Below are positions 1 to 64,000 of a stretch of 64,000 bases of DNA, in pieces. This stretch comes from Neolewinella litorea. Lineage in GTDB: Bacteria; Bacteroidota; Bacteroidia; Chitinophagales; Saprospiraceae. The position numbers and the translations under genes were made by a program. Where the stretch lies: assembly GCF_004803465.1 (NCBI RefSeq), contig NZ_SRSF01000004.1:62001-126000 (forward strand), written 5' to 3'. Within the stretch, counting starts at the first letter, position 1. Every line of letters begins with the position of its first letter. The notes beneath the pieces are model-generated. The model was not told where the DNA came from. It searched no databases and saw nothing but the letters and a program-made list of their open reading frames with translations.

Positions 1-2026
1 CCTCCTGCGAGGTGGGGCGAATGATATCTTCGTAGGACGACTTGCCGATGAGGTAATTGGACAATCCGACGGCTTTGTGGTCAACGGCTTCGTCGGTCAC
101 CATCTCCGCCAGCCGGGGCTTACGCATGTCCAGCCCAACCACAACTACCCGTTTTTTGGATAGGGCCAGGGCGGCGGAAAGGTTGGTGGCAATGAAACTC
201 TTTCCTTCCCCACTCACGCTCGAAGTGACCAGAATCACCGACGATTGCTCGCTGGGCAGCAAAAAGCCCAGGTTGGTGCGCAGCAGACGGAAGGCTTCCG
301 CCGCTCCGTTCCGGTTCGTCTTGGTAACGATCACCGTTCCGTGGTCGGGACTCTTGATGATGCGACCCACGACGGGGTAGGGCATGTACTTCATAATCTC
401 CCGCTCCGTTCCGATGGTGGTGCCGAGCAATTCCCGCAGGAAGATCAGGCTGCCGGGGATGAATAGGCCCATTCCGATGGCCAGCAGGTAAAAGGCCGGT
501 TCGTTCGGGGAGATCGGCGCGGACGTGCTGGATGCCCGGTCGATGATCCGGGTGTTGGGCACCTGGGCGGCGATCGACAGGGCGGCCTCCTCCCGTTTTT
601 CGAGCAGGAACATGAAGAGGTTTTGCTTGATCTCCTGCTGGCGCATGATCTGCAGCAGCCGTTGCTCGTTGCCGGGGATGCGCGTCATCTGCGCCTGCAA
701 GGGACGGATGCGTTCCTCGATCTTGGATACCCGTTCGTTCGTCTCACGCAAGAGGGAGTTGACACTCCGCAGGATGCTGCGTTTCAAGTCGCCCAGCTTT
801 TCGTCGAAGGTGGCCACCATGGGGTGATCAGGCGTGACGGTCTCCAGGCGCTGGTCGCGTCGGAAGATCTGGTCGTTGTACTCCGTGATCAGTTGGGCGA
901 GGACGCCGGAAATGATCTCCGAGGAAACGGGCAACATCTCGAAATTCTCGTCGCCCTCCGTCAGGGTGTTGCGGATGTCAATGATCAGGTCCCGGCGGAC
1001 CTGCAACTCGGCCAGTTGCGCGTCGGCCTCGTTCATCTGCGCAAGGTAGTTGGCACCCTGGGTCTGGATATCCACGCTCAGGTTGGCGCTACGCTTGAAA
1101 CTGGCTACGTTGCTTTCGACTTCGTAGAGTTCATCGGTGACGTAATCGAGGCGTTCCTCAAGGAAGCTCAGGGTCTGCCCGCCCGTCTGGCTCTGCTGTT
1201 CCACGATCTGCTGCTCGTAGACCGTGACCAGCGCGTCGAGTATGTCGCGGGCCTTATCCGGGATCGGGTCGGAAAGGTAAAGGGTAACTACGCCCGAACG
1301 CTCCACCTGCTGTACGCTGAGCGAGTTGTTGTACTGCAGGGCTACCCGGGTCGGGTTCATGACGTTGACCTGGTAAATGGAGGTGTTGTCCTCGGGTGGA
1401 TCGTCGCTGGAGATCGTCATGGCAAATTGCCGGTTGCCGATTTCAAACGGCTCGCCGTAGCTGACGCTCGTGGTGTCGCCTCCGTAGCGGATCAGGGAGA
1501 AAGTGCTGGGATTGTCGAAACGCACCATCACGCTTCCGTACTCCACCGGGGTATCGGGGGTGGCCTTGGTAGTGTCGAGCAGCACCAGGCCGAAATTCTC
1601 GGGCTGGTATATCTCGGTGTTTCTGACGGCACCCTGGTGGATGTAGCTGATGTCGAGCCCCAGCAGGTTGACTACCCGCTCCATCAGGTACTTCGACCGG
1701 AGCATATAGATCTCGTTGTCGATCACGTAGGTGTTCTCGAAGCCCAGTTGCTGGGAGATCACTTCTTTGGACAGGCCGGCCTGGCCGCCCGACTGTTCCT
1801 GGATGAGCATTGACGTCTGCGCCAGATAGACAGGGGTGGTATACCGGAGGTGCAGCCAGGCGGCACCGACGCAGGCGGCAATGGCCAGGACGAACCAGTA
1901 CCAGTTCCGCTTCATCCGGTTCAGCAGCGAGGCATAGTCGAGTTGCACCGCCGGAGCGAAGTCCTGCTGGCCCGGACTTCCGGTCCGCCAGTTCTGGGGG
2001 GCTACTTCGTCAGGATAATTTTTCAT
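1..2026 (-). CDS. wzc: Wzc-type polysaccharide co-polymerase / tyrosine autokinase (3' end beyond window)
   Basis: Inner-membrane protein that drives and times export and polymerisation of capsule or exopolysaccharide together with the Wza channel. The frame opens at ATG 2026-2024 and stays open to the window edge (675 residues seen). In order it shows a short cytoplasmic N-terminus, a first membrane helix (about residues 43-60), a Wzz-like periplasmic domain with coiled-coil-rich stretch (about 270-480), a second helix (about 505-525), and a BY-kinase domain with Walker A SGEGKS (605-610) and a Walker A' strand with VGLDMRKP near 630. The rest of the kinase and any tyrosine-rich tail lie outside the window. 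It follows the Wza-type gene by 28 bp on the same strand, so the two are almost certainly one operon. The plus-strand frames over it are shadows. Family assignment is firm; the polymer exported is unknown. Confidence 0.93.
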   Translation of the reverse strand, partial: MKNYPDEVAPQNWRTGSPGQQDFAPAVQLDYASLLNRMKRNWYWFVLAIAACVGAAWLHLRYTTPVYLAQTSMLIQEQSGGQAGLSKEVISQQLGFENTYVIDNEIYMLRSKYLMERVVNLLGLDISYIHQGAVRNTEIYQPENFGLVLLDTTKATPDTPVEYGSVMVRFDNPSTFSLIRYGGDTTSVSYGEPFEIGNRQFAMTISSDDPPEDNTSIYQVNVMNPTRVALQYNNSLSVQQVERSGVVTLYLSDPIPDKARDILDALVTVYEQQIVEQQSQTGGQTLSFLEERLDYVTDELYEVESNVASFKRSANLSVDIQTQGANYLAQMNEADAQLAELQVRRDLIIDIRNTLTEGDENFEMLPVSSEIISGVLAQLITEYNDQIFRRDQRLETVTPDHPMVATFDEKLGDLKRSILRSVNSLLRETNERVSKIEERIRPLQAQMTRIPGNEQRLLQIMRQQEIKQNLFMFLLEKREEAALSIAAQVPNTRIIDRASSTSAPISPNEPAFYLLAIGMGLFIPGSLIFLRELLGTTIGTEREIMKYMPYPVVGRIIKSPDHGTVIVTKTNRNGAAEAFRLLRTNLGFLLPSEQSSVILVTSSVSGEGKSFIATNLSAALALSKKRVVVVGLDMRKPRLAEMVTDEAVDHKAVGLSNYLIGKSSYEDIIRPTSQE

Positions 2027-2054
2027 AGCGTTTGGATATGGGCCGCAGCTCTGT

Positions 2055-2846
2055 CTAGTTTCTGCTGGCGAGTGCGATGACGAGCGTTACGACGGAAAGG
2101 ATGGGCCCCAGATACGCGAGAACGCGCTGTCCCGGATCCGATACCGTTGCCGTCCGTGCCCGGATGGGCTCTACGTAGATAACGTCGTTTTGTTTGAGGT
2201 AGTAATACTCCGAAGTGAAAACTTCGTCGGTCTGCAAGTTGAGCCGCTGGAAACTGCGCTCCCCGTCCTGTTCGCGTACGATGAGCACCGAAGACCGGTT
2301 GGCGTAGTCGGTCAGGTCGCCGGCCATACCCAGGGCTTCCAGGATCGTGACCCGCGAGTTGGCCATATTAAGGATGCCGGGGTTGGATACTTCCCCCAGT
2401 ACCGTAACCTTGAAGTTGAGGAAGCGGACGTTCACGACCGGGTCCCGCAGATAGGTCTTGAGCTTGCCCCGGATCAGAAACTGCAGCGATTCGATGGTCT
2501 GCCCCGCCGCCTTTACCCGGCCCAGCAGGGGCATGTCAATGTAGCCGTCCTCGTCGACCAGGTAGCCCTGGAAAAGCTGGATATTCTGGTTGCTGGCCTG
2601 GGAAACACCCGCCATTTCCGCCCCCTGGTTGAAGGGCATGGCGGCTTCCGGGTCGATGCTTTCTACGTCGACCCGCAAAAGATCCTTGGCCTGAATCTTC
2701 ACGTCCAGCGCATTTTCAATTTCCCTCGTTTGCCCTTGTGGCGCGCGGATGTCGTCAAAGTTTACCAGCTCGCTGTAGGAAACACAGGCGGTAAGGCTGG
2801 TAATCAGGTAGGCGATCGTCAACAACGGTAAAAGAGGTAGGCGCAT
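2055..2846 (-). CDS. wza: Wza-type polysaccharide export lipoprotein
   Basis: Outer-membrane polysaccharide export protein of 263 residues. The N-terminus is a lipoprotein signal with lipobox LTAC (Cys21). A polysaccharide-export domain follows (about 45-130: DLLRVDVES, then GYIDMPLLGRV), then an SLBB-like segment (about 140-220: VTVLGEVSNPG). A C-terminal hydrophobic helix (about 240-260, YLGPILSVVTLVIALAS) matches the membrane anchor of Bacteroidota Wza relatives. It lies just upstream of the Wzc-type kinase gene, the usual export pair, and is the first gene of the visible part of the operon. The start at ATG 2846 gives a complete lipoprotein signal. The leader upstream is long and gene-free; I could not fix its promoter. 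Confidence 0.93.
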   Translation of the reverse strand: MRLPLLPLLTIAYLITSLTACVSYSELVNFDDIRAPQGQTREIENALDVKIQAKDLLRVDVESIDPEAAMPFNQGAEMAGVSQASNQNIQLFQGYLVDEDGYIDMPLLGRVKAAGQTIESLQFLIRGKLKTYLRDPVVNVRFLNFKVTVLGEVSNPGILNMANSRVTILEALGMAGDLTDYANRSSVLIVREQDGERSFQRLNLQTDEVFTSEYYYLKQNDVIYVEPIRARTATVSDPGQRVLAYLGPILSVVTLVIALASRN

Positions 2847-4065
2847 AGTAGTGATGAGTGTAGTCGGTGAAGTTAGCGGATTATCGGCACGCCTTCGGCC
2901 TCTATGCGTCGAAGCGACACAATTCCGGTTTGTCCAGCCTGTTGCAGCAAGCGTGCCAATACGTAAGGAAGACCGTGACGTCTTCCGGCTTTTTGCGGGT
3001 TTTTATGTGAACAAGACGACCGTGATCTCCTCATGTACAAAGGAAAAGATCGTCAGTAAATGAATTTCGGCATGGCCCGGACGGTAAACCTGGCAACTGT
3101 ACGGGACGGTCGGGGAACCTTCCGTCGGCCTTGCTAGATGGTGTGGAGGCGCAAGCGTTTACACAAGTAATCAACCTTGACTGTCCGTACAACGACCGGG
3201 AGCCGGACTCTTGTATGATGGCCCTGCAAAAAAAGGTAGTGGCCTTACGCCCTGCCGCCGCTGCGCGTCTGTGATGCATGGAGGTGTATCTTCAATTTGG
3301 TTAAGGCAAGCGTATGCAACAACCGGTACCGTTTATCCATGATCAACCCGGCCAACGTGCAATCCGCTATCGTTGGCGTTGTCCTTTATTAAGGTGCCGC
3401 AAAACTAAGGCAGTACCGGGGCTTCTGCAAGGGGCGCGGGCGCGGGTGCAAGGGGCAAGACCGAAGCAGCCGGCATCGTGGTCACGGCCGCTCGGAATAG
3501 CTTGATAATATGGCTGACAAAGCCCTGTGCACGATAAAACCGAAACGTTAAAGTTCTCCGTTTTCCCGGGTGGGAAGTAACTTTAGAGTAAACAACAGGA
3601 TTATAGAGTAGCTGCTGATATCCGATAAGGAAGAGCAGTCTGACTGTAATGGTATGTTTCGCCAGGGTTCGTCTTTGGCAGAAAGCAAGGTTTAAAAAGA
3701 TTTCCTCAAATGGCGCATTTGTCGTCTGTTGTGCATGATGATGACAAGCAAGTTGGGTGTCGGGTGCTTTATAGCTTACCTTCGCCGCCGCCTAACTGTT
3801 GCTTTCCATGTGGTACCGGGTTGCATCACCTTCCCCCGGTCCGCATAAACTATCCCCTTGCTTTTTGTCGTAAGTCTTAGCACGAACAGGTTTGTACACC
3901 TGCCATAAACGTCCCACACCTAGACATACCACTGAGTTTTTGGTTCTCAATGGTCCGACACGCTTACTTCTTGAACGACGCTTAGCAACCCAATTCCCAC
4001 CCACGCCAACCGAATAATTAACCCGGTTGGAAAGTACTTTAAAGAGGGTGCCCAAATTGACACTA
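2847..4065. other. 1.2 kb gene-free stretch between the capsule operon and the giant adhesin gene
   Basis: This divergent intergenic region is unusually long for the window. Small frames at 2851-3063 (plus), 3031-3279 (minus) and 3314-3505 (plus) have no recognisable domain, signal or family look, and I do not call them. The right part (from about 3500) is AT-richer than its surroundings. The best promoter candidate for the giant gene lies at 3753-3784. I see no tRNA, IS end or CRISPR here. Confidence 0.5.
3753..3784 (+). promoter_or_regulatory. Candidate Bacteroidota promoter for the giant adhesin gene
   Basis: TTG (3753-3755), a 21-base spacer, then TACCTTCG (3777-3784), one mismatch from TAnnTTTG. 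It would give a leader of about 275 nt before ATG 4066. Confidence 0.4.
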
Positions 4066-7000
4066 ATGAATAACACTTTACGTATCGCTTTCACACAGAT
4101 TTCCCTTTTGTTTTCGCTCCTGGCCTTTGCCGGCCCCGGGAACGGAATCAATTTGGCACCCGCTCCGGAAGCTGCGGGTTGCTCCCCGATAAGCACCCTC
4201 GAGTGTAGTGAAATCGCGGTGAATCTGCCCTTTGCCCTCTCCTTTGACAACAACCAGGGCGGCATTCTTGACCGCCAGGATCGCGGAACGGGCTTCACCA
4301 TGGTCGACCCCCCCTCAGTCACGCAGTTTCCCGCTGTGCCCTCCCTGCCAGACGTGCCCGGACTGGAGCCCGGCCTGCTCAACGTCAACAACGGCCGCCT
4401 AAACATCACCAGTACGCGGGGAACCCGCTACGAACTGCCCCCCGCAGGCAGCGACAACAACACCCAGGTTAACGGTCTTGGCGTGGGCTTCGTAGCACCG
4501 GGTAGCGTGTTTGACCTGGAGGTCGATCTGACCCAACCCGACTTCAGCTCAAGCTCCACAGCGGGCGACCAGCAAGGCGGCATCTGGTACGGACTGGACG
4601 AGGACAATTACGTCAAACTGGCCCTGGTCAAGGTATCTGAACAGGTCCAGAACGTTCAATTGCTGGTGGAACGGATCAATCCCGCAGCCCCGGATCGCGT
4701 AATTATCGAGCAGATCGCTTCGAGTACCTTCCGCAGCGACGCCAACTCCGTCCGCCTGCGCCTGCGGGTCGATCCCGTTTTCGGTACCGTCAGTGGATAC
4801 TTCTCCATCAACGGCGCCAATGAAGTGCTGGTCAGCAACGCCGAGGGCAGTACGCTCGCCTTGCCGGAAAGCTTCGGTGAAGGAACGGACCACGATGGCG
4901 ACGCGAACACCCCGAACCTCACTTACGGAGGTCTTTTCACCACGCACCGGCTGGCCCCGACCTCCGAGGCCATCGTCTTTTCCTTTGATGATTTCAGCAT
5001 CGAGGTGGCTCCCTTTACCCCCTCGCTTATCCTGTCGCCCGCTACGGTCAACCTGACCCAGTACCAGGGAGAAGCCCCACAGCGCGTGGAAGTGCGTCTG
5101 CTCGCCAACGACAGCAAGAATCCGTCGATCACCCTCACCGACAACCCCAGCTCTGCCTCCTGGCTCGAACTGCCCGCCGACGCAAATAAGCCCGGTACCT
5201 ACTTCTTCTATACGAAGGCCAATTTGCCCGTCGGGGACTACAGTACCACGGTCACGGCTACCGCCGCCAATTACCAGTCGGCCCAAATGAAGGTTACCCT
5301 CAAGGTATCCGAGGCCAGTTCCGTACCGCGGGTACTGAGCAGTATCCCCGCCAATGGCGCGACAAACGTTACCCTGACCACTTCGATCCGGGCCGACGAC
5401 CTGTACGTCCCCAATCAGAAGGACGGCATCTTCGGCGTCGACAACAGTACGATCACTGAACAGACCGTCCGGCTTTTCAACGTCAAACTGAACCAGTATG
5501 TAAGTGCCTCCGTCAACGGTACCGGCGGGGGAGACGCCATCGTGCTCTCGCCCACCTTCTCACTGGAATCAAATACCACCTATCGCTTTGAGATCAACGG
5601 GGTAAAGGATTTGACTGGCGCGACCTTTGAGCCGTACGCGGCCACCTTTACCACCGCCGCCGACAACTCAGGCAAGGAAACCGCCCTCGACGGGGTATCC
5701 TTCGTTAAGGTCGGTAACGTCGTTACGGGTGAGACTTACTCCTCTCTGGCCATCGGCCCGGACCAGCGCCTGTACGGCCTGCGCCTGTCGGGTACCGTTG
5801 ACCGCTGGCGCATCGAGCCGGACGGCAGCCTGAGCAACAAGGAAACCTTCACGACCCTCGAAGACAAATACGGGGCCCGCGCCGCCATCGGTATGGTGTT
5901 CTCCCCCCAGGCCACCCTCACGGAGCCGATCATCTTCATCAGCCACTCTACCGGAGTACTCAACAACGCCCCGGCCTGGGACGGCAAGATCAGCCAACTC
6001 TCGGGACCCAACCTCGGAACGGAAAAACTGGTGGTCACCAACCTGCCGCGTTCGCGCCGGGACCACCTCACGAACGGCATCGTATTCGATCCGAACCAGA
6101 ACAACGTGATGTACTTCAACGTCGGCAGTAACACCGCCGGCGGTGCCCCGGACAAAGCCTGGGGATTCCGGGAGGAAACCCTCCTTTCGGGAGCTACTCT
6201 CCGACTGGACCTCGATCTCCTGCCCCCCAGCAAATGGCCGCTGAACGCCAAGACAACCATGGACCAGTCGGCGATCAACGCCGCCAACGTAAATTCGCCC
6301 ACCCTGGGCTCGGGTACGGGGACCTACGTTGAAAACGGAGTGACCTACCCCGACAACGGTACGTATAACCCGTACTACGTCAATGCCCCACTGAAGCTCT
6401 ACGCCACCGGCATCCGTAACGCCTATGACCTGGTATGGCACTCCAACGGCCAGCTCTACATTCCGGCCAACGGTACCGCGGGCGGCAGCAACACACCGGC
6501 TTCGGTCGACGACACCCGCCGTCCGGATGGCACCTTCTACGATTATCAGGATCCCTCCGGGAAATTCCCCGTGATCCCGGCCACCTTTGGCAACAACACC
6601 CAGCGCGACTTCCTCTTCCGGGTCGATCCACTGGCTGAACCCCTGCCTTACTTTGGTCACGCCAACCCCCGCCGCGGTGAGTTCGTGCTCAACCGCGGTC
6701 CGGTCGACGTTACCGGATACCCCAATAGCATCCAGCCCGATCCGAATTATCGCGGATTCGCCTACAACTTCGACTACGGTATTTCGCCCAACGGAGTGAT
6801 CGAGTACCAAAGCTCCGCCGTCGGCGGTAAACTGCAGGGTGCCCTGCTGGTGTGCCGGTACAGCGGTGGTAGCGACATCATCGCCCTGGTACCCAACGGT
6901 CCGAACGGCGACATCCTCACCGCCAAGGTGGGCATCCCCGGTCTGACGCGCTTCCAGGACCCCCTCGACCTGGTCGAACACCGGCAAACTGGTAACCTGT

Positions 7001-10000
7001 ACGTTGCCGACTACGGAGAGCGCACCATCGTACTGGTCAAGCCCAGCGATAACTCAGTTGCCCAGCCCTCCATCACCGTGACGCCCACCTCGATCGTGAC
7101 CGACGATGTTGTGGACGGCAAGCCGGGTAAGGAGATCCTGGTCACCTTCGCCAATACCGGTACCGCAGCCCTGCGGAAGCCCCGGGTCACCCTTGCCGGA
7201 CCCGATAAAGATCAATTCGCCCTCAACCTGGCCACCGTACCAAAAGAGGTACTGGACGCCCAGCAGTCGGCCTCCTTTCTCCTGACCTTCAACCCCACCT
7301 CCCCGGGTACCAAAACCGCCAGCATTGTCATCACCGGCGAAAATGCCGTGGTTTCCGCTGAAGTCTCCCTAAACGGCCTGGGTAAGAAGGGCACCGGCGG
7401 AGGCAATGAGCCTTCCCTCCAGCAGATCTTCGATACCTACGGCTTCCCGATCGCGGTAGGCGACACCGATCCCACTACCAACAAGATCGATCTGCCCGCC
7501 GGCAAGAATTACAACTCCATTATCGGAGACGAAACCTCCATCCAGTACTTCCAACAGGCGACGGATGCTCCGATCGAAGTCGAGGTACTGGGCGTTTTCG
7601 GACCCGAGGCCAATGATCCCATTGTCGGGTTCGGCTGGTACGAGAGCGGCATCACCGCCTCCGCTTCGGAACTGTTCACCGTACGTAACAACGTGGCCGG
7701 CAACGGTCAGACGCTGAACCCCGCCGTCACCGGCGTCCAAAAATTCAACGTGGGTGAAAAGGTCTTCGGCTTCTACAGCCGCTGGCCCTTCTTCAACAAC
7801 CGCTACCTCTATTCCGAGGATGTCCTGAATCAGTTTTCGGGTGCCATCCCGCACCACGTCCGGGTGTACGAGATTCCCGGGGTGGACAACACCTACATCA
7901 TCGCTTTCGAGGAGCACATTGACGGCTTCGACTATCAGGACCTCGTAGTACTGGTCCGCAACATAGAACCCGCGGCTGTCGTGCTGGCACCCCGGATTAC
8001 GGCTACTCCGCCCGAACTGCTTTTCGAGGCAATGGAACTGGCCCAGGGGCCGCAGGCCGATACCGCCGTGGTGACGATCACGAACAGTGGAAACGCCACG
8101 CTCAAGATCACCTCGGTGACGCTTGGTGGACCGTTCGGCGGCGAGATCAAGAACAACTACAAATTTACCGGTCCCCAGAACGTAAGCCTCGAGCCCGCCT
8201 CGAAGCAACAGTACACCGTCATCTTCGACCCGCCCAACAACGGTGATAACCTGGGTTACCAGGAAGCGAAACTGACGTTCAAGACCAACACCGAATCCGG
8301 CACCTTCGTCCTTGGCTTGCACGGCCTCAAGAAGCGCGGTTCCGGCGGCGGCGGCGAACCCCCCCTGCAGGATGTGGTCAAGACCCTTGGCTACAACGTG
8401 AATGTTGGCTGGACTACCCTCAATCACACTACCTCGGCTACCCTTCAGGGACAGGAGATCGCCGAGCCCCTTTTCCAGGCCGCCGGTCCGGAAGGGGTAA
8501 GCATCACGGCTATCGCCCGTTACTCTCCGGCCGAGCGTCTGCCCTTCGGTTGGTACCAGATCGACGGAAACGGCAAGATCAACCGCACCGAAGCTGGTGT
8601 GCTGAAAAATGGCGTACCTGAGTCGCAAATGCTGTTCCCGCCCCGGGAATCCGGTGACCAGACGACCACCTTCAATCCCCGCGGAGCCTTCGGTCTGTAC
8701 GTTTACTCCAATAGCTTCAACCGCTACAACTACACTCAGGATGAACTGAACCAGGAGGTGCCCCACCGCGCCCGGGTGTACCCGGCCCGCAACCGCGCCG
8801 GAACGATCATCCCGAACAGCTACCTCATCGGATTTGAGGACGCGACGAATGGAGATTACCAGGATTACCTCTTCCTGATTACCAACGCCCAACCCTACGT
8901 GGCTCCCGATCCGGCCCTAGCATTTGAGCCTTCCGAAGTGCGGGCCAACGCCGTAGCCGGTCAGCTGTCCGGGCGCTACACCGTGGAGTTGACCTCCAAT
9001 ACTCCCATTGCCGATAACGCCGTCAGCTTGTCGGCCAGCCAGCCCTGGATCATCCTGCCCACGAGTTTCACCTTCGGAGAGCTCATCGACGTTTCCGTGG
9101 ACGCCTCCCAATTGCAGTTTGGTGTCTACGAAGGCACCGTGACCGCCCGCGCCAACGGATTCGAATCGGGCGTACTTAAGGTAATTGCCACCGTAACCGA
9201 GAAGCAAAAGCCCGGAACGGTCAAGGTCAACTTCCAGGACGACACCTTTGATCCACCGGCAGGCTACGTAGCCGACGTCGGTGCAGCCTACGGCCCGCGG
9301 GCTAATGGACTGACCTACGGATGGATCAACCCCTCGACGAAGCAACCGCAGGACAATACAGCTGCGGCACGCGGAGACGAAAGGGGCATCACTTCGCTTA
9401 GCTCCGATGCGGACAAGCTGCTGCGCTCCTTCAACCAGCTCGACGTGCCGGGACTGAACAATCCCCACGACTGGGAGATTGCCCTGCCCAACGGACTCTA
9501 CCGGGTGCAACTGGCTGCCGGTGACCAGGGAAGCACCAACGGCAAGCACACCCTACGGGCCGAAGGCGTGGTCGTGATCGATCGCTTTATCCCGTCCTCT
9601 AACAGCACCTTCCAGGTAGGCGTCGATACCATTCGGGTATCCGACGGCAAGCTTACCATTGACGATGTTGGAGCGCCCGAAGACGGCAACACCAAGATCA
9701 TTTACGTCGACATTATCCCGGTAGACAGTAGCAGCTTCGCGCCTGAACTGACCGTCGATCTGGTCGGCAACCAGAACCAGGCCGGTGAATACTACGGCAG
9801 CGTAACGGTAACCCTTTCGGCCGCCGACCGTTCCGGCGGTGGCCCCCTGGGCGATATCTTCTATACGCTCAACGGTGGCCAGGCCCAGCGCTACACCGGC
9901 CCCTTCCAGGTAACCATTCCCGCCGGCACCACGGCCCAGGCCAACCAGCTGACGGCCACGGTCACCGATGGACGGGGTAATGTCGGAACGGTAAAACGTC

Positions 10001-13000
10001 CGTTTACCCTTATTCAAAGTTCAGGGGCCCTGCTGCGTCTGGAGAACATGGCCAAGATCCGCTTCCGCGACCGGGGTTTCCCAGCCGACGACTGGTACAC
10101 CTTCAACAAGATCGAGCGCCCGGTCAACTTCCAGGGTACGCCTACCGTGACCCGCCTGGAGAATACCGCACGCATCCACAACGACGGCACCAGCCCACTG
10201 GTCATCAATAAACTGACCACTACCGATCTGGACCACTTCATCATCGTTCAGCCCAGTGTGCCCGCCGAAGGACTGGTGATTCAGCCCGGAGCGTTCGTTG
10301 ATGTCGTCATCCGCTTCGTAAATGAGGCTCCGCCCTACCGCCGCCTCATCACCGAAAAACTGGTGATCTCTTCCAATGCCGATAACGCCCTGGATACCGA
10401 AGCTACCCTCGTCGGAGCCTGGATGAATACGCCGGAAGGAAGCAGCGAGCTTACCACCCAGCAGCTGTTCGAGGCCTTCGGCTTCGAAACCCAGATGGGT
10501 AAGGACGCCAATGGCAACTACATCACCAATCCCGGATCGTACATCCCGACCGAAGCCCAGATCGCTTCCGGACAGGAAGGCGATTTGATCCTGACCGATT
10601 TCTTCGTACAGGCCAACCCCAGCGAACCGGTGGAAATGATGCAACTGGCCGCATTCCACGCCCGGGGCGCGAATAAGACGATCCTGTACGACGCCAACAA
10701 GGTGAAGATCAACCGGATGGAAATGGACCACGGACCCTCCTGGTTCCAGGCCGTGCTGCCGTGGAACCGCGACGACCTTCCCTTCCTGACCGGGGTATTC
10801 AACAACCAAGTCGACGTACCCTTCTCGGTCACCATCAACGGTTACAGCTCGCGCGGCGGAAACTCAAAAGGTGAGTTCGCCGACAAGATTCTGGGCGTCC
10901 GGATCTATAAGGCCATTGGTCGGGACGGACGGGTCATTCCCAACGAATACATCGCCATCCAGGATGCCATCGGCGACGGCTGTGGTGCCGGACAAGGTAA
11001 CTGTGACTTCCAGGACAATATGATCTACTTGATCAACGTCCGCCCCGTCAAGCAGCCCAGTGCCTCGGCCATCACTAACGTGACGCTCGACGTATTGGAT
11101 GAACTGAATTACGACCTGAATCCCTTCTTCAACAAAGGCTACCCCGGCAACCGGCTTACCTACGCCGCGACCCTGGAGAACGGACAACCGCTGCCCGACT
11201 GGGTGAGCATTGACTCCCTGAGTGGCAAGGTGCTCATTACGCCCGGCCTCGAAGAAGCCAACCAGCAGATCCGCGTACGGGTAAAGGCAACGGACTACAA
11301 CCTGATTACCGTGAGCTCCACCTTCACCATTACGGTGCGGGATACGGATATCAACTGTACCGTCAATGCCAACGCCGACGGTCAGCCCAAGACCCTGGAC
11401 TGCAACACCGGCACCGTACGCCTTCGCGGAAACGTTTCCGCCGGCAGCTACCAGTGGAGCGGCCCCAACGGATTCACTTCCACCGAGCAAAATCCGCTGG
11501 TATCGGTCGCGGGTACGTATACCCTGCGTACGAACGCCAACAACTGTCCATTGACGAGTTCGGTGGTCGTATCGCCCCGGCCCACGCCCGCTACGCTTGT
11601 CATCGAAGCGCCCTACACCAGCATCACCTGCTCGGTAGCTTCCATCGACCTGACGGCCAAGTCGGGCGATACGGGAGCATCCTATAAATGGTACAACGCC
11701 AGCAACCAGGTACTCGGCTCAGCCGCCCTACTGCAGGTTAACCAGGCCGGCACCTACCGCGTCGAAGCCACTTCCGCCAGCGGCTGCGTGGTCACTAAGT
11801 CCATTGTGATCAAGCAGGACCTCTCCGCGCCCAGTGCCGGCGCCGATGGTTCGATCACCGTGTGCGGCAACGCCGAAGCCTTCAGTCTGTACAGCCGCCT
11901 GGCTGCCTTTGGGGGCAACCCCCAGGCCGGTGGAACCTGGACTTTCAATGGTGTGGTCGTATCGGATATGTTCACGCCCCAGACCGCCAAGTCCGGTGAG
12001 TACATCTACACGGTCGGCGGTAAAAACGGCTGTGGTAACGACTTTGCCCGCCTTCAGGTGCAAATCACCGCTCCCCAGACCTACTATTCCGATATCGACC
12101 GCGACGGATTCGGTGATCCCAACGAGCCCCTCCTTTCCTGTGTGGTGCCCCCCGGGTACGTCACCAATGCGGCCGACAACTGCCCGACGGTCAACTCCAA
12201 GAACCTGGCCGACGCGGATGGCGACGGCATAGGAGACGGCTGTGATCCCGACGACGACAACGACGGCGTGGAAGATGAATTCGACTGCCAACCGTTCAAC
12301 GCGCGGGTCGGCCGGGCAACGATGTACTATGCCGACTTTGACGGCGACGGCTTCGGCGACCCGAACAACGGCTTCGGCACCTGCGCTCTGGCGCCCGAAA
12401 ACTACGTGGCCAATAACCTGGACAACTGCCCCTTCAACTTCAACCCCGACCAAACCGACAGCGACGGCGACGGAGTAGGAGACGTATGTGATGAGTCCGC
12501 AGCCGGAGCCTCTGTATTCTGGCTGGAAGCGGAGTGTGCCGAGGTTGGCTTCAAATGGAACCGCGTACGCAACGACACCGTTTCCAACGGCGAGTACGTG
12601 GTGTACAAGGGTGAGAAATCTACCACGAGCCCGCCCATGGCCAATGCCGAGAACCTGGTAACCTTCCGCCTGCAAGGCGTCCAGGCGGGTAAATACAACA
12701 TCTTCGGACTCTTCCTGGCTTCCGACCCCGCAAGCGATTCGTACTGGATACGGATCAACGGCGGAGAGTGGTTGCGCTGGGCGGATAACTTCAAGTACGG
12801 CAAATGGGCCTGGAACGCCTTGTCGCAGAGCGGCTTCGACCTGCCCGACGGTGACGTGGTCATCGATGTAGCCTACCGCGAACCCAACACGCTGTTCGAC
12901 AAACTCTACGTAGCGCTGAACGGCACCATGCCGACCGGCCTCGGTGGAGAAGCCCTGAACTGTGCCCCCGCCCTGAACGAGGCCCCGATTGCGGTAGCGA

Positions 13001-16000
13001 AGCTGTCGCCCCCCTACGGCAACGCTCCATTGACCGTCACCCTGGACGGTAGCGGGTCTTCGGACAAGGACGGCAAGATCGAGAGTTACTCCTGGGACTG
13101 GGGTAGCGGCAGCGCGCAGGGTCAAAGCCCTCAGGTAACCTTTAACGAAGGCACCTACAGCGTAAGCCTTACCGTAGTCGACAACAAGGGTACTGCGGGA
13201 ATGGACGTCAAGACTCTCCGGGTCCTCAATCCGGACCAGGATACCGACGGTGACGGCATCAACAACGACGAAGACGTTTGCCCCCTGTTCGCTAACCCGA
13301 ACCAGCTGCTGCCGACCTTCTACTCGGACACCGACAACGACGGACTCGGTGACCCCGCCGTCTACGTGGAAAACTGTGAAGCGCCCCCCGGCTACGTTTC
13401 CAACTCCCGGGATAACTGTCCGAACTTCACCTCTACCGACGTCACCGACACCGACGGCGACGGCATCGGCGACCAGTGCGACGATGACGACGACGGCGAC
13501 GGTTTCCCCGATGCGGAAGACTGTAACCCCCTGAACCCACGCGTGGGTAAGTTCAACACCTACTATGCCGACTTCGACGGCGATGGTTTCGGTGATCCGA
13601 ACAACAGTGTAACGGACTGTACCCGCCCCGAAGGCTACGTGCTGGACAACACCGACAACTGCCCCTCCGTGTCCAACGCGGACCAGATGGACAGCGACGG
13701 TGACGGTATCGGAAACACCTGTGATCCATCCGTAGTAGGTAAGAATACCTTTTGGCTGGAAGCGGAGTGCGCGCAGGTCGGTTCCAACTGGGTGCAGGGC
13801 AGCGCTACGGGTGCTTCCCGCGGCAAGTATGTCGTGTTCCCCAATGGCAACTCCTACAATGATCCCCCCGCCGACGTGCCCGCTAACCGCATTCGCTTTA
13901 CGGTGAACGGTGCCCAGCCGGGTAAGTACCACGTATTTGCCCGCATCCGCGCGCAGGACTCGAGCGATGACTCCTTCTGGTTCCGCATCAACAACGGATC
14001 ATGGGTCAAGTGGTCGAACAATATCCAGAGTGGTTCCACCTTCGAATGGAATGAACTGCTCGACAGCCCCTTCACCCTCCCGGACGGTACTTCGACCATC
14101 GATATCGCCTACCGGGAAGACGGCGGCCAACTGGATAAGATCCACCTCAACGTGGACGGAGCGGTACCCACCGGGACCGGTCCGATCGCCTCGAACTGTG
14201 GTGAAGAAGTCAACAACCGCCCCGTGGCCGTTGCCGCCGCTGACCCGACCTCTGGTCTGGGCCCGCTGCAAGTAACGCTTGACGGCACCGGCTCTTCGGA
14301 TTCCGATGGTGTCATCATCAGCTACAAATGGGCCTGGAACGGGGGTGGAACCGCCGTAGGTCCCAATCCCGAGATCGTCCTTAACGACGGCTCCTACAAC
14401 GTAACCCTGACCGTCACCGACGACGATGGTGATACGGCCACCGACGTGGTAGCTATCAACGTGCAGCGTAACAATACCGATACCGACGGAGACGGCATCC
14501 GCGACGTAGAAGACAACTGTCCGACCATCGCGAATCCGGATCAGCGGCAGAATACCTACTACGCTGATTTCGACAACGATGGTTACGGTGATCCCAACAA
14601 TACCATCCTGGCCTGTGCCCCACCCGAAGGGTACGTGGACAACAAGCTGGACAATTGCCCCGATAACACCTCCTCCAGTCTGAAAGACACGGACGGAGAC
14701 GGCATCGGCGACGCCTGTGACCCCGACGACGATAACGACGGGGTAAACGACGGTCAGGATTGCTATCCCCTCGATGCTTCCCGCAGTGTAGGACCTACCT
14801 ACTACGCGGACCGCGACGGCGACGGCTTCGGTGACCCGAATGAATCGATTACCGCCTGCAACCAGCCGGCCGGTTTTGTACTCAACAATACGGACAACTG
14901 CCCCTCGATCTCCAACCCCAGCCAGACGGATGCGGACAACGACGGGATCGGAGACGTCTGTGACCCCTCTGTACCGGGCGTCAATGTCTTCTGGCTGGAA
15001 GCAGAATGCGCCCAGGTTGGAGAACAATGGTCGGTGGTAGACGCTGAAGGTGCCTCAAACGGCAAGTACGTGGTTAGCCGGACGGCTGAATCACGCACCA
15101 CGCCCCAGGATATCCCCGCCAACCGCATTCGCTTCGTCATGGAGCGCGTACGGGCGGGCCGCTACCACATTTTTGCGCGTGTACTGGCGGCCAGTAATGG
15201 TGACGATTCCTTCTGGGTGCGCGTCAACGACGGCAACTGGGTTGAATGGTCCAGCGGCATCATCATCAACGGCCAGTTCAACTGGAACGAGGTGGTCCGC
15301 AGTCCCTTCGAATTCCGCGAAGGCTACAATACCGTGGACGTTGCCGTTCGGGAGAATGGAGCCCAACTGGACAAACTGCACATTGACTACGAAAGTGCCA
15401 TGCCCACCGAAATGGGCGGCGACGCGATCAACTGCGGTACAACTTCCCCGGACAACCGACGTCCGGTAGCCCTGGCTGCCGCTACGCCGACCACCGGTCA
15501 GGCCCCCCTTAATGTGCAACTTGACGGTGGTGGGTCCTCCGATCCCGATGGCTCCATCGTGAGCTACAACTGGACGTGGGAAACCGGATCCGCCACGGGT
15601 GTCAACCCCGCCATCACGCTGACCAGCGCCGGATCGTACAACGTGGTTCTTACGGTCACCGACGACGACGGAGCCAAGGCGACCGATCGGGTCATCATTA
15701 CGGTAGACGAATCCGAGAACGTGCCGCCGGTAGCAGTAGCTCTGGCCGACCCGCAGAGCGGTGAATCTCCCCTTACGGTGAACCTCTCGGGTGGATCCTC
15801 CTCCGATAGCGACGGCAGTATTGTTACCTACAAATGGACCTGGGGGGCGGAAACACTAACGGGTGCTGAAGTATCCCATGTGTTTACCACTGGTACGTAC
15901 TCGGTGACCTTGACGGTAACCGACAATGACGGTGCCACCGCATCGGATGTCGTCAACATCGAGGTATTCGATGCCGGTGTCGACAGCGACGGCGACGGTA

Positions 16001-19000
16001 TCGTGGATAGTGAAGACAACTGCCCCGATACCCCCAACCCCGACCAATCGATATCCACCTTCTACGCAGATACGGACGGAGATGGCTACGGTGATCCCAA
16101 TAATTTCATCCAAGCCTGCGAGCAACCCGCCGGGTTCGTGGCCAACGCCGACGATAATTGTCCGACGGTAAGCTCTCCCGACCTGACGGATACCGATAAC
16201 GACGGTATTGGCGACGCCTGCGACAATGACGATGACGGCGACGGGGTGGTTGACGCTGATGACTGTGATCCGCTCGATCCTGCGATCGGTGCTGCGCAGA
16301 CTTACTACGCGGATACCGACGGCGACGGCTTCGGTGACCCTGCTGACAGCCTGGTGGCCTGTGCAAAACCCGACGGTTATGTACTGAACGGAACCGACAA
16401 CTGTCCGACCATCGCAAACGCGGACCAGAAGGATACGGATGGCGACGGCCTGGGCGATGCCTGTGACGACGTGGTGGTTGGCTACACCTCCTTCACCATG
16501 GAAGCGGAATGCGCCGTGGTAGGTAGTGCCTGGACCCAGGAAGTCGATGCCAACGCTTCCAACGAAGCCTATGTAGTGTACCGCGGTACAAGCGCCTCGA
16601 CGGCTGCGCCCGCTGATGTTCCCCAGAACTACGTTCGTTTCATCCTTCAGGACGCCGAGGCCGGATCGTTCTATCTCTTCGCCCGGGTATTTGCAAAGGA
16701 TGCCGCCAGAGATTCTTACTGGGTTCGGGTGAACGAAGGCAACTGGACGAAATGGAACCAGTTCACGAAGTACGGGCAGTTCGTCTGGAACGCCGTTGCC
16801 GGAAGCCCGGTAACGCTCGTCACCGGTCGGAATACGATCGACTTCGCTTTCCGTGAATCCGAGGCGAAACTCGATAAGATCCACGTGGATGTCGACAATA
16901 CCCTGCCGACCGGTTTAGGTGAGGTCGATAGCGGTTGTGGCGAACCGGAGAACATCTTCCCGATCGCAAGTGGACGGCCGAGCCAGACCAGCGGATACGC
17001 TCCGCTGACCATCACCTTGGACGGAAGCCAATCTTCCGACCAGGATGGCACCATTGTCAGCTACAACTGGCAGTGGAAAAACGGAAGTACGACGGGCCAA
17101 ATGCCTACCGTAACCTTTGAAACCCCGGATGTCTACAACATCGTCCTCACCGTAACCGACAACAAGGGTGCTACGGATAAGGATACCATGTCCGTGACGG
17201 TCCTGGAGCAGCCTAATGAACTGCCGACGGCAGTAGCCCTGGCCACCCCAACGACCGGTGAAGCCCCACTGCGGGTACAACTGGATGGCACGGGTTCGAC
17301 TGATTCTGACGGTACAATCGCCGGCTACAGCTGGAGCTGGAAAGACGGTGGCATGGCCTCCGGTGCCCAGCCCGAGATTGAGCTGACCGAAGCCGGTACC
17401 TATGCGATCGTGCTGACGGTGACCGACAACGACGGTGCCACCGGTACCGATACGGTGACGGTAGTCGTCGATCCGGCCAACGTGGCCCCGACGGCAGTAG
17501 CCATGGCCACCCCAACGACTGGTGAAGCCCCGCTGCGGGTACAACTGGACGGCACGGGTTCGACTGATTCAGATGGTACTATCGCCAGCTACAAATGGAG
17601 CTGGAAAGACGGTGGCACGGCCTCCGGCGCCCAGCCCGAGATTGAGCTGACCGAAGCCGGAACCTACGCGATCGTGCTGACGGTAACTGACAACGACGGT
17701 GCCACCGATACCGATACGGTGACGGTGGTGGTCGATCCGACGGACACCGACCAGGATGGTATTCCGGATTCGGAGGACAATTGTCCTGCCGTGGCCAATG
17801 CCGACCAGGTTCTCCCGACCTTCTACGCCGATCGCGATGGTGACGGTTACGGTGATCCCGCGGAATCCATTCAGGCCTGCGCAGCTCCGGCTGGATACGT
17901 AGACAACAAGCTGGACAACTGCCCGACCATCAGGTCTGCTGACCTGACGGATACCGACGGAGATGGAATCGGCAATGCCTGTGATCCTGACGACGACAAC
18001 GACGGCACCGCCGATAGGTACGACTGCGATCCGCTCGATCCCACCATAGTGTTCCAGAACATCTACTACGCGGATACGGACAACGATGGTATTGGAGATT
18101 CGCGCAACTACACCTTCGGATGCACGCAGCCGGCCGGCTACGTAAGTACCTTCGGAGACAACTGCCCGACCATCTTCAACCCCGACCAACTCGATACCGA
18201 CGGTAACGGAGTAGGCGACGCCTGCCAGGAACCCGAGGTACACGACGGCAACTACTGGTTGGAAGCCGAATGTGCCGCCAATCCGGGCCGGTGGGCCGAA
18301 GGATCCAGCTCTGCTGCTTCGAAACGGAAGTTCATGGCCTACATCGGCTTGAATGATCTCTCCGCGCCGACGGCCGCCGATCCGGGTGCCCAGATCGTAG
18401 CGAAAGTTGATATCGTGGAAGCCGGAAACTTCCACCTCTTCCTGCGGATGCACGCCTGGAGAAGCAGCAGCAACTCCTTCTGGGTGCAGGTCGACAACTC
18501 CCCCTGGATGAACTTCTCCAAGTTCATTGACGGGAACCCGATCGCTACCAGAGGATTCGAGTGGGTCAAGGTGAACAACAATGGTACCGACGTGACTTTC
18601 TACCTGTCCGCAGGTGAGCACACGATCCGGGTTGCCAACCGTGGTGCCTACACTCTGCTCGACAAGTTCCTGGTATCCGCTTTGAAAACCGTACCCTCGG
18701 GTATGGGAGATGAGGCAACCAACTGCCCCACTAATCTTACCGCTCCCGATACCGAAACCGAATCACCTGACGTGCTCTCCGCACTGCTGGACGATGTGGT
18801 TTCGAAAGCTCCGGCAGTGGAACTCTACCCGAATCCGGCGATCGACCGACTGAACTTTGCCCTCCGCAGTGATTACCACGGCCGGGTGAAAGTGATGATC
18901 ACCGATATCCACGGTAGAACCCTGCGCGAATTCGAGTACGAGAAGGAAGCTGCAGTGCTGCAGGACGGCCTCGACGTATCCCAACTGCCGATGGGTACCT

Positions 19001-19062
19001 ACACGCTGCGCGTGCTGGAGAACGATCGTCAGTTGCTACAGAAGTTCGTGAAGCTGCGTTAA
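4066..19062 (+). CDS. Giant secreted multidomain adhesin-like protein with T9SS sorting domain (4,998 aa)
   Basis: Very large secreted surface protein. The frame is open from TTG 4027, but ATG 4066 gives a clean signal peptide (MNNTLRIAFTQ, then a hydrophobic core). Approximate order: lectin-like beta-sandwich (45-325); BACON-like domain (320-416); Big_5-like Ig domain (419-534); glucose/sorbosone-dehydrogenase-like beta-propeller (542-999); choice-of-anchor-D and DUF4114-like domains alternating (1002-1612); BACON-like (1612-1714); malectin-like (1717-1887); Ig-like; a third DUF4114-like domain (2126-2328); cadherin/Ig-like; three PKD-like Ig units. Then come five super-modules of thrombospondin-3 repeats plus a LEAEC carbohydrate-binding-like module, with one to three PKD domains between them (about 2670-4890). 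The protein ends in a type A T9SS sorting domain (ELYPNPAIDRL, then VKVMITD). Adhesion or polysaccharide binding is inferred from the domains. A perfect terminator follows. Confidence 0.9.
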   Translation: MNNTLRIAFTQISLLFSLLAFAGPGNGINLAPAPEAAGCSPISTLECSEIAVNLPFALSFDNNQGGILDRQDRGTGFTMVDPPSVTQFPAVPSLPDVPGLEPGLLNVNNGRLNITSTRGTRYELPPAGSDNNTQVNGLGVGFVAPGSVFDLEVDLTQPDFSSSSTAGDQQGGIWYGLDEDNYVKLALVKVSEQVQNVQLLVERINPAAPDRVIIEQIASSTFRSDANSVRLRLRVDPVFGTVSGYFSINGANEVLVSNAEGSTLALPESFGEGTDHDGDANTPNLTYGGLFTTHRLAPTSEAIVFSFDDFSIEVAPFTPSLILSPATVNLTQYQGEAPQRVEVRLLANDSKNPSITLTDNPSSASWLELPADANKPGTYFFYTKANLPVGDYSTTVTATAANYQSAQMKVTLKVSEASSVPRVLSSIPANGATNVTLTTSIRADDLYVPNQKDGIFGVDNSTITEQTVRLFNVKLNQYVSASVNGTGGGDAIVLSPTFSLESNTTYRFEINGVKDLTGATFEPYAATFTTAADNSGKETALDGVSFVKVGNVVTGETYSSLAIGPDQRLYGLRLSGTVDRWRIEPDGSLSNKETFTTLEDKYGARAAIGMVFSPQATLTEPIIFISHSTGVLNNAPAWDGKISQLSGPNLGTEKLVVTNLPRSRRDHLTNGIVFDPNQNNVMYFNVGSNTAGGAPDKAWGFREETLLSGATLRLDLDLLPPSKWPLNAKTTMDQSAINAANVNSPTLGSGTGTYVENGVTYPDNGTYNPYYVNAPLKLYATGIRNAYDLVWHSNGQLYIPANGTAGGSNTPASVDDTRRPDGTFYDYQDPSGKFPVIPATFGNNTQRDFLFRVDPLAEPLPYFGHANPRRGEFVLNRGPVDVTGYPNSIQPDPNYRGFAYNFDYGISPNGVIEYQSSAVGGKLQGALLVCRYSGGSDIIALVPNGPNGDILTAKVGIPGLTRFQDPLDLVEHRQTGNLYVADYGERTIVLVKPSDNSVAQPSITVTPTSIVTDDVVDGKPGKEILVTFANTGTAALRKPRVTLAGPDKDQFALNLATVPKEVLDAQQSASFLLTFNPTSPGTKTASIVITGENAVVSAEVSLNGLGKKGTGGGNEPSLQQIFDTYGFPIAVGDTDPTTNKIDLPAGKNYNSIIGDETSIQYFQQATDAPIEVEVLGVFGPEANDPIVGFGWYESGITASASELFTVRNNVAGNGQTLNPAVTGVQKFNVGEKVFGFYSRWPFFNNRYLYSEDVLNQFSGAIPHHVRVYEIPGVDNTYIIAFEEHIDGFDYQDLVVLVRNIEPAAVVLAPRITATPPELLFEAMELAQGPQADTAVVTITNSGNATLKITSVTLGGPFGGEIKNNYKFTGPQNVSLEPASKQQYTVIFDPPNNGDNLGYQEAKLTFKTNTESGTFVLGLHGLKKRGSGGGGEPPLQDVVKTLGYNVNVGWTTLNHTTSATLQGQEIAEPLFQAAGPEGVSITAIARYSPAERLPFGWYQIDGNGKINRTEAGVLKNGVPESQMLFPPRESGDQTTTFNPRGAFGLYVYSNSFNRYNYTQDELNQEVPHRARVYPARNRAGTIIPNSYLIGFEDATNGDYQDYLFLITNAQPYVAPDPALAFEPSEVRANAVAGQLSGRYTVELTSNTPIADNAVSLSASQPWIILPTSFTFGELIDVSVDASQLQFGVYEGTVTARANGFESGVLKVIATVTEKQKPGTVKVNFQDDTFDPPAGYVADVGAAYGPRANGLTYGWINPSTKQPQDNTAAARGDERGITSLSSDADKLLRSFNQLDVPGLNNPHDWEIALPNGLYRVQLAAGDQGSTNGKHTLRAEGVVVIDRFIPSSNSTFQVGVDTIRVSDGKLTIDDVGAPEDGNTKIIYVDIIPVDSSSFAPELTVDLVGNQNQAGEYYGSVTVTLSAADRSGGGPLGDIFYTLNGGQAQRYTGPFQVTIPAGTTAQANQLTATVTDGRGNVGTVKRPFTLIQSSGALLRLENMAKIRFRDRGFPADDWYTFNKIERPVNFQGTPTVTRLENTARIHNDGTSPLVINKLTTTDLDHFIIVQPSVPAEGLVIQPGAFVDVVIRFVNEAPPYRRLITEKLVISSNADNALDTEATLVGAWMNTPEGSSELTTQQLFEAFGFETQMGKDANGNYITNPGSYIPTEAQIASGQEGDLILTDFFVQANPSEPVEMMQLAAFHARGANKTILYDANKVKINRMEMDHGPSWFQAVLPWNRDDLPFLTGVFNNQVDVPFSVTINGYSSRGGNSKGEFADKILGVRIYKAIGRDGRVIPNEYIAIQDAIGDGCGAGQGNCDFQDNMIYLINVRPVKQPSASAITNVTLDVLDELNYDLNPFFNKGYPGNRLTYAATLENGQPLPDWVSIDSLSGKVLITPGLEEANQQIRVRVKATDYNLITVSSTFTITVRDTDINCTVNANADGQPKTLDCNTGTVRLRGNVSAGSYQWSGPNGFTSTEQNPLVSVAGTYTLRTNANNCPLTSSVVVSPRPTPATLVIEAPYTSITCSVASIDLTAKSGDTGASYKWYNASNQVLGSAALLQVNQAGTYRVEATSASGCVVTKSIVIKQDLSAPSAGADGSITVCGNAEAFSLYSRLAAFGGNPQAGGTWTFNGVVVSDMFTPQTAKSGEYIYTVGGKNGCGNDFARLQVQITAPQTYYSDIDRDGFGDPNEPLLSCVVPPGYVTNAADNCPTVNSKNLADADGDGIGDGCDPDDDNDGVEDEFDCQPFNARVGRATMYYADFDGDGFGDPNNGFGTCALAPENYVANNLDNCPFNFNPDQTDSDGDGVGDVCDESAAGASVFWLEAECAEVGFKWNRVRNDTVSNGEYVVYKGEKSTTSPPMANAENLVTFRLQGVQAGKYNIFGLFLASDPASDSYWIRINGGEWLRWADNFKYGKWAWNALSQSGFDLPDGDVVIDVAYREPNTLFDKLYVALNGTMPTGLGGEALNCAPALNEAPIAVAKLSPPYGNAPLTVTLDGSGSSDKDGKIESYSWDWGSGSAQGQSPQVTFNEGTYSVSLTVVDNKGTAGMDVKTLRVLNPDQDTDGDGINNDEDVCPLFANPNQLLPTFYSDTDNDGLGDPAVYVENCEAPPGYVSNSRDNCPNFTSTDVTDTDGDGIGDQCDDDDDGDGFPDAEDCNPLNPRVGKFNTYYADFDGDGFGDPNNSVTDCTRPEGYVLDNTDNCPSVSNADQMDSDGDGIGNTCDPSVVGKNTFWLEAECAQVGSNWVQGSATGASRGKYVVFPNGNSYNDPPADVPANRIRFTVNGAQPGKYHVFARIRAQDSSDDSFWFRINNGSWVKWSNNIQSGSTFEWNELLDSPFTLPDGTSTIDIAYREDGGQLDKIHLNVDGAVPTGTGPIASNCGEEVNNRPVAVAAADPTSGLGPLQVTLDGTGSSDSDGVIISYKWAWNGGGTAVGPNPEIVLNDGSYNVTLTVTDDDGDTATDVVAINVQRNNTDTDGDGIRDVEDNCPTIANPDQRQNTYYADFDNDGYGDPNNTILACAPPEGYVDNKLDNCPDNTSSSLKDTDGDGIGDACDPDDDNDGVNDGQDCYPLDASRSVGPTYYADRDGDGFGDPNESITACNQPAGFVLNNTDNCPSISNPSQTDADNDGIGDVCDPSVPGVNVFWLEAECAQVGEQWSVVDAEGASNGKYVVSRTAESRTTPQDIPANRIRFVMERVRAGRYHIFARVLAASNGDDSFWVRVNDGNWVEWSSGIIINGQFNWNEVVRSPFEFREGYNTVDVAVRENGAQLDKLHIDYESAMPTEMGGDAINCGTTSPDNRRPVALAAATPTTGQAPLNVQLDGGGSSDPDGSIVSYNWTWETGSATGVNPAITLTSAGSYNVVLTVTDDDGAKATDRVIITVDESENVPPVAVALADPQSGESPLTVNLSGGSSSDSDGSIVTYKWTWGAETLTGAEVSHVFTTGTYSVTLTVTDNDGATASDVVNIEVFDAGVDSDGDGIVDSEDNCPDTPNPDQSISTFYADTDGDGYGDPNNFIQACEQPAGFVANADDNCPTVSSPDLTDTDNDGIGDACDNDDDGDGVVDADDCDPLDPAIGAAQTYYADTDGDGFGDPADSLVACAKPDGYVLNGTDNCPTIANADQKDTDGDGLGDACDDVVVGYTSFTMEAECAVVGSAWTQEVDANASNEAYVVYRGTSASTAAPADVPQNYVRFILQDAEAGSFYLFARVFAKDAARDSYWVRVNEGNWTKWNQFTKYGQFVWNAVAGSPVTLVTGRNTIDFAFRESEAKLDKIHVDVDNTLPTGLGEVDSGCGEPENIFPIASGRPSQTSGYAPLTITLDGSQSSDQDGTIVSYNWQWKNGSTTGQMPTVTFETPDVYNIVLTVTDNKGATDKDTMSVTVLEQPNELPTAVALATPTTGEAPLRVQLDGTGSTDSDGTIAGYSWSWKDGGMASGAQPEIELTEAGTYAIVLTVTDNDGATGTDTVTVVVDPANVAPTAVAMATPTTGEAPLRVQLDGTGSTDSDGTIASYKWSWKDGGTASGAQPEIELTEAGTYAIVLTVTDNDGATDTDTVTVVVDPTDTDQDGIPDSEDNCPAVANADQVLPTFYADRDGDGYGDPAESIQACAAPAGYVDNKLDNCPTIRSADLTDTDGDGIGNACDPDDDNDGTADRYDCDPLDPTIVFQNIYYADTDNDGIGDSRNYTFGCTQPAGYVSTFGDNCPTIFNPDQLDTDGNGVGDACQEPEVHDGNYWLEAECAANPGRWAEGSSSAASKRKFMAYIGLNDLSAPTAADPGAQIVAKVDIVEAGNFHLFLRMHAWRSSSNSFWVQVDNSPWMNFSKFIDGNPIATRGFEWVKVNNNGTDVTFYLSAGEHTIRVANRGAYTLLDKFLVSALKTVPSGMGDEATNCPTNLTAPDTETESPDVLSALLDDVVSKAPAVELYPNPAIDRLNFALRSDYHGRVKVMITDIHGRTLREFEYEKEAAVLQDGLDVSQLPMGTYTLRVLENDRQLLQKFVKLR
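12073..18725 (+). repeat. Five tandem TSP3 - LEAEC - PKD super-modules inside the giant adhesin
   Basis: Each unit starts with calcium-type thrombospondin-3 repeats (DNCP, DTDGDGIGD, CDPDDDNDG). A module of about 150 residues follows, beginning LEAECA and ending with a DKL/DKI strand and a PTGxG turn. One to three PKD domains link it to the next unit. TSP3 blocks start near 12073, 13240, 14480, 15985 and 17741; LEAEC modules start near 12520, 13753, 14995, 16495 and 18250. The fifth unit has no PKD and leads into the sorting domain. Confidence 0.9.
17224..17751 (+). repeat. Recent 264-bp tandem duplication of one PKD domain
   Basis: Two copies of an 88-codon PKD unit (17224-17487 and 17488-17751) differ at only a few bases, whereas other PKD units in this gene are clearly diverged. 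Confidence 0.9.
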
Positions 19063-19089
19063 GCGCCGCCTTCGAACTACCGGAAAGTA

Positions 19090-19128
19090 AACGGCCCGGA
19101 AGGATCATCCTTCCGGGCCGTTTTTTTT
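19090..19128 (+). terminator. Rho-independent terminator of the giant adhesin gene
   Basis: A perfect 14-bp stem (19091-19104 with 19108-19121) and a 3-base loop are followed by eight T residues, 28 bp after the stop codon. It points toward the convergent recG gene. Confidence 0.93.
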
Positions 19129-19150
19129 GTCCGGTACGCTGGATCCGGCC

Positions 19151-21280
19151 TCAGGAGATCAGGCTCCAGCCCTTGACCGCCTTAAAGTGGCGCTCGAGGT
19201 AGCGGCCCAACAGCCGGTGTTCGGGTTGCTGCAGGTCAGGGTCGGCCTGCAGAATGTCTTTTGCCCGGTCGCGGGCTACCGAAAGGATCCTGCCGTCCTG
19301 CGCCAGATCGGCGATACGCATCTGTAAGACACCGCTCTGCTGCGTACCGTCGATCATGCCGGGGCCACGGAGTTTCAGGTCAGCTTCGGCGATCTTGAAT
19401 CCGTCGGTGGTTTCCACCATCGTCTTGATTCGCTGGCGGCTCTCTTTGCTCAACTTCACGCTTGACAACAGGATGCAGAAGCTTTCCTTGGCCCCCCGGC
19501 CCACCCGTCCCCGCAACTGGTGAAGCTGGCTGAGTCCGAAGCGCTCGGTGTGGACGATCACCATGATGGTGGCATTGGGTACGTTGACGCCCACCTCGAT
19601 CACCGTGGTGGCCATCATGATCTGCGTTTCCCCGTTCTTGAAACGTGCCATTTCAAAGTCTTTGTCCTCGGGCTTCATCTTCCCGTGGACTACGCTGATC
19701 TGGTATTCCGGCCGGGGGAAGCGATGGAGCATTTCGTCGTAGGCGGCTTCGAGGGCGAGGAGGTCGAGCTTTTCGTTCTCTTCGATCAGGGGATAGACTA
19801 CGTACGCTTGCCGGCCCTTGGCGATCTCTTCACGGATGCGGCCGAAAACCCGCTCGCGCCGGTGCTCGGTCACGTGGACGGTCTTGATCGGGGTGCGGCC
19901 GGGCGGCAATTCATCGATAACACTCACGTCCAGATCCCCGTAGGCCGTCATGGCCAGGGTGCGCGGGATGGGCGTCGCCGTCATGACCAGAATATGGGGC
20001 GGGTAGGGCCGGTTCTTCTTCCAGAGTTTCGCCCGCTGCTTGACGCCGAACCGGTGCTGCTCGTCGATAATCGCCAGGCCCAGGTTTTGAAAGACCACGG
20101 GGGGCTCGATCAGTGCGTGGGTGCCCACCAGGATGTGGATCTTGCCTTCCGCCAGGTCGGCGAGCAACTGCTTGCGGGCCTTGCCCTTGATGTTGCCGGA
20201 GAGGAAGGCAACGCGAACGTCCATCCCCCGCAGGTACTCCTCGAGAGATTCGTAATGTTGGTAAGCCAGAATCTCCGTCGGAGCCATCATGCAGGCCTGA
20301 AAGCCATTGTCGAGTGCCATAAGCATCGACATGAGCCCGACCATGGTCTTGCCGGAACCGACGTCGCCCTGCAGGAGGCGGTTCATCTGTATCCCCCGTC
20401 CGAGGTCGTGCCGGATCTCCCGCAGCACCCGTTTTTGGGCGCCCGTCAGTTCGAAGGGAAGAAAGTCGCGGTAGAAGCGGTTGAACCCTTCCCCGATCTG
20501 CTCAAAGGTGTAACCGGCCACGCGCGCCTCCCGGCTGACCTTGAGCTGGAGGAGGCGCATCTGGAGGAGGAACAGTTCCTCAAACTTCAGGCGCCGCCGC
20601 GCGGCGTCCAGTTCGATCTGGTTGGCGGGTAAGTGGATGGCGCGGACCGCCGCGTAATGACTTACCAGGCGCAGTTCCCGGAGTAGGTATTCGGGGAGCA
20701 TGTCTGGCAGGTCGGCCGGAGTAAGCCCGTCCAGCACCTCCCGGATGATCTTGCGCCGCCCGCGCGCGTCGAGCCCGCGCTTGTTGAGCTTTTCGGTACT
20801 CGTGTATACGGGTTCGAAAGTGGCGGCGGCTTCCACGACGGCCTGCTGCGCCGGTTCCATCTCCGGGTGGGTGATGCTGAGCCGGCCGTTGAACTCTTCG
20901 ATCTTGCCGTAGCATACGTATTCCTCGCCCACCTTGTAAGTGCGGTCGAGGTAATGGATACCCCGGAACCACACCAGTTCCAGCGCGGCCCCGCTCTCGT
21001 CGCGCAGTCGCCCGACCAGGCGCTTCTTTCGGTTTTCACCCTTTACCGTGAGGGTGACCAACCGGCCTTTTACCTGCACGGTGCCCTGATCGGGTAGAAT
21101 ATCAATGATGCGGTGAAATTGCGTGCGGTCTACATACCGAAAAGGGTAGCTGTAGAGGAGATCGCCGACGGAAAAAATGGCCAGCTCCTTGGCCAGCAGC
21201 TCCGCCTTCGCCGGTCCGATACCCTTCAGGGCCGCGATACCGCGATCGAGCACACCGGCCTTGCTGACGGGGGAGGACAT
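19151..21280 (-). CDS. recG: ATP-dependent DNA helicase RecG
   Basis: Branch-migrating helicase acting on stalled forks and Holliday junctions, cytoplasmic, 709 residues, close to the usual family length. An N-terminal wedge/OB region (about 60-160, with QVKGRLV and GEEYVCYGK) is followed by the SF2 helicase core. Walker A is GDVGSGKT (305-312), the DEQH box is at 406-409, and the arginine-finger motif region has QLRGRVGRG. ATG 21280 starts a normal RecG N-terminus with the helix-hairpin-helix-like LKGIGPAKAELL. It is the last gene of a minus-strand run after the rlmB-type gene (48 bp gap) and converges on the giant adhesin gene. Nothing unusual. Confidence 0.97.
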   Translation of the reverse strand: MSSPVSKAGVLDRGIAALKGIGPAKAELLAKELAIFSVGDLLYSYPFRYVDRTQFHRIIDILPDQGTVQVKGRLVTLTVKGENRKKRLVGRLRDESGAALELVWFRGIHYLDRTYKVGEEYVCYGKIEEFNGRLSITHPEMEPAQQAVVEAAATFEPVYTSTEKLNKRGLDARGRRKIIREVLDGLTPADLPDMLPEYLLRELRLVSHYAAVRAIHLPANQIELDAARRRLKFEELFLLQMRLLQLKVSREARVAGYTFEQIGEGFNRFYRDFLPFELTGAQKRVLREIRHDLGRGIQMNRLLQGDVGSGKTMVGLMSMLMALDNGFQACMMAPTEILAYQHYESLEEYLRGMDVRVAFLSGNIKGKARKQLLADLAEGKIHILVGTHALIEPPVVFQNLGLAIIDEQHRFGVKQRAKLWKKNRPYPPHILVMTATPIPRTLAMTAYGDLDVSVIDELPPGRTPIKTVHVTEHRRERVFGRIREEIAKGRQAYVVYPLIEENEKLDLLALEAAYDEMLHRFPRPEYQISVVHGKMKPEDKDFEMARFKNGETQIMMATTVIEVGVNVPNATIMVIVHTERFGLSQLHQLRGRVGRGAKESFCILLSSVKLSKESRQRIKTMVETTDGFKIAEADLKLRGPGMIDGTQQSGVLQMRIADLAQDGRILSVARDRAKDILQADPDLQQPEHRLLGRYLERHFKAVKGWSLIS

Positions 21281-21328
21281 CCTATTTTAAAACAATTTGC
21301 GGTAAATATACGCTTCCCGGCGCTACCT

Positions 21329-22099
21329 TCAAAGGTCGTTCGCGTCCGACACGATTCCCGCCGCGAGCCTGACTTTCATGGCCTCGAAAAGCAGGATGCC
21401 GGCGGCCACCGAAACGTTGAAGCTGTTGAGGCTGCCTACCTGGGGGATCCGGAACGTAAGGTCGGCCGCCCGCGCCACGCCCGTGCTGATGCCCTCGTCT
21501 TCGGCGCCAAGCACAATGCAGAGGGGGCCGCTCAGGTCGAGTTCGTGTAGTTGGCGCTCCGCCGCAAGGTCACTGGCGATCACCCGGACGCCGTTGAGCT
21601 GCAACTCCTGCACCGTGTTGACCAGGCTCTTTTCCCGGCATACCGGCAGGCGGCTGAGGGCTCCGGCACTGCTCTTCACCGCGTCGGCCGTCAGGCCGGC
21701 ACTGTTCTTCTGGGGTATAATGATGGTGTGGGCCCCGCACACTTCCGCCGAGCGGGCGATGGCTCCGAGATTGCGTACGTCGGTGACGCCATCCAACAAC
21801 AACAGCAGGGGCGTCTCCCCCCGCTCGTACAGCTGGGGCAGCACGTCGGAAACTTGCTGGTAGCGGGCGGCGGCGAGTTGGGCCACCACGCCCTGATGGT
21901 TACCCCGAACCATGCGCTGCAGTTTCGCCTGGGGAATCAGCGTCATGGGTACGCCGTGCAGTTTGCACGCGGCGCGGAGTTCCTTCTCAAATTCCCCGCG
22001 GGTACCCTGCTGTAGGTACACCTTGTCTACCGGCTGGCCGGCGGCCAGGGCTTCGAGCACGGGGTGGCGGCCGTAGATCAGGTCTTCGCGTTGCTTCAT
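21329..22099 (-). CDS. rlmB: 23S rRNA (guanosine-2'-O-)-methyltransferase RlmB-like (SpoU/TrmH family)
   Basis: SAM-dependent RNA 2'-O-ribose methyltransferase, 256 residues. An N-terminal substrate-binding domain (IYGRHPVLEAL, about 8-75) is followed by a SpoU knot. Its conserved motifs are NLGAIARSAE (motif 1, the Asn-Arg pair), VLGAEDEGIS (motif 2) and LNSFNVSVAAGILLFE (motif 3). The closest characterised match is RlmB, which methylates G2251 of 23S rRNA; TrmH-like relatives cannot be fully excluded by eye. It lies between recG and the CotH gene on the same strand, 48 bp upstream of recG. Confidence 0.92.
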   Translation of the reverse strand: MKQREDLIYGRHPVLEALAAGQPVDKVYLQQGTRGEFEKELRAACKLHGVPMTLIPQAKLQRMVRGNHQGVVAQLAAARYQQVSDVLPQLYERGETPLLLLLDGVTDVRNLGAIARSAEVCGAHTIIIPQKNSAGLTADAVKSSAGALSRLPVCREKSLVNTVQELQLNGVRVIASDLAAERQLHELDLSGPLCIVLGAEDEGISTGVARAADLTFRIPQVGSLNSFNVSVAAGILLFEAMKVRLAAGIVSDANDL

Positions 22100-22130
22100 G
22101 CCGCAAGATAGGGTCGCGGGGGCTGAAGCA

Positions 22131-24419
22131 TTATTCCGGCCGCAACGCGCGCACGACGACCACCAGCAGCAGGGCAGCCAGCCCGATGCCGAGTCGCATC
22201 CAGAAGCGCTGACTGGTCATGGTGGCCGATTGCAGATAGCCCGGGTTCGCGGCCCCCGGGGTGCCCGCATTTTCCTCCCGCACCCAGTTGCGGTGGCGGC
22301 TGTTGTCGAGGCCCGGCAGGGCCAGAGCGTAGGTGAAGACGCTGTCGGCTGTCGCCGGAAGCTGGTAGCTGATCGCGTTCACGTAGCTGTTGTCGTCGGC
22401 GTAGAGCCCGATGCGGTCTTCCCTTTTGTTTAGCCCGAAGGGCAGGTCGCCACCAACGTCCCGGATGCGGGGGAAGGTGGCGCGGAAGGCCTGTGTATCC
22501 TCGCACACGACCAGGTATCCGCCCGCGCGCAGGACGGTCGGTGGCAACACAAAGCGGCGATCGCTCCCGTCCACGAGGTACCAGCCGGTAAGGTCAACCG
22601 GGGTGGTACCCCGGTTGTGGAGCTCGAGCCAGTCGCCGGACCGGTCGTTCTTCGGGCACAGCTCGTTAATGATGATGGACTTGGCGTTGGGGTGGACCAC
22701 GGGCTCGAAGTCGGCCTTCAAAATATAGGGGCGGTCATCGGTGAGGTCCAGTTGCAATTGCAGCGAATCCACCGGCGCCCCTTCCCATCCTCGGAAGTGG
22801 TAGCCGGGCTGGGGCACGGCCCGCAGGGTGATGGGGTAATGGGCGAAGTAGTGGCCCGAGAGCCCGTCCGTGCCTACCTGCAGGTTGTCGTTGAGTACGA
22901 CGTAGCCTCCGAGCGAGGCCGTTATCTCTACATGGCGGTCGGCTCCCCCCCGGAAGTAGGTGCGGAAGTGTTCGCGCAGGTGTTCCGGCCGGTAGAGGGC
23001 AAAGCGCCGCAGTTGGTCGATGTGGTAGCGCCAGTTGTATTCCCGTTGTTCCCAGCGGCGGAGGTGGCGGGGCATCTCCGGCTCGAGGTCGGCCACCGCC
23101 GCGTCGATGCTTTCCGTGACGGCTTCGGTACTGAAGTCGGTGTGCAGGTAGTCGAGCGTACGGTTTACGAACCGGTTGCGGTAGACCGGATTGACCAGCA
23201 GCTTGCGCTGAAAGAGGGTTGACCAGGGCGGATTGGGCCATACCGGGCCGTCGGGGGCGGTGAGCAGTTCCAGGGTGTTGGCCGTCCAGCCGGAGTCGCG
23301 GTGCAATCCAAAGCCCTGATCCACGTCGTAGAGGATCCAGCGGAACCGTCCCTGCGGGCCGTCGGGCCGCCAGTACCGGATGTTGCCGCCGGCGTCGCGG
23401 TTGTCGAAGAAGGTCTGCGCAATCTGCAGCCGCTGGAAGTTATCGACGTCCATCATCTCCCGCACCCGGCTGAAGTGCTGCGGTTGGCTCAGGTCGTGGT
23501 CCCGAACGAAGTTGCGCAACTGTTCGTACTCCCGGGTCGTGCCGTGCTTGGCGGTCATCTCGTGTTCGAGCAGGCTGAGGGAGTCCTTCTTGACGCCCCG
23601 GTGGTGATCGGCCAGGAAGCGGGGGTTGATCTTCTCCCGCAGGTGGTACACGCCCCAGTAGCTGCCGTTGAGGAACACCCGCACCGGACGGCTGTCCTGC
23701 AGGTCCAGATCCCAGCTCGGGTCGGCCAGGAGATCGGTCATCAAGGCGTCGCGGATATAGCTGCGTCCCCAGTCGGAACCCCCGTTACGCACCACCAGGA
23801 AGCGGAACTCGTCCAGTCCGTCCGGGCCAAAGAGGGGGTACTTGATCTTCTGGTTGCCGTCGGACTTCCGGGCCGAGAGGGAAAAAGACTTCTGGGGGTG
23901 GGTGCGGCTTGTACCCCCGAAGAGGCGGAAGCCCACCGTGCCGTTGTAGACCGATGATCCGTCGGACTCAAAAAAGTCGACGTGAATGGGGTGTTCCCGG
24001 TGGGTATCCCAGTTGGGTCGGCGGGGGTTGTCACCCGCGAGAAACCAGCCGGTGCGTGGGTGGAAAAGCCGTGCGGGGTCGATGCCTACGGAGAGGGTGA
24101 GCAGCGGACTGCGGGGCTCGTCAATGAGGTAGCTGCCGCCGACTTCAGCCAGGCGTTCGGTACCAGCGAATACGGCAGCGCGGATGACCCGGGATCGCCC
24201 CACGGCAATCGGAGCACCGGTGTAGCGATCCGACCGCAACGAAGGCCGGGACCCATCGGTGGTGAAGTATACGGCGCCCGCGTCCCCGCCCAGAATAGTC
24301 ACGTCTTGATCCGTCCTGTACACTCCCGGGGCGGGTTCCAGTACCAGGCTCGGCTGCGCCGGCAACCAGCAGGTGCAGCAGCAGAAAAGGACGGTCAGGA
24401 AGGGGGAAACAAGACGCAA
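22131..24419 (-). CDS. CotH-kinase family secreted protein with lamin-tail domain
   Basis: 762-residue exported protein. A signal peptide (to about residue 22, CWLPAQ) is followed by a chitobiase/FN3-like segment (about 30-85, VYFTTDGSRPS). The CotH kinase-like core (about 100-480) has GFRLFGGTSR, the RNGGSDW motif, YWGVYHLREKI and the metal-binding LYDVDQGFG. A lamin-tail domain follows (about 585-700, IIINELCPKN, WLELHN, GWYLVDG). A C-terminal hydrophobic helix (about 740-758) with RALRPE after it would act as a membrane anchor. CotH proteins are atypical kinases, best known from spore coats; in Bacteroidota their role is unsettled, so a surface-structure role is inference. The gene ends 32 bp before the rlmB-type gene starts. 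Confidence 0.88.
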   Translation of the reverse strand: MRLVSPFLTVLFCCCTCWLPAQPSLVLEPAPGVYRTDQDVTILGGDAGAVYFTTDGSRPSLRSDRYTGAPIAVGRSRVIRAAVFAGTERLAEVGGSYLIDEPRSPLLTLSVGIDPARLFHPRTGWFLAGDNPRRPNWDTHREHPIHVDFFESDGSSVYNGTVGFRLFGGTSRTHPQKSFSLSARKSDGNQKIKYPLFGPDGLDEFRFLVVRNGGSDWGRSYIRDALMTDLLADPSWDLDLQDSRPVRVFLNGSYWGVYHLREKINPRFLADHHRGVKKDSLSLLEHEMTAKHGTTREYEQLRNFVRDHDLSQPQHFSRVREMMDVDNFQRLQIAQTFFDNRDAGGNIRYWRPDGPQGRFRWILYDVDQGFGLHRDSGWTANTLELLTAPDGPVWPNPPWSTLFQRKLLVNPVYRNRFVNRTLDYLHTDFSTEAVTESIDAAVADLEPEMPRHLRRWEQREYNWRYHIDQLRRFALYRPEHLREHFRTYFRGGADRHVEITASLGGYVVLNDNLQVGTDGLSGHYFAHYPITLRAVPQPGYHFRGWEGAPVDSLQLQLDLTDDRPYILKADFEPVVHPNAKSIIINELCPKNDRSGDWLELHNRGTTPVDLTGWYLVDGSDRRFVLPPTVLRAGGYLVVCEDTQAFRATFPRIRDVGGDLPFGLNKREDRIGLYADDNSYVNAISYQLPATADSVFTYALALPGLDNSRHRNWVREENAGTPGAANPGYLQSATMTSQRFWMRLGIGLAALLLVVVVRALRPE

Positions 24420-24484
24420 GGGGAGTATGCCTTAAATGATTACTTTGTGGCGGGCATCAGCCGCAACAACTTACCAAATTCCCA

Positions 24485-25366
24485 ATGGATTTCAGCCTGC
24501 AAAACGACCAGCTCAGCATCAAGATCAACAGCACCGGGGCGGAGCTGAAAAGTCTGGTGAAGCGAGAGACCGGCCAGGAGTACATCTGGAGCGGCGACCC
24601 CGACGTATGGGCCGGTACAGCTCCCGTGCTCTTCCCGATCATCGGCAGCCTGAAGGACGGTAAGACAACGATAGACGGTAAGGAATATCGTATACCGAAG
24701 CACGGCCTCATTCGCCACAACGACCAGCTCGAGTTCTTTTCCAAGGTCGAGGACCGGATCATCTTCCGCCTGTGCTCGAACGAGCAAACCCTGGAGCATT
24801 ATCCCTTTCACTTCGACTTCCGGATCACCTTCCGCCTGCGCAATGAGCACCTGATCATCTACCATGAAGTGATGAACATCGATGAGCGGCCGATCCTCTT
24901 CCACCTGGGCGGCCACCCCGCCTTCCGGGTCCCGTTCTTCGACGGCGACCGCTACGAGGATTACCTGCTGCGGTTCGAGCACCCCGAGACAAGCCGCACC
25001 TATGAGGTTACGGACAGCGGCACCATTGGCGACGGGACCCACGAGGTGCCCTGGACCGATAACGGTACCGTGCTGCCCCTGACCCACGACCTGTTCCGGC
25101 AGGACGCGCTGGTGTTCAAGGACCTCAACTCGCGCAGCGTACTGCTGGAATCGCGCAACCACGGCCCGGTACTGAAACTGGACTACGCGGGCTGGACCCA
25201 CCTCGGGATCTGGGCCAAGCCGCACGGCGACTTCGTATGCATTGAGCCCTGGATCGGACTTGCCGACAGTGCCTCCGGCGACGGGCAGTTCGCCCACAAG
25301 GAAGGCATCATCAGCCTGGAACCGAATGAGGTCTACGAAATGAGCTACGACATCAAGGTACTTTAA
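24485..25366 (+). CDS. Aldose-1-epimerase family protein
   Basis: 293-residue cytoplasmic mutarotase-like protein that would interconvert alpha and beta anomers of a hexose or hexose phosphate. The galactose-mutarotase beta-sandwich fold shows in TGAELKSLV, GTAPVLFPIIG, KHGLIRH, the catalytic-type histidine in HLGGHPAF, and CIEPW near the end supplying the catalytic Glu. The motif pattern is that of the LacX-like/YeaD-like branch rather than classic GalM. It is divergent from the CotH gene and convergent with the DUF4350 gene. A 16-bp palindrome sits right after the stop codon. Confidence 0.92.
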   Translation: MDFSLQNDQLSIKINSTGAELKSLVKRETGQEYIWSGDPDVWAGTAPVLFPIIGSLKDGKTTIDGKEYRIPKHGLIRHNDQLEFFSKVEDRIIFRLCSNEQTLEHYPFHFDFRITFRLRNEHLIIYHEVMNIDERPILFHLGGHPAFRVPFFDGDRYEDYLLRFEHPETSRTYEVTDSGTIGDGTHEVPWTDNGTVLPLTHDLFRQDALVFKDLNSRSVLLESRNHGPVLKLDYAGWTHLGIWAKPHGDFVCIEPWIGLADSASGDGQFAHKEGIISLEPNEVYEMSYDIKVL

Positions 25367-25373
25367 CCCCCTA

Positions 25374-25389
25374 GGCTGAGCGCTCAGCC
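25374..25389. terminator. Palindrome at the convergent 3' ends of the epimerase and DUF4350 genes
   Basis: A perfect 16-base inverted repeat (ggctgagc/gctcagcc) overlaps the last codons of the minus-strand gene. It has no T-run on either side, so terminator function is only a guess. Confidence 0.35.
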
Positions 25390-26634
25390 GTACAGGGGCT
25401 CAATGGCGCGGTAGAATCGCAGCAGGTCGGCTTCCCGCAACTTGCCGCCCCCTTCCACCATTCGGATCTCGGTGAGCGCCCGGTCTACCGATTCCTGCGG
25501 TAAACCCAGCCGGATGGATAGGTCTTCCGGCGGCGTCTCCCCCTCCCGCCAGCGCACGCCCCGGCGATGATTGAGGTGAAACCGCAGACTGACCAGTTCG
25601 CGGCGGGCCAGTGCCGTATGATTCCCCTGCCGGTGCCCCAGGCGGCTCAGGGTCTCGATGAGGCGTCGGCTGGTATTCCGTCGGGCGGGCAGCAGCGGAA
25701 TGATGCGCTGCCGGCGCTTCCCCCGGAACACCACAAACAGTACGGCCCCCACCAGCAGGAGGTACCAGGCCAGGGTCAGTTCCCGATGCTCCTGGATGTA
25801 AAGCAAAGTACGATTCCCGCTGAGCAGGTTCCGGCCCCCCGTGTAACCGCGTTCGGCGGGCTGGTCCGTCGCGGCAACGGGGTCCTGCAGGTAGCGGCGG
25901 TGGTACTCATCCCAGTAGACCCGGCCCGTATCCAGGACGGAAAGGACGGCAGCGGGGTAGAGAACGGCAGTGGAATCGAGCACGTACCAGTTGGTCAGGT
26001 AGCGCGGGGTGGAGAACAGGTAGAAATTGCCCTGCCCCCACCCGAGGCGCACGAAATTGACGCCGAGTGTATCCAGGGTGCCGAGTACCTGCACGTCGTA
26101 GCCGGGATCGCAGAGCAGTTTTTCGCTGATCGTGCGCAGCGGCACCGCCGCGGGCGCCCAGTAGCGCACGTTGACCAGGGGGAAGCTGTCGCCGGCGGGA
26201 TAAAGGAAGGCGACCACGGAATCGGCCCGTTCGCTGGGAAAGCGGGCTTCCCCCACCGCGAAGTCGTCGTAGCACCCCGCCCCGAAGAGGTGGCGCGCCA
26301 GTTCTTCGGGCACTTCGCCCGTGGCCAGGATGGCCGTATTGCCGCGTTCCACGTAGTCGAGAAGGGTGGTCACGGCCGGGGATGCGTAGTGGGGCTGGTG
26401 GCCGACGAAGAGGTAGTTCGTGCCCCGTACGCTGTCGAGCCCCCGCAGGTCCAGGGTGTCGTAAAGAATAGAGGCCCCCGCGTCCCGGGCTGCCAGCAGT
26501 TCGTGCAGTACGTAGAGGTCGTAGGGATTTTTACCATCCGTGCGGTAACTCTCATACCAGTTGGTGGGCGGGCAACCGCAGAGGGTAAGTACGGCCAACA
26601 GCGGAAGCAAGCGCAAGGGTAGGGGCAGCCTCAT
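25384..26634 (-). CDS. DUF4350-type lipoprotein with C-terminal membrane helix
   Basis: 416-residue protein of unknown function. I place the start at ATG 26634: the upstream extension of the frame is low-complexity Arg/Pro-rich, while this ATG opens a lipoprotein-like signal (LLAVLTLCGC, Cys21) and overlaps the stop of the preceding gene by four bases (ATGA), implying translational coupling. The N-terminal half looks like the DUF4350 glutamine-amidotransferase-like fold (YVLHELLAARDAGASI, LLDYVERGNTAILATG). One membrane helix lies near residue 300 (WYLLLVGAVLFVVF) before a basic cytoplasmic tail. DUF4350 and DUF4129 genes are commonly neighbours in Bacteroidota and are often linked to MoxR ATPase clusters, but no such ATPase is in the window. 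Confidence 0.8.
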   Translation of the reverse strand: MRLPLPLRLLPLLAVLTLCGCPPTNWYESYRTDGKNPYDLYVLHELLAARDAGASILYDTLDLRGLDSVRGTNYLFVGHQPHYASPAVTTLLDYVERGNTAILATGEVPEELARHLFGAGCYDDFAVGEARFPSERADSVVAFLYPAGDSFPLVNVRYWAPAAVPLRTISEKLLCDPGYDVQVLGTLDTLGVNFVRLGWGQGNFYLFSTPRYLTNWYVLDSTAVLYPAAVLSVLDTGRVYWDEYHRRYLQDPVAATDQPAERGYTGGRNLLSGNRTLLYIQEHRELTLAWYLLLVGAVLFVVFRGKRRQRIIPLLPARRNTSRRLIETLSRLGHRQGNHTALARRELVSLRFHLNHRRGVRWREGETPPEDLSIRLGLPQESVDRALTEIRMVEGGGKLREADLLRFYRAIEPLYG

Positions 26635-27302
26635 CCTTTCGAGGCTTGAACGCTCCCCTCGTGGGCGCGCCGGCTCAGTTCCTCCATCTGGCGGCCCAGT
26701 ACCCGGTAGCTGAGTCGGTCGACGGGGTGCAGCCCGTACCAGTAACGCTCGTAGGCTTCGCTTACCGCCCGAAAGCCGTCGGCCAGCCGGTGGTGCGCCA
26801 GCTGGCGCAGGTAGGTCCGGTTGCTGAAGTCGCGTCGCCATTGCAGGACGCCCGACCGCTCGAGTTCCCCCAGCAACTGCAGGAAGCGCAGGCGAACGGC
26901 CAGGTCGTAACGGCCCTCCGCTTCCGCCGTGGCAAGCCAGTCGGCGGGGACGCCCCGACGGACGACCGTCTCCTCGTCAAGCTCCGGAGTGGGGAACGAC
27001 TGCGCGTCCTTCCCGCCCCGGGCGGGTGCGCCGGACCGAATATCCCGCCGAATACGGTGCAGCAGGAATCCGAGGCCGGTGACGGATACCAGGGTGAGCA
27101 GGACGAAAGTGGGCCAGTACAGCGCGGCCCAGTCGATCGTTCCGGCTGGTGCGGGAGTCGGCGCGGGCGGCGGGGCATCGAAACGCACCTCCTCGCGCAG
27201 GGCCCGGTACCGCTCGGCGGGGAAGGGACCGTACTCCTGCGCGCCGCCGGCTAGCGGCAGCAGAAGCGGAATAAGCAAAGAGGCGATCGGACGGAAATTC
27301 AT
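26631..27302 (-). CDS. DUF4129-type membrane protein
   Basis: 223-residue membrane protein. ATG 27302 is preferred over earlier in-frame starts because it opens a clean signal peptide (MNFRPIASLLIPLLLPLAGG). A Pro/Ala-rich linker, one membrane helix (about 65-85, WPTFVLLTLVSVTGLGFLL) and a cytoplasmic helical domain follow (about 110-215, YDLAVRLRFLQLLGELERSG, FRAVSEAYERYWYG). This last domain matches DUF4129 and resembles the end of transglutaminase-type proteins. The function is unknown. Its stop overlaps the start of the DUF4350 gene. Confidence 0.78.
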   Translation of the reverse strand: MNFRPIASLLIPLLLPLAGGAQEYGPFPAERYRALREEVRFDAPPPAPTPAPAGTIDWAALYWPTFVLLTLVSVTGLGFLLHRIRRDIRSGAPARGGKDAQSFPTPELDEETVVRRGVPADWLATAEAEGRYDLAVRLRFLQLLGELERSGVLQWRRDFSNRTYLRQLAHHRLADGFRAVSEAYERYWYGLHPVDRLSYRVLGRQMEELSRRAHEGSVQASKG

Positions 27303-27414
27303 GGCGGAAAACGAATATACCCCGGTTCCGGGCGGTCGGACTTGGCGGTACTGTCGGCAATTTCCTATTTTACCACTTTCCCACTCGCCGGCCTTTTCGC
27401 CGGCACAACAAATC

Positions 27415-27753
27415 ATGCACGTGAGTAAATTCGATGAGAAGATGACCGCCTACGAGGCTTCCATGGCCAAGATCAACGTAAAGCCCGACCTGGAGCTGCT
27501 GCGCAAGGTCGCCAAGGGGCTCGGTCCGTCTATCTACAACAACGATTCCAACAAGGTAGCCTGCAGCGACAAGACCGAACTGCAGCGGGTCGTGGACAAC
27601 TTCTGCAAGAAGAAACTCGGGATGACCGACGAAGACAAGGCCATGAATGCCGTGCAGGCCGCCTGCCAGAAGTACACCGAGCGCAGCAAGCACCGCCCCG
27701 TATTCTACTACCTGGTAGTGAAGGAACTTGGCCTGGAAAGCCACTATAACTAG
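27415..27753 (+). CDS. DUF2853 family small protein
   Basis: 112-residue soluble helical protein, starting at ATG 27415 (MHVSKFDEKM). It carries the family pattern LRKVAKGLGPSIYNNDSNKVACSD at the level of spacing and residues, then KKKLGMTD and a YTERSKHRPVFYYLV tail. DUF2853 proteins are small and uncharacterised; the function is unknown. A GC-rich hairpin (27387-27404) lies in the short leader. The stop overlaps the 3' end of the convergent SDR gene by four bases. Confidence 0.9.
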   Translation: MHVSKFDEKMTAYEASMAKINVKPDLELLRKVAKGLGPSIYNNDSNKVACSDKTELQRVVDNFCKKKLGMTDEDKAMNAVQAACQKYTERSKHRPVFYYLVVKELGLESHYN

Positions 27754-28373
27754 GCCTTAATGGTCACGCGGCCGGTGATGCCCTCATTCACGCAGCGCAA
27801 CACCAAGTCGGCCACCGCCGTGGGCTGCAGGATTTTGGGCGGGGGAGTTTCTCCCGCCCAACTGCTTGTCAGGGTAGCGCCGGGCGCCACCAGCGTCGTC
27901 CGTACGCCGCTGCCCTCCAGTTCTCTTTCCCAGCTTTCGTAAAGGATGCGCAGGCATTTTTTCGTGGCCCCGTAGGCCGTCATGTGACCGGAGGTATCGT
28001 CCGTAGCCGAGGAGCCGATGACCACCAGGTGGCCGTGCCCCCGCTCCACCAGCGGCGGCAGCAGGGCGCGGGCCAGCCGGTGATTGGCCATCACGTTCAG
28101 TTCCCAGCTTTCGCCGAAGACGTCGCGCCCGGGGTCGAGTAGGCCACCGGGGGCGTAATAGCCCGCATTCAGGATCACTACGTCGTATACACCGGTCGGT
28201 ACCTCACGGGTCAGGTCGGCCACCAGCGGCTCCACCGTCGGGTGGGTGTGCTGCAGTTCGCGCAGTTGGGCTTCGTTACGCGCCACGGCCGTCACGCGGA
28301 AGCCTGCCGCGCTCAGGGTTTCGGCGCAGGCCCGTCCGATGCCCCGGGAGGCTCCGGTAATGATGGCGTTCAT
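27750..28373 (-). CDS. Short-chain dehydrogenase/reductase (SDR)
   Basis: 207-residue NAD(P)-dependent oxidoreductase of the classical SDR type; the substrate is unknown. The cofactor motif TGASRGIG lies at residues 6-13, NAG at 69-71, catalytic Ser121/122, and YGATK with Tyr134 and Lys138. It is short for the family and stops soon after the C-terminal GRVTIKA. It converges with the DUF2853 gene and starts 62 bp from the end of the esterase gene, on the same strand. Confidence 0.93.
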   Translation of the reverse strand: MNAIITGASRGIGRACAETLSAAGFRVTAVARNEAQLRELQHTHPTVEPLVADLTREVPTGVYDVVILNAGYYAPGGLLDPGRDVFGESWELNVMANHRLARALLPPLVERGHGHLVVIGSSATDDTSGHMTAYGATKKCLRILYESWERELEGSGVRTTLVAPGATLTSSWAGETPPPKILQPTAVADLVLRCVNEGITGRVTIKA

Positions 28374-28435
28374 GGTATTTCAGTTTTCAGGTGGGGCGCC
28401 GGCGCGCGGGTGCCGGGGCCGGTAGGGTAAGGCCG

Positions 28436-29287
28436 TCAATACTGGTGAAAGGCCTGTGAAACAAAGGACAGGACCTCCGGCAGTGATTCGCGCCAGTACG
28501 TCCAGGTGTGGCCCCCGTCGCGAACGCGGTATTCGTGCGGGATCTCCCGCTCGCGCATCAGGATGTGCATCAGGCTGTTGCCTTCGTACAGGAAATCGTC
28601 GTCGCCACAGTCGATGTACCAGCGAACGGAACCAATCTTTTCGGGATCGCCATTTCTGACCAACTCCAGGGCGCTGTAGGATTCGTGGTAGGCGGTAAGC
28701 TGTTGGTCGGTGAAGGTGGAATCACCCGATTGCCGCAGCCGGTCCGCCATCTCCTCCCGGTCCAGCGGCCGGATGGAAGCACTCAGCGGGCAGGCGCTGG
28801 AGAAGAGGTCGGGGCGGTGAAGGGCGTAAATGAAGGTTCCGCCCCCGCCCATGGACAGGCCGGCCGCGGCGCGGTAGCGCTTTTCACGCCGGATGCGGTA
28901 CCGGGTTTCGACTTCGGGCATGAGTTCCTCGAAGAAAAAATCCTCATACCGGAAATCGCCGCCGACGCGGTTGAAGTAGCCCCGCCGCCCCGTGTTGGCG
29001 TCCGGCATAATGATCACCATGGGCGTGGCCCGGCCGGAGCGAAAGGCTTCATCGGCGAGGTGAGCCACCTCCCCGAACTGCACCCAGCCGCTGTGGTCGT
29101 CGCCGCCGCCGTGCAGCAGGTACAACACCGGATAACTGCGGGAAGATTCCTCATACCCAGGGGGAAGGTAAACCGCGTACTTCCGCTCGCCACCGAGAAT
29201 TTCCGATGGCAGGGTCATGTTGTCGTTCACGTAGCCGCTTTGGGCGGCCAGGGGGAGGGCAAAGAGAAACACCAACCACTTGAGCAT
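28436..29287 (-). CDS. Secreted alpha/beta-hydrolase, esterase family (feruloyl-esterase/Fes-like)
   Basis: 283-residue exported hydrolase. A short signal peptide (MLKWLVFLFALPLAAQ) precedes an esterase-D-type fold: YAVYLPPGYE, YLLHGGGDDH, the nucleophile elbow GLSMGG (Ser145), an acid in CGDDDFL (Asp230/231) and His260 in GGHTW. This family includes feruloyl and acetyl-xylan esterases and siderophore esterases, so the target may be an ester bond on a polysaccharide; the substrate is inferred only from the family. It is divergent from the acyl-CoA dehydrogenase gene. Confidence 0.9.
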   Translation of the reverse strand: MLKWLVFLFALPLAAQSGYVNDNMTLPSEILGGERKYAVYLPPGYEESSRSYPVLYLLHGGGDDHSGWVQFGEVAHLADEAFRSGRATPMVIIMPDANTGRRGYFNRVGGDFRYEDFFFEELMPEVETRYRIRREKRYRAAAGLSMGGGGTFIYALHRPDLFSSACPLSASIRPLDREEMADRLRQSGDSTFTDQQLTAYHESYSALELVRNGDPEKIGSVRWYIDCGDDDFLYEGNSLMHILMREREIPHEYRVRDGGHTWTYWRESLPEVLSFVSQAFHQY

Positions 29288-29418
29288 AGTAAAAGATATT
29301 GTGGGGTAAAATACACTTTGCCAAGTATCCTTTCGTTTCCCGGCCGCCGGTACCGGTCTTCGGCCGCATTGTGGGGTGATATTGTTTACTTTTACGGTCC
29401 TCGATAAACCCGAATATC

Positions 29419-30660
29419 ATGCCCGACACCACCACCCGGCCCCGCCCTGCCTTTACCACCAAGGAAGACTTTCACCAGCAGGCCCGCGCCGACCGCTTCG
29501 AATTTCACGATTACTACCTCGTCGACGATTTGCTGGAAGACGAACACCGCATGGCGCGGCAGGCCGTGCGCGACTGGGTGAAGGCCGAGGTTAGCCCCAT
29601 CATCGAGGACGCCGCCATGCGCGGCAAGTGCCCTACTCACCTCTTCAAGGGACTGGCCGAGGTAGGGGCCTTCGGACCCAGCCTGCCGGTAGAGTACGGC
29701 GGCGGTGGCATGGACGAGATCGCCTACGGGGTGATCATGCAGGAACTCGAGCGCTGCGACAGCGGACTGCGGTCCATGGCCTCCGTGCAGGGCAGTCTGG
29801 TGATGTACCCCATCTTCCGCTACGCGAGCGAAAAGATCAAGCGTAAATACCTGCCCGGACTGGGCAGCGGCGACCTCATCGGATGTTTCGGCCTTACCGA
29901 GCCGGATGCCGGTTCCAACCCCGGCGGGATGCTCACCACCATTGTTGACGACGGCGACGCCTACGTCCTCAACGGCTCCAAGATGTGGATCACCAACAGT
30001 CCGATCGCCGACCTGGCCGTCGTCTGGGCCAAGGACGAGGAGGGCAAGGTACGCGGCATGGTCGTCGACGCCGACACCCCCGGCTTCAGCGCCCCGGAGA
30101 TCCACGGCAAGTGGAGCCTGCGCGCCAGCATCACCGGGGAACTGGTCTTCGAAAACGTACGCGTTCCGAAGGAAAACGTCTTCCCCGACATCCGGGGGCT
30201 ACGCGGTCCGCTGAGTTGCCTGAGCAAGGCCCGCTACGGCATTGCCTGGGGGGCCATCGGCGCGGCGCTGGATTGCTACGACTCGGCCCTGCGGTACAGC
30301 CTGGAGCGGGAGCAGTTCGGCAAACCCATTGGCGGCTTCCAGCTTCAGCAGAAGAAACTCGCCGAGATGATCACCGAGATTACCAAGGCCCAGCTCCTGG
30401 CCTGGCGGCTGGGTACCCTGGCCAATCGCGGAGAGGCCACTCCGGCCCAGATCAGCATGGCCAAGCGCAACAACGTGATGATGGCCCTGGAGATCGCCCG
30501 CGAGGCCCGGCAGATTCACGGTGGCATGGGCATTACCAACGAGTACCCCATCATGCGCCACCTGATGAACCTGGAAACGGTACTGACGTACGAGGGCACC
30601 CACGACGTTCACCTGCTCATCACCGGCCACGACATCACCGGCATCAACGCTTTCGGCTAG
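29419..30660 (+). CDS. gcdH: Glutaryl-CoA dehydrogenase-like acyl-CoA dehydrogenase
   Basis: 413-residue flavoenzyme that would oxidise and decarboxylate glutaryl-CoA to crotonyl-CoA in lysine/tryptophan breakdown. Acyl-CoA dehydrogenase N, middle and C domains are complete. GCDH-specific traits are the SGLRSMASVQGSLVMYPI segment with the substrate-binding arginine, FGLTEPDAGSNPGGM, and the catalytic glutamate in TYEGTHDVH (Glu392). ATG 29419 gives a normal N-terminus. No other genes of the pathway lie nearby, so it appears to stand alone. Confidence 0.92.
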   Translation: MPDTTTRPRPAFTTKEDFHQQARADRFEFHDYYLVDDLLEDEHRMARQAVRDWVKAEVSPIIEDAAMRGKCPTHLFKGLAEVGAFGPSLPVEYGGGGMDEIAYGVIMQELERCDSGLRSMASVQGSLVMYPIFRYASEKIKRKYLPGLGSGDLIGCFGLTEPDAGSNPGGMLTTIVDDGDAYVLNGSKMWITNSPIADLAVVWAKDEEGKVRGMVVDADTPGFSAPEIHGKWSLRASITGELVFENVRVPKENVFPDIRGLRGPLSCLSKARYGIAWGAIGAALDCYDSALRYSLEREQFGKPIGGFQLQQKKLAEMITEITKAQLLAWRLGTLANRGEATPAQISMAKRNNVMMALEIAREARQIHGGMGITNEYPIMRHLMNLETVLTYEGTHDVHLLITGHDITGINAFG

Positions 30661-30782
30661 CGCCGGACGCGCCTTGGGCCCAATGCTCCACCCCCGCCGA
30701 CCGCCGAGGGAGTGCATGAATACGCTTTTGCGTCCAGGATGGGGAAGTCGTTGCCCCCGCGCCCGGCTTTTCTGTGACCCTT

Positions 30783-30804
30783 TTGCACCCGCGCTCCGCC
30801 GCCG
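30783..30804 (-). repeat. Copy of a dispersed GC-rich intergenic motif
   Basis: Read on the minus strand it matches ggcggcg-n-gcgc-ggtgcaa, seen also near 3431, 28396, 45751 and 56441, always outside genes. Confidence 0.4.
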
Positions 30805-30812
30805 GGGAAGAG

Positions 30813-30820
30813 TATATTTG
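30813..30820 (+). promoter_or_regulatory. -7 element TATATTTG ahead of the M23 peptidase gene
   Basis: Perfect match to the Bacteroidota -7 motif TAnnTTTG, 20 bases before GTG 30841. A TTG lies 27 bases upstream, longer than the normal spacer. Its position supports the GTG start. Confidence 0.55.
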
Positions 30821-30840
30821 GCCCCTCCAATATCGCGTTT

Positions 30841-32538
30841 GTGCACCTACCGCTCTTACTGATCTTCGCGCTGCTGTATTCATTTTTCCTGCCGGCCCAG
30901 TACGCACCCCCTCTGCGCGGGCCGCTGCTGGTAACGGGTACCTTCGGTGAGCTGAGGAGTGATCATTATCACGGCGGACTGGACTTTCGGGCGTCGGTAG
31001 GTACCCCGGTGCGGTCGGTAGCCGACGGCTACGTGAGCCGCGTGCGCGTGAGTGGGGGAGGGTTCGGGCAGGCGGTCTACGTGGATCACCCCGACGGGAA
31101 GCGGAGCGTGTACGGTCACCTGGAGGTGCTGGCTCCCGAACTCAAGGACACCATCCGCAAGTTGCAGTACGCCCGGCAGTCCTTCGAGATCGACTTCCGC
31201 CCTGACTCCCTGGCGTACCCCGTCGGGCAGGGGCAAGTTATCGGCGGGGTAGGGAACCGCGGCTTCAGTTTCGGCCCCCACCTGCACTTCGAGATTCGGG
31301 AAGCGGCCACGGATGCCCAGCTGAATCCCCTTTCCCTTGGCTTCGTGATTCCGGATACGCGCCAACCCCAGCTGCGCAACCTGCGGCTCTATACCTGGGC
31401 GGACGGGGAGCCCGAGTCGACCGCGGTTTCCTACGACCTGATCCGGAACGAGTTGCCGGATACGCTCTACGTCGCGGCGCCCCGCATCGGCTTCGGGCTC
31501 AAGGCCTACGACCGGCAGAACAGCATGCCGAACTGGAACGGGATCTACCGCGCCAACTTGTGCGTGGACAGTACGGAGGTGTTTTCCTTTGATTTTGACC
31601 GGGTACCGCTTGAGAAAACGGCCTACATCAATGCGCTGACCGACTATCGCGAGTGGCGGCGCAACTCCTCCTGGTACTACCTGCTGTACACGCCGGTGGC
31701 CGAGGCCGGCTTCTGGGCTGAAACGCCGCCCGCCGCCGGTGACGGAATACTGAACCTGCCAGCAGGCGTCCCGAAGCGCGTGAACATCACCGCTACCGAC
31801 TACGCCGGCAACACTTCCTCCGTGGAGGTGGTAGTGGTACACCAACCGATTAAGGGCCCGGTCGCCGCAACAAGTGGAAAAGCGGCCGCCGCGCCCCATC
31901 AGTACTTTCTGCCCGCGGGTGAGGCCAGCATAATCGATACGGCAGGCCTGCGCCTGGAACTGGACGAGCTGGCCCTGTACGAAGACCTGCGGTTCCGCTA
32001 CGTACGGCTGGAAGATGCCTCGGAGGGCTACCTGAGCGACGTCCACCAACTGCACGACCCCGAAACCGCCCTGCACGGCCGGGCGGTGCTGCGATTGCGG
32101 CCGCGTACTGTGGTACCCGATTCCCTGCGCGAACGCGTGTACATTGGCAAATGCGGATCCGACGGAGCCCCCCGTACGGTAGGCGGTGAATGGCTGCCCG
32201 ACGGGAGCATGCAGACGAATATCGGCGCGTTCGGCGATTATGCCCTGCTGCTGGACCGGGAGCCCCCGGAGGTTCGTATCCGTGACTTCCGCTCGGACCT
32301 GCGCGGCCGGCCGGGCTTCAGCCTGTTCGTAAAGGATGCCGTAGGCGGGGAACTTGGCTACCGCGGCACCGTGGATGGCGAATGGGTGCTGCTGGAGTAC
32401 GATGCCAAGTCTGGCACCCTCACCCATACCTTCGAGGATATGCGCAAAATCGGGGGCAACACCACCCACCGTTTTGAACTCGAGATCACCGACGGGCGGG
32501 GCAACCGGACCACCTTCACCCGCGATTTCCGGCGTTAG
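30841..32538 (+). CDS. Secreted M23 family metallopeptidase
   Basis: 565-residue exported protein with an N-terminal LytM/M23 peptidase domain likely to cut peptidoglycan cross-links. The start is GTG 30841: it opens a signal peptide (LLLIFALLYSFFLPAQ) and sits 20 bases after a -7 promoter element. Zinc ligands are HxxxD (His44, Asp48) and the HLH pair (His147, His149), all present, so the enzyme should be active. The remaining 400 residues form beta-rich domains, with Ig-like strands near 310-330 (RVNITATDYAGNTSSVEVVV). M23 proteins of this length and layout are common in Bacteroidota. Confidence 0.9.
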   Translation: MHLPLLLIFALLYSFFLPAQYAPPLRGPLLVTGTFGELRSDHYHGGLDFRASVGTPVRSVADGYVSRVRVSGGGFGQAVYVDHPDGKRSVYGHLEVLAPELKDTIRKLQYARQSFEIDFRPDSLAYPVGQGQVIGGVGNRGFSFGPHLHFEIREAATDAQLNPLSLGFVIPDTRQPQLRNLRLYTWADGEPESTAVSYDLIRNELPDTLYVAAPRIGFGLKAYDRQNSMPNWNGIYRANLCVDSTEVFSFDFDRVPLEKTAYINALTDYREWRRNSSWYYLLYTPVAEAGFWAETPPAAGDGILNLPAGVPKRVNITATDYAGNTSSVEVVVVHQPIKGPVAATSGKAAAAPHQYFLPAGEASIIDTAGLRLELDELALYEDLRFRYVRLEDASEGYLSDVHQLHDPETALHGRAVLRLRPRTVVPDSLRERVYIGKCGSDGAPRTVGGEWLPDGSMQTNIGAFGDYALLLDREPPEVRIRDFRSDLRGRPGFSLFVKDAVGGELGYRGTVDGEWVLLEYDAKSGTLTHTFEDMRKIGGNTTHRFELEITDGRGNRTTFTRDFRR

Positions 32539-32876
32539 GGTTCGGCGACCAGTTGACGGACCAGCTGATTGATGTGGACCAGCCGCTCCTTGTCGATGCT
32601 GTAAAGGATGTATTTACCCTGCCGCTCCCGCTTGACGATTCTTGCCTTGCGCAGGATGGCCAGGTGTTGGGAAGCGACGGACTGTTCTACCCGCAGCGCG
32701 ATGAAAATATCCGTCACCGTCAACTGGTCGTTGTCGTAAAGCAGGCGGATAATCTGCTGCCGCAGATCGTGGTTCAGCGCCCGCAGGAGCAGCGCCGCCC
32801 GCGAGAGGGCGGAAGCGTCAACCAGTGTGCCGCTTTCGGAATCGTCCGGTGTAGGGTGGTTGGAGGATTTTGACAT
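32535..32876 (-). CDS. ArsR-family winged-helix transcriptional regulator
   Basis: 113-residue DNA-binding protein. The winged helix-turn-helix covers about residues 28-100 (LRALNHDLRQQIIRLL, LTVTDIFIALRVEQSVASQHLAILRKA, then the wing ERQGKYILYSID). There is no cysteine metal site of the CxC type, so it belongs to the branch that senses something other than classical metals, or nothing. The last codon overlaps the 3' end of the M23 gene. A consensus-like promoter sits just upstream, giving a leader of about 16 nt. Confidence 0.92.
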   Translation of the reverse strand: MSKSSNHPTPDDSESGTLVDASALSRAALLLRALNHDLRQQIIRLLYDNDQLTVTDIFIALRVEQSVASQHLAILRKARIVKRERQGKYILYSIDKERLVHINQLVRQLVAEP

Positions 32877-32897
32877 GGCTTTCGGGTATAACCTATC

Positions 32898-32928
32898 CTA
32901 ATATAACGCATAAGCGTGTCGGAAACAA
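32898..32928 (-). promoter_or_regulatory. Promoter of the ArsR-family gene
   Basis: On the minus strand: TTG, a 20-base spacer, then TATATTAG, one mismatch from TAnnTTTG. It lies downstream of the sRNA terminator, so the regulator has its own start. Confidence 0.6.
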
Positions 32929-32971
32929 AAAGGTTATCCAGAACGGCCGGCCCGCTACGAAGGTAGCGGAC

Positions 32972-33003
32972 AAAAAAAAGCCTTTAACACTCGGTTAAAG
33001 GCT
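32972..33003 (-). terminator. Intrinsic terminator of the candidate sRNA
   Basis: On the minus strand: a perfect 10-bp stem (plus-strand 32994-33003 with 32979-32988), a 5-base loop, and eight T residues. Confidence 0.85.
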
Positions 33004-33075
33004 ACATAACAAACACTATGAACAACACAAGATCTTAAGAACGTCCCATTCAGGACGGGTTGATTTTTCTCGGCG
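32972..33075 (-). ncRNA. Candidate novel small RNA, about 104 nt
   Basis: A transcription unit with no credible protein. It has a perfect Bacteroidota promoter at 33080-33109, a predicted start near 33075, a small 5' hairpin (cgtcc/ggacg) and an intrinsic terminator at 32972-33003. It does not match tmRNA, SRP RNA, 6S or RNase P by length or signature sequences. The 105-residue frame across it starts upstream of the promoter and reads through the terminator, so it is not its product. An alternative is an attenuated leader of the downstream ArsR gene, but that gene has its own promoter. Confidence 0.6.
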
Positions 33076-33079
33076 ATGA

Positions 33080-33109
33080 CAAAGATAGTCTTTTTGACAT
33101 TAATTCCAA
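33080..33109 (-). promoter_or_regulatory. Promoter of the candidate sRNA
   Basis: On the minus strand: TTG, a 19-base spacer, TATCTTTG, an exact match to TTG-N-TAnnTTTG and the same -7 element as the rpsF promoter in this window. Confidence 0.75.
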
Positions 33110-33216
33110 TCGAAAACCCAAATTGGGGTTCATTTTTTTTCGAAAGCGGAGAAACCGACCACCGGATGTAAAGAATCCGGGGGTTTCCCCCGACCTTGGG
33201 TCCGACCTTATGGCCT

Positions 33217-34035
33217 ATGCAACAGTCATTACTGCAATACATAGAGCGGCCTTCGCTGCTTTCCGAGATCACATCAGAAAAAATTCTGGATCTGATCGCG
33301 CGGTACCCCTATTCAACGAACCTTCGGTTGCTGTTATTGCTGAAGGCCCGGCAAGAAAAGGATCCCGACTACGAAAAATACCTGAACCGCTTCGCTTCCG
33401 CCACCTTTGACCGTACCCACCTGTACAACCTGCTCGCCGCACTCGACCTCCGCGAAGAGGAACGCGGGGAAGTGCTGGAGCTGTTAGAGTTGGAAGAACT
33501 GGAACTTGCGCCCCTGGAAAACATCTTCAACGAAGAGCTTCCTTCCCGGCTGAATGAGCTGCCCAACCCGTCGGCCGCGGGCACGGTTAATGACCCTGAT
33601 GAGGAACTGCCGCCGCTGATGCCGCCGATCAGCCGAACGCGTGCTACATTCGCCCCTCCGGTGCCGCGGTCCGGCATTGGGGAGTGGGTAGATCTGGCCA
33701 GCGCCTACAGTCAGCTGCTGCCCGTCTTCGTAAGGGTAGCCCGCCCGGAAGATCCGGCCGTCTTCCAGGAACTGATCAACGGACGGTCGCGGAGCGCGAA
33801 CCTGAGCGATCGCCTGCGGAAATTGCGCCGCCGGCAGCAATCGGCCACGCCGCGGAAATCTTCCGCCGACACCGGCGACGGGGGGGTGGTCGTCAGCGAA
33901 ACCCTGGCCGCCCTGCTGGTGCGTCAGGAGCAATACCAGAGCGCCATCAAGATGTACCGGCGACTGATCTTGCTTTATCCGGAGAAAAAACCGATCTTTG
34001 CCGGCCTCATTGAAAAACTGAAGGAAAAATTATAA
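33217..34035 (+). CDS. Uncharacterised protein upstream of secG
   Basis: 272-residue soluble protein. ATG 33217 (MQQSLLQYIERP) is preferred to the earlier TTG 33196. It has no signal peptide. An N-terminal helical part (SEITSEKILDLIARYPYSTNLRLLLLLKA) and a C-terminal TPR-like helix pair (LLVRQEQYQSAIKMYRRLILLYPEKK) flank an acidic, proline-rich middle with two Glu/Leu-rich helices. The layout is a scaffold or tetratricopeptide-like protein. It ends 4 bp before secG and is surely co-transcribed with it. Function unknown. Confidence 0.75.
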   Translation: MQQSLLQYIERPSLLSEITSEKILDLIARYPYSTNLRLLLLLKARQEKDPDYEKYLNRFASATFDRTHLYNLLAALDLREEERGEVLELLELEELELAPLENIFNEELPSRLNELPNPSAAGTVNDPDEELPPLMPPISRTRATFAPPVPRSGIGEWVDLASAYSQLLPVFVRVARPEDPAVFQELINGRSRSANLSDRLRKLRRRQQSATPRKSSADTGDGGVVVSETLAALLVRQEQYQSAIKMYRRLILLYPEKKPIFAGLIEKLKEKL

Positions 34036-34039
34036 CCCC

Positions 34040-34303
34040 ATGGTCAACCTCCTTACTATCCTGACCGGTGTCGTTTGCCTGCTGCTCATGCTGGTGGTAC
34101 TGATCCAGAACCCCAAGGGCGGTGGTATTGACTCTACCTTCGGTGGGGGTCAAGCCAACCAGATGCTCGGCGCCTCCCGGTCCACTGACGTGATCGAGAA
34201 GGTCACCTGGGGCCTGGCAATCGCCCTCTTCACCCTCTGCATCCTTACCGCACTGGCCGTAGGATCGGTAGGCGACGGAGCCGACCTGGGTACCGGGCTC
34301 TAG
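34040..34303 (+). CDS. secG: Preprotein translocase subunit SecG
   Basis: 87-residue subunit of the SecYEG channel in the inner membrane. Two membrane helices (about 3-22 and 55-78) flank the conserved cytoplasmic loop with VLIQNPKGGG and the FGGGQANQMLG segment. It is followed by a strong hairpin and converges with the symporter gene. Confidence 0.97.
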   Translation: MVNLLTILTGVVCLLLMLVVLIQNPKGGGIDSTFGGGQANQMLGASRSTDVIEKVTWGLAIALFTLCILTALAVGSVGDGADLGTGL

Positions 34304-34327
34304 GCCCTTTACCGGATTCCCGGACAC

Positions 34328-34367
34328 ACTACGCCCCCACCTTGCTTTGGCAGGGTGGGGGCGTAGT
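34328..34367. terminator. Strong hairpin between convergent secG and symporter genes
   Basis: An 18-bp stem (34328-34345 with 34350-34367, one G-U pair) with a 4-base loop. Only short T-runs follow on either strand, so it may serve both genes as a 3'-end stabiliser or terminator. Confidence 0.6.
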
Positions 34368-34370
34368 CGT

Positions 34371-36302
34371 TTAGCCCAGCCAGGTGTAGAGGAAGGTCAG
34401 CAGCAGGATGATCGTGATCGCGGCGATATTGAAGCCCATGCGGGTCCGAAACAGGGAGGGTTCCAGGTCGATGGCCTTGTAGTCGTCGGGCGCCTTGTCG
34501 GTGTAGATCAGCGCGATCACCACCAGCGACAGAACGACGAAGATGATCGACATGCTCATCGGGACGCCCGGCACCGGTTGGAGCAGCAGGCGGATTCCGG
34601 TGGCCAAACCGATACCGATGATGGCGATCGACAGACCGTTGCGCAATTTGATGTCCTTCACCATCCGTGCCCCGAGGGCCTGCTTTTCCTGCGTTGTATA
34701 GGGCGTATCTGAAACCCCTTCGTCGGCGGTGTTTTTCTTGGTGCGACCGGTAAACTGGCTGATGACCACCATAAGCAGCGCCGAGATCAGGAAAACGAAG
34801 GCCATGCGGTCTAGGAACGGCAGGTCGGGCATCAATTGCTGGAAGGCCCACGACACCGGCACCGAGGCCAGTACCACCACCAGGGCAGCCTTGGCCGTGC
34901 CGCGGCGGTAGAAGAAGCCGAAAATGAAGACCGTAAGCACGCCCGGGCTGATGAAGCCCGTATACTCCTGAATTACCTGGAACACCTGTCCGGCATTTGC
35001 CAGGGCCGGGGCCACCAGGGCTCCGATCAGCAGGGCTGCGGCGGCGGAGATCTGTCCCACCCTCACCTGCCGGGCTTCCGTGGCGCCGGGGTTGATGAAC
35101 TTGTTGTAGATGTCCATCGTGAAGATGGTCGAGGTAGAGTTAACCATCGAGCTCACCGAAGAACCGATGGCGGCTACCAGGGCGGCAAAGGTCAGTCCCG
35201 TGAAGCCCACTCCAACGTAATTGGCCAGCACCCAGGGGAAGGCCTGGTCGGCTTTGGTGATCGGCAGGTTGGCGGGATCCTGCTCGCGCAGCAGGTACCA
35301 GGCAGCGATGCCGGGCAGCACGGCGAAGAAGGGGATGAACAACTTCATGAAAGCCGCGAAGGCCACCCCACGCTGTGCCTCGGCCAGATCCTTGGCCGCC
35401 AGGGCCCGCTGGATGATGTATTGGTTGTTGCCCCAGTAGTAGCTGTTGGTGATCCACATGCCGCCCAGCAGCAGGGCAAATCCGGGCAGCAACTGGAAAC
35501 TCGACTTCATTTCCGCTCCTGCTTCCAGGTCGGTCGGCTCGCCGTAGGGCGTTACGCCGGTCGATAGTTCGTGCGCATTGGCCACGTCCAGGTAGGTATC
35601 GCCGGGCTCGAAGAGCATTTCGAAGTGGCCGGGCAGTGCCTCGTAAAGATTGGCGATGCCGGCGAATACGCTCCCGTCGCCCACCACGCTAAGGATGCCG
35701 TAGGCCGCAATGGTACCCCCCAGCATGAGTACGACCACCTGTACTACGTCGGTCCAGACCACGGCCTTCAGTCCGCCAAAGATGGAAAAGGATGCCGAAT
35801 AAAGGACGAGTCCTATAATGCCGTACATCAGGTCAACGCCCAGCAGCGTCTCGATGGCCAGGGCGCCGAGGTAGATGACCGTGGCGATGTTGACGAAAAC
35901 GAACAGTGCGATCCAGAACACCGACATGATGGTGCGTACCGTGCCGTCGTAACGATCCTCCAAAAACTGCGGCATGGTATAGATCTCCTTTTTCAGGAAG
36001 ACGGGCAGGAAGAACTTCGCCACCAGGATCAGCGTAATGGCGGCCATGAGTTCGTAGGCGGCAATGGCGAGTCCGAGCTCAAACCCGGAGCCGTTCATGC
36101 CGATGATCTGCTCGGCCGAGATGTTGGAGGCGATGAGCGAGCCACCGACGGCCCACCACGGCAGGCTGCGACTGGCCAGGAAGTAGTCGCTGGCGGTTGA
36201 GGTCTTTTCCCGGTTCGCGATCCAGATGCCGAAAAGGATCACCCCTATGATATAGGTGGCGAAAATGATCGTGTCGATCGTACCCAGTTGACCTAGTTGC
36301 AT
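34371..36302 (-). CDS. Sodium/solute symporter (SSS family, SGLT-like)
   Basis: 643-residue inner-membrane transporter with about 14 hydrophobic helices. It couples sodium entry to uptake of a solute, probably a sugar given the SGLT-type motifs YFLASRSLPWWAVGGSLIASNISAEQIIGM near the N-terminus (in segments) and ITNSYYWGNNQYIIQRALAAK mid-protein. ATG 36302 gives a first helix at once. A loop rich in Glu/Asp near 215-260 is longer than in typical members. It stands alone; the substrate cannot be read from the sequence. Confidence 0.93.
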   Translation of the reverse strand: MQLGQLGTIDTIIFATYIIGVILFGIWIANREKTSTASDYFLASRSLPWWAVGGSLIASNISAEQIIGMNGSGFELGLAIAAYELMAAITLILVAKFFLPVFLKKEIYTMPQFLEDRYDGTVRTIMSVFWIALFVFVNIATVIYLGALAIETLLGVDLMYGIIGLVLYSASFSIFGGLKAVVWTDVVQVVVLMLGGTIAAYGILSVVGDGSVFAGIANLYEALPGHFEMLFEPGDTYLDVANAHELSTGVTPYGEPTDLEAGAEMKSSFQLLPGFALLLGGMWITNSYYWGNNQYIIQRALAAKDLAEAQRGVAFAAFMKLFIPFFAVLPGIAAWYLLREQDPANLPITKADQAFPWVLANYVGVGFTGLTFAALVAAIGSSVSSMVNSTSTIFTMDIYNKFINPGATEARQVRVGQISAAAALLIGALVAPALANAGQVFQVIQEYTGFISPGVLTVFIFGFFYRRGTAKAALVVVLASVPVSWAFQQLMPDLPFLDRMAFVFLISALLMVVISQFTGRTKKNTADEGVSDTPYTTQEKQALGARMVKDIKLRNGLSIAIIGIGLATGIRLLLQPVPGVPMSMSIIFVVLSLVVIALIYTDKAPDDYKAIDLEPSLFRTRMGFNIAAITIILLLTFLYTWLG

Positions 36303-36328
36303 GATATACTTTTAGTGATTGGGACAAA

Positions 36329-36362
36329 CGAACGTACCCGCCTGCCCGGGAAGGTGCGACAA
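36329..36362 (-). promoter_or_regulatory. Candidate promoter of the symporter gene
   Basis: On the minus strand: TTG, a 23-base spacer, TACGTTCG (one mismatch), about 27 bases before the ATG. Confidence 0.4.
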
Positions 36363-36374
36363 TATAGGAGTTTG

Positions 36375-37847
36375 CTACATGGCAAGCAGCCGTACCGCGT
36401 CGAAGTATCGGAATTCCCGCAGGTTGAAAATCCGATCCCGCAAGCGTGCCAGCCCGAGATCGAAAGCGGTTCGTGCGGTGGGTTCCTCCCGCAACAGCCC
36501 GCGCAGCAGTTGAATTATCAGGGTGGGGTAGTGGCTGTGGTAGTCGATGCGCCCGAGGTAGCGCGCCAGGTTATTTACCCCGTATCCCACGAATTCGTGG
36601 TGGCCGAGGCGGTAGTGGCATACCAGCTGCAGTAGTCGGGCGTAAACCATCAGATCGTACCGCAGGGGCTTGCCTTCAGCGAGTATGGGGGCCACGAAAT
36701 CCAGCGCCGCTTCCAATCGGCCGTTCAGTACGCTCAGCGCGCCGAGTTTGTAATACATCACGAGTTGCTTGTGGCGGTCCACCCCCTGTAGCGCGGCGAT
36801 GCGCCGGGCGAATGCTTCCAGCTGGGCGGGGCCGCAGGTGCAGGGGTTCGTCAACAGGAGCTGGTTGATTTCGGCTCGCAGGAGCACCATCGTCGCCATC
36901 AATTGGCTGTTGCGCTGTTGCTGGGTGTCCGACCGCTGGTTTATAAAGGCCACCAACTCCGCGTGTATTTTCCGGTGCGCCTCGGCGTCGTGGCGGAAAA
37001 AGGCGATGAGCAGCCCGCGGTCCATACCCTTAAGGTAATAGTTGACGTCTCTTTCCCGCCATTCCCGGTGCCCGGAGAACTGGTCGGTCCAACTGCGGGC
37101 GTGCTGGGCCGCCTGCTCCAACTGCAGTTGGTTGTAGTGGTACCAGAATCGACACTGGTGACCGAGTATCCGCTCCTGAAAGGTAGCGCCGACCGGAACC
37201 GGATCGCTGAAGTAATGGTGATACAGTTGGTAGAACTTCCGCGCCTCGGCCGGTGAGGCTACGTGGCCGTGCTGAATGAAGTGGCGCTGCAACATGAGCT
37301 GCAGGTTGGATTGCCGTACCGTACTGCCCATTACCTCCTGGCGGCGCCGGCTTTCCGAAGTAAGCGAGGTCATCCGTTCGGAGGAGGCCCGGGTGATGTG
37401 CCGGCTTTCGATCACCTTCTCGAAATCAATGATCAGCAGGTGGTGCAGGTCCAGGTGGAATTTGATCGCCTGTTCCTTGGCCCGCCCCAGCAGTTTCAGG
37501 GCGTGCAGGTAAAGGCCCCGATCGTAGAGCAGATTGGCGTAGTCGATCTGTTCGCGTACCTGGATTCCCAGGTCGCGCCGCCGGTGCTGCAGGCGTAGTG
37601 CATCGAGCAGGCGACCGTAAAGGTGCCGTTGCAGGTTGGCCAGTTGAGCGGTCCCTTCGATGCCGAGCTGCGCGGGCAGGCCGGGGTCTTCGAGCGATCC
37701 ACCCTCACTGAGAAAGCGGAAGAGGCGGTAGAATTTATTCTCCTCACCCCCGCCGCTCCGGTTGGCATGCCGCGTGAAGAATCGCCTTTCGGAGCTGTCC
37801 AGGCTTTCAATCAACTCGGTTAACAGCTCTTTTTTCGCAATTGCCAT
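36375..37847 (-). CDS. Uncharacterised helical-repeat protein (490 aa)
   Basis: No family recognised. ATG 37847 (MAIAKKELLTELIESLDSSERRFF) is chosen over an upstream start because the extension is compositionally odd. The protein is almost wholly alpha-helical, rich in Leu, Arg, Gln and His, with TPR/HEAT-like helix pairs (LLYDRGLYLHALKLLGRAKEQAIKFH in segments; LGALSVLNGRLEAALDFVAPIL). There is no signal peptide or membrane helix. A short CTCG motif near 370 does not make an obvious metal site. It is divergent from the SusC gene. A scaffold or regulatory role is possible but not shown. Confidence 0.7.
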   Translation of the reverse strand: MAIAKKELLTELIESLDSSERRFFTRHANRSGGGEENKFYRLFRFLSEGGSLEDPGLPAQLGIEGTAQLANLQRHLYGRLLDALRLQHRRRDLGIQVREQIDYANLLYDRGLYLHALKLLGRAKEQAIKFHLDLHHLLIIDFEKVIESRHITRASSERMTSLTSESRRRQEVMGSTVRQSNLQLMLQRHFIQHGHVASPAEARKFYQLYHHYFSDPVPVGATFQERILGHQCRFWYHYNQLQLEQAAQHARSWTDQFSGHREWRERDVNYYLKGMDRGLLIAFFRHDAEAHRKIHAELVAFINQRSDTQQQRNSQLMATMVLLRAEINQLLLTNPCTCGPAQLEAFARRIAALQGVDRHKQLVMYYKLGALSVLNGRLEAALDFVAPILAEGKPLRYDLMVYARLLQLVCHYRLGHHEFVGYGVNNLARYLGRIDYHSHYPTLIIQLLRGLLREEPTARTAFDLGLARLRDRIFNLREFRYFDAVRLLAM

Positions 37848-38012
37848 AACAAATCGGGGGTGTTGTGACGGTCCGTATTTGCTGGGACCGGGGTAAAATG
37901 TGCGTAGACCATCCAGGTAAATCGACTGATGAGGAGCGGAAAACACCAGGTTGCCGACCCGGTAGTCGAAAAAGCGGAGAATATACCATCACAAAATAGA
38001 CTTCTTTCTGAT

Positions 38013-38044
38013 TTGATTTCTGCCCCGCCCGGTCGTGAACTTTG
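38013..38044 (+). promoter_or_regulatory. Candidate promoter of the SusC-SusD operon
   Basis: TTG (38013), a 21-base spacer, GAACTTTG (38037-38044), one mismatch from TAnnTTTG; leader about 70 nt. Confidence 0.45.
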
Positions 38045-38119
38045 AGAACCAGTTTGACCGATCGGATTCCTGACTTGACCCCAATTATCCACGCCTTACG
38101 GGGCTGTATCCACTAGCAT

Positions 38120-41100
38120 ATGAAACCATTCATCTACCACATTCTCGGGCTCCTCCTGCTGCTTTCCGGCGGACTCGGCGCCCAGCGCACCCTTACGGGA
38201 ACCGTCACTGACGGTACCGACCCCCTGATCGGGGCCACGGTAATGGCTGACGGGACAACCATCGGCACCGTTACTGATTACGAGGGGCTATTCGAACTGA
38301 CCGTTCCGGACGGCATCGAGCGCCTCATCGTCACTTACACCGGCTTTGAAGCCGTCTACCTTCCCATCACCGCTCAATCGGAATACGACATTCTGCTCCA
38401 GGAGTCGGCCCTCGATCTCAGCGAGGTAGTCGTCACGGCCCTCGGCGTCAAGCGCGAAAAGAAGTCGCTGGGCTACGCCGTCCAGGACCTGGAGGGGGAA
38501 GCCATCGAACAGACGCGCAGTACCAACGTGGTCAACGGCCTATCCGGCAAGGTAGCCGGCCTCCAGGTATCGGCGGCCAACGTGCCCGGTGGTGGCTCCC
38601 AGGTCACCATCCGCGGCAACAGTTCCGTGCTGGGCAACAACCAGCCGCTGTACGTGATCGACGGCGTGCCGATGGAAGGCGACTTTGCCGCACCCATCGA
38701 CGGGGCGGTCGACAACAACGTCTACGGCGGCGGCATCTCCGAGATCAGCCCGGACAACATCGCTTCCATCACCGTCCTTAAGGGAGCGAACGCCGCGGCC
38801 CTGTACGGCAGCCGGGCGGCCAACGGGGTGATCCTTGTCACCACCAAGGACGGCAGTAACGTCGAGGGGCTCACCGTGAACTACGCCGGAAGCTATTCAA
38901 TCGAGAACCCTTTTGTCGTACCCGAATTCCAGAACACTTATGGCGGGGGAACGGGAGGCGTGACCTGGTACGCCGACGGCCGCAACGGGGGCATCACCGA
39001 CCCCCTGGCCGTGGAGCAGTTTCGCAGCGTGTACCCCGATGCCCCGCTTGTTGGCACCGCCGGGGTGGACGAAAGCTGGGGCGCACCAATGGACGGGCGG
39101 CTGGTCCGGCACTGGTGGACGGGTACGGAGGTGGCCCCTCTGGTACCGGCTCCCGACAGTTGGAGCAATTTCTGGGACACCGGCCACACCGCCAACAATA
39201 CCCTCAGCATCTCCAACAACTACGGCACCGGCAACTTCCGCTTCAGTTTCGGCCGCGTGGATACCAAGGGCCTTCTCTACAACAACGACTACGAGCGGAA
39301 CAACTTCCGCCTCAACCTCGACCAGGAACTCGCCCCGAAACTCAGCGTACGCGTGAGCACCGAATACATCAAATCGGGTTCCGATAACCGGCAGCAACCC
39401 GCCCTCTGGGAGCTTGGAACCTGGCACCATCGGCACGACGACTGGGGACTGCTGCGCGATTACCGCAACTTCATGGACGTGCACATTGTGCGGGAAGGCG
39501 ACGTCTACCCCTACGCCAACTGGCAGCACTCATTCGCCCAGAACCGCTTCTATGAGCAGGAATACCTGACCAACGCCAACGAGAAGGACCGACTGCTGGG
39601 TAATGTCGCTTTCACCTACCAGTTTCTGCCCAGCCTCAGTCTTTTGGTCCGCGGCGGCACCGATCTCTGGACCGATACCCGCCGCGCGGTTACCCGCGCC
39701 GAGCGAATCAAGAGCGGTACCGAACGGACGCAGTCGTTCAGCGAGGACATCCTCCGCCGACAGGAGACGAACCTGGACTTCATCCTGACCTACAACAGCT
39801 ACTTCGGGGAGGATTTCAGCCTCAACGCCCAATTCGGCGGCAACCACCGCAGCAACTATTACAAGCGCAACTACATCGGCGTCAACGACGCCACGATCAA
39901 CGGCCTCTACAATGTGGCCAACAACGCCAGCCAGAACACCAACCTCAGTCGGATCGAGGAAAAGGAGGTCAACAGCTTCTTCGGAGCGGCCAGTTTCGGC
40001 TACAAAAGCTTCCTCTACGTGGACGTGACGGCGCGCAACGACTGGTCGAGTACACTTCCGGTCGAGAACAACAGCTATTTCTATCCCTCAGTGAGCATCA
40101 GCGGGGTCCTCACCGACGCCCTCCCCATTGGCGGCGCCGTGCTGAGCTACGCCAAGGTGCGGGCCGGCTGGGCGCAGGTGGGCTCGGATACCGATCCCTA
40201 CCGGCTCCGGCAGGTGTTTGCACCCTCCACGCCCTGGAACTCCACCACCCCGCTCTTCGCCGAACAGGCTGCAATTGCCAGTTCCGACCTGCGCCCTGAG
40301 CGTACCACCGGCAAAGAGGCCGGACTGGACCTGCGCTTCCTCGGCGGCCGGATCGGTCTGGACGTGACGGCCTATGAGCAAACCACCGAGGACCAGATCA
40401 TCAATATTGCCGTCAGCCGGGCCACCGGCTACGAAAGCAAGCTCATCAACGCCGGGAAGGTGCGTAACCGCGGCGTAGAGGTTGTCCTTTCGGGAGCCTT
40501 AGTAGACCTGCCGAAGGTGGGCTGGGACGTGGCCGTGAACTACGCCAGGAACCACAACACCGTACTGGAACTCTACACCGACGAGAGCGGCAATGAACTC
40601 GAGACCATCGTACTGCAGTCGCGCCGCGGACTTAGCCTGGAAGCCCGGGTAGGGGAGCCCTTCGGCACCCTGTTCGGCAGTGGCTTTGCCCGCGTTCCGG
40701 ACGGTCCCCTGGCCGGGCAGGTGATCTTCGAGAACGGCGTGCCCGTGAAAGATCCCGACCTGAAGGTGCTCGGCAACGTCACGCCCGACTGGATCGGGGG
40801 CATTCGCAATATGTTCCGCCTGGGGGCCTTCACCGCCAACTTCCTCATAGATGCCAAGATAGGTGGTGACATCGCCGAAGAAAGCAGCTCGATAGGGATG
40901 CAAACCGGCGTCTATCCCCTTACGGCCATTGGGCGCGAGGAGGGTGTCATCGGTGTGGGCGCCCGCAACGTCGGCGATGCGGAAAACCCGGTCTACGTCG
41001 CGAACGACGTAGTGGCTCCCACCCGCGATGTAGTCGGTGCCCTGAGCGTCCGCTACGCCAATGAGGGCGCCATCTTCGACGCCAGCTTCGTGAAGTTGCG

Positions 41101-41329
41101 CGAAGCCGGGATCACCTACGCGCTGCCCGGTGCCCTGGTCGACAAGGTATCCTTTCTGCACGCCGCCAGCGTGAGCCTGATCGGCCGCAACCTGGCCATG
41201 CTCTACAGCAACCACAGTCAAGTAGACCCCGAGTTCAACAGCTATGGCGGTAACCTGCAGGGCGCCCTTAACTATACCTCCATTCCCAGCACCCGCAGTT
41301 TCGGGGTCAACCTGAACCTCACTTTCTGA
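38120..41329 (+). CDS. SusC/RagA-type TonB-linked outer-membrane transporter
   Basis: 1,069-residue outer-membrane channel that imports a bulky nutrient, energised by TonB. A signal peptide (to about residue 21) is followed by a CarboxypepD_reg-like domain (about 24-95, TLTGTVTDGTDPLIGATV), the SusC signature VVVTALGVKREKKSLGYAV, the plug (NVVNGLSGKVAGLQV, NQPLYVIDGVPM, LKGANAAALYGSRAANGVI), and a long beta-barrel ending in SFGVNLNLTF. There is no long N-terminal sigma/anti-sigma signalling extension. It is followed 71 bp later by SusD and a small lipoprotein. The substrate is unknown: no glycoside hydrolase is in the operon. Confidence 0.96.
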   Translation: MKPFIYHILGLLLLLSGGLGAQRTLTGTVTDGTDPLIGATVMADGTTIGTVTDYEGLFELTVPDGIERLIVTYTGFEAVYLPITAQSEYDILLQESALDLSEVVVTALGVKREKKSLGYAVQDLEGEAIEQTRSTNVVNGLSGKVAGLQVSAANVPGGGSQVTIRGNSSVLGNNQPLYVIDGVPMEGDFAAPIDGAVDNNVYGGGISEISPDNIASITVLKGANAAALYGSRAANGVILVTTKDGSNVEGLTVNYAGSYSIENPFVVPEFQNTYGGGTGGVTWYADGRNGGITDPLAVEQFRSVYPDAPLVGTAGVDESWGAPMDGRLVRHWWTGTEVAPLVPAPDSWSNFWDTGHTANNTLSISNNYGTGNFRFSFGRVDTKGLLYNNDYERNNFRLNLDQELAPKLSVRVSTEYIKSGSDNRQQPALWELGTWHHRHDDWGLLRDYRNFMDVHIVREGDVYPYANWQHSFAQNRFYEQEYLTNANEKDRLLGNVAFTYQFLPSLSLLVRGGTDLWTDTRRAVTRAERIKSGTERTQSFSEDILRRQETNLDFILTYNSYFGEDFSLNAQFGGNHRSNYYKRNYIGVNDATINGLYNVANNASQNTNLSRIEEKEVNSFFGAASFGYKSFLYVDVTARNDWSSTLPVENNSYFYPSVSISGVLTDALPIGGAVLSYAKVRAGWAQVGSDTDPYRLRQVFAPSTPWNSTTPLFAEQAAIASSDLRPERTTGKEAGLDLRFLGGRIGLDVTAYEQTTEDQIINIAVSRATGYESKLINAGKVRNRGVEVVLSGALVDLPKVGWDVAVNYARNHNTVLELYTDESGNELETIVLQSRRGLSLEARVGEPFGTLFGSGFARVPDGPLAGQVIFENGVPVKDPDLKVLGNVTPDWIGGIRNMFRLGAFTANFLIDAKIGGDIAEESSSIGMQTGVYPLTAIGREEGVIGVGARNVGDAENPVYVANDVVAPTRDVVGALSVRYANEGAIFDASFVKLREAGITYALPGALVDKVSFLHAASVSLIGRNLAMLYSNHSQVDPEFNSYGGNLQGALNYTSIPSTRSFGVNLNLTF

Positions 41330-41400
41330 TGGTGGCCCCGCACCCGCGCGCCGCCGCCCCCTTCCCTTTCCTCAGCTCTATCGCCCCCAATAACTTCCCT

Positions 41401-42894
41401 ATGAAAGCCACCAACTTCCTGATCCCCCTGCTCCTGTTGCTGCTCTTTACCGCCTGCGATGATGGTTTTGAGGAACTGAACGCCAACCCCAATGAACCCG
41501 AACTGGTGCCGCCCTCCACGCTCTTCCCTCTGGCCGTGCGCGAGGCGGTCGACCGAATCCACGGGCACCGGACCCGTAACGAACGACTGAACCTCGACGG
41601 CGGCATGCTGTGGATGCAGTACTTCGCCCGCAATCAGTACGTCAATGAAGGCGACACCTACAACCCCGCCGCCACCCTGCGCAACGAGACCTGGGACGGC
41701 TTCTACACCGAGAGCCTGGTCAACCTGCAGACGGTGATCAACCTCACCGCCGCTCCCGACGGCCGCTACTACAATCCCAATTACGCGGCCGCGGCGACCG
41801 TGATGCGGGAATACGTATTCTCGATCCTGACGGACACCTGGGGCGCCATTCCCTACAGCGCGGCGCTGGCGGGTTCTACCGAAGGGAACCTGGCTCCGGT
41901 GTACGACAGCCAGGAAGCCGTATACGCAGGTATGCTGGCCAACCTCAAAGCGGCCAGTGAACAACTGGATCCCTCCGGAAGACCGATCGACAAGGATATC
42001 CTCTTCAACAGCGACATCGTCCTCTGGAAAAAATTCGCCAACAGCCTGCGCCTGCGCCTGGCAAACCGGATGGCGGATCGGGCCCCCGGTGAAAGCCGGG
42101 CCGTATTCGCCGAGATACTCGGTGATCCCGCGCGTTACCCCATCATCACGTCCAACTACGATGCAGCCTTCTTCCGCCCCACCGCCCGGCAGAACGACGA
42201 GAACAACAACAGCTGGCATGAGGTGATGGTATTTGACAGCCGCGAGGACTGGTCGATCAGCACCACCCTGATCAACGCCATGGCCGACGCCGAGGGCAAC
42301 GCCACCGACCCCCGCCTGGAAGTGTACGCCAAGCCGGCCCAGGCCGGCGACCGGGCCGGCAAATACGCCGGCGCCCCAAATGGCCTGCCCGAAGGGGACG
42401 CCGTGGCCTACTTCACCACGGCCAGCCGCCCGGGGGAATACTTCACCGCCGAGACGCAGGCCGTTCCCCTGATCACCTACGCGGAGATCAACTTCATCCT
42501 GGCCGAGGCCGCCATGGACGGTGAGTACACCGCCGGACCCGGCGCGGTCGAATACCTGGAAGCCGGCGTCCGTGCCAGCTTCGAACAGTACGGCCTCACC
42601 ATGCCCGACAATTACGTCGCCGGCCGGGGGATCAGCCGCGAAACCCTGATGACCGAGAAGTGGAAGGCCCTGTTTCCGCAGGGCATCGAAGCCTGGACTG
42701 AATACCGGCGAACCGGATTTCCCGTGCTCCCCGATCCGGACCCCCGCGCCGTGATGGAAAACGAAGGCAAAGTCCCCACCCGCCTGCGGTACCCGGAGTC
42801 GGAGTACAGCCTCAACAACGCCAACGTCGCCGCGGGCGTCGCCATGAACGGCGGACCCGATACCAAACTCACCCCCCTTTGGTGGGCCGAATAG
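41401..42894 (+). CDS. SusD/RagB-type surface lipoprotein
   Basis: 497-residue substrate-capture partner of the SusC channel, on the outer-membrane surface. ATG 41401 opens a lipoprotein signal with lipobox FTAC (Cys19), followed by DDGFEELNANPNEP, a typical SusD start; the frame is open upstream to 41329 but that extension has no signal. It reads as a SusD-like_2 member: TPR helices (about 60-290), LRLRLANRMA near 220, and a C-terminal LMTEKWKALFPQGIEAWTEYRRTGFP (in segments). It is the second gene of the SusCD operon. Confidence 0.95.
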   Translation: MKATNFLIPLLLLLLFTACDDGFEELNANPNEPELVPPSTLFPLAVREAVDRIHGHRTRNERLNLDGGMLWMQYFARNQYVNEGDTYNPAATLRNETWDGFYTESLVNLQTVINLTAAPDGRYYNPNYAAAATVMREYVFSILTDTWGAIPYSAALAGSTEGNLAPVYDSQEAVYAGMLANLKAASEQLDPSGRPIDKDILFNSDIVLWKKFANSLRLRLANRMADRAPGESRAVFAEILGDPARYPIITSNYDAAFFRPTARQNDENNNSWHEVMVFDSREDWSISTTLINAMADAEGNATDPRLEVYAKPAQAGDRAGKYAGAPNGLPEGDAVAYFTTASRPGEYFTAETQAVPLITYAEINFILAEAAMDGEYTAGPGAVEYLEAGVRASFEQYGLTMPDNYVAGRGISRETLMTEKWKALFPQGIEAWTEYRRTGFPVLPDPDPRAVMENEGKVPTRLRYPESEYSLNNANVAAGVAMNGGPDTKLTPLWWAE

Positions 42895-42930
42895 GCTCAC
42901 CCCCTCCCCCCCAATGCAAAGCATATTCCT

Positions 42931-43323
42931 ATGAAGAACCTCCTCCTGCTCCTCCTGCCGCTCCTGCTGCTGACCGCCTGCCTCGACGATGAGATGGCCT
43001 TCACCGTAGAAGCCTCACCCCTCAAGGCCGAGATCGTCCGCCTGGATAATGCGGACCCGGGCACCATCGCCTATGCGGCAGTATTCACCGAACTGGATAA
43101 AGACGGCATCCTGGACCACCAGGTGGGCATTGTGGCCACCCCGGCCGCCAATCTGGAACTGGACGTGTACAGCCAGACGCAGACCCTCCTCCAAACGGTG
43201 GTGACCGACGCCGATGGCCGGGCGGTCTTTTCCGTGCCCTTCGCCGATATCGAGGGGGTGACCCGCCTGGAATGGTCCGGATCCTACCGCGGCAAGGCCT
43301 TCCGCATTCTGACCAACCTGTAG
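42931..43323 (+). CDS. Small lipoprotein of the SusCD operon
   Basis: 130-residue predicted lipoprotein: lipobox LTAC with Cys17, then a beta-rich domain (about 35-130) of transthyretin/Ig-like pattern (LELDVYSQTQTLLQTVVTDADGRAVFSVPF in segments). No named family recognised. It starts 36 bp after SusD and is likely a surface accessory protein that binds or presents the same substrate; this is inference from position. Confidence 0.8.
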   Translation: MKNLLLLLLPLLLLTACLDDEMAFTVEASPLKAEIVRLDNADPGTIAYAAVFTELDKDGILDHQVGIVATPAANLELDVYSQTQTLLQTVVTDADGRAVFSVPFADIEGVTRLEWSGSYRGKAFRILTNL

Positions 43324-43381
43324 GGCAAGGCTCCGCACCCCACAACTCCTTCTTTTCGAAACGATTTACAAATTCATTTCT

Positions 43382-44566
43382 ATGACCTCTTTTCCCACCA
43401 ATCGCCGTCAATGGCTGCGCCGCGCCGCCCTTGCCGGTGCCGGTTTGGCTGCTCTGCCCTCCCTGTCGCTCCGGGCGACACCAGCCCCCGGGGCGGTAGC
43501 GCAGCCTGGTTTCCAGGAATACCTCCCTCAGCTCGAATGGGAACGAAAGCTGCAGGGGCAACCTCCCCTGAAAGCGCGGATGCTGGCCAACGAAAATCCC
43601 TATGGTCCGTCGCCGAAGTGCCTCGAAGCGATTGGCGCATCCGCCGCCGCCGGCAACCGCTACCAACACGAGGCCGCCCAGCAACTCAAGCAGATGATCG
43701 CCGACTTTGAGGGCGTACCGGAAGAATACATCATGGTGACCCCGGGCTCCAGCGACGTGCTGGAGAAAATGGCCATCGTGCATTTCCTGGGCGGGGGCAA
43801 CGTAGTGGCGGCGGACCCCACCTATATGTCACTGATCAAGGTAGTGCTGGGAATGGGCGGCACGTGGAACAAGGTCAGGGTGACCGACGACTGGGCCCAC
43901 GACCTCACCGCCATGCGGTCCGCCATCACCGATGAAACGAGAATGGTGTACATCTGCAACCCGAACAACCCGACCGGCACCCTTACAGAGGCCGCTGCGC
44001 TGAAGGACTTCTGTCGGGAGGTCGCCGATGAGGTCCCGGTTTTCGTGGATGAGGCGTATCTCGAATTTCTGCCGGACTACCGGGAGAAGACCATGGTACC
44101 GCTGATTCAGGAAGGGAAGAACGTCATCGTGGCCCGCACCTTCTCCAAGATTCACGGTATGGCCGGACTGCGCGTTGGCTACGCCGTAGCCCGCCCCGAG
44201 ACCCTGGAGAAAGTGTATCAGATCAGCCGCGGCAACATGGGGCTGTGCAAGACTTCGCTGGAGGGCGCCATGGCCAGTATGCAGGATGAAGCATTCCAGG
44301 AGGCCAGTCGTCGGCAGACCACCGCCTTTCGGCAGCAGGTGTACGCCGGACTGGAAGCAATGGGGATGCCCTACCTGCCCTCCTTCACCAGTTTCGTACT
44401 CTTTCCGATTCCCTTGTCCGGGGAGAAGTTCCTGGAGCAGATGTTCGACCGCGGCATTGGGGTCCGCTCCTTTTCCATCCACGGCAACGATTACTGTCGC
44501 GTGAGCGTAGGCACGCTTGAAGAGGTAGATATGTTCCTCACGGCACTCCGACAGGTACTGGCTTAA
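43382..44566 (+). CDS. Tat-exported PLP aminotransferase, histidinol-phosphate-aminotransferase-like
   Basis: 394-residue fold-type I PLP enzyme. The N-terminus has a twin-arginine signal (RRQWLRRAALAGAGLAALPSL, residues 8-28) and an A-x-A-type site near 40, so the folded enzyme should be sent to the periplasm or become membrane-anchored. The catalytic domain has LANENPYGPSP, NPNNPTG (193-199), DEAY (223-226) and the PLP lysine Lys256 in TFSKIHGMAGLRVGYA. These are hallmarks of HisC-like enzymes; all expected residues appear present. It follows the SusCD lipoprotein by 58 bp and may be co-transcribed. The physiological substrate outside the cytoplasm is unknown. It is not likely to be the biosynthetic hisC because no his genes are near and the biosynthetic enzyme is cytoplasmic. 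Confidence 0.9.
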   Translation: MTSFPTNRRQWLRRAALAGAGLAALPSLSLRATPAPGAVAQPGFQEYLPQLEWERKLQGQPPLKARMLANENPYGPSPKCLEAIGASAAAGNRYQHEAAQQLKQMIADFEGVPEEYIMVTPGSSDVLEKMAIVHFLGGGNVVAADPTYMSLIKVVLGMGGTWNKVRVTDDWAHDLTAMRSAITDETRMVYICNPNNPTGTLTEAAALKDFCREVADEVPVFVDEAYLEFLPDYREKTMVPLIQEGKNVIVARTFSKIHGMAGLRVGYAVARPETLEKVYQISRGNMGLCKTSLEGAMASMQDEAFQEASRRQTTAFRQQVYAGLEAMGMPYLPSFTSFVLFPIPLSGEKFLEQMFDRGIGVRSFSIHGNDYCRVSVGTLEEVDMFLTALRQVLA

Positions 44567-44577
44567 TCCCATTTTCC

Positions 44578-44617
44578 GCTGCGGGTGGGCCGTTTGGTCT
44601 CCCGCAGCACCTTTTGT
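44578..44617 (+). terminator. Terminator-like hairpin after the Tat aminotransferase gene
   Basis: An 8-bp GC stem (44578-44585 with 44601-44608), a 15-base loop, then ACCTTTTGTT. Confidence 0.6.
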
Positions 44618-44634
44618 TACGGTAATCTCCCCCA

Positions 44635-45738
44635 ATGAACCCCGCGCTCCAAAAAACCCTTGCCTTTTTGCTTCTTATTCTGGCCGGCTACCTGCTCCAA
44701 CGCAAGATCGTCGGCAAGCAGGAACTCGCCGGCGTCAAGGTTCTCATCCTGAGTATCGTGTTGCCCGCCACGATTTTTGTAGCCCTCCTCAAGATCGAAA
44801 TCTCGGCCACGATGCTGTTGCTGCCCCTCCTGGCATTGCTGCTCAACGGGATCCTCTATGCGGTATCCGCTCTCCTGCTTCCCCGACTCGGGTTCCGACG
44901 CGATACCCCCGGTTGGCGCACCATGATGCTGCTCCTGCCTTCTCTGGCGCCGGGCCTGAGCGTCTTTCCCTTCATTCTGGAGTACCTGGGAGAAGCGCCT
45001 TTGGCCATGGCGGCGCTGGCCGATGTGGGTAACAAGGTGTTTGTGCTCATTGTACTCTACCTCGTGGCCATGAACTGGTACTACGCCCGCCATGATACGG
45101 CCAGCGCGGCACCCGACCGGCGCGGCAAGTTGAAGGACCTGGGCTTGGCCCTGGTTCAGGAACCGGTCAACTTGGTTATCCTCGCCGCCATCGCCATGCT
45201 GAGTTTCGGCTGGACGCTGAGTGACCTGCCGGTCTTTTTGGAAGGCACCGTGGCCCGCCTGGCCTCGCTGATGACCCCGCTTGTACTGTTATTCATCGGC
45301 ATGGCCGTACGCTTCAACCGGCGTGAGGTGCCGCTCATTGTAAGGGTGCTGTGCTTTCGCTCCGGGTTGGCTTTCCTGTTGAGTGCAGGACTGGTATACC
45401 TGAGCGGGCTGTCCGGACCGCTGGCGCTGCTCGCGGTCATTTTTGCTCAGTGCGCCGTCAGTTTCTGGCCCTTCGCGCATATGTCGGCGGTAGAGGCCTT
45501 GCGTGGAACATCGGGAGATCCGGTTTTCGATCTGGACTTGGGCCTCAATGTTTTGGCCTTCTCGCTGCCTTTTTCCACCCTGGTAATTCTTACGGTACTT
45601 TCCTGTGGGGAGTGGTTTGCCGCTCCGGCGGTGATTGCTCCGGCCGGGGTCGTCATGTGTATCGGTCCGGCGGTATATATGCTGCGCCCACTCTTGGCGT
45701 CTTCACGTGAAGGAGAAGTGGAAGAGGCACACGCCTGA
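44635..45738 (+). CDS. AEC-type permease
   Basis: 367-residue integral membrane protein with about ten hydrophobic helices, matching the auxin efflux carrier (AEC) transporter family: N-terminal helix LAFLLLILAGYLLQRK, then VKVLILSIVLPATIFVALLK, with the broken-helix proline. The second half repeats the pattern from about residue 180. Bacterial AEC members move organic acids or amino acids; the substrate is not visible here. It starts 68 bp after the aminotransferase stop and beyond its hairpin. A tail with EGEVEEAHA is cytoplasmic. Confidence 0.82.
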   Translation: MNPALQKTLAFLLLILAGYLLQRKIVGKQELAGVKVLILSIVLPATIFVALLKIEISATMLLLPLLALLLNGILYAVSALLLPRLGFRRDTPGWRTMMLLLPSLAPGLSVFPFILEYLGEAPLAMAALADVGNKVFVLIVLYLVAMNWYYARHDTASAAPDRRGKLKDLGLALVQEPVNLVILAAIAMLSFGWTLSDLPVFLEGTVARLASLMTPLVLLFIGMAVRFNRREVPLIVRVLCFRSGLAFLLSAGLVYLSGLSGPLALLAVIFAQCAVSFWPFAHMSAVEALRGTSGDPVFDLDLGLNVLAFSLPFSTLVILTVLSCGEWFAAPAVIAPAGVVMCIGPAVYMLRPLLASSREGEVEEAHA

Positions 45739-45750
45739 CGGAGAGCAGAA

Positions 45751-45776
45751 CCGGCGGGCGGCGGCGCGCAGGTGCC
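45751..45776 (+). repeat. Copy of a dispersed GC-rich intergenic motif
   Basis: Shares ggcggcgcgcaggtgc with the copy at 56443-56460 and resembles copies near 3431, 28396 and 30783 (minus). It lies between the permease stop and the end of the PRC-barrel-like gene. Confidence 0.45.
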
Positions 45777-45783
45777 ATACGGG

Positions 45784-46164
45784 TCAATCGTTATCGCTGC
45801 GATGGCCGGCGATCGAGGCGGTGGTATAGAGGTAGGAATTGAAATCCGCGATGTCCTGCACCTCTGTGTCCTCGTATTCCTCGGGCAAATCGAGGAAGAA
45901 GCAGTGTTCATCGTTGCCGAGTTTCGGGCTATAGGTGAGGATCTCGTCTTCTCCGCTGAGGTAGAAGAACGAATGGTGCACGGCGAAGTATTCCGGAGGG
46001 TCGCTTTCCGGCTCCTGCTGCATTCCGGTACAGAGAATGAAGTACGTGATCTTCCCGGTGTCCTTGTTGCAGACCACGTCACACAGCAGGGCAATAGCCA
46101 TGCCTTTGGTGGAGTAGACTTCGGTCCCGAGCAGGGTGGACAGGGAAAATATCACATTATTCAT
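45784..46164 (-). CDS. PRC-barrel-like small protein
   Basis: 126-residue protein starting at ATG 46164 (MNNVIFSLSTLLG); the longer frame upstream overlaps the preceding gene and is basic and unlike a domain. The pattern LLGTEVYSTKGMAIALLCDVVCNKDTGKITYFIL (in segments) resembles a PRC-barrel beta-domain, followed by an acidic C-terminal half (DLPEEYEDTEVQDIADFN). No signal peptide. It is the last gene of a four-gene minus-strand cluster; PRC-barrel proteins sit in several envelope and stress contexts. Function unknown. Confidence 0.65.
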   Translation of the reverse strand: MNNVIFSLSTLLGTEVYSTKGMAIALLCDVVCNKDTGKITYFILCTGMQQEPESDPPEYFAVHHSFFYLSGEDEILTYSPKLGNDEHCFFLDLPEEYEDTEVQDIADFNSYLYTTASIAGHRSDND

Positions 46165-46180
46165 GGTCGCAGGCAGTAGG

Positions 46181-46627
46181 TCACTTTCTGACTGCGGCGG
46201 ACTTGGCTTCTTTGGCTGCTTCCTGCGCCTTGTGGGTGTTGAAAGCGCCAATTACGGCCTGCAGAATGGGCATGAGTACGCGAAGACTCCCCATCAGGGC
46301 GGTAAATTGCTTGGCGCGACTGCGTTTGGAACGGCGGTTTCCGGCAGTATAGGGATTGCCATCCGGGTATTCGTGGATGACTTTGGTTTCCTTGATGACC
46401 TGAGGACGGTTGTTCCCCGAGGACAGCAATTTACTCAGGGCCATCAGCCCTAGTATTCCACCTCCGGCGGGGAGGGCTACGTTCTTGAGGAGGAAGTTGC
46501 CGGCGTTGCCCCGGGTGGTGCCCAGGCTATGCGCGAATTCGCGCTTGGCCAGTTCAGCTTCCATTCTGACCTGCTTCTTACGCTTCTTAAGCTCGGCGAG
46601 GGTCGTGATTTTTGATTCTCGTATCAT
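46181..46627 (-). CDS. Uncharacterised basic membrane-associated protein
   Basis: 148-residue protein. A Lys/Arg-rich N-terminus (AELKKRKKQVRMEAELAKREF) precedes a hydrophobic stretch (about 46-66, NVALPAGGGILGLMALSKLL), a basic middle (RRSKRSRAKQF) and a second hydrophobic segment (about 110-128, ALMGSLRVLMPILQAVIGAF). It starts 1 bp after the holin-X-like gene ends, so they are one operon. No family recognised. Confidence 0.72.
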   Translation of the reverse strand: MIRESKITTLAELKKRKKQVRMEAELAKREFAHSLGTTRGNAGNFLLKNVALPAGGGILGLMALSKLLSSGNNRPQVIKETKVIHEYPDGNPYTAGNRRSKRSRAKQFTALMGSLRVLMPILQAVIGAFNTHKAQEAAKEAKSAAVRK

Positions 46628-46628
46628 A

Positions 46629-46997
46629 CTAGACTTCTTTTCCGTCGTGCTCGAAAAACTTGGAGATCACTTTCCGTACCACTGGGTTGGTGATTAGCGG
46701 CTTCTTCAGCGCCAGGACAAGCAGGAAAAGGATGAGGAAAATGAGGGTTACCAGACCGAAGCCATAGACAAAGCTGTCAAATGCCGCTGCGAGGGCAAAT
46801 CCGGCCGTGATGAGTGCCAGGATGAGCGTGATGAGGCCGATTACGGCGAGCACCACTCCAGTGATGATCCCTGAGATGGTCGTCGCCGATGTCTCAGCGA
46901 GGTTCAGTTTGAAGTACTCGATCTTCTTCTCAACTAGGCGATTGACGTATCCGTAACTCTCTCCCAGTTGCTCGAGGAGTTCTTCTTTGGCCTGCAT
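46629..46997 (-). CDS. Holin-X-like (phage_holin_3_6 type) inner-membrane protein
   Basis: 122-residue protein with a helical N-terminus (LLEQLGESYGYVNRLVEKKIEYFKLNLAE in segments), two membrane hairpin helices (about 44-70 and 76-96, VVLAVIGLITLILALITAG; LVTLIFLILFLLVLALKK), and a basic cytoplasmic tail. This is the putative actinobacterial holin-X-type family, which in Bacteroidota is a chromosomal envelope protein often found beside YtxH genes. No phage genes are near, so it is not read as a prophage holin. Confidence 0.8.
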   Translation of the reverse strand: MQAKEELLEQLGESYGYVNRLVEKKIEYFKLNLAETSATTISGIITGVVLAVIGLITLILALITAGFALAAAFDSFVYGFGLVTLIFLILFLLVLALKKPLITNPVVRKVISKFFEHDGKEV

Positions 46998-47019
46998 AGG
47001 TTACTGTTTATTAAATAGA

Positions 47020-47056
47020 GACGGCCATGCAGTGGTGGAGACATTGCATGGCCGTC
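47020..47056. other. 15-bp stem hairpin inside the envelope-protein operon
   Basis: Inverted repeat 47020-47034 with 47042-47056 (one G-U pair), loop of 7. It lies between the YtxH gene and the holin-X-like gene with no T-run on the minus strand. It may adjust relative expression by partial termination or mRNA stabilisation. Confidence 0.6.
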
Positions 47057-47092
47057 GTTGGTTAAGACTCGTGATCGGTCAACGACCGCTTA

Positions 47093-47569
47093 CTAGCTTT
47101 CGGTGGTACGATCGATCTTCTCACGGTTTTCGTCCATCTTTCTTTCTGCCTTGTTGACGCCGCGGTTGAAGCTGCTTTCCGCGCTCTTCACCGTGGATTG
47201 GGCCGAGCGGTTGGCCGCGTCGGTCTTTTCATCAATCGTTTTGCGGGCTGTTTCAGCCTGGGTGGAAGCCCACTTCTTGCCTTCCTCCAGCTTGGTTTTA
47301 GCCTGGGTCGACAGTTCGTTGGACTTTACTTTGGCCTGGTCCAGGTACTCCTGTCCCTTGTGTTTGGCCTCGTCTACCAATTGGTTAGCCTTGGTGGAAA
47401 CGCGTTGACCGTAGGCATTGATCTGATTGCCGTACTCGTCAAACTGGGCCTTGGCCTTGCGCTGCATGGTGCGGCCCTCGTTCGAGTTGAGATAGTAGCC
47501 AACGGCGATACCGGCCAGCAGACCGAAGCCGAGCGCCCACCCTTTTCCTGAACTATTATTGTCTCTCAT
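47093..47569 (-). CDS. YtxH-domain protein with long coiled-coil/LEA-like tail
   Basis: 158-residue protein. The N-terminal YtxH segment has one membrane helix (WALGFGLLAGIAVGYYLNSNEG, in segments, about residues 10-32). It is followed by a long charged helix with 11-mer-like Ala/Lys/Glu repeats (VDEAKHKGQEYLDQAKVK, LSTQAKTKLEEGKKWA) typical of LEA/apolipoprotein-like stress proteins. It is the first gene of the envelope cluster, separated from the next by a hairpin. A role in envelope stress or desiccation protection is inferred from the family. Confidence 0.85.
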   Translation of the reverse strand: MRDNNSSGKGWALGFGLLAGIAVGYYLNSNEGRTMQRKAKAQFDEYGNQINAYGQRVSTKANQLVDEAKHKGQEYLDQAKVKSNELSTQAKTKLEEGKKWASTQAETARKTIDEKTDAANRSAQSTVKSAESSFNRGVNKAERKMDENREKIDRTTES

Positions 47570-47778
47570 TTGAAGGTATTTTTAAGTTAGTGAGGCCCAT
47601 ATCGGCGCTCGCTATTATATCGTCCTTCCCCGTGAAGATGTTCATTACCGCGGCTGGTTGACTAAATTTGCGCTTTTACGCCCTCTTAATGGACAACTCC
47701 GGGCCGAAACAGGTCGTTCGTTTTGGAGTATGATTTTGTCAATCGGTCAAATTCTGAACCGAGTAGCGACATTTCTCT

Positions 47779-47786
47779 TACCTTTG
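47779..47786 (+). promoter_or_regulatory. -7 element TACCTTTG of the XRE regulator gene
   Basis: Exact TAnnTTTG match. Transcription would begin near 47794, downstream of TTG 47788, so translation must start later (TTG 47821). The -33 box is weak (CTG, 22-base spacer). Confidence 0.55.
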
Positions 47787-47820
47787 TTTGAACTCAAGCT
47801 TAACCATAGAACCCCGGCAA

Positions 47821-48357
47821 TTGAATTACCTATCCAGTAACATCAAGTTCCTGCGCAAGCAGCGTAAGTTATCCCAGCAGCAGTTGGCCGATGATTTAGG
47901 CGTCAAACGAAGCAATATTGCTGCTTACGAAACAAAGAACGTAGAGCCTCGCCTGGCCCTGATCCACGAAATGGCCAACTACTTCGGAGTCGCCCTCGAA
48001 GACCTGGTGATTACCGACTTGAAAGTCGAGTACATAACGGGTGGTAAGGGACGCGGCCTGCGCGCTAGCGGTCTTCCTTCGACTTCGGTAGAGGAGATCG
48101 CTCAACTCTCCAGCAAGATCCAGCGGATGCTTGACGGATTCAAGGTTTTCTACGAATTCAAGAAGAACGTCAACCCGTCCGGAGAGACCACCGAAGGCGA
48201 CATCGACAACTTCCTGGTCTTCATCAACCACATGCTGGAGTACAACCGCATGATCGAGAACATCGTGACGACCAACACCGGCCGACCAGAGGCGGAGTCC
48301 AGTCAACTGTCGGCCGTTACCCGCGAGGAAGTTGGTACCCAAGTAGCCGTCGGCTAG
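47821..48357 (+). CDS. XRE-family transcriptional regulator
   Basis: 178-residue DNA-binding protein. The N-terminal HTH_3 domain (about 4-62: NIKFLRKQRKLSQQQLADDLGVKRSNIAAYE in segments) ends with PRLALIHEMANYFGVALEDLV. The C-terminal half is helical, with no recognised ligand domain. No ATG fits: TTG 47821 (LNYLSSN) is chosen because the -7 element at 47779-47786 puts the transcript start after the alternative TTG 47788, and relatives typically begin with a Met-Asn-Tyr/His-type sequence. It is divergent from the YtxH cluster and could regulate it, but that is only a hypothesis. Confidence 0.83.
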   Translation: MNYLSSNIKFLRKQRKLSQQQLADDLGVKRSNIAAYETKNVEPRLALIHEMANYFGVALEDLVITDLKVEYITGGKGRGLRASGLPSTSVEEIAQLSSKIQRMLDGFKVFYEFKKNVNPSGETTEGDIDNFLVFINHMLEYNRMIENIVTTNTGRPEAESSQLSAVTREEVGTQVAVG

Positions 48358-48381
48358 TAATTTAATCCTTCGGGGCTCTTC

Positions 48382-48915
48382 TCAGCCCAGGTCATCGGCC
48401 ACTTCCTGCAGACTCAGGGCGATCTCATCGCTGCCGGGGAAATTGACCTGCCGCAGCATAGCGATACTCTTGCGCAGTTTGATCTGGATGTTGCGCTTGC
48501 GCTCCCAGTCGTTTTCCCGTTGTGCCATGGCTTGCTCGTTCTGCTTGACCACCGTCTCCAGCAGTTCGGGAAGATTCCGGAGGTTCTCCTTTAATAGGTA
48601 CCCGGAGGCTCCATTCAGGATCGCCTCGGCTACTTTCTCCTCGTCGTTGAGGATTCCCGTAATAAAGATGAAGGGGGTGCTGTCCAGATGCTCCCGCACG
48701 TAAAGCAGTGCTTCCAGGCCGTTCATGTCGGGCAGGTTGTAATCGGACAACACGATGTCGGGCTGAAAGAGAGCAACTTTATCCTGAAATTCGGACCGGT
48801 GGCGGGCCACCGCGAACAGGACATTCGGATTGAACTTCCGAACCTGCCGCTTCACCAACTCCAGGTCGACGGGCATGTCCTCCAAAATGAAAACCTTGAA
48901 TATTTCGTCGCTCAC
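48382..48915 (-). CDS. Single-domain response regulator
   Basis: 177-residue protein with a complete receiver domain (about 6-128): acidic pair Glu12/Asp13, phospho-acceptor Asp58 in VLSDYNLPDMNG, Thr86 in FITG and Lys109 in YLLKEN. The C-terminal 50 residues are a charged helix (RENDWERKRNIQIKLRKSIAML in segments) with no DNA-binding domain, so output is probably by protein contact. No histidine kinase is in the window. It follows the thioredoxin-like gene on the same strand after 16 bp and is likely in one operon with it. Confidence 0.92.
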   Translation of the reverse strand: MSDEIFKVFILEDMPVDLELVKRQVRKFNPNVLFAVARHRSEFQDKVALFQPDIVLSDYNLPDMNGLEALLYVREHLDSTPFIFITGILNDEEKVAEAILNGASGYLLKENLRNLPELLETVVKQNEQAMAQRENDWERKRNIQIKLRKSIAMLRQVNFPGSDEIALSLQEVADDLG

Positions 48916-48931
48916 GAGGAGAAATTTTAAC

Positions 48932-49255
48932 TTATGAGTTGCGTTCGATCAGGTCGACGATCCCGCTTCCCCCGATGGGCCCCATGGCCCGCTCGATCAG
49001 TTCGCCATCCTTCACGAGCAGCAGCCCGGGCGGGTTGGTGACGTTGAAAACCTTGCAAATGCGGGGGGAATCTTCCACGTCGGCTACCCCGAAAAAGACC
49101 TTGCTATACCGGTTGGAAAGCCCCTCCAGCAGGGTACGCATGATGATGCCATGACCATCCCAGGTGGAAGTGATCAGCAGCACGGACAAGCCGGCATGCG
49201 CCAACACCTCGTTGATTTTGGTGTCGTTAATCTGTTTCAAATTTTGCCCTTGCAT
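48932..49255 (-). CDS. Thioredoxin-fold protein lacking the CxxC motif
   Basis: 107 residues from ATG 49255; a GTG at 49291 could add 12. The thioredoxin fold shows in SVLLITSTWDGHGIIMRTLLEGLSNRY (in segments), KVFFGVADVEDSPRICKVFNV with the cis-Pro-type NPPGLLLVKDGE. The place of WCGPC is taken by WDGHGI, with no cysteine, so it cannot be a dithiol oxidoreductase; a binding or scaffold role is more likely. It is 16 bp upstream of the response regulator gene on the same strand. Confidence 0.8.
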   Translation of the reverse strand: MQGQNLKQINDTKINEVLAHAGLSVLLITSTWDGHGIIMRTLLEGLSNRYSKVFFGVADVEDSPRICKVFNVTNPPGLLLVKDGELIERAMGPIGGSGIVDLIERNS

Positions 49256-49597
49256 GGAGTAAGTTCCAAATTCGCTTACATCGGCCTTCACTACTGATAT
49301 ACCAAACGCTCAAAGCATTTCGCTGCGGTAGAATCCTGTGGGGACAAACGAGCCTACCCGGAGCATGTTCACGCCGCGCAGCTATTGTTGAGGTAGGCCA
49401 CAAATATATCTGTTGAGGTTAAAATGACGCTGCCGTGTATGATTGAATATCATCATTTCGTGAAATGAGAACAGTATTTGGTGGTTGGCCCATTATCCAA
49501 TACACTGAACTACAGTTAGTTGCATCTTTGGCACAATCTTTGCAACTTGTTCGGCGAGTGCATTTTTCCATACACACACACCCGATTAAGCTTTAGC
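49256..49597. other. Intergenic region between the thioredoxin-like and sigma-factor genes
   Basis: AT-richer than the surroundings. It contains two near-matches to the -7 element close to 49523 and 49535 (CATCTTTG, AATCTTTG), upstream of the sigma-factor gene, but no TTG at proper spacing. No gene or RNA recognised. Confidence 0.4.
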
Positions 49598-50110
49598 ATG
49601 ACCAACCAGCAGTTTATGTCCGAAATGGACCGCCTAGAAAACATCCTGTTTTCTTTTGCACTCCGCCTTACCCGCAATTACGAAGACGCCCAGGACCTGA
49701 TGCAGGAAACCATTTTCCGGGCCTACAAGCACCGCGACAAATTTGCCATGGGCACCAATTTCAAGAGCTGGTCGTCGACCATCATGCGGAACACCTACAT
49801 CAATCGCTATCGCAAGATGAAGAGCCGCAAGCACGTCAACGAACCCGTGGAGAGCTTCCTCTTTGCCGTGGAGAACAAAGGGGCTATCGCCAACGGCGGA
49901 GAAATGAACATGCGCATGGAGGAACTAGAAGACAAGCTCCGTCAGATCAGCGAGATCTACAGCGTGCCCTTCCTCATGTTCTACCGTGGCTACGAATACA
50001 AGGAGATCGCTAGCTACCTCAACATCCCCATCGGTACAGTGAAAAGCCGCATTTTCCTGGCCCGCAAGAAACTAAAGGCCCTTATTGGCGATCGGTCGAC
50101 CGCCGTCTAG
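49598..50110 (+). CDS. ECF-like sigma-70 family factor
   Basis: 170 residues from ATG 49598 (MTNQQFMSEMDRLENILF). Region 2 (about 14-80) has FALRLTRNYEDAQDLMQETIFRAYKHRDKF and FKSWSSTIMRNTYINRYRK (in segments), the -10 recognition and melting helices. Region 4 (about 115-165) has SVPFLMFYRGYEYKEIASYLNIPIGTVKSRIFLARKKL (in segments). No anti-sigma factor gene is adjacent: the next gene is an M23 peptidase 255 bp away. The factor is typical of Bacteroidota ECF factors without a linked anti-sigma; its regulon is unknown. Confidence 0.93.
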   Translation: MTNQQFMSEMDRLENILFSFALRLTRNYEDAQDLMQETIFRAYKHRDKFAMGTNFKSWSSTIMRNTYINRYRKMKSRKHVNEPVESFLFAVENKGAIANGGEMNMRMEELEDKLRQISEIYSVPFLMFYRGYEYKEIASYLNIPIGTVKSRIFLARKKLKALIGDRSTAV

Positions 50111-50227
50111 GAAATTCTTTTTCCACATTTACTGAATCAAATTAGTGCAACACTGCGTTTTCGGTCCCCAATCGGACCAGAACGTAAGCAGATGGATTAT
50201 ACTGCGCGCAACTTTATTTCCTGAAGC

Positions 50228-50259
50228 TTGTAGCTATAAGCTGTAGCGCAGTAATTTGG
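50228..50259 (+). promoter_or_regulatory. Candidate promoter of the M23 peptidase gene
   Basis: TTG (50228), a 21-base spacer, TAATTTGG (50252-50259), one mismatch from the consensus; leader about 100 nt and GC-rich. Confidence 0.45.
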
Positions 50260-50365
50260 CCCCGTTCGGGTCAGGGCCGCTGGCCCCGCACACGCACACC
50301 GCTGGGAAAGACGCCGTAAACCAACCGTCGATCCTTCCGGTCTTTTTTGGTTCAAGCCTTCGTCA

Positions 50366-51349
50366 ATGAGACGTGAAAAATTTGTGTTTAATCAACGTAC
50401 GTTACAGTACGACCGGATTGTAGAGCCCCTCAGTTTTACCTTGCTTCGCTTCTTCAGCTTTGGCTGCGCAGCCCTGCTTGCCGGTTTATTGTTCACGGCC
50501 GCTATCCACCGCTATTTACCCAGTCCGGGTGAAAAAATGGTGCTCCAGGAATTGGAGATCGCCCGCGCACAAAACGAAGCCCTGGCTGCCGACTACGAAG
50601 AGTTGGCGCAGATCGTATCCCACCTGCACGAGAGAAGCAACAACTCCGTCCGCCTCGCACTCCGCATGGAGCCCGTCGACAACGACGTGTTCCAGGGTGG
50701 CAAGGGAGGGCACGACGCCTACCAGGACCTGAAAAGCCTGCCCCACGTAGGCCCGCAGATTGCCTCCCTACGCGAAAAGGTGGATCAACTGCGGTACCAG
50801 ATCGATCTCCACAGCCGGTCCATTGATGAGGTAACCGACAAGGCACTGGAAAAAGAGGATATGCTGGCCTCTATACCGAGTATCAAACCCGTGCGTGGCG
50901 ACCAATTTGCTCGCAAGATGGAGAACCTCTCCGGTTTCGGATACCGCGTGCACCCGAAATTGGGCGTCAACAAAATGCATTACGGCATCGACTTCAACTG
51001 CCCACGCGGCACCGAGATCCAGGCTTCCGGTAAGGGCGTCGTTGAATTCGCCGGCCAACAGTCCGGCTACGGCAACTGCGTGGTCATCGATCACGGCTAC
51101 GGCTACAAGTCACGCTACGCCCACATGAGTGCCATCAAGGTGAAGAAGGGACAGGAAGTCAACCGCGGCCACCTCCTCGGACTGGTCGGCAGCAGTGGTA
51201 TGAGCACGGGCGACCACTTGCACTACGAAATTGAGAAGGACGGAGAACGGGTCGACCCCATCCAGTACTGCTATGACGGGCTCACCACCGCTGAGTACCA
51301 GGGACTGGTAGAGGCCTCCCGCCAGATGAACATGTCCTTCGACGAATAA
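50366..51349 (+). CDS. Membrane-anchored M23 family metallopeptidase
   Basis: 327-residue peptidoglycan endopeptidase of the MepM type. One N-terminal membrane helix (about 27-47, FSFGCAALLAGLLFTAAI) is followed by a periplasmic coiled coil (about 58-90 and 130-165) and a C-terminal M23 domain with the complete zinc site: His205 and Asp209 in HYGIDF, His284 and His286 in DHLHYEIE. The catalytic site is intact. The coiled coil may regulate it or bind a partner, as in FtsEX/EnvC-type systems (inference). A palindromic hairpin follows its stop. Confidence 0.93.
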   Translation: MRREKFVFNQRTLQYDRIVEPLSFTLLRFFSFGCAALLAGLLFTAAIHRYLPSPGEKMVLQELEIARAQNEALAADYEELAQIVSHLHERSNNSVRLALRMEPVDNDVFQGGKGGHDAYQDLKSLPHVGPQIASLREKVDQLRYQIDLHSRSIDEVTDKALEKEDMLASIPSIKPVRGDQFARKMENLSGFGYRVHPKLGVNKMHYGIDFNCPRGTEIQASGKGVVEFAGQQSGYGNCVVIDHGYGYKSRYAHMSAIKVKKGQEVNRGHLLGLVGSSGMSTGDHLHYEIEKDGERVDPIQYCYDGLTTAEYQGLVEASRQMNMSFDE

Positions 51350-51381
51350 CAGGGATTTTTACAGACCAATTTATTTTCGGG

Positions 51382-51418
51382 CGGCCCGCATATGCGGGCC
51401 GTTCCCATTTTTGTGCCC
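51382..51418 (+). terminator. Terminator-like palindrome after the M23 gene
   Basis: A perfect 20-base palindrome (51382-51401, cggcccgcat/atgcgggccg) followed by TTCCCATTTTTG. Confidence 0.6.
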
Positions 51419-51457
51419 TTCGTTTATCACCACTGTAGCAGCGAGGGCGACAATTCC

Positions 51458-51488
51458 TTGTAGGTAAAAGGAATAAAGTGTATCTTTG
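51458..51488 (+). promoter_or_regulatory. Promoter of the rpsF-rpsR-rplI operon
   Basis: TTG (51458-51460), a 20-base spacer, TATCTTTG (51481-51488), an exact Bacteroidota consensus. Predicted start near 51494; leader about 70 nt. Confidence 0.8.
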
Positions 51489-51493
51489 CACCC

Positions 51494-51521
51494 GCTTTGG
51501 ACCCGGCTACGGGACTGAAGC
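51494..51521 (+). promoter_or_regulatory. Hairpin in the rpsF leader (candidate S6:S18 autoregulatory element)
   Basis: gctt/aagc outer stem, internal loop, ccc/ggg inner stem and a GGCTAC loop; contains a CCG triplet. S6:S18 complexes are known to bind a CCG-containing stem-bulge-hairpin in rpsF leaders of many phyla. The fit here is partial. The decamer acccggctac at 51501-51510 recurs in the hairpin before rplI. Confidence 0.4.
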
Positions 51522-51563
51522 ATGCGAAACCATTGTTTTTAACCAATCAGTACACCTGATCCG

Positions 51564-52034
51564 ATGAGAAATTACGAGACTACATTCATCGTAGACCCAG
51601 TGCTGTCGGGGGATGAGATTAAAGCGACAGCTCAGGCGTACGTAGACAACCTCCAGAAGGAGGGCTGCGAGATTGTATTTGTAGATGAAATGGGCCTGCG
51701 CACGCTGGCTTACGACATCAACAAACGCAACAACGGTGTCTACTACTGTGTGGAGTATATCGCTCCAAACGGCGCCTTTCTGAATAACTTCGAGCTTGGC
51801 ATGCGCCGGGACGAGCGCATCCTGCGCTTCCTCACCGTTGCCCTTGACAAGTACGGAGTTCAGTACAACGCCGACAAGCGCGCCGGCAAAATTGGCAAGG
51901 CCAAGCGTCACAAGCAGGAAAAACCTGCCAAGACCGAGCCGGCTGCCCACGGCATCAGCCGCAAGAAGGCCGATTCGCCACACCTCACCGGTGTCCCCTC
52001 CGGAGACGCCGAATCCTTCAAGGAAGAGGAATAA
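51564..52034 (+). CDS. rpsF: 30S ribosomal protein S6
   Basis: Binds S18 and 16S rRNA in the small-subunit platform. The S6 fold shows in MRNYETTFIVDPVLS, FVDEMGLRTLAYDINKRNNGVYY (in segments) and LDKYGVQYNADK. The 156-residue protein carries a C-terminal extension of about 45 residues beyond the core (KRHKQEKPAKTEPAAHG, then an acidic end), longer than the E. coli protein. First gene of the rpsF-rpsR-rplI operon. Confidence 0.98.
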   Translation: MRNYETTFIVDPVLSGDEIKATAQAYVDNLQKEGCEIVFVDEMGLRTLAYDINKRNNGVYYCVEYIAPNGAFLNNFELGMRRDERILRFLTVALDKYGVQYNADKRAGKIGKAKRHKQEKPAKTEPAAHGISRKKADSPHLTGVPSGDAESFKEEE

Positions 52035-52064
52035 CCACAGTAGTAACTTCAAAAAACAACCATC

Positions 52065-52331
52065 ATGGCCAGTCGCGATGATATCAAGTTTCTGTCGAAC
52101 CCCAAGATTGGCGGCCGCCGGAAAAAGTACTGCCGTTTCCGTCGTTTCGGAATCAAGTACATCGATTATAAGGACCCCGACTTTCTCCTGACCTTCGTCA
52201 ACGAGCAGGGCAAGATCCTTCCCCGCCGGATTACCGGCAACTCCCTGAAGTACCAGCGCAAGGTGGCCTCCGCCATCAAGCGGGCCCGCCACCTGGCGAT
52301 GCTGCCGTACGTCACGGACCTTCTCAAGTAA
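52065..52331 (+). CDS. rpsR: 30S ribosomal protein S18
   Basis: 88 residues, partner of S6. Conserved core [25 protein letters not shown] (in segments), [29 protein letters not shown]. The N-terminal stretch [15 protein letters not shown] carries a single cysteine. It starts 30 bp after rpsF and is followed by a structured 142-bp spacer before rplI. Confidence 0.98.
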
Positions 52332-52340
52332 GGGCGTTCA

Positions 52341-52396
52341 GTAGCCGGGTCGTACCGTACATCGGCACCTTGGTGTCTACCGTGCCACCCGGCTAC
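52341..52396 (+). promoter_or_regulatory. Structured RNA element between rpsR and rplI
   Basis: Perfect 10-bp outer stem (52341-52350 with 52387-52396) enclosing an inner stem ggcac/gtgcc (52364-52368 with 52382-52386) and a 13-base unpaired 5' strand containing CCG. There is no T-run, so it is probably not a simple terminator. The 3' arm acccggctac is identical to 51501-51510 in the rpsF leader. Confidence 0.55.
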
Positions 52397-52473
52397 CCTG
52401 CAAACCTACTCATCACTCTAACCGGTTCGTAAATGGGGCACCGCCCCGAAAGGCCGGGACAACATAATTTATC

Positions 52474-52920
52474 ATGAAAGTAATTATGCTGCAAGACGTC
52501 GATAAAGTCGGCGATAAGCACGAAGTCATTGAGGTAAAGGACGGTTTCGGCCGTAACTACCTGCTGCCCCGCGGACTGGCCATCATCGGCAACAAGTCCA
52601 ACATGGGACGCCTCAACGAAATGATCCGCCGCGAAAACGCGCAGGAGCAGAAGAAGCTCGACGTGTACCGCGAAATCGCCAAGAAGTTGGAAGGTAAGAC
52701 CCTCCGCGTCGGCGCCAAGTCCGGTACCAGCGGCCGTATCTTCGGATCCATCACCCAACTCCAGATCCGCAACCTCCTGCAGGAGCAGTTCGGCGTGGAA
52801 GTGGAGCGCAAGAAGATCGTCCTGCCGGAAGAAGCCAAGGAACTCGGTACCTACCAATTCACCATGCGCCTGCACCCGGAAGTAGTCCGGGAAATGGACA
52901 TGGAAATTGTTCAGGAATAG
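52474..52920 (+). CDS. rplI: 50S ribosomal protein L9
   Basis: 148 residues with the two-domain L9 layout: N-terminal rRNA-binding domain (VIMLQDVDKVGDKHEVIEVKDGFGRNYLLPRGLA in segments), a long connecting helix (about 40-75), and a C-terminal domain (GTSGRIFGSITQLQI, then a beta-rich end). Third gene of the operon, followed by a hairpin and the convergent kpsF-type gene. Confidence 0.98.
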   Translation: MKVIMLQDVDKVGDKHEVIEVKDGFGRNYLLPRGLAIIGNKSNMGRLNEMIRRENAQEQKKLDVYREIAKKLEGKTLRVGAKSGTSGRIFGSITQLQIRNLLQEQFGVEVERKKIVLPEEAKELGTYQFTMRLHPEVVREMDMEIVQE

Positions 52921-52948
52921 TACAAGCAGCGCAAGCTGTCAACCTGCA

Positions 52949-52988
52949 ACGGGGATGTAAGACGAAATGGCTTGCATCCCCGTTCCCT
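52949..52988 (+). terminator. Hairpin after rplI
   Basis: A 13-bp stem (52949-52961 with 52971-52983, one G-U) with a 9-base loop, followed by TCCCTATTTA; terminator of the ribosomal operon, with only a weak T-tract. Confidence 0.6.
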
Positions 52989-52990
52989 AT

Positions 52991-53965
52991 TTAGATCAGC
53001 CCTTCCCGAATAAAATCATGCAGATGAACGAATCCTAGGTATTGCCCCCGACTATCGGTCACGATCAATTGGCTGATGCTGTGCTGCCGGAGTACGGCTA
53101 CGGCCTGGACGGCCAGTTCATCCTCCACCACTGTTTTGGGATGGACCGACATCATGTCCGCCGCCGTAGCGACGTCCAGGGGTTCGCCCCGGTTAAGGAA
53201 GCGGCGCAGATCGCCATCGGTGATCACGCCCACCAACCGATCGGTTTGCGGGTCGACGACCGCCGTGGCTCCGAGGCACTTGCCCGTCATCTCGTACAAG
53301 GTCTCTTTCAGGGATGAGGCGGGATGCACCACCGGCCGCTGGTTGTGCGGATAAAGGTCCCGGACCCGCAGGTAAAGCTGCTTACCTAGGGAGCCACCCG
53401 GGTGAAAGCGGGCAAAATCCGCCGGTGAAAACCCCCGAAGCGCCAACAGGGAAGTAGCCAACGCGTCGCCCATGGCCATCTGTAAGGTGGTACTGGTGGT
53501 GGGTGCCAACTCATTCGGGTCGGCCTCTCGTTCGAAGGGCGTCAGCAACAGGTGATCGGCATTCCTGGCCAGCGTGGAGTCTTCCCGGCTTGTCATGGCG
53601 ATCAGGGTATTACCGAGGTTACGCACCAACAGGGTGAGCACCTTGATCTCCGCGGTTTCTCCGCTTCGGCTCAGAACAAGCACTGCGTCAGTGGGTTGTA
53701 CCATACCAATATCGCCGTGTATTGCGTCGCCGGCGTGTAAAAAGAAAGCCGGTGTACCGGTTGAATTTAAGGTAGCAACAATCTTTTGGGCCACCAGGGC
53801 CGTTTTACCAATGCCCGTCACGATGAGCCGTCCTCCACTGTGGAAAATGGCCTCTACTGCCCGGGTGAAATTTTCACCGATGCTATCGGCCAATTGACTG
53901 AGTGCATCTGCTTCGATTTGCAAGGTTTCACGCGCAACTCGGACGACTACATCGGATTTTTTCAA
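52991..53965 (-). CDS. kdsD: KpsF/GutQ-type sugar-phosphate isomerase (arabinose-5-phosphate isomerase)
   Basis: 324-residue cytoplasmic enzyme that interconverts ribulose 5-phosphate and arabinose 5-phosphate, first step to Kdo for lipopolysaccharide. The N-terminal SIS domain (about 40-170) has RLIVTGIGKTALVAQKIVATLNSTGTPAFFLHAGDAIHGD (in segments) and LSRSGETAEI. Two CBS domains follow (about 205-324). The start is TTG 53965: a stop lies just upstream in frame and there is no early ATG. It converges on rplI and is divergent from recQ. Confidence 0.93.
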   Translation of the reverse strand: MKKSDVVVRVARETLQIEADALSQLADSIGENFTRAVEAIFHSGGRLIVTGIGKTALVAQKIVATLNSTGTPAFFLHAGDAIHGDIGMVQPTDAVLVLSRSGETAEIKVLTLLVRNLGNTLIAMTSREDSTLARNADHLLLTPFEREADPNELAPTTSTTLQMAMGDALATSLLALRGFSPADFARFHPGGSLGKQLYLRVRDLYPHNQRPVVHPASSLKETLYEMTGKCLGATAVVDPQTDRLVGVITDGDLRRFLNRGEPLDVATAADMMSVHPKTVVEDELAVQAVAVLRQHSISQLIVTDSRGQYLGFVHLHDFIREGLI

Positions 53966-54209
53966 AGTAAAGTGTCATTTAAGTGCCCCAGGGCAGCCGG
54001 AAAGGTAGACTATGGGTTTTCGTAATTCCAAACGCTTCAGCGTCACGAGCGGAAACGCGTTGCCCCCGGCCCATCCTGCCATAATCTCTTTAACCATCAA
54101 ACGGAACCTAACTCCGTGTACCCGTACTGCGTCCGATTTACCCCGATTGCTTAATTTCGGCGGGAAACAATCGGTTGAACCTGTACTGGGATTATAAAGC
54201 CATAATCAC

Positions 54210-56426
54210 ATGACTGCTAAAGCGTCAGTTAACTTTCTGGAAGAGGCGTTAGCCGACACCTTTGGTTTTGATACCTTCAAGGGAAATCAGGAAGCGATCA
54301 TCCAATCGCTCTTCGACGGGAAGGATACCTTCGTCATCATGCCCACCGGAGGCGGTAAAAGCCTCTGCTATCAGTTGCCCGGCATCATGATGGAGGGGTG
54401 CGCCCTGGTAATTTCCCCCCTCATCGCCCTCATGAAAAACCAGGTCGACTCCATCCGTTCCTACGGGGACAGCGATGAGATCGCCCACTTTCTCAATTCC
54501 TCCCTCTCCAAGACCCAGATGCGGCAGGTGAAGGAGGACATTACCTCCGGTAAGACCAAGCTACTCTTCGTCGCGCCGGAAACACTCACCAAGGAGGAGA
54601 ACATCGAGTTCTTCCGCGACGCGAAGATCTCCTTCGTGGCCATCGACGAAGCCCACTGCATCTCGGAATGGGGCCACGACTTCCGCCCGGAATACCGCCG
54701 GATCCGGGAAATGCTGGACCTCATCGGTCATAACATCCCGATCATCGCTTTGACCGCCACCGCCACCCCCAAGGTGCAATCGGACATCGTCAAGAACCTC
54801 CGCATGGGGGAAGACCAGAATACCTTCGTCTCTTCCTTCAACCGCGATAACCTCTACTACGAGGTACGCCCCAAGGGAAAGAAGGAGTACACCTTCCGCC
54901 AGATCATCAAGCTGGTGAAGGAGATGCCCGACCAGTCGGGAATCATCTACGTCCAGAGCCGCAAGGCTGCCGAGGAGATCGCCCAGGCCCTGGTAGTCAA
55001 TGGCGTCAAGGCCGCTCCCTACCACGCCGGACTCGACCCCAAGACCCGCTCCCGCACCCAGGACCAGTTCCTCATGGAGGACGTCGACGTGATCTGCGCC
55101 ACCATCGCCTTCGGTATGGGTATCGACAAGCCCGACGTCCGCTTCGTGATGCACTACGACATTCCGAAGTCTATCGAGAACTACTACCAGGAAACCGGCC
55201 GCGCCGGCCGCGACGGCCTGGGAGGGCGGTGCATCGCATTCTACGCCTACAAGGATATCCTCAAACTGGAGAAATTCCTGCGCGACAAGCCGCTCATGGA
55301 GCGCGAAATGGGCGCCCAACTGATGCAGGAGGTAATGGCTTATTCGGAAACCACCGCCTGCCGCCGCCGCTTCCTGCTCCACTATTTCGGCGAGGAATAC
55401 GACGAGTCGAACTGCAACAAGATGTGCGACAACTGTCGCCATCCCCGCGAACGCGTGGGTGTCACCCAGGAAATGGTCCAGGCCCTCAACTCCGTCAAGA
55501 CCCTCGACGAAAACTACCCCCTCAAGACCCTCATCGAGTTCGTCCTGGGTAAGGAAACGAAGCAGATGAAGGACTACGGCTTCACCGACCTGCCCGGCTT
55601 TGGTACCGGTAAGGGCCGGGAGGAGGTGTTCTGGAGTTCCGTTTTCCGCCAGGCGCTCCTCAACAACCTGGTCCGCAAGGACATTGAGAGCTACGGAACC
55701 ATCAAGATCACCGAGGAGGGAGAAGCGTTCCTGAAAAACCCCACCCCCTTCGAGATCCCCATCGACCACGATTTTGAAAAGGAACTGGCCGAGGACATGA
55801 AAGGCGAAGCCGACGATGCCCGGGCCGTCGTGCTGGATGAACCCCTGCTGAAGGCCCTCAAGGACCTGCGCAAGAAGGAGTCCAAACGCCTCGGCATTCC
55901 CCCCTTCGTTATTTTCCAGGACCCCTCCCTGGTGGACATGGCTACCCGCTATCCCATCGACCTGGACGAGATGAAGAACATCCACGGGGTAAGCATCGGC
56001 AAAGCCCGCCGCTACGCCACGCCCTTCCTCCAACTCATCGAAAAGCACTGCGAGGAAAACCAGATCGACCGGCCCAGCGACTTTGTCGTTAAGCAGGTAG
56101 CCAACAAGTCAAAGACCAAGGTCAATATCATCCAGGGCGTCGACCGCAAGTTGCCCCTGGAGGACATCGCCTCCGGCAACCAGCTTTCCATGGACGAGCT
56201 CCTGAACGAGATGGTGGTCATCGTCTCCTCCGGCACCAAACTGAACATTGATTACTACATCGAGGAGGAAGTCGACGAGTACAGCCTGGAAGATACCTAC
56301 GAGTATTTCATGCAGGCCGAGACCGACGACCCCGACGTGGCCTTCCAGCACCTGCAGGAAGACGATGTTACCCTGGAGGAGATCAAACTGGTCCGCATCA
56401 AGTTCCTGAGCGAAATGGCCAACTAG
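54210..56426 (+). CDS. recQ: ATP-dependent DNA helicase RecQ
   Basis: 738-residue 3'-5' helicase for recombination and fork repair. Walker A TGGGKS (46-51), DEAH (146-149) with the aromatic-rich loop SEWGHDFRPEYR, motif VI QETGRAGRDG (327-336), the RQC zinc site with Cys384, Cys402, Cys406 and Cys409, the winged helix (about 425-535), and an HRDC domain (about 547-625). The tail of about 110 residues (EEEVDEYSLEDTYEYF) is acidic, and longer than in E. coli RecQ. A terminator follows. Confidence 0.97.
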   Translation: MTAKASVNFLEEALADTFGFDTFKGNQEAIIQSLFDGKDTFVIMPTGGGKSLCYQLPGIMMEGCALVISPLIALMKNQVDSIRSYGDSDEIAHFLNSSLSKTQMRQVKEDITSGKTKLLFVAPETLTKEENIEFFRDAKISFVAIDEAHCISEWGHDFRPEYRRIREMLDLIGHNIPIIALTATATPKVQSDIVKNLRMGEDQNTFVSSFNRDNLYYEVRPKGKKEYTFRQIIKLVKEMPDQSGIIYVQSRKAAEEIAQALVVNGVKAAPYHAGLDPKTRSRTQDQFLMEDVDVICATIAFGMGIDKPDVRFVMHYDIPKSIENYYQETGRAGRDGLGGRCIAFYAYKDILKLEKFLRDKPLMEREMGAQLMQEVMAYSETTACRRRFLLHYFGEEYDESNCNKMCDNCRHPRERVGVTQEMVQALNSVKTLDENYPLKTLIEFVLGKETKQMKDYGFTDLPGFGTGKGREEVFWSSVFRQALLNNLVRKDIESYGTIKITEEGEAFLKNPTPFEIPIDHDFEKELAEDMKGEADDARAVVLDEPLLKALKDLRKKESKRLGIPPFVIFQDPSLVDMATRYPIDLDEMKNIHGVSIGKARRYATPFLQLIEKHCEENQIDRPSDFVVKQVANKSKTKVNIIQGVDRKLPLEDIASGNQLSMDELLNEMVVIVSSGTKLNIDYYIEEEVDEYSLEDTYEYFMQAETDDPDVAFQHLQEDDVTLEEIKLVRIKFLSEMAN

Positions 56427-56440
56427 ACAAGACCAGCTGC

Positions 56441-56463
56441 CGGCGGCGGCGCGCAGGTGCAAA
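56441..56463 (+). repeat. Copy of a dispersed GC-rich intergenic motif
   Basis: cggcggcggcgcgcaggtgc, shared with 45751-45776 and similar to 3431, 28396 and 30783 (minus); it sits just after recQ. Confidence 0.45.
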
Positions 56464-56474
56464 GGTTAACCCCG

Positions 56475-56510
56475 AAGCCCGTTCCACCTTGGTGGGGCGG
56501 GCTTTTTTTT
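56475..56510 (+). terminator. Rho-independent terminator of recQ
   Basis: A stem of about 14 bp (56475-56488 with 56491-56504, two G-U pairs) followed by a run of eight or more T. Confidence 0.9.
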
Positions 56511-56736
56511 ACGTCCGAAGACTGCTGGCTACATCTACGATTAGCCAATTATCGCTAGGGATAGGGAGTTGCGCGCACCTATGGCCACGCTAGCTTCGCA
56601 TACGCTTTCTCCGCTCGATCCTCGAGTCGCTTTGCCGCGATCGAATCCCGATAATGCGACCAGTTCTGCCTTTTTTCGGTCCCCGAACCTTACACCCGGG
56701 CGCCGTGCCATGCTTATGCTTCAATCCCAACTCACT
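56511..56736. other. Upstream region of the second giant gene
   Basis: No gene. No good TAnnTTTG promoter was found; in-frame ATGs at 56710 and 56716 could extend the following gene by up to nine codons. Confidence 0.4.
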
Positions 56737-59700
56737 ATGAACGCACTGTACCCAACCCAACTTTTTTCATACCGCAGGGCGTGGCTTGTCCTGGCCCTGC
56801 TTGCCATTCTCTCACCCGTGTTTGCCCAACTGCAGGGCACATACACCATCGGCGGCAGCTCACCGAATTACTCCACCCTCGCGGCCGCGGTAGCGGATTT
56901 GAAGGCCAAAGGAGTTTCCGGCCCCGTGATCTTCAACCTGCGGGCGGCGACCTACGCCGGAAACGTGGAGCTGGAAGCCATCACCGGCGCATCTACCACG
57001 AATACCATAACCTTCCAGTCGCAAAGCGGCAAACCCGAGGACGTGATTATTCGCCACGCCGCTACTGACCCCAACGATGATTACGTCCTGCAGATCCAAG
57101 GGGGAAAACACTACCGGATCAAGAACTTGACCGTTGAGGCTGCCGGGGCCAGTTATGCCCGTACAATTACGGTTTTCGGCGAAGTTGCCGATCTGGTTAT
57201 TGAAAGCAACGACCTGCTGGTATCACAGGCAACTTACTACTATGATGTAGGCCAGTCGAACCTCTATTTATCGCCCACCTTGGCCAGTGACATTAAAATT
57301 CGGAACAACCACCTACGGGGAGGGAGCTACGGTATTTATTTTGCTAGTGCCGGCGGGGTGAGGTCGACGGATACGGAGATCACGGGTAACGTGGTGGAAG
57401 GCTTTCTTTATTACGGCGCATACCTTAGTTACCTTCAGGGCGGATTCTTTACCAATAATCGTATCATCGGTAACCGCGAAGGATCCGGCTACTACGGCCT
57501 GTCCATTAGCGACTGGGACGGCACGCCGTCCGCCCCGGTGCTGATGGCCAACAACTTCGTGGCCCTGCCCAGTGGTAGTCAGGCCGTATACCTGGTGAAC
57601 AGCGATCATCTCCGCTTTCACCACAATAGTGTAACCGCCAGCAATACCGCCTTTACGCAGTATTACGGAGAAAACGTTGCGATAAAGAACAACATCTTTC
57701 GGTCGGTTGCGGGACAGGCGGTACTGATGTCCGGCGTCACGGACCTGGACATGAACCACAACAACCTGTACACTGAGAGCCCTTATCTGGCGTACTGGGA
57801 AGGTATACAGGTAACGGACCTGGCCGCCTGGCGCAGTGCCTCGGGGCAGGACGCTAAATCCCTGAGCTTCGACCCGCAGTTCGTCTCCGCTACGGACCTG
57901 CACGCGACCGCGCCGGCGCTGGCCAACGCGGGAACCCCGATTGCGGGGATCACCAAGGACATCGACGGGCAAAGCCGGGACGCGACGCCCAGTATCGGGG
58001 CGGATGAGTACTCCGCCGCCGCGCTGGCCCCCCTGTCGGGCGTCTACACCATCGGCAAATCCGGAGCGGACTTTCCCACCTTCAACGCCGCGGTGGAGGC
58101 GATGCGCGTCAACGGCATTTCCGGGGCGGTGACCTTCAACGTGGCCTCGGGCACCTACAACGAGCAGGTAGCGATTCCGGACATCAACGGTGGGTCGGCC
58201 AGCAACACGATCACCTTTCAGTCGGCTACGGGCAAGGCCGAGGATGTAAAATTGACCTACGAGGCAATTGACTACAGCATGAACTACGTATTGCGGCTCA
58301 CCAACGCTTCTAACTTTCGCTTGCGAAACCTGACGGTAGAGAGCACGGGTGCTACTTCCTATACACGGGCGGTGGAAGTGATCAATCGGGCCGATGACCT
58401 GTTGTTCGAGGGCAACCGCCTGCTGGCACCGATAACGACAAACTATTACGATCAGAGCCAGGCCCTTCTCTATTTATCTCCCACGCTGGCCAGCGACATC
58501 CGCATCCGGAACAACCACCTAAGTGGTGGAAGTAACGGCATTTACCTCGTCGGCGTCGGCAACGCCAGACCAACGGATACAGAGATCACGGGTAACGTGG
58601 TGGAAGACTTTTTTTACTACGGTGTGACCCTGAATACCCTGCAGGGCGGATCGTTTACTGATAACCGTATTGTCGGTAACCGCGATGGCTACGGCTACTA
58701 CGGGCTGTCCATCAGCGACTGGGACGGCACGCCGTCCGCCCCGGTACTAGTGGCCAACAACTTCATTGCCCTGCCCAGTGGTAGTCAGGCGGTGTACTTG
58801 GTGAGCAGCGAGCATTTCCGCTTCCACTATAACAGTGTAACCGCCAGCAATACCGCATTTACGCAGTACTACGGAGAAAACGTCGCGATAAAGAACAACA
58901 TCTTCCGGTCGGTTGCGGGACAGGCGGTACTGATATACGGCGTCACGGACCTGGACATGAACCACAACAACCTGTACACCGAAGCACCTTACCTGGCGCA
59001 GTGGGAAAATACCCAGGTGACGGACCTGGCCGCCTGGCGCAGTGCCTCGGGGCAGGACGCCAAATCCCTGAGCTTCGACCCGCAGTTCGTCTCCGCTACG
59101 GACCTGCACGCGACCGCACCGGCCCTGGCCAACGCGGGAACCCCGATTGCGGGGATCACCAAGGACATCGACGGGCAAAGCCGGGACGCCACGCCCAGTA
59201 TCGGGGCGGACGAGTACTCCGCCGCCGCGCTGGCCCCCCTGTCGGGCGTCTACACTATCGGCAAATCCGGAGCGGACTTTCCCACCTTCAACGCCGCGGT
59301 GGAGGCGATGCGCGTCAACGGCATTTCCGGGGCGGTGACCTTCAACGTGGCCTCGGGCACCTACAATGAGCAAGTAACGATTCCGGACATCAACGGTGGG
59401 TCGGCCAGCAACACGATCACCTTTCAGTCGGCTACGGGCAAGGCCGAGGATGTAAAATTGACCTACGAGGCAATTGACTACAGCATGAACTACGTATTGC
59501 GGCTCACCAACGCTTCTAACTTTCGCTTGCGAAACCTGACGGTAGAGAGCACGGGTGCTACTTCCTATACACGGGCGGTGGAAGTGATCAATCGGGCCGA
59601 TGACCTGTTGTTCGAGGGCAACCGCCTGCTGGCACCGATAACGACAAACTATTACGATCAGAGCCAAGCCCTTCTTTATTTATCTCCCACGCTGGCCAGC

Positions 59701-62700
59701 GACATCCGCATCCGGAACAACCACCTAAGTGGTGGAAGTAACGGCATTTACCTCGTCGGCGTCGGCAACGCCAGACCCACGGGTACGGAGATCATGGGTA
59801 ACGTGGTGAAAGACTTTTTTTACTACGGTGTGACCCTGAATACCCTGCAGGGCGGATCGTTTACTGATAACCGTATCGTCGGTAGTAGCGATGGCTACGG
59901 CTACTATGGCCTGTTCATCAGCGACTGGGACGGCACGCCGTCCACACCGGTGCTAGTGGCCAACAACTTCGTGGCCCTGCCCACCGGTTCCCAGGGCGTA
60001 CAACTATCAGGCACTGATCATTTCCGTTTCTACTACAACAGCGTGTCCACCAGCAATCCCGCCTTTACGCAGTACAACGGAGAGAACGTCGCGATAAAGA
60101 ACAACATCTTCCGGTCGGTTGCGGGACAGGCGGTACTGATATACGGCGTCACGGACCTGGACATGAACCACAACAACCTGTACACCACCGAAGCCCCCTA
60201 CCTGGCGCAGTGGGAAAATACACAGGTGACGGACCTGGCCGCCTGGCGGAGTGTCTCCGGGCAGGACGCCAAATCCCTGAGCGTCGATCCGCAGTTCATC
60301 TCAACTACCGACTTGCACGCCCAGAACCTGGCCCTGTCGCAGGCCGGCGTAGCTGTTGCGGGAGTCACGAAAGATATCGACGGGGAAACGCGCGCTAATC
60401 CTCCGAGTATCGGAGCCGACCAGTTCGGAACCGATGGCGACGATATCCCCGATGCTGAGGACAACTGCCCGACGATGTACAATCCCGATCAGGCCGATTT
60501 TGATGGAGACGGCATCGGCGATGTCTGCGACCCCGACGACGACAACGACGGCGTAGCCGACAACGCGGATTGCGAACCCCTCAACGCCGCCATCAGCCAG
60601 CCTACTACTTTCTACGCCGACAAGGACAACGACGGTTACGGCAATGCCGCCGCAACAACCATAGCCTGCGTGGCACCTTACGGATACGTGGCCCGGGCGG
60701 GCGACTGCAACGACCTGAACGCCAACGTTAACCCCGGAACCCCCGAATACTGCGACGGCCTCGACAACGACTGCGACGGTATAGTCGACGACGGGGTAAC
60801 CCCCTACACCCTCTACGCCGACACCGACGGCGACGGACTGGGGGATCCAAATTCCACCGTAGAAGGATGCGACCAACCGGCAGGCTACGTCGGCAATAAC
60901 CTGGACTGCGACGATACAAACCCCAACATCGGACAGGCCACCACCTTTTACGCCGATAGTGACGGAGATGGGTACGGCAATGGGTCGGCGGCCACTACCG
61001 CCTGCACCGCTCCGCCCGGCTACGTCGCCCAGGCCGGCGACTGCAACGACGCGAACGCAACCGTTTACCCCGGGGCACCGGAACTTTGTGATGGCATTGA
61101 CAACGACTGCGACGGAAACATCGACGACGGTGTCGTTAACAGTACCTTCTTTTACGACGCAGATGGCGATGGATACGGTGATCCGGCAAATTCCATTACA
61201 GCCTGTGTGGCCCCGCCCAACTACGTCACCCAGGCCGGCGACTGCAACGATGCGAACGCCAGCATCAATCCCGGCGCCCCCGAACCCTGCGACGGCCTGG
61301 ATAACAACTGCAACGGCACCGTGGATGACGGCGTCGCCTCACTGACCTTTTACCAGGATGCCGACGGGGATGGCCTGGGCAACCCCGCCGTCTCAACACA
61401 AGCCTGCGCCCAGCCTGCCGGCTACGTCAACAATGCCCAGGACTGCGACGACACCGACGCTACCGTCGGACAGGCCACGGTCTTCTACGCCGATATGGAT
61501 AACGACGGCTACGGCAACGCCACCAAGAGCACCGCCGCCTGCACCGCTCCGGTAGGCTACGTCGCCCAGTCCGGCGACTGCAACGACGCAAACGCCACCA
61601 TTTACCCCGGCGCCCCGGAGCTCTGCGACGGCCTGGACAACGATTGCGACGGCAGCATCGACGAGGGCGCGACCGCCAACACTTTCTTCGCCGATGCCGA
61701 CAACGATGGCTACGGTGACCCGTCCAACAGCATCACCGCCTGCACGGCCCCGGCGGGCTACGTCGCCCAAGCTGGCGATTGTAACGACGCGGATGCCACG
61801 GTTTATCCCGGCGCCCCCGAACTTTGCGACGGTCAGGACAACGACTGCAACGGAACCGTAGACGACGGTGTAACCAACACATCCTTCTTCGCGGACGCCG
61901 ACGGCGACGGCCTCGGCAACCCGAATGCTATAGTAGAGGACTGCGCAATCCCTCCTGGCTACGTGACCAACGCCCTGGATTGCGACGATACGGACGCTGC
62001 CATCGGAGCGGAAGCCACCTTCTACGCCGACGCGGACAACGACGGCTACGGCGACCCGACCAGCATCACCACCGCCTGCTCGGCCCCGGCTGGTTACGTC
62101 ACCCAGGCCGACGACTGCAACGACGCCAATGCCACCATATATCCCGGCGCCCCGGAGCTCTGCGACGGCCTCGATAACGACTGCGACGGTTACGTGGATG
62201 AGGAAGGGGCCAACGCTACCTTCTACGCCGATGGCGACAACGACGGACTGGGAGACCCCACCGTATCCCTGCAAGGGTGCACCCCGCCCCCGGGCTACGT
62301 GAACAACGCCCTGGACTGCGACGACACCGACGCTACCGTCGGACAGGCCACCACCTTCTACGCCGATAAGGATAACGACGGCTACGGCGACGCCACCATG
62401 AGCACCACGGCCTGCACGGCCCCGGTGGGCTACCTAACCCAGGCCGGCGACTGCAACGACGCGAACGCCATCATTTACCCCGGCGCCCCCGAGCTCTGCG
62501 ACGGCCTGGACAACGACTGCAACGGCACGATCGACGACGCAGTAACCATCACCACCTTCTACGCCGACGCGGACAACGACGGCTACGGGGATGCGGCAAC
62601 CACCATTATGGCTTGTGTAGCCCCAACCGGCTACGTCTCGCAGGCCGGCGACTGCAACGACGCGAACCCCACCATCTACCCTGGCGCCCCCGAGCTTTGC

Positions 62701-64000
62701 GACGCCCTTGACAACGACTGCAACGGCACCATCGATGATGAGGTGATCTCCAGTATCTTTTACGCCGACGTCGACCAGGACGGCCTGGGAGACCCGAGCA
62801 GCCCGCTGGAGGATTGTACCCCGCCCCCCGGTTACGTGACCAATGCCCTGGACTGCGACGACACCGACGCCACCATCGGACAGGCCACGATCTTCTACGC
62901 CGACACCGACAACGACGGCTACGGTGACCCCTCAGCTACCACCACGGGCTGCACGGTCCCGACCGGCTACGTGGACCAAGCCGGCGACTGCGACGATAGC
63001 GATGCGCTGGCTTTTCCCGGCCAACTGTGGTACTTCGACCGCGACGGCGACGGGTACCCGGAAGGCTCGGTGACCGACTGCACCCGGCCGACAGACGGAT
63101 TCGTCGCCTCCGAACTGACCGCGCTGGATCCCGACAACTGTCCGGGCACCTACAACCCCGACCAGTCCGACACCGACGCAAACGGAATCGGCGACGCCTG
63201 TGGTACCCCGGGAGGTGGGGCCGATACCCTGTCGGCTTACTCGCTGGAAGCCGAGTGCGCCCAGGTGGGCGACAACTGGAAAGTGGCTGCGGATGCCGAC
63301 GCCTCTAACCAAGCCTTCGTCTACGCTCCCGGCCGGCGCAGCACCGCTCAGCCGCCGATGGACGTGCCCGACAACCGCATCCGCTTCACCCTGGAGCGGG
63401 CGGCGGCCGGCAGCTACCACCTGCATATCCGCGCTTACACCCGTAACCGCGGGGAAGACTCATTCTGGATCCGCCTCAACGGGGGCGAATGGATCCGGTG
63501 GAACAACATCCCCTGCACCCGCCGTTTCAGCTGGGCCACCCTGCCCACCGACCTGCAATTGGCGGCCGGCACCAACACCCTGGACATTGCTTTCCGGGAG
63601 GGCAACGCCCAGCTCGATAAAGTATACCTCGCCCGGGAGGCTACTCAACCCACGGGCTTCGGCCAGTACGCCACCAACTGCACCGAACTCGTGAACCAGC
63701 CCCCAACGGCCATTGCCTCGGCTTCCGTACTGCAGGGAGCGGCGCCGCTCACGGTGCAGCTGGACGGCAGCCAGAGCTTTGACACCGACGGACAGATCGT
63801 GCAGTACGCCTGGAGCTGGACCGGCGGCAGCGCCAACGGACCCACCCCCACGGTGGTCCTCGAGGCTGGCCAGTACACCATTTCCCTGAAGGTCACCGAC
63901 GACGCCGGTCTGACCAATACCGCGCAACTCAAGCTCCGGGTGACGCCCCCCGACGGGGTACCCACCGCGCCGCCCTTCGCCTTCGAGGCGGAATGTACCA
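56737..64000 (+). CDS. Second giant secreted protein: beta-helix units, MopE/TSP3 array, LEAEC-PKD modules (3' end beyond window)
   Basis: The frame is open from ATG 56737 to the window edge (2,421 residues) and in phase on every line. MNALYPTQLFSYRRAWLVLALLAI (in segments) is a signal peptide; cleavage near FAQ. Three right-handed beta-helix units of about 402 residues follow (about 36-1228: GTYTIGGSSPNYSTL, NNHLxGGSxGIY, YYGLSISDWDGTPS). A short TSP3 block and an array of about 14 MopE-type Asp-rich repeats come next (about 1229-2125: DCNDAN, YPGAPELCDGLDNDCDG). Then a TSP3 unit (DNCPGTYNPDQSD), a LEAEC module (from about 2168), a PKD domain (about 2320-2405) and the start of another LEAEC module at the edge. 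The T9SS tail is presumably beyond the window. Adhesion, sugar binding or calcium-dependent stiffening is inferred. Confidence 0.9.
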   Translation, partial: MNALYPTQLFSYRRAWLVLALLAILSPVFAQLQGTYTIGGSSPNYSTLAAAVADLKAKGVSGPVIFNLRAATYAGNVELEAITGASTTNTITFQSQSGKPEDVIIRHAATDPNDDYVLQIQGGKHYRIKNLTVEAAGASYARTITVFGEVADLVIESNDLLVSQATYYYDVGQSNLYLSPTLASDIKIRNNHLRGGSYGIYFASAGGVRSTDTEITGNVVEGFLYYGAYLSYLQGGFFTNNRIIGNREGSGYYGLSISDWDGTPSAPVLMANNFVALPSGSQAVYLVNSDHLRFHHNSVTASNTAFTQYYGENVAIKNNIFRSVAGQAVLMSGVTDLDMNHNNLYTESPYLAYWEGIQVTDLAAWRSASGQDAKSLSFDPQFVSATDLHATAPALANAGTPIAGITKDIDGQSRDATPSIGADEYSAAALAPLSGVYTIGKSGADFPTFNAAVEAMRVNGISGAVTFNVASGTYNEQVAIPDINGGSASNTITFQSATGKAEDVKLTYEAIDYSMNYVLRLTNASNFRLRNLTVESTGATSYTRAVEVINRADDLLFEGNRLLAPITTNYYDQSQALLYLSPTLASDIRIRNNHLSGGSNGIYLVGVGNARPTDTEITGNVVEDFFYYGVTLNTLQGGSFTDNRIVGNRDGYGYYGLSISDWDGTPSAPVLVANNFIALPSGSQAVYLVSSEHFRFHYNSVTASNTAFTQYYGENVAIKNNIFRSVAGQAVLIYGVTDLDMNHNNLYTEAPYLAQWENTQVTDLAAWRSASGQDAKSLSFDPQFVSATDLHATAPALANAGTPIAGITKDIDGQSRDATPSIGADEYSAAALAPLSGVYTIGKSGADFPTFNAAVEAMRVNGISGAVTFNVASGTYNEQVTIPDINGGSASNTITFQSATGKAEDVKLTYEAIDYSMNYVLRLTNASNFRLRNLTVESTGATSYTRAVEVINRADDLLFEGNRLLAPITTNYYDQSQALLYLSPTLASDIRIRNNHLSGGSNGIYLVGVGNARPTGTEIMGNVVKDFFYYGVTLNTLQGGSFTDNRIVGSSDGYGYYGLFISDWDGTPSTPVLVANNFVALPTGSQGVQLSGTDHFRFYYNSVSTSNPAFTQYNGENVAIKNNIFRSVAGQAVLIYGVTDLDMNHNNLYTTEAPYLAQWENTQVTDLAAWRSVSGQDAKSLSVDPQFISTTDLHAQNLALSQAGVAVAGVTKDIDGETRANPPSIGADQFGTDGDDIPDAEDNCPTMYNPDQADFDGDGIGDVCDPDDDNDGVADNADCEPLNAAISQPTTFYADKDNDGYGNAAATTIACVAPYGYVARAGDCNDLNANVNPGTPEYCDGLDNDCDGIVDDGVTPYTLYADTDGDGLGDPNSTVEGCDQPAGYVGNNLDCDDTNPNIGQATTFYADSDGDGYGNGSAATTACTAPPGYVAQAGDCNDANATVYPGAPELCDGIDNDCDGNIDDGVVNSTFFYDADGDGYGDPANSITACVAPPNYVTQAGDCNDANASINPGAPEPCDGLDNNCNGTVDDGVASLTFYQDADGDGLGNPAVSTQACAQPAGYVNNAQDCDDTDATVGQATVFYADMDNDGYGNATKSTAACTAPVGYVAQSGDCNDANATIYPGAPELCDGLDNDCDGSIDEGATANTFFADADNDGYGDPSNSITACTAPAGYVAQAGDCNDADATVYPGAPELCDGQDNDCNGTVDDGVTNTSFFADADGDGLGNPNAIVEDCAIPPGYVTNALDCDDTDAAIGAEATFYADADNDGYGDPTSITTACSAPAGYVTQADDCNDANATIYPGAPELCDGLDNDCDGYVDEEGANATFYADGDNDGLGDPTVSLQGCTPPPGYVNNALDCDDTDATVGQATTFYADKDNDGYGDATMSTTACTAPVGYLTQAGDCNDANAIIYPGAPELCDGLDNDCNGTIDDAVTITTFYADADNDGYGDAATTIMACVAPTGYVSQAGDCNDANPTIYPGAPELCDALDNDCNGTIDDEVISSIFYADVDQDGLGDPSSPLEDCTPPPGYVTNALDCDDTDATIGQATIFYADTDNDGYGDPSATTTGCTVPTGYVDQAGDCDDSDALAFPGQLWYFDRDGDGYPEGSVTDCTRPTDGFVASELTALDPDNCPGTYNPDQSDTDANGIGDACGTPGGGADTLSAYSLEAECAQVGDNWKVAADADASNQAFVYAPGRRSTAQPPMDVPDNRIRFTLERAAAGSYHLHIRAYTRNRGEDSFWIRLNGGEWIRWNNIPCTRRFSWATLPTDLQLAAGTNTLDIAFREGNAQLDKVYLAREATQPTGFGQYATNCTELVNQPPTAIASASVLQGAAPLTVQLDGSQSFDTDGQIVQYAWSWTGGSANGPTPTVVLEAGQYTISLKVTDDAGLTNTAQLKLRVTPPDGVPTAPPFAFEAECT
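56842..60420 (+). repeat. Three tandem 402-residue beta-helix units (1,206-bp period)
   Basis: Units start at 56842, 58045 and 59251. Unit 1 and unit 2 are nearly identical in their 3' halves (offset 1,206). Unit 2 and unit 3 are nearly identical in their 5' halves. The 5' half of unit 1 and a short 3' part of unit 3 (about 59960-60060) are diverged. Confidence 0.92.
60421..63120 (+). repeat. MopE/TSP3 Asp-rich repeat array with about 540-bp higher-order period
   Basis: About 14 Cys-Asp repeats of two flavours: GDCNDAN with YPGAPELCDG, and DCDDTDA followed by GQATxFYAD. The second flavour recurs near 60906, 61441, 61980, 62311 and 62851, spaced about 535-540 bp except one short interval of 331 bp. 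Confidence 0.85.

Follow-up and report, generated by a model that had tools for sequence, protein, structure and literature searches.

This locus raises the question of whether a short intergenic segment in the genome of Neolewinella litorea is a free-standing small RNA (sRNA) gene or a part of the gene downstream, and of what its RNA might do. The segment lies in a window of 64,000 nucleotides (assembly GCF_004803465.1, contig NZ_SRSF01000004.1, positions 62,001 to 126,000), which is the whole stretch of DNA analysed, and all coordinates count from the start of this window. Along the minus strand, from position 33109 to 32972, there is a promoter of the Bacteroidota type. A short leader, the unpaired core and an intrinsic terminator follow it in that order. 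Judged by comparison with related genomes, this is very probably a real sRNA gene. We also consider it likely that the gene is an independent unit whose RNA pairs in trans at the start codons of target mRNAs and so keeps the ribosome off.

Architecture of the locus and its conservation in the genus

The promoter consists of a -33 element, TTG (33107-33109, minus strand), and a -10 element, TATCTTTG (33080-33087). Their combination, TTG-N19-TATCTTTG (33109-33080), is the only exact representative of the pattern TTG-N19-TAnnTTTG in the 64-kb window, where 0.15 are expected, which confirms the perfect minus-strand promoter reported in a preliminary description of this DNA. At least one exact match to the pattern is present in 14 of 100 shuffled versions of the window. 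RNA polymerase would start at this promoter, near position 33073 as judged from promoter spacing, and would stop at the terminator to yield a predicted sRNA of about 102 nucleotides (32972-33073, minus strand), of which positions 33043-32976 are matched by the covariance model described below. The terminator stem begins 77 nucleotides below the promoter, and between the two are a small 5' hairpin (CGTCC/GGACG, 33057-33042) and a largely unpaired stretch that includes the 21-nucleotide core GTGTTGTTCATAGTGTTTGTT (33028-33008), which is the proposed seed. The terminator hairpin (33003-32979), recovered by folding and by a terminator scan, has the stem of 10 base pairs and the loop of 5 nucleotides that had been described, and it is followed by a T tract (32978-32972). 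Only seven of the eight T residues that had been claimed are unpaired, the eighth being the last paired base of the stem.

There are two neighbouring genes. Downstream on the same strand is an arsR-family gene (32535-32876, minus strand), identified from the list of open reading frames (ORFs) and the Pfam domain HTH_5, and on the other side is a divergent gene without a Pfam match that encodes 272 amino acids (33217-34035, plus strand; start picked by eye). A plus-strand hairpin followed by eight T residues is located at 33115-33138, just upstream of the sRNA promoter. Near the divergent gene, at 33172-33199, is a stretch reading AAGGTCGG..GAAACC that recurs in several loci of the genus.

A generic terminator scan of the window finds 5 terminators where 5.2 are expected, which is chance level, and the element strand as a whole folds no better than shuffled sequences (z -0.79). 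Thus, a single sequence cannot decide the matter and comparison is needed. At the level of sequence, it is conservation that raises the element above chance. A DNA search recovers the element in 17 of the 20 other genomes of the genus, and 18 of the 21 genus genomes, that of N. litorea included, have an exact copy of 16 nucleotides of the core. The three genomes that lack the element (G011, G013 and G019) show no obvious consequence. There are 18 unique loci, one per genome, each with an arsR-family gene (HTH_5) downstream, and the same divergent Pfam-less gene is located upstream in 17 of them.

Two genus alignments were used, one with 14 loci and the other with 18 sequences, one of which (L016) is one column out of register. 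Among the 14 loci, the DNA aligns poorly outside three blocks, namely the -10 box, the core block and the terminator. The TAnCTT portion of the -10 box is invariant, and there are 33 consecutive invariant columns, TTGTGTTGTTCATAGTGTTTGTTATGTAGCCTT, that span the core. An exact TAnnTTTG is present upstream of the core in 10 of the 18 genus loci (1.56 expected), located 40 to 56 nucleotides before the core in those ten, and a full promoter, with TTG and the -10 box spaced by 17 to 21 nucleotides, is found in three of the 18 (0.12 expected).

The terminator stem is paired in 98.3% of 180 cells (18 genus loci by 10 base pairs). Changes on both sides occur at 4 of the 10 pairs, a number reached in 2 of 500 shuffles, and they affect 9 cells compared with 2.7 in shuffles, none of the 500 having as many. 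By these counts, the terminator stem co-varies. Compensatory changes in both hairpins had been proposed as a test, and they are found for the terminator only. The 5' hairpin does exist in N. litorea as had been described, but its sequence is not kept in relatives: it changes with each lineage and some have none, such that relatives keep at most some hairpin there. The mean folding z-score of this region over the 18 genus loci is -1.1, with values above 0 in four, and no compensatory changes can be counted because the sequence cannot be aligned. Since it varies by lineage and is sometimes absent, the sequence of the 5' hairpin is not what selection keeps. The preliminary description overlooked what is, from the alignments, the main point: the most conserved part is the unpaired 21-nucleotide core between the two hairpins.

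The genus loci also bring up an alternative, in which the element is the 5' leader of arsR and carries a transcription attenuator, in which case its function would be to control read-through in cis and any short RNA would be a by-product. All 18 unique loci in this genus context are upstream of arsR on the same strand, at distances of 49 to 156 nucleotides except for one at 7 nucleotides. In addition, the separate arsR promoter that had been proposed at 32898-32928 is weaker than claimed, since its -10 element is TATATTAG rather than TAnnTTTG. An exact TAnnTTTG lies between the terminator and arsR in six of the 18 loci, and in the other 12 the gene's own promoter lacks the exact consensus. The relatives in other genera bear directly on this alternative.

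Relatives in other genera and gene contexts

A covariance model built from the 18 genus-level copies (cut-off E <= 0.001) finds one copy in the N. litorea genome and matches 50 of 199 genomes of the family, N. litorea included, with up to four copies per genome. Among 30 family loci from this search, two (L060 and L071) lack a plain core and one (L068) has half a core; thus, the core is not demonstrated in each of the 50 matching genomes. An alignment of 29 family copies from 26 of these 30 loci (L025, L026, L027 and L029 were left out) has 22 invariant columns, of which 19 are in or directly beside the core. Two loci have three (L020) and four (L057) head-to-tail copies about 110 nucleotides apart, each with a core and a terminator, which suggests tandem duplication. 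Across the class, the model matches 12 of 345 genomes, again including N. litorea. On inspection by eye, most of the other 11 matches are bare terminators, and they were not accepted as family members; something seed-like is seen only in L081 and L084, which both belong to group f58.

A degenerate search for the core in a collection of species genomes gave at least 119 stretches, with 164 places among the matches listed. Among these listed matches, a terminator follows the core at 137 of the 164 places, in 95 stretches, and 37 stretches have two or more such places. The terminator-bearing stretches, judged by eye for 80 of the at least 119, are nearly all from Saprospiraceae, Lewinella/Neolewinella, Phaeodactylibacter and unplaced Bacteroidota. 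Their common form among the matches listed is a tandem pair in which RNA-B (GGGTGAGTGTTTGTTCATAGTTTTTGTT) is followed roughly 100 to 450 nucleotides on by RNA-A (TTAGTGTTTGTTCATAGTGTTTGTT), each copy having its own terminator. This pair is often located before pdxH (PNPOx) and after an RND efflux gene (ACR_tran), as in many Saprospiraceae loci between L087 and L205 (e.g. L093 at 80-202, L107, L114 and L123). The information content is about 1.9 bits per base over the core in RNA-B copies. In RNA-A copies it is lower, though still well above the flanks, and the core comes in two lengths. Several RNA-B copies have a 5' GGGTGA that is complementary to a TCACCC just past their own T tract, as though transcripts that read through could take up another fold.

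For counts of gene context, 215 copies were reduced to 165 unique ones. Among the matches listed, pdxH is downstream of 74 unique copies, arsR of 18 and another co-directional gene of 24, whereas 37 copies face a convergent gene and 12 have no ORF in the stretch. For 61 of the 165 listed copies the gene downstream is neither pdxH nor arsR, the 37 with a convergent gene being among them. A cis-acting arsR leader should always be found upstream of the same gene on the same strand, and this is not the case among the 165 copies listed. The wider family often has pdxH next, sometimes within 40 nucleotides, which would suit a leader, but this explanation does not account for the same anti-start core in front of unrelated genes, nor for the separate terminator of each tandem copy. 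We therefore regard an arsR leader as unlikely. Conservation in 18 of the 21 genus genomes and the presence of paralogs next to other genes support the original proposal of a free sRNA gene that has a promoter and a terminator of its own. Outside the genus the promoter motif shows no enrichment, being found at 14 of 144 loci compared with 11.9 expected.

There are 48 core matches in viral contigs, of which 46 lack a terminator. The other two, L222 and L239, pass the terminator rule, and only L239 looks like a true copy; L222 does not. The L239 copy resembles RNA-B, with a core and a terminator at about 5040-5110 of an IMG/VR contig of the viral collection, and Rfam reveals nothing convincing at this locus.

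No Rfam family reaches its gathering threshold in the window, in agreement with the initial statement that the element does not resemble tmRNA, signal recognition particle RNA or 6S RNA. Other sub-threshold Rfam matches (rnk leader, histone 3' UTR) are weak and were taken as chance. In a search of journal papers, mainly open-access ones, on small RNAs of Bacteroides, Saprospiraceae and Lewinella, on multicopy small RNAs of Bacteroidetes and on pdxH-linked ones, no title or opening of an abstract pointed to this family. The claim that the RNA is undescribed thus holds for Rfam 15 at its thresholds and for the literature searched. The family is widespread in Saprospiraceae and apparently undescribed.

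A conserved core complementary to translation starts

The core, GUGUUGUUCAUAGUGUUUGUU, is 21 nucleotides long, hardly changes and is largely unpaired. Its reverse complement, AACAAACACTATGAACAACAC, has the form of a translation start, AACAAACACU-AUG-AACAACAC, and the letters of the core thus spell an anti-start word. Bacteria of this phylum start translation without Shine-Dalgarno sequences. In Flavobacterium johnsoniae, an A at position -3 and at positions -12 and -13 promotes initiation, as described in PMC6847099, and the complement of the core likewise has an A at -3 and an A-rich stretch upstream. This Kozak-like start context of Bacteroidota is a property of mRNAs, however, and not an RNA family.

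These observations lead to the mechanism that we favour. The unpaired core would pair in trans around the AUG of a target mRNA, with the CAU at 33020-33018 facing that AUG and with AACAAACACU-AUG-AACAACAC as the ideal site. Such pairing would block the ribosome, and repression of translation would be the simplest effect. Like a trans-acting base-pairing sRNA, the sequence has its own promoter, an intrinsic terminator and a conserved seed that is unpaired and complements the ideal start region, the specific targets being candidates only. The likely targets would be mRNAs that begin AUG-AAC/AAA-AA, a class to which many secreted and surface proteins belong. Thus, the RNA probably represses the production of some proteins, perhaps those of the cell surface. 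We tentatively entertain a broader form of this reading, in which the seed is the complement of the Bacteroidota start context itself, and one nearly frozen 21-nucleotide word would address a whole class of mRNAs rather than single genes. That class would comprise the secreted, surface and exopolysaccharide genes beginning AUG-AAC/AAA-AA, and the carriers of the word would be the paralogous sRNAs and the RNA-B/RNA-A pairs.

There are only three occurrences of GTTNTTCATAGT in the N. litorea genome: one in the sRNA and the others opposite the ATG of two genes, which encode a siroheme-synthase-type protein (NAD_binding_7, Sirohm_synth_M) and a Pycsar-effector-type protein (PycTM). Where the 19-base core lacks a terminator, the opposite ATG opens an ORF of at least 60 amino acids, or one that runs off the contig, in 14 of 27 cases among the matches listed from public genomes and in 34 of 46 viral contig matches, many of the latter 34 being one phage gene that begins MNKQEI. 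Where the core has a terminator, an opposite ORF of at least 60 amino acids is present in 10 of 137 cases among the genome matches listed and in neither of the two from viral contigs. A further alternative places the functional element on the other strand, as a tiny ORF that would start AACAAACACT-ATG-AACAACAC and encode MNNTRS or a similar peptide. The complement does provide a good start context for the phylum, with an A at -3. However, among the copies and sites inspected the peptide is free to differ in both sequence and length, with 4 to 58 codons in the short cases, and the promoter and T tract point to the opposite strand. A tiny ORF is consequently a most improbable explanation.

Near-invariance over 21 nucleotides would also fit a protein-binding site. 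Perhaps the core chiefly binds an RRM protein, with the RNA serving as a sponge or decoy and with mRNA pairing being secondary. There is one RRM_1 protein encoded in the N. litorea genome, which might play some role here, and the RRM-1 protein RbpB binds the FopS and GibS RNAs in Bacteroides thetaiotaomicron according to PMC11697453. In that account, however, RbpB counteracts FopS, and titration does not appear as its main role. Furthermore, a U-rich protein site need not be an exact complement of a start region. We consider this explanation improbable and continue to favour pairing at start codons.

How closely real starts fit the core is a separate question. At 169 unambiguous starts from 464 kb of the N. 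litorea genome, the complement of the core agrees at 7.20 of 24 positions, compared with 5.91 at internal ATGs. Permuted consensus strings score 6.80 (sd 0.28) at starts, and because 34 of 500 do as well as the core complement, the in-register match is mostly a matter of composition. The corresponding count for loci L087 to L205 was not used, since these were fetched by the core pattern and the count is biased. In a sample of 20 stretches (400 kb) of the genome plus the window, the mean duplex energy of the core at starts (-12.2) is not below that at internal ATGs (-12.9), and random places give -11.7. The reversed core gives -10.7 at starts, -12.3 at internal ATGs and -11.8 at random places, such that starts show the largest gain relative to the reversed core.

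Candidate targets and the resemblance to FopS

Sites that match the pattern with at most 2 mismatches in 16 number 137 across the 21 genus genomes, sRNA copies included, compared with 33 for the backward pattern. We inspected 30 loci, a further 20 stretches picked from the better matches, and 48 others in which the ATG is intact. Several of the inspected sites coincide with the start codon of a gene whose product has a hydrophobic N-terminus, and others are further sRNA-like genes. Further sRNA-like genes in genus genomes (L283, L316, L305, L318, L307 and L300) share TGTTGTTCATAGTGTT or a close variant; upstream of most there is a -10 box of the ATCTTTG type, and in several the word CATAG is repeated. 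The N. litorea genome may hold a remote gene of this TGTTGTTCATAGTGTT type at L036.

Three inspected sites are orthologs of one Wzc/Wzz-like exopolysaccharide kinase, with the domains GNVR and CbiA above the cut-off and Wzz just below it, and the N. litorea ortholog opens the window. Its candidate site is at 2012-2038 on the minus strand, with the ATG at 2026, and duplex energies range from -15.1 to -24.6 over nine genus orthologs. For a ranking free of such selection, the 38 ORFs of the window were compared with the matching regions of six relatives; 34 have orthologs in at least four of the six, and 24 groups were scored (group mean -12.5, sd 3.0). The kinase ranks second among these groups at -16.9.

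The best of the 24 groups is a gene (4066-19062, plus strand) for a surface protein of 4998 amino acids with Ig-like, PKD and TSP_3 repeats and a T9SS sorting domain. Its candidate site is the start region GACACTAATGAATAACAC (4059-4076, plus strand), and the duplex formed by the gene start GACACTAATGAAYAACAC and the core has a single bulged A. Over N. litorea and five relatives, the mean duplex energy is -21.2 and the worst is -18.1, and further orthologs give -24.2 (G001) and -28.3 (G020). Among 300 dinucleotide-shuffled cores, three have a best group as low, two reach as low a value on the giant-protein group itself, and 24 reach its z-score. In three relatives (G004, G017 and G012), homology of the giant protein begins only at about residue 420 (63-65% identity), after a different N-terminal part, and a search with the first 400 residues does not recover the protein at that place. 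The start regions there still keep much of the site (-18.1 to -20.2) despite the replaced N-terminal part, which suggests constraint on the bases. A TTTACG that follows the paired part of the giant-gene start is conserved and is not accounted for by this RNA, and some other sRNAs of the genus carry an AAAG before the core that matches it.

Among the genomes that lack the RNA, G011 and G013 have no match to either the giant protein or the Wzc-like kinase, and G019 has only distant homologs (35% and 47% identity), the start site of its giant-protein homolog giving -15.1. Because orthologs share descent and only one window was ranked, the ranking is a lead and not proof. The evidence for targets is thus modest, and the giant surface protein and the Wzc-like kinase are the best candidates.

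The closest known counterpart is FopS (RF04319), a set of paralogous sRNAs of Bacteroidaceae. In B. thetaiotaomicron, FopS base-pairs with the start region of susC mRNAs and thereby halts their translation, as reported in PMC11697453. Like the present family, FopS is multicopy, with a canonical promoter and a conserved start-complementary seed followed by an intrinsic terminator, and the cores GUGUUGUUCAUAGUGUUUG and GUGUUUUUCAUGGUAUUAG are alike at 15 of 19 bases, as counted by eye on the alignment. FopS is only 65 to 70 nucleotides long, however, with its seed in the single-stranded 5' end, whereas the RNA predicted here is about 102 nucleotides and has its seed inside, starting some 45 nucleotides after the predicted 5' end. 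There are 14 copies of FopS in B. thetaiotaomicron, compared with one copy here in N. litorea and up to four in other genomes of the family.

The FopS model scores 22.7 bits against the element, far below its gathering score of 56. The E value of this match is 0.26 over 361 bases and 0.74 over the entire genome, where no other FopS match has E <= 10. The same model has no match at E <= 10 in 20 other loci (19 from the family plus L081; 60.8 kb). Assignment to FopS was therefore rejected because of score, length, seed position, copy number and the lack of matches in the other loci. By analogy, the element may work like FopS, and the similar letters could arise independently because both match start regions, although common descent could be an alternative to convergence. 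GibS of B. thetaiotaomicron also has a start-region-binding seed, R1, which it shares with FopS according to PMC11697453. It differs from the present RNA in having a second seed, R2, and a different type of promoter, a distinction drawn from its published description.

In the literature searched, the trans-acting sRNAs of Bacteroidota whose mechanisms are resolved come from Bacteroides. If the proposed mechanism is true, a near-invariant anti-start core in Saprospiraceae, a family that includes Neolewinella, Phaeodactylibacter and many uncultured bacteria, would extend start-codon silencing far past the Bacteroides of the gut. A single 21-nucleotide word would then provide a ready handle for finding the regulon. 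It would also become testable whether such RNAs arose repeatedly because the translation starts of the phylum share an A-rich context without a Shine-Dalgarno sequence.
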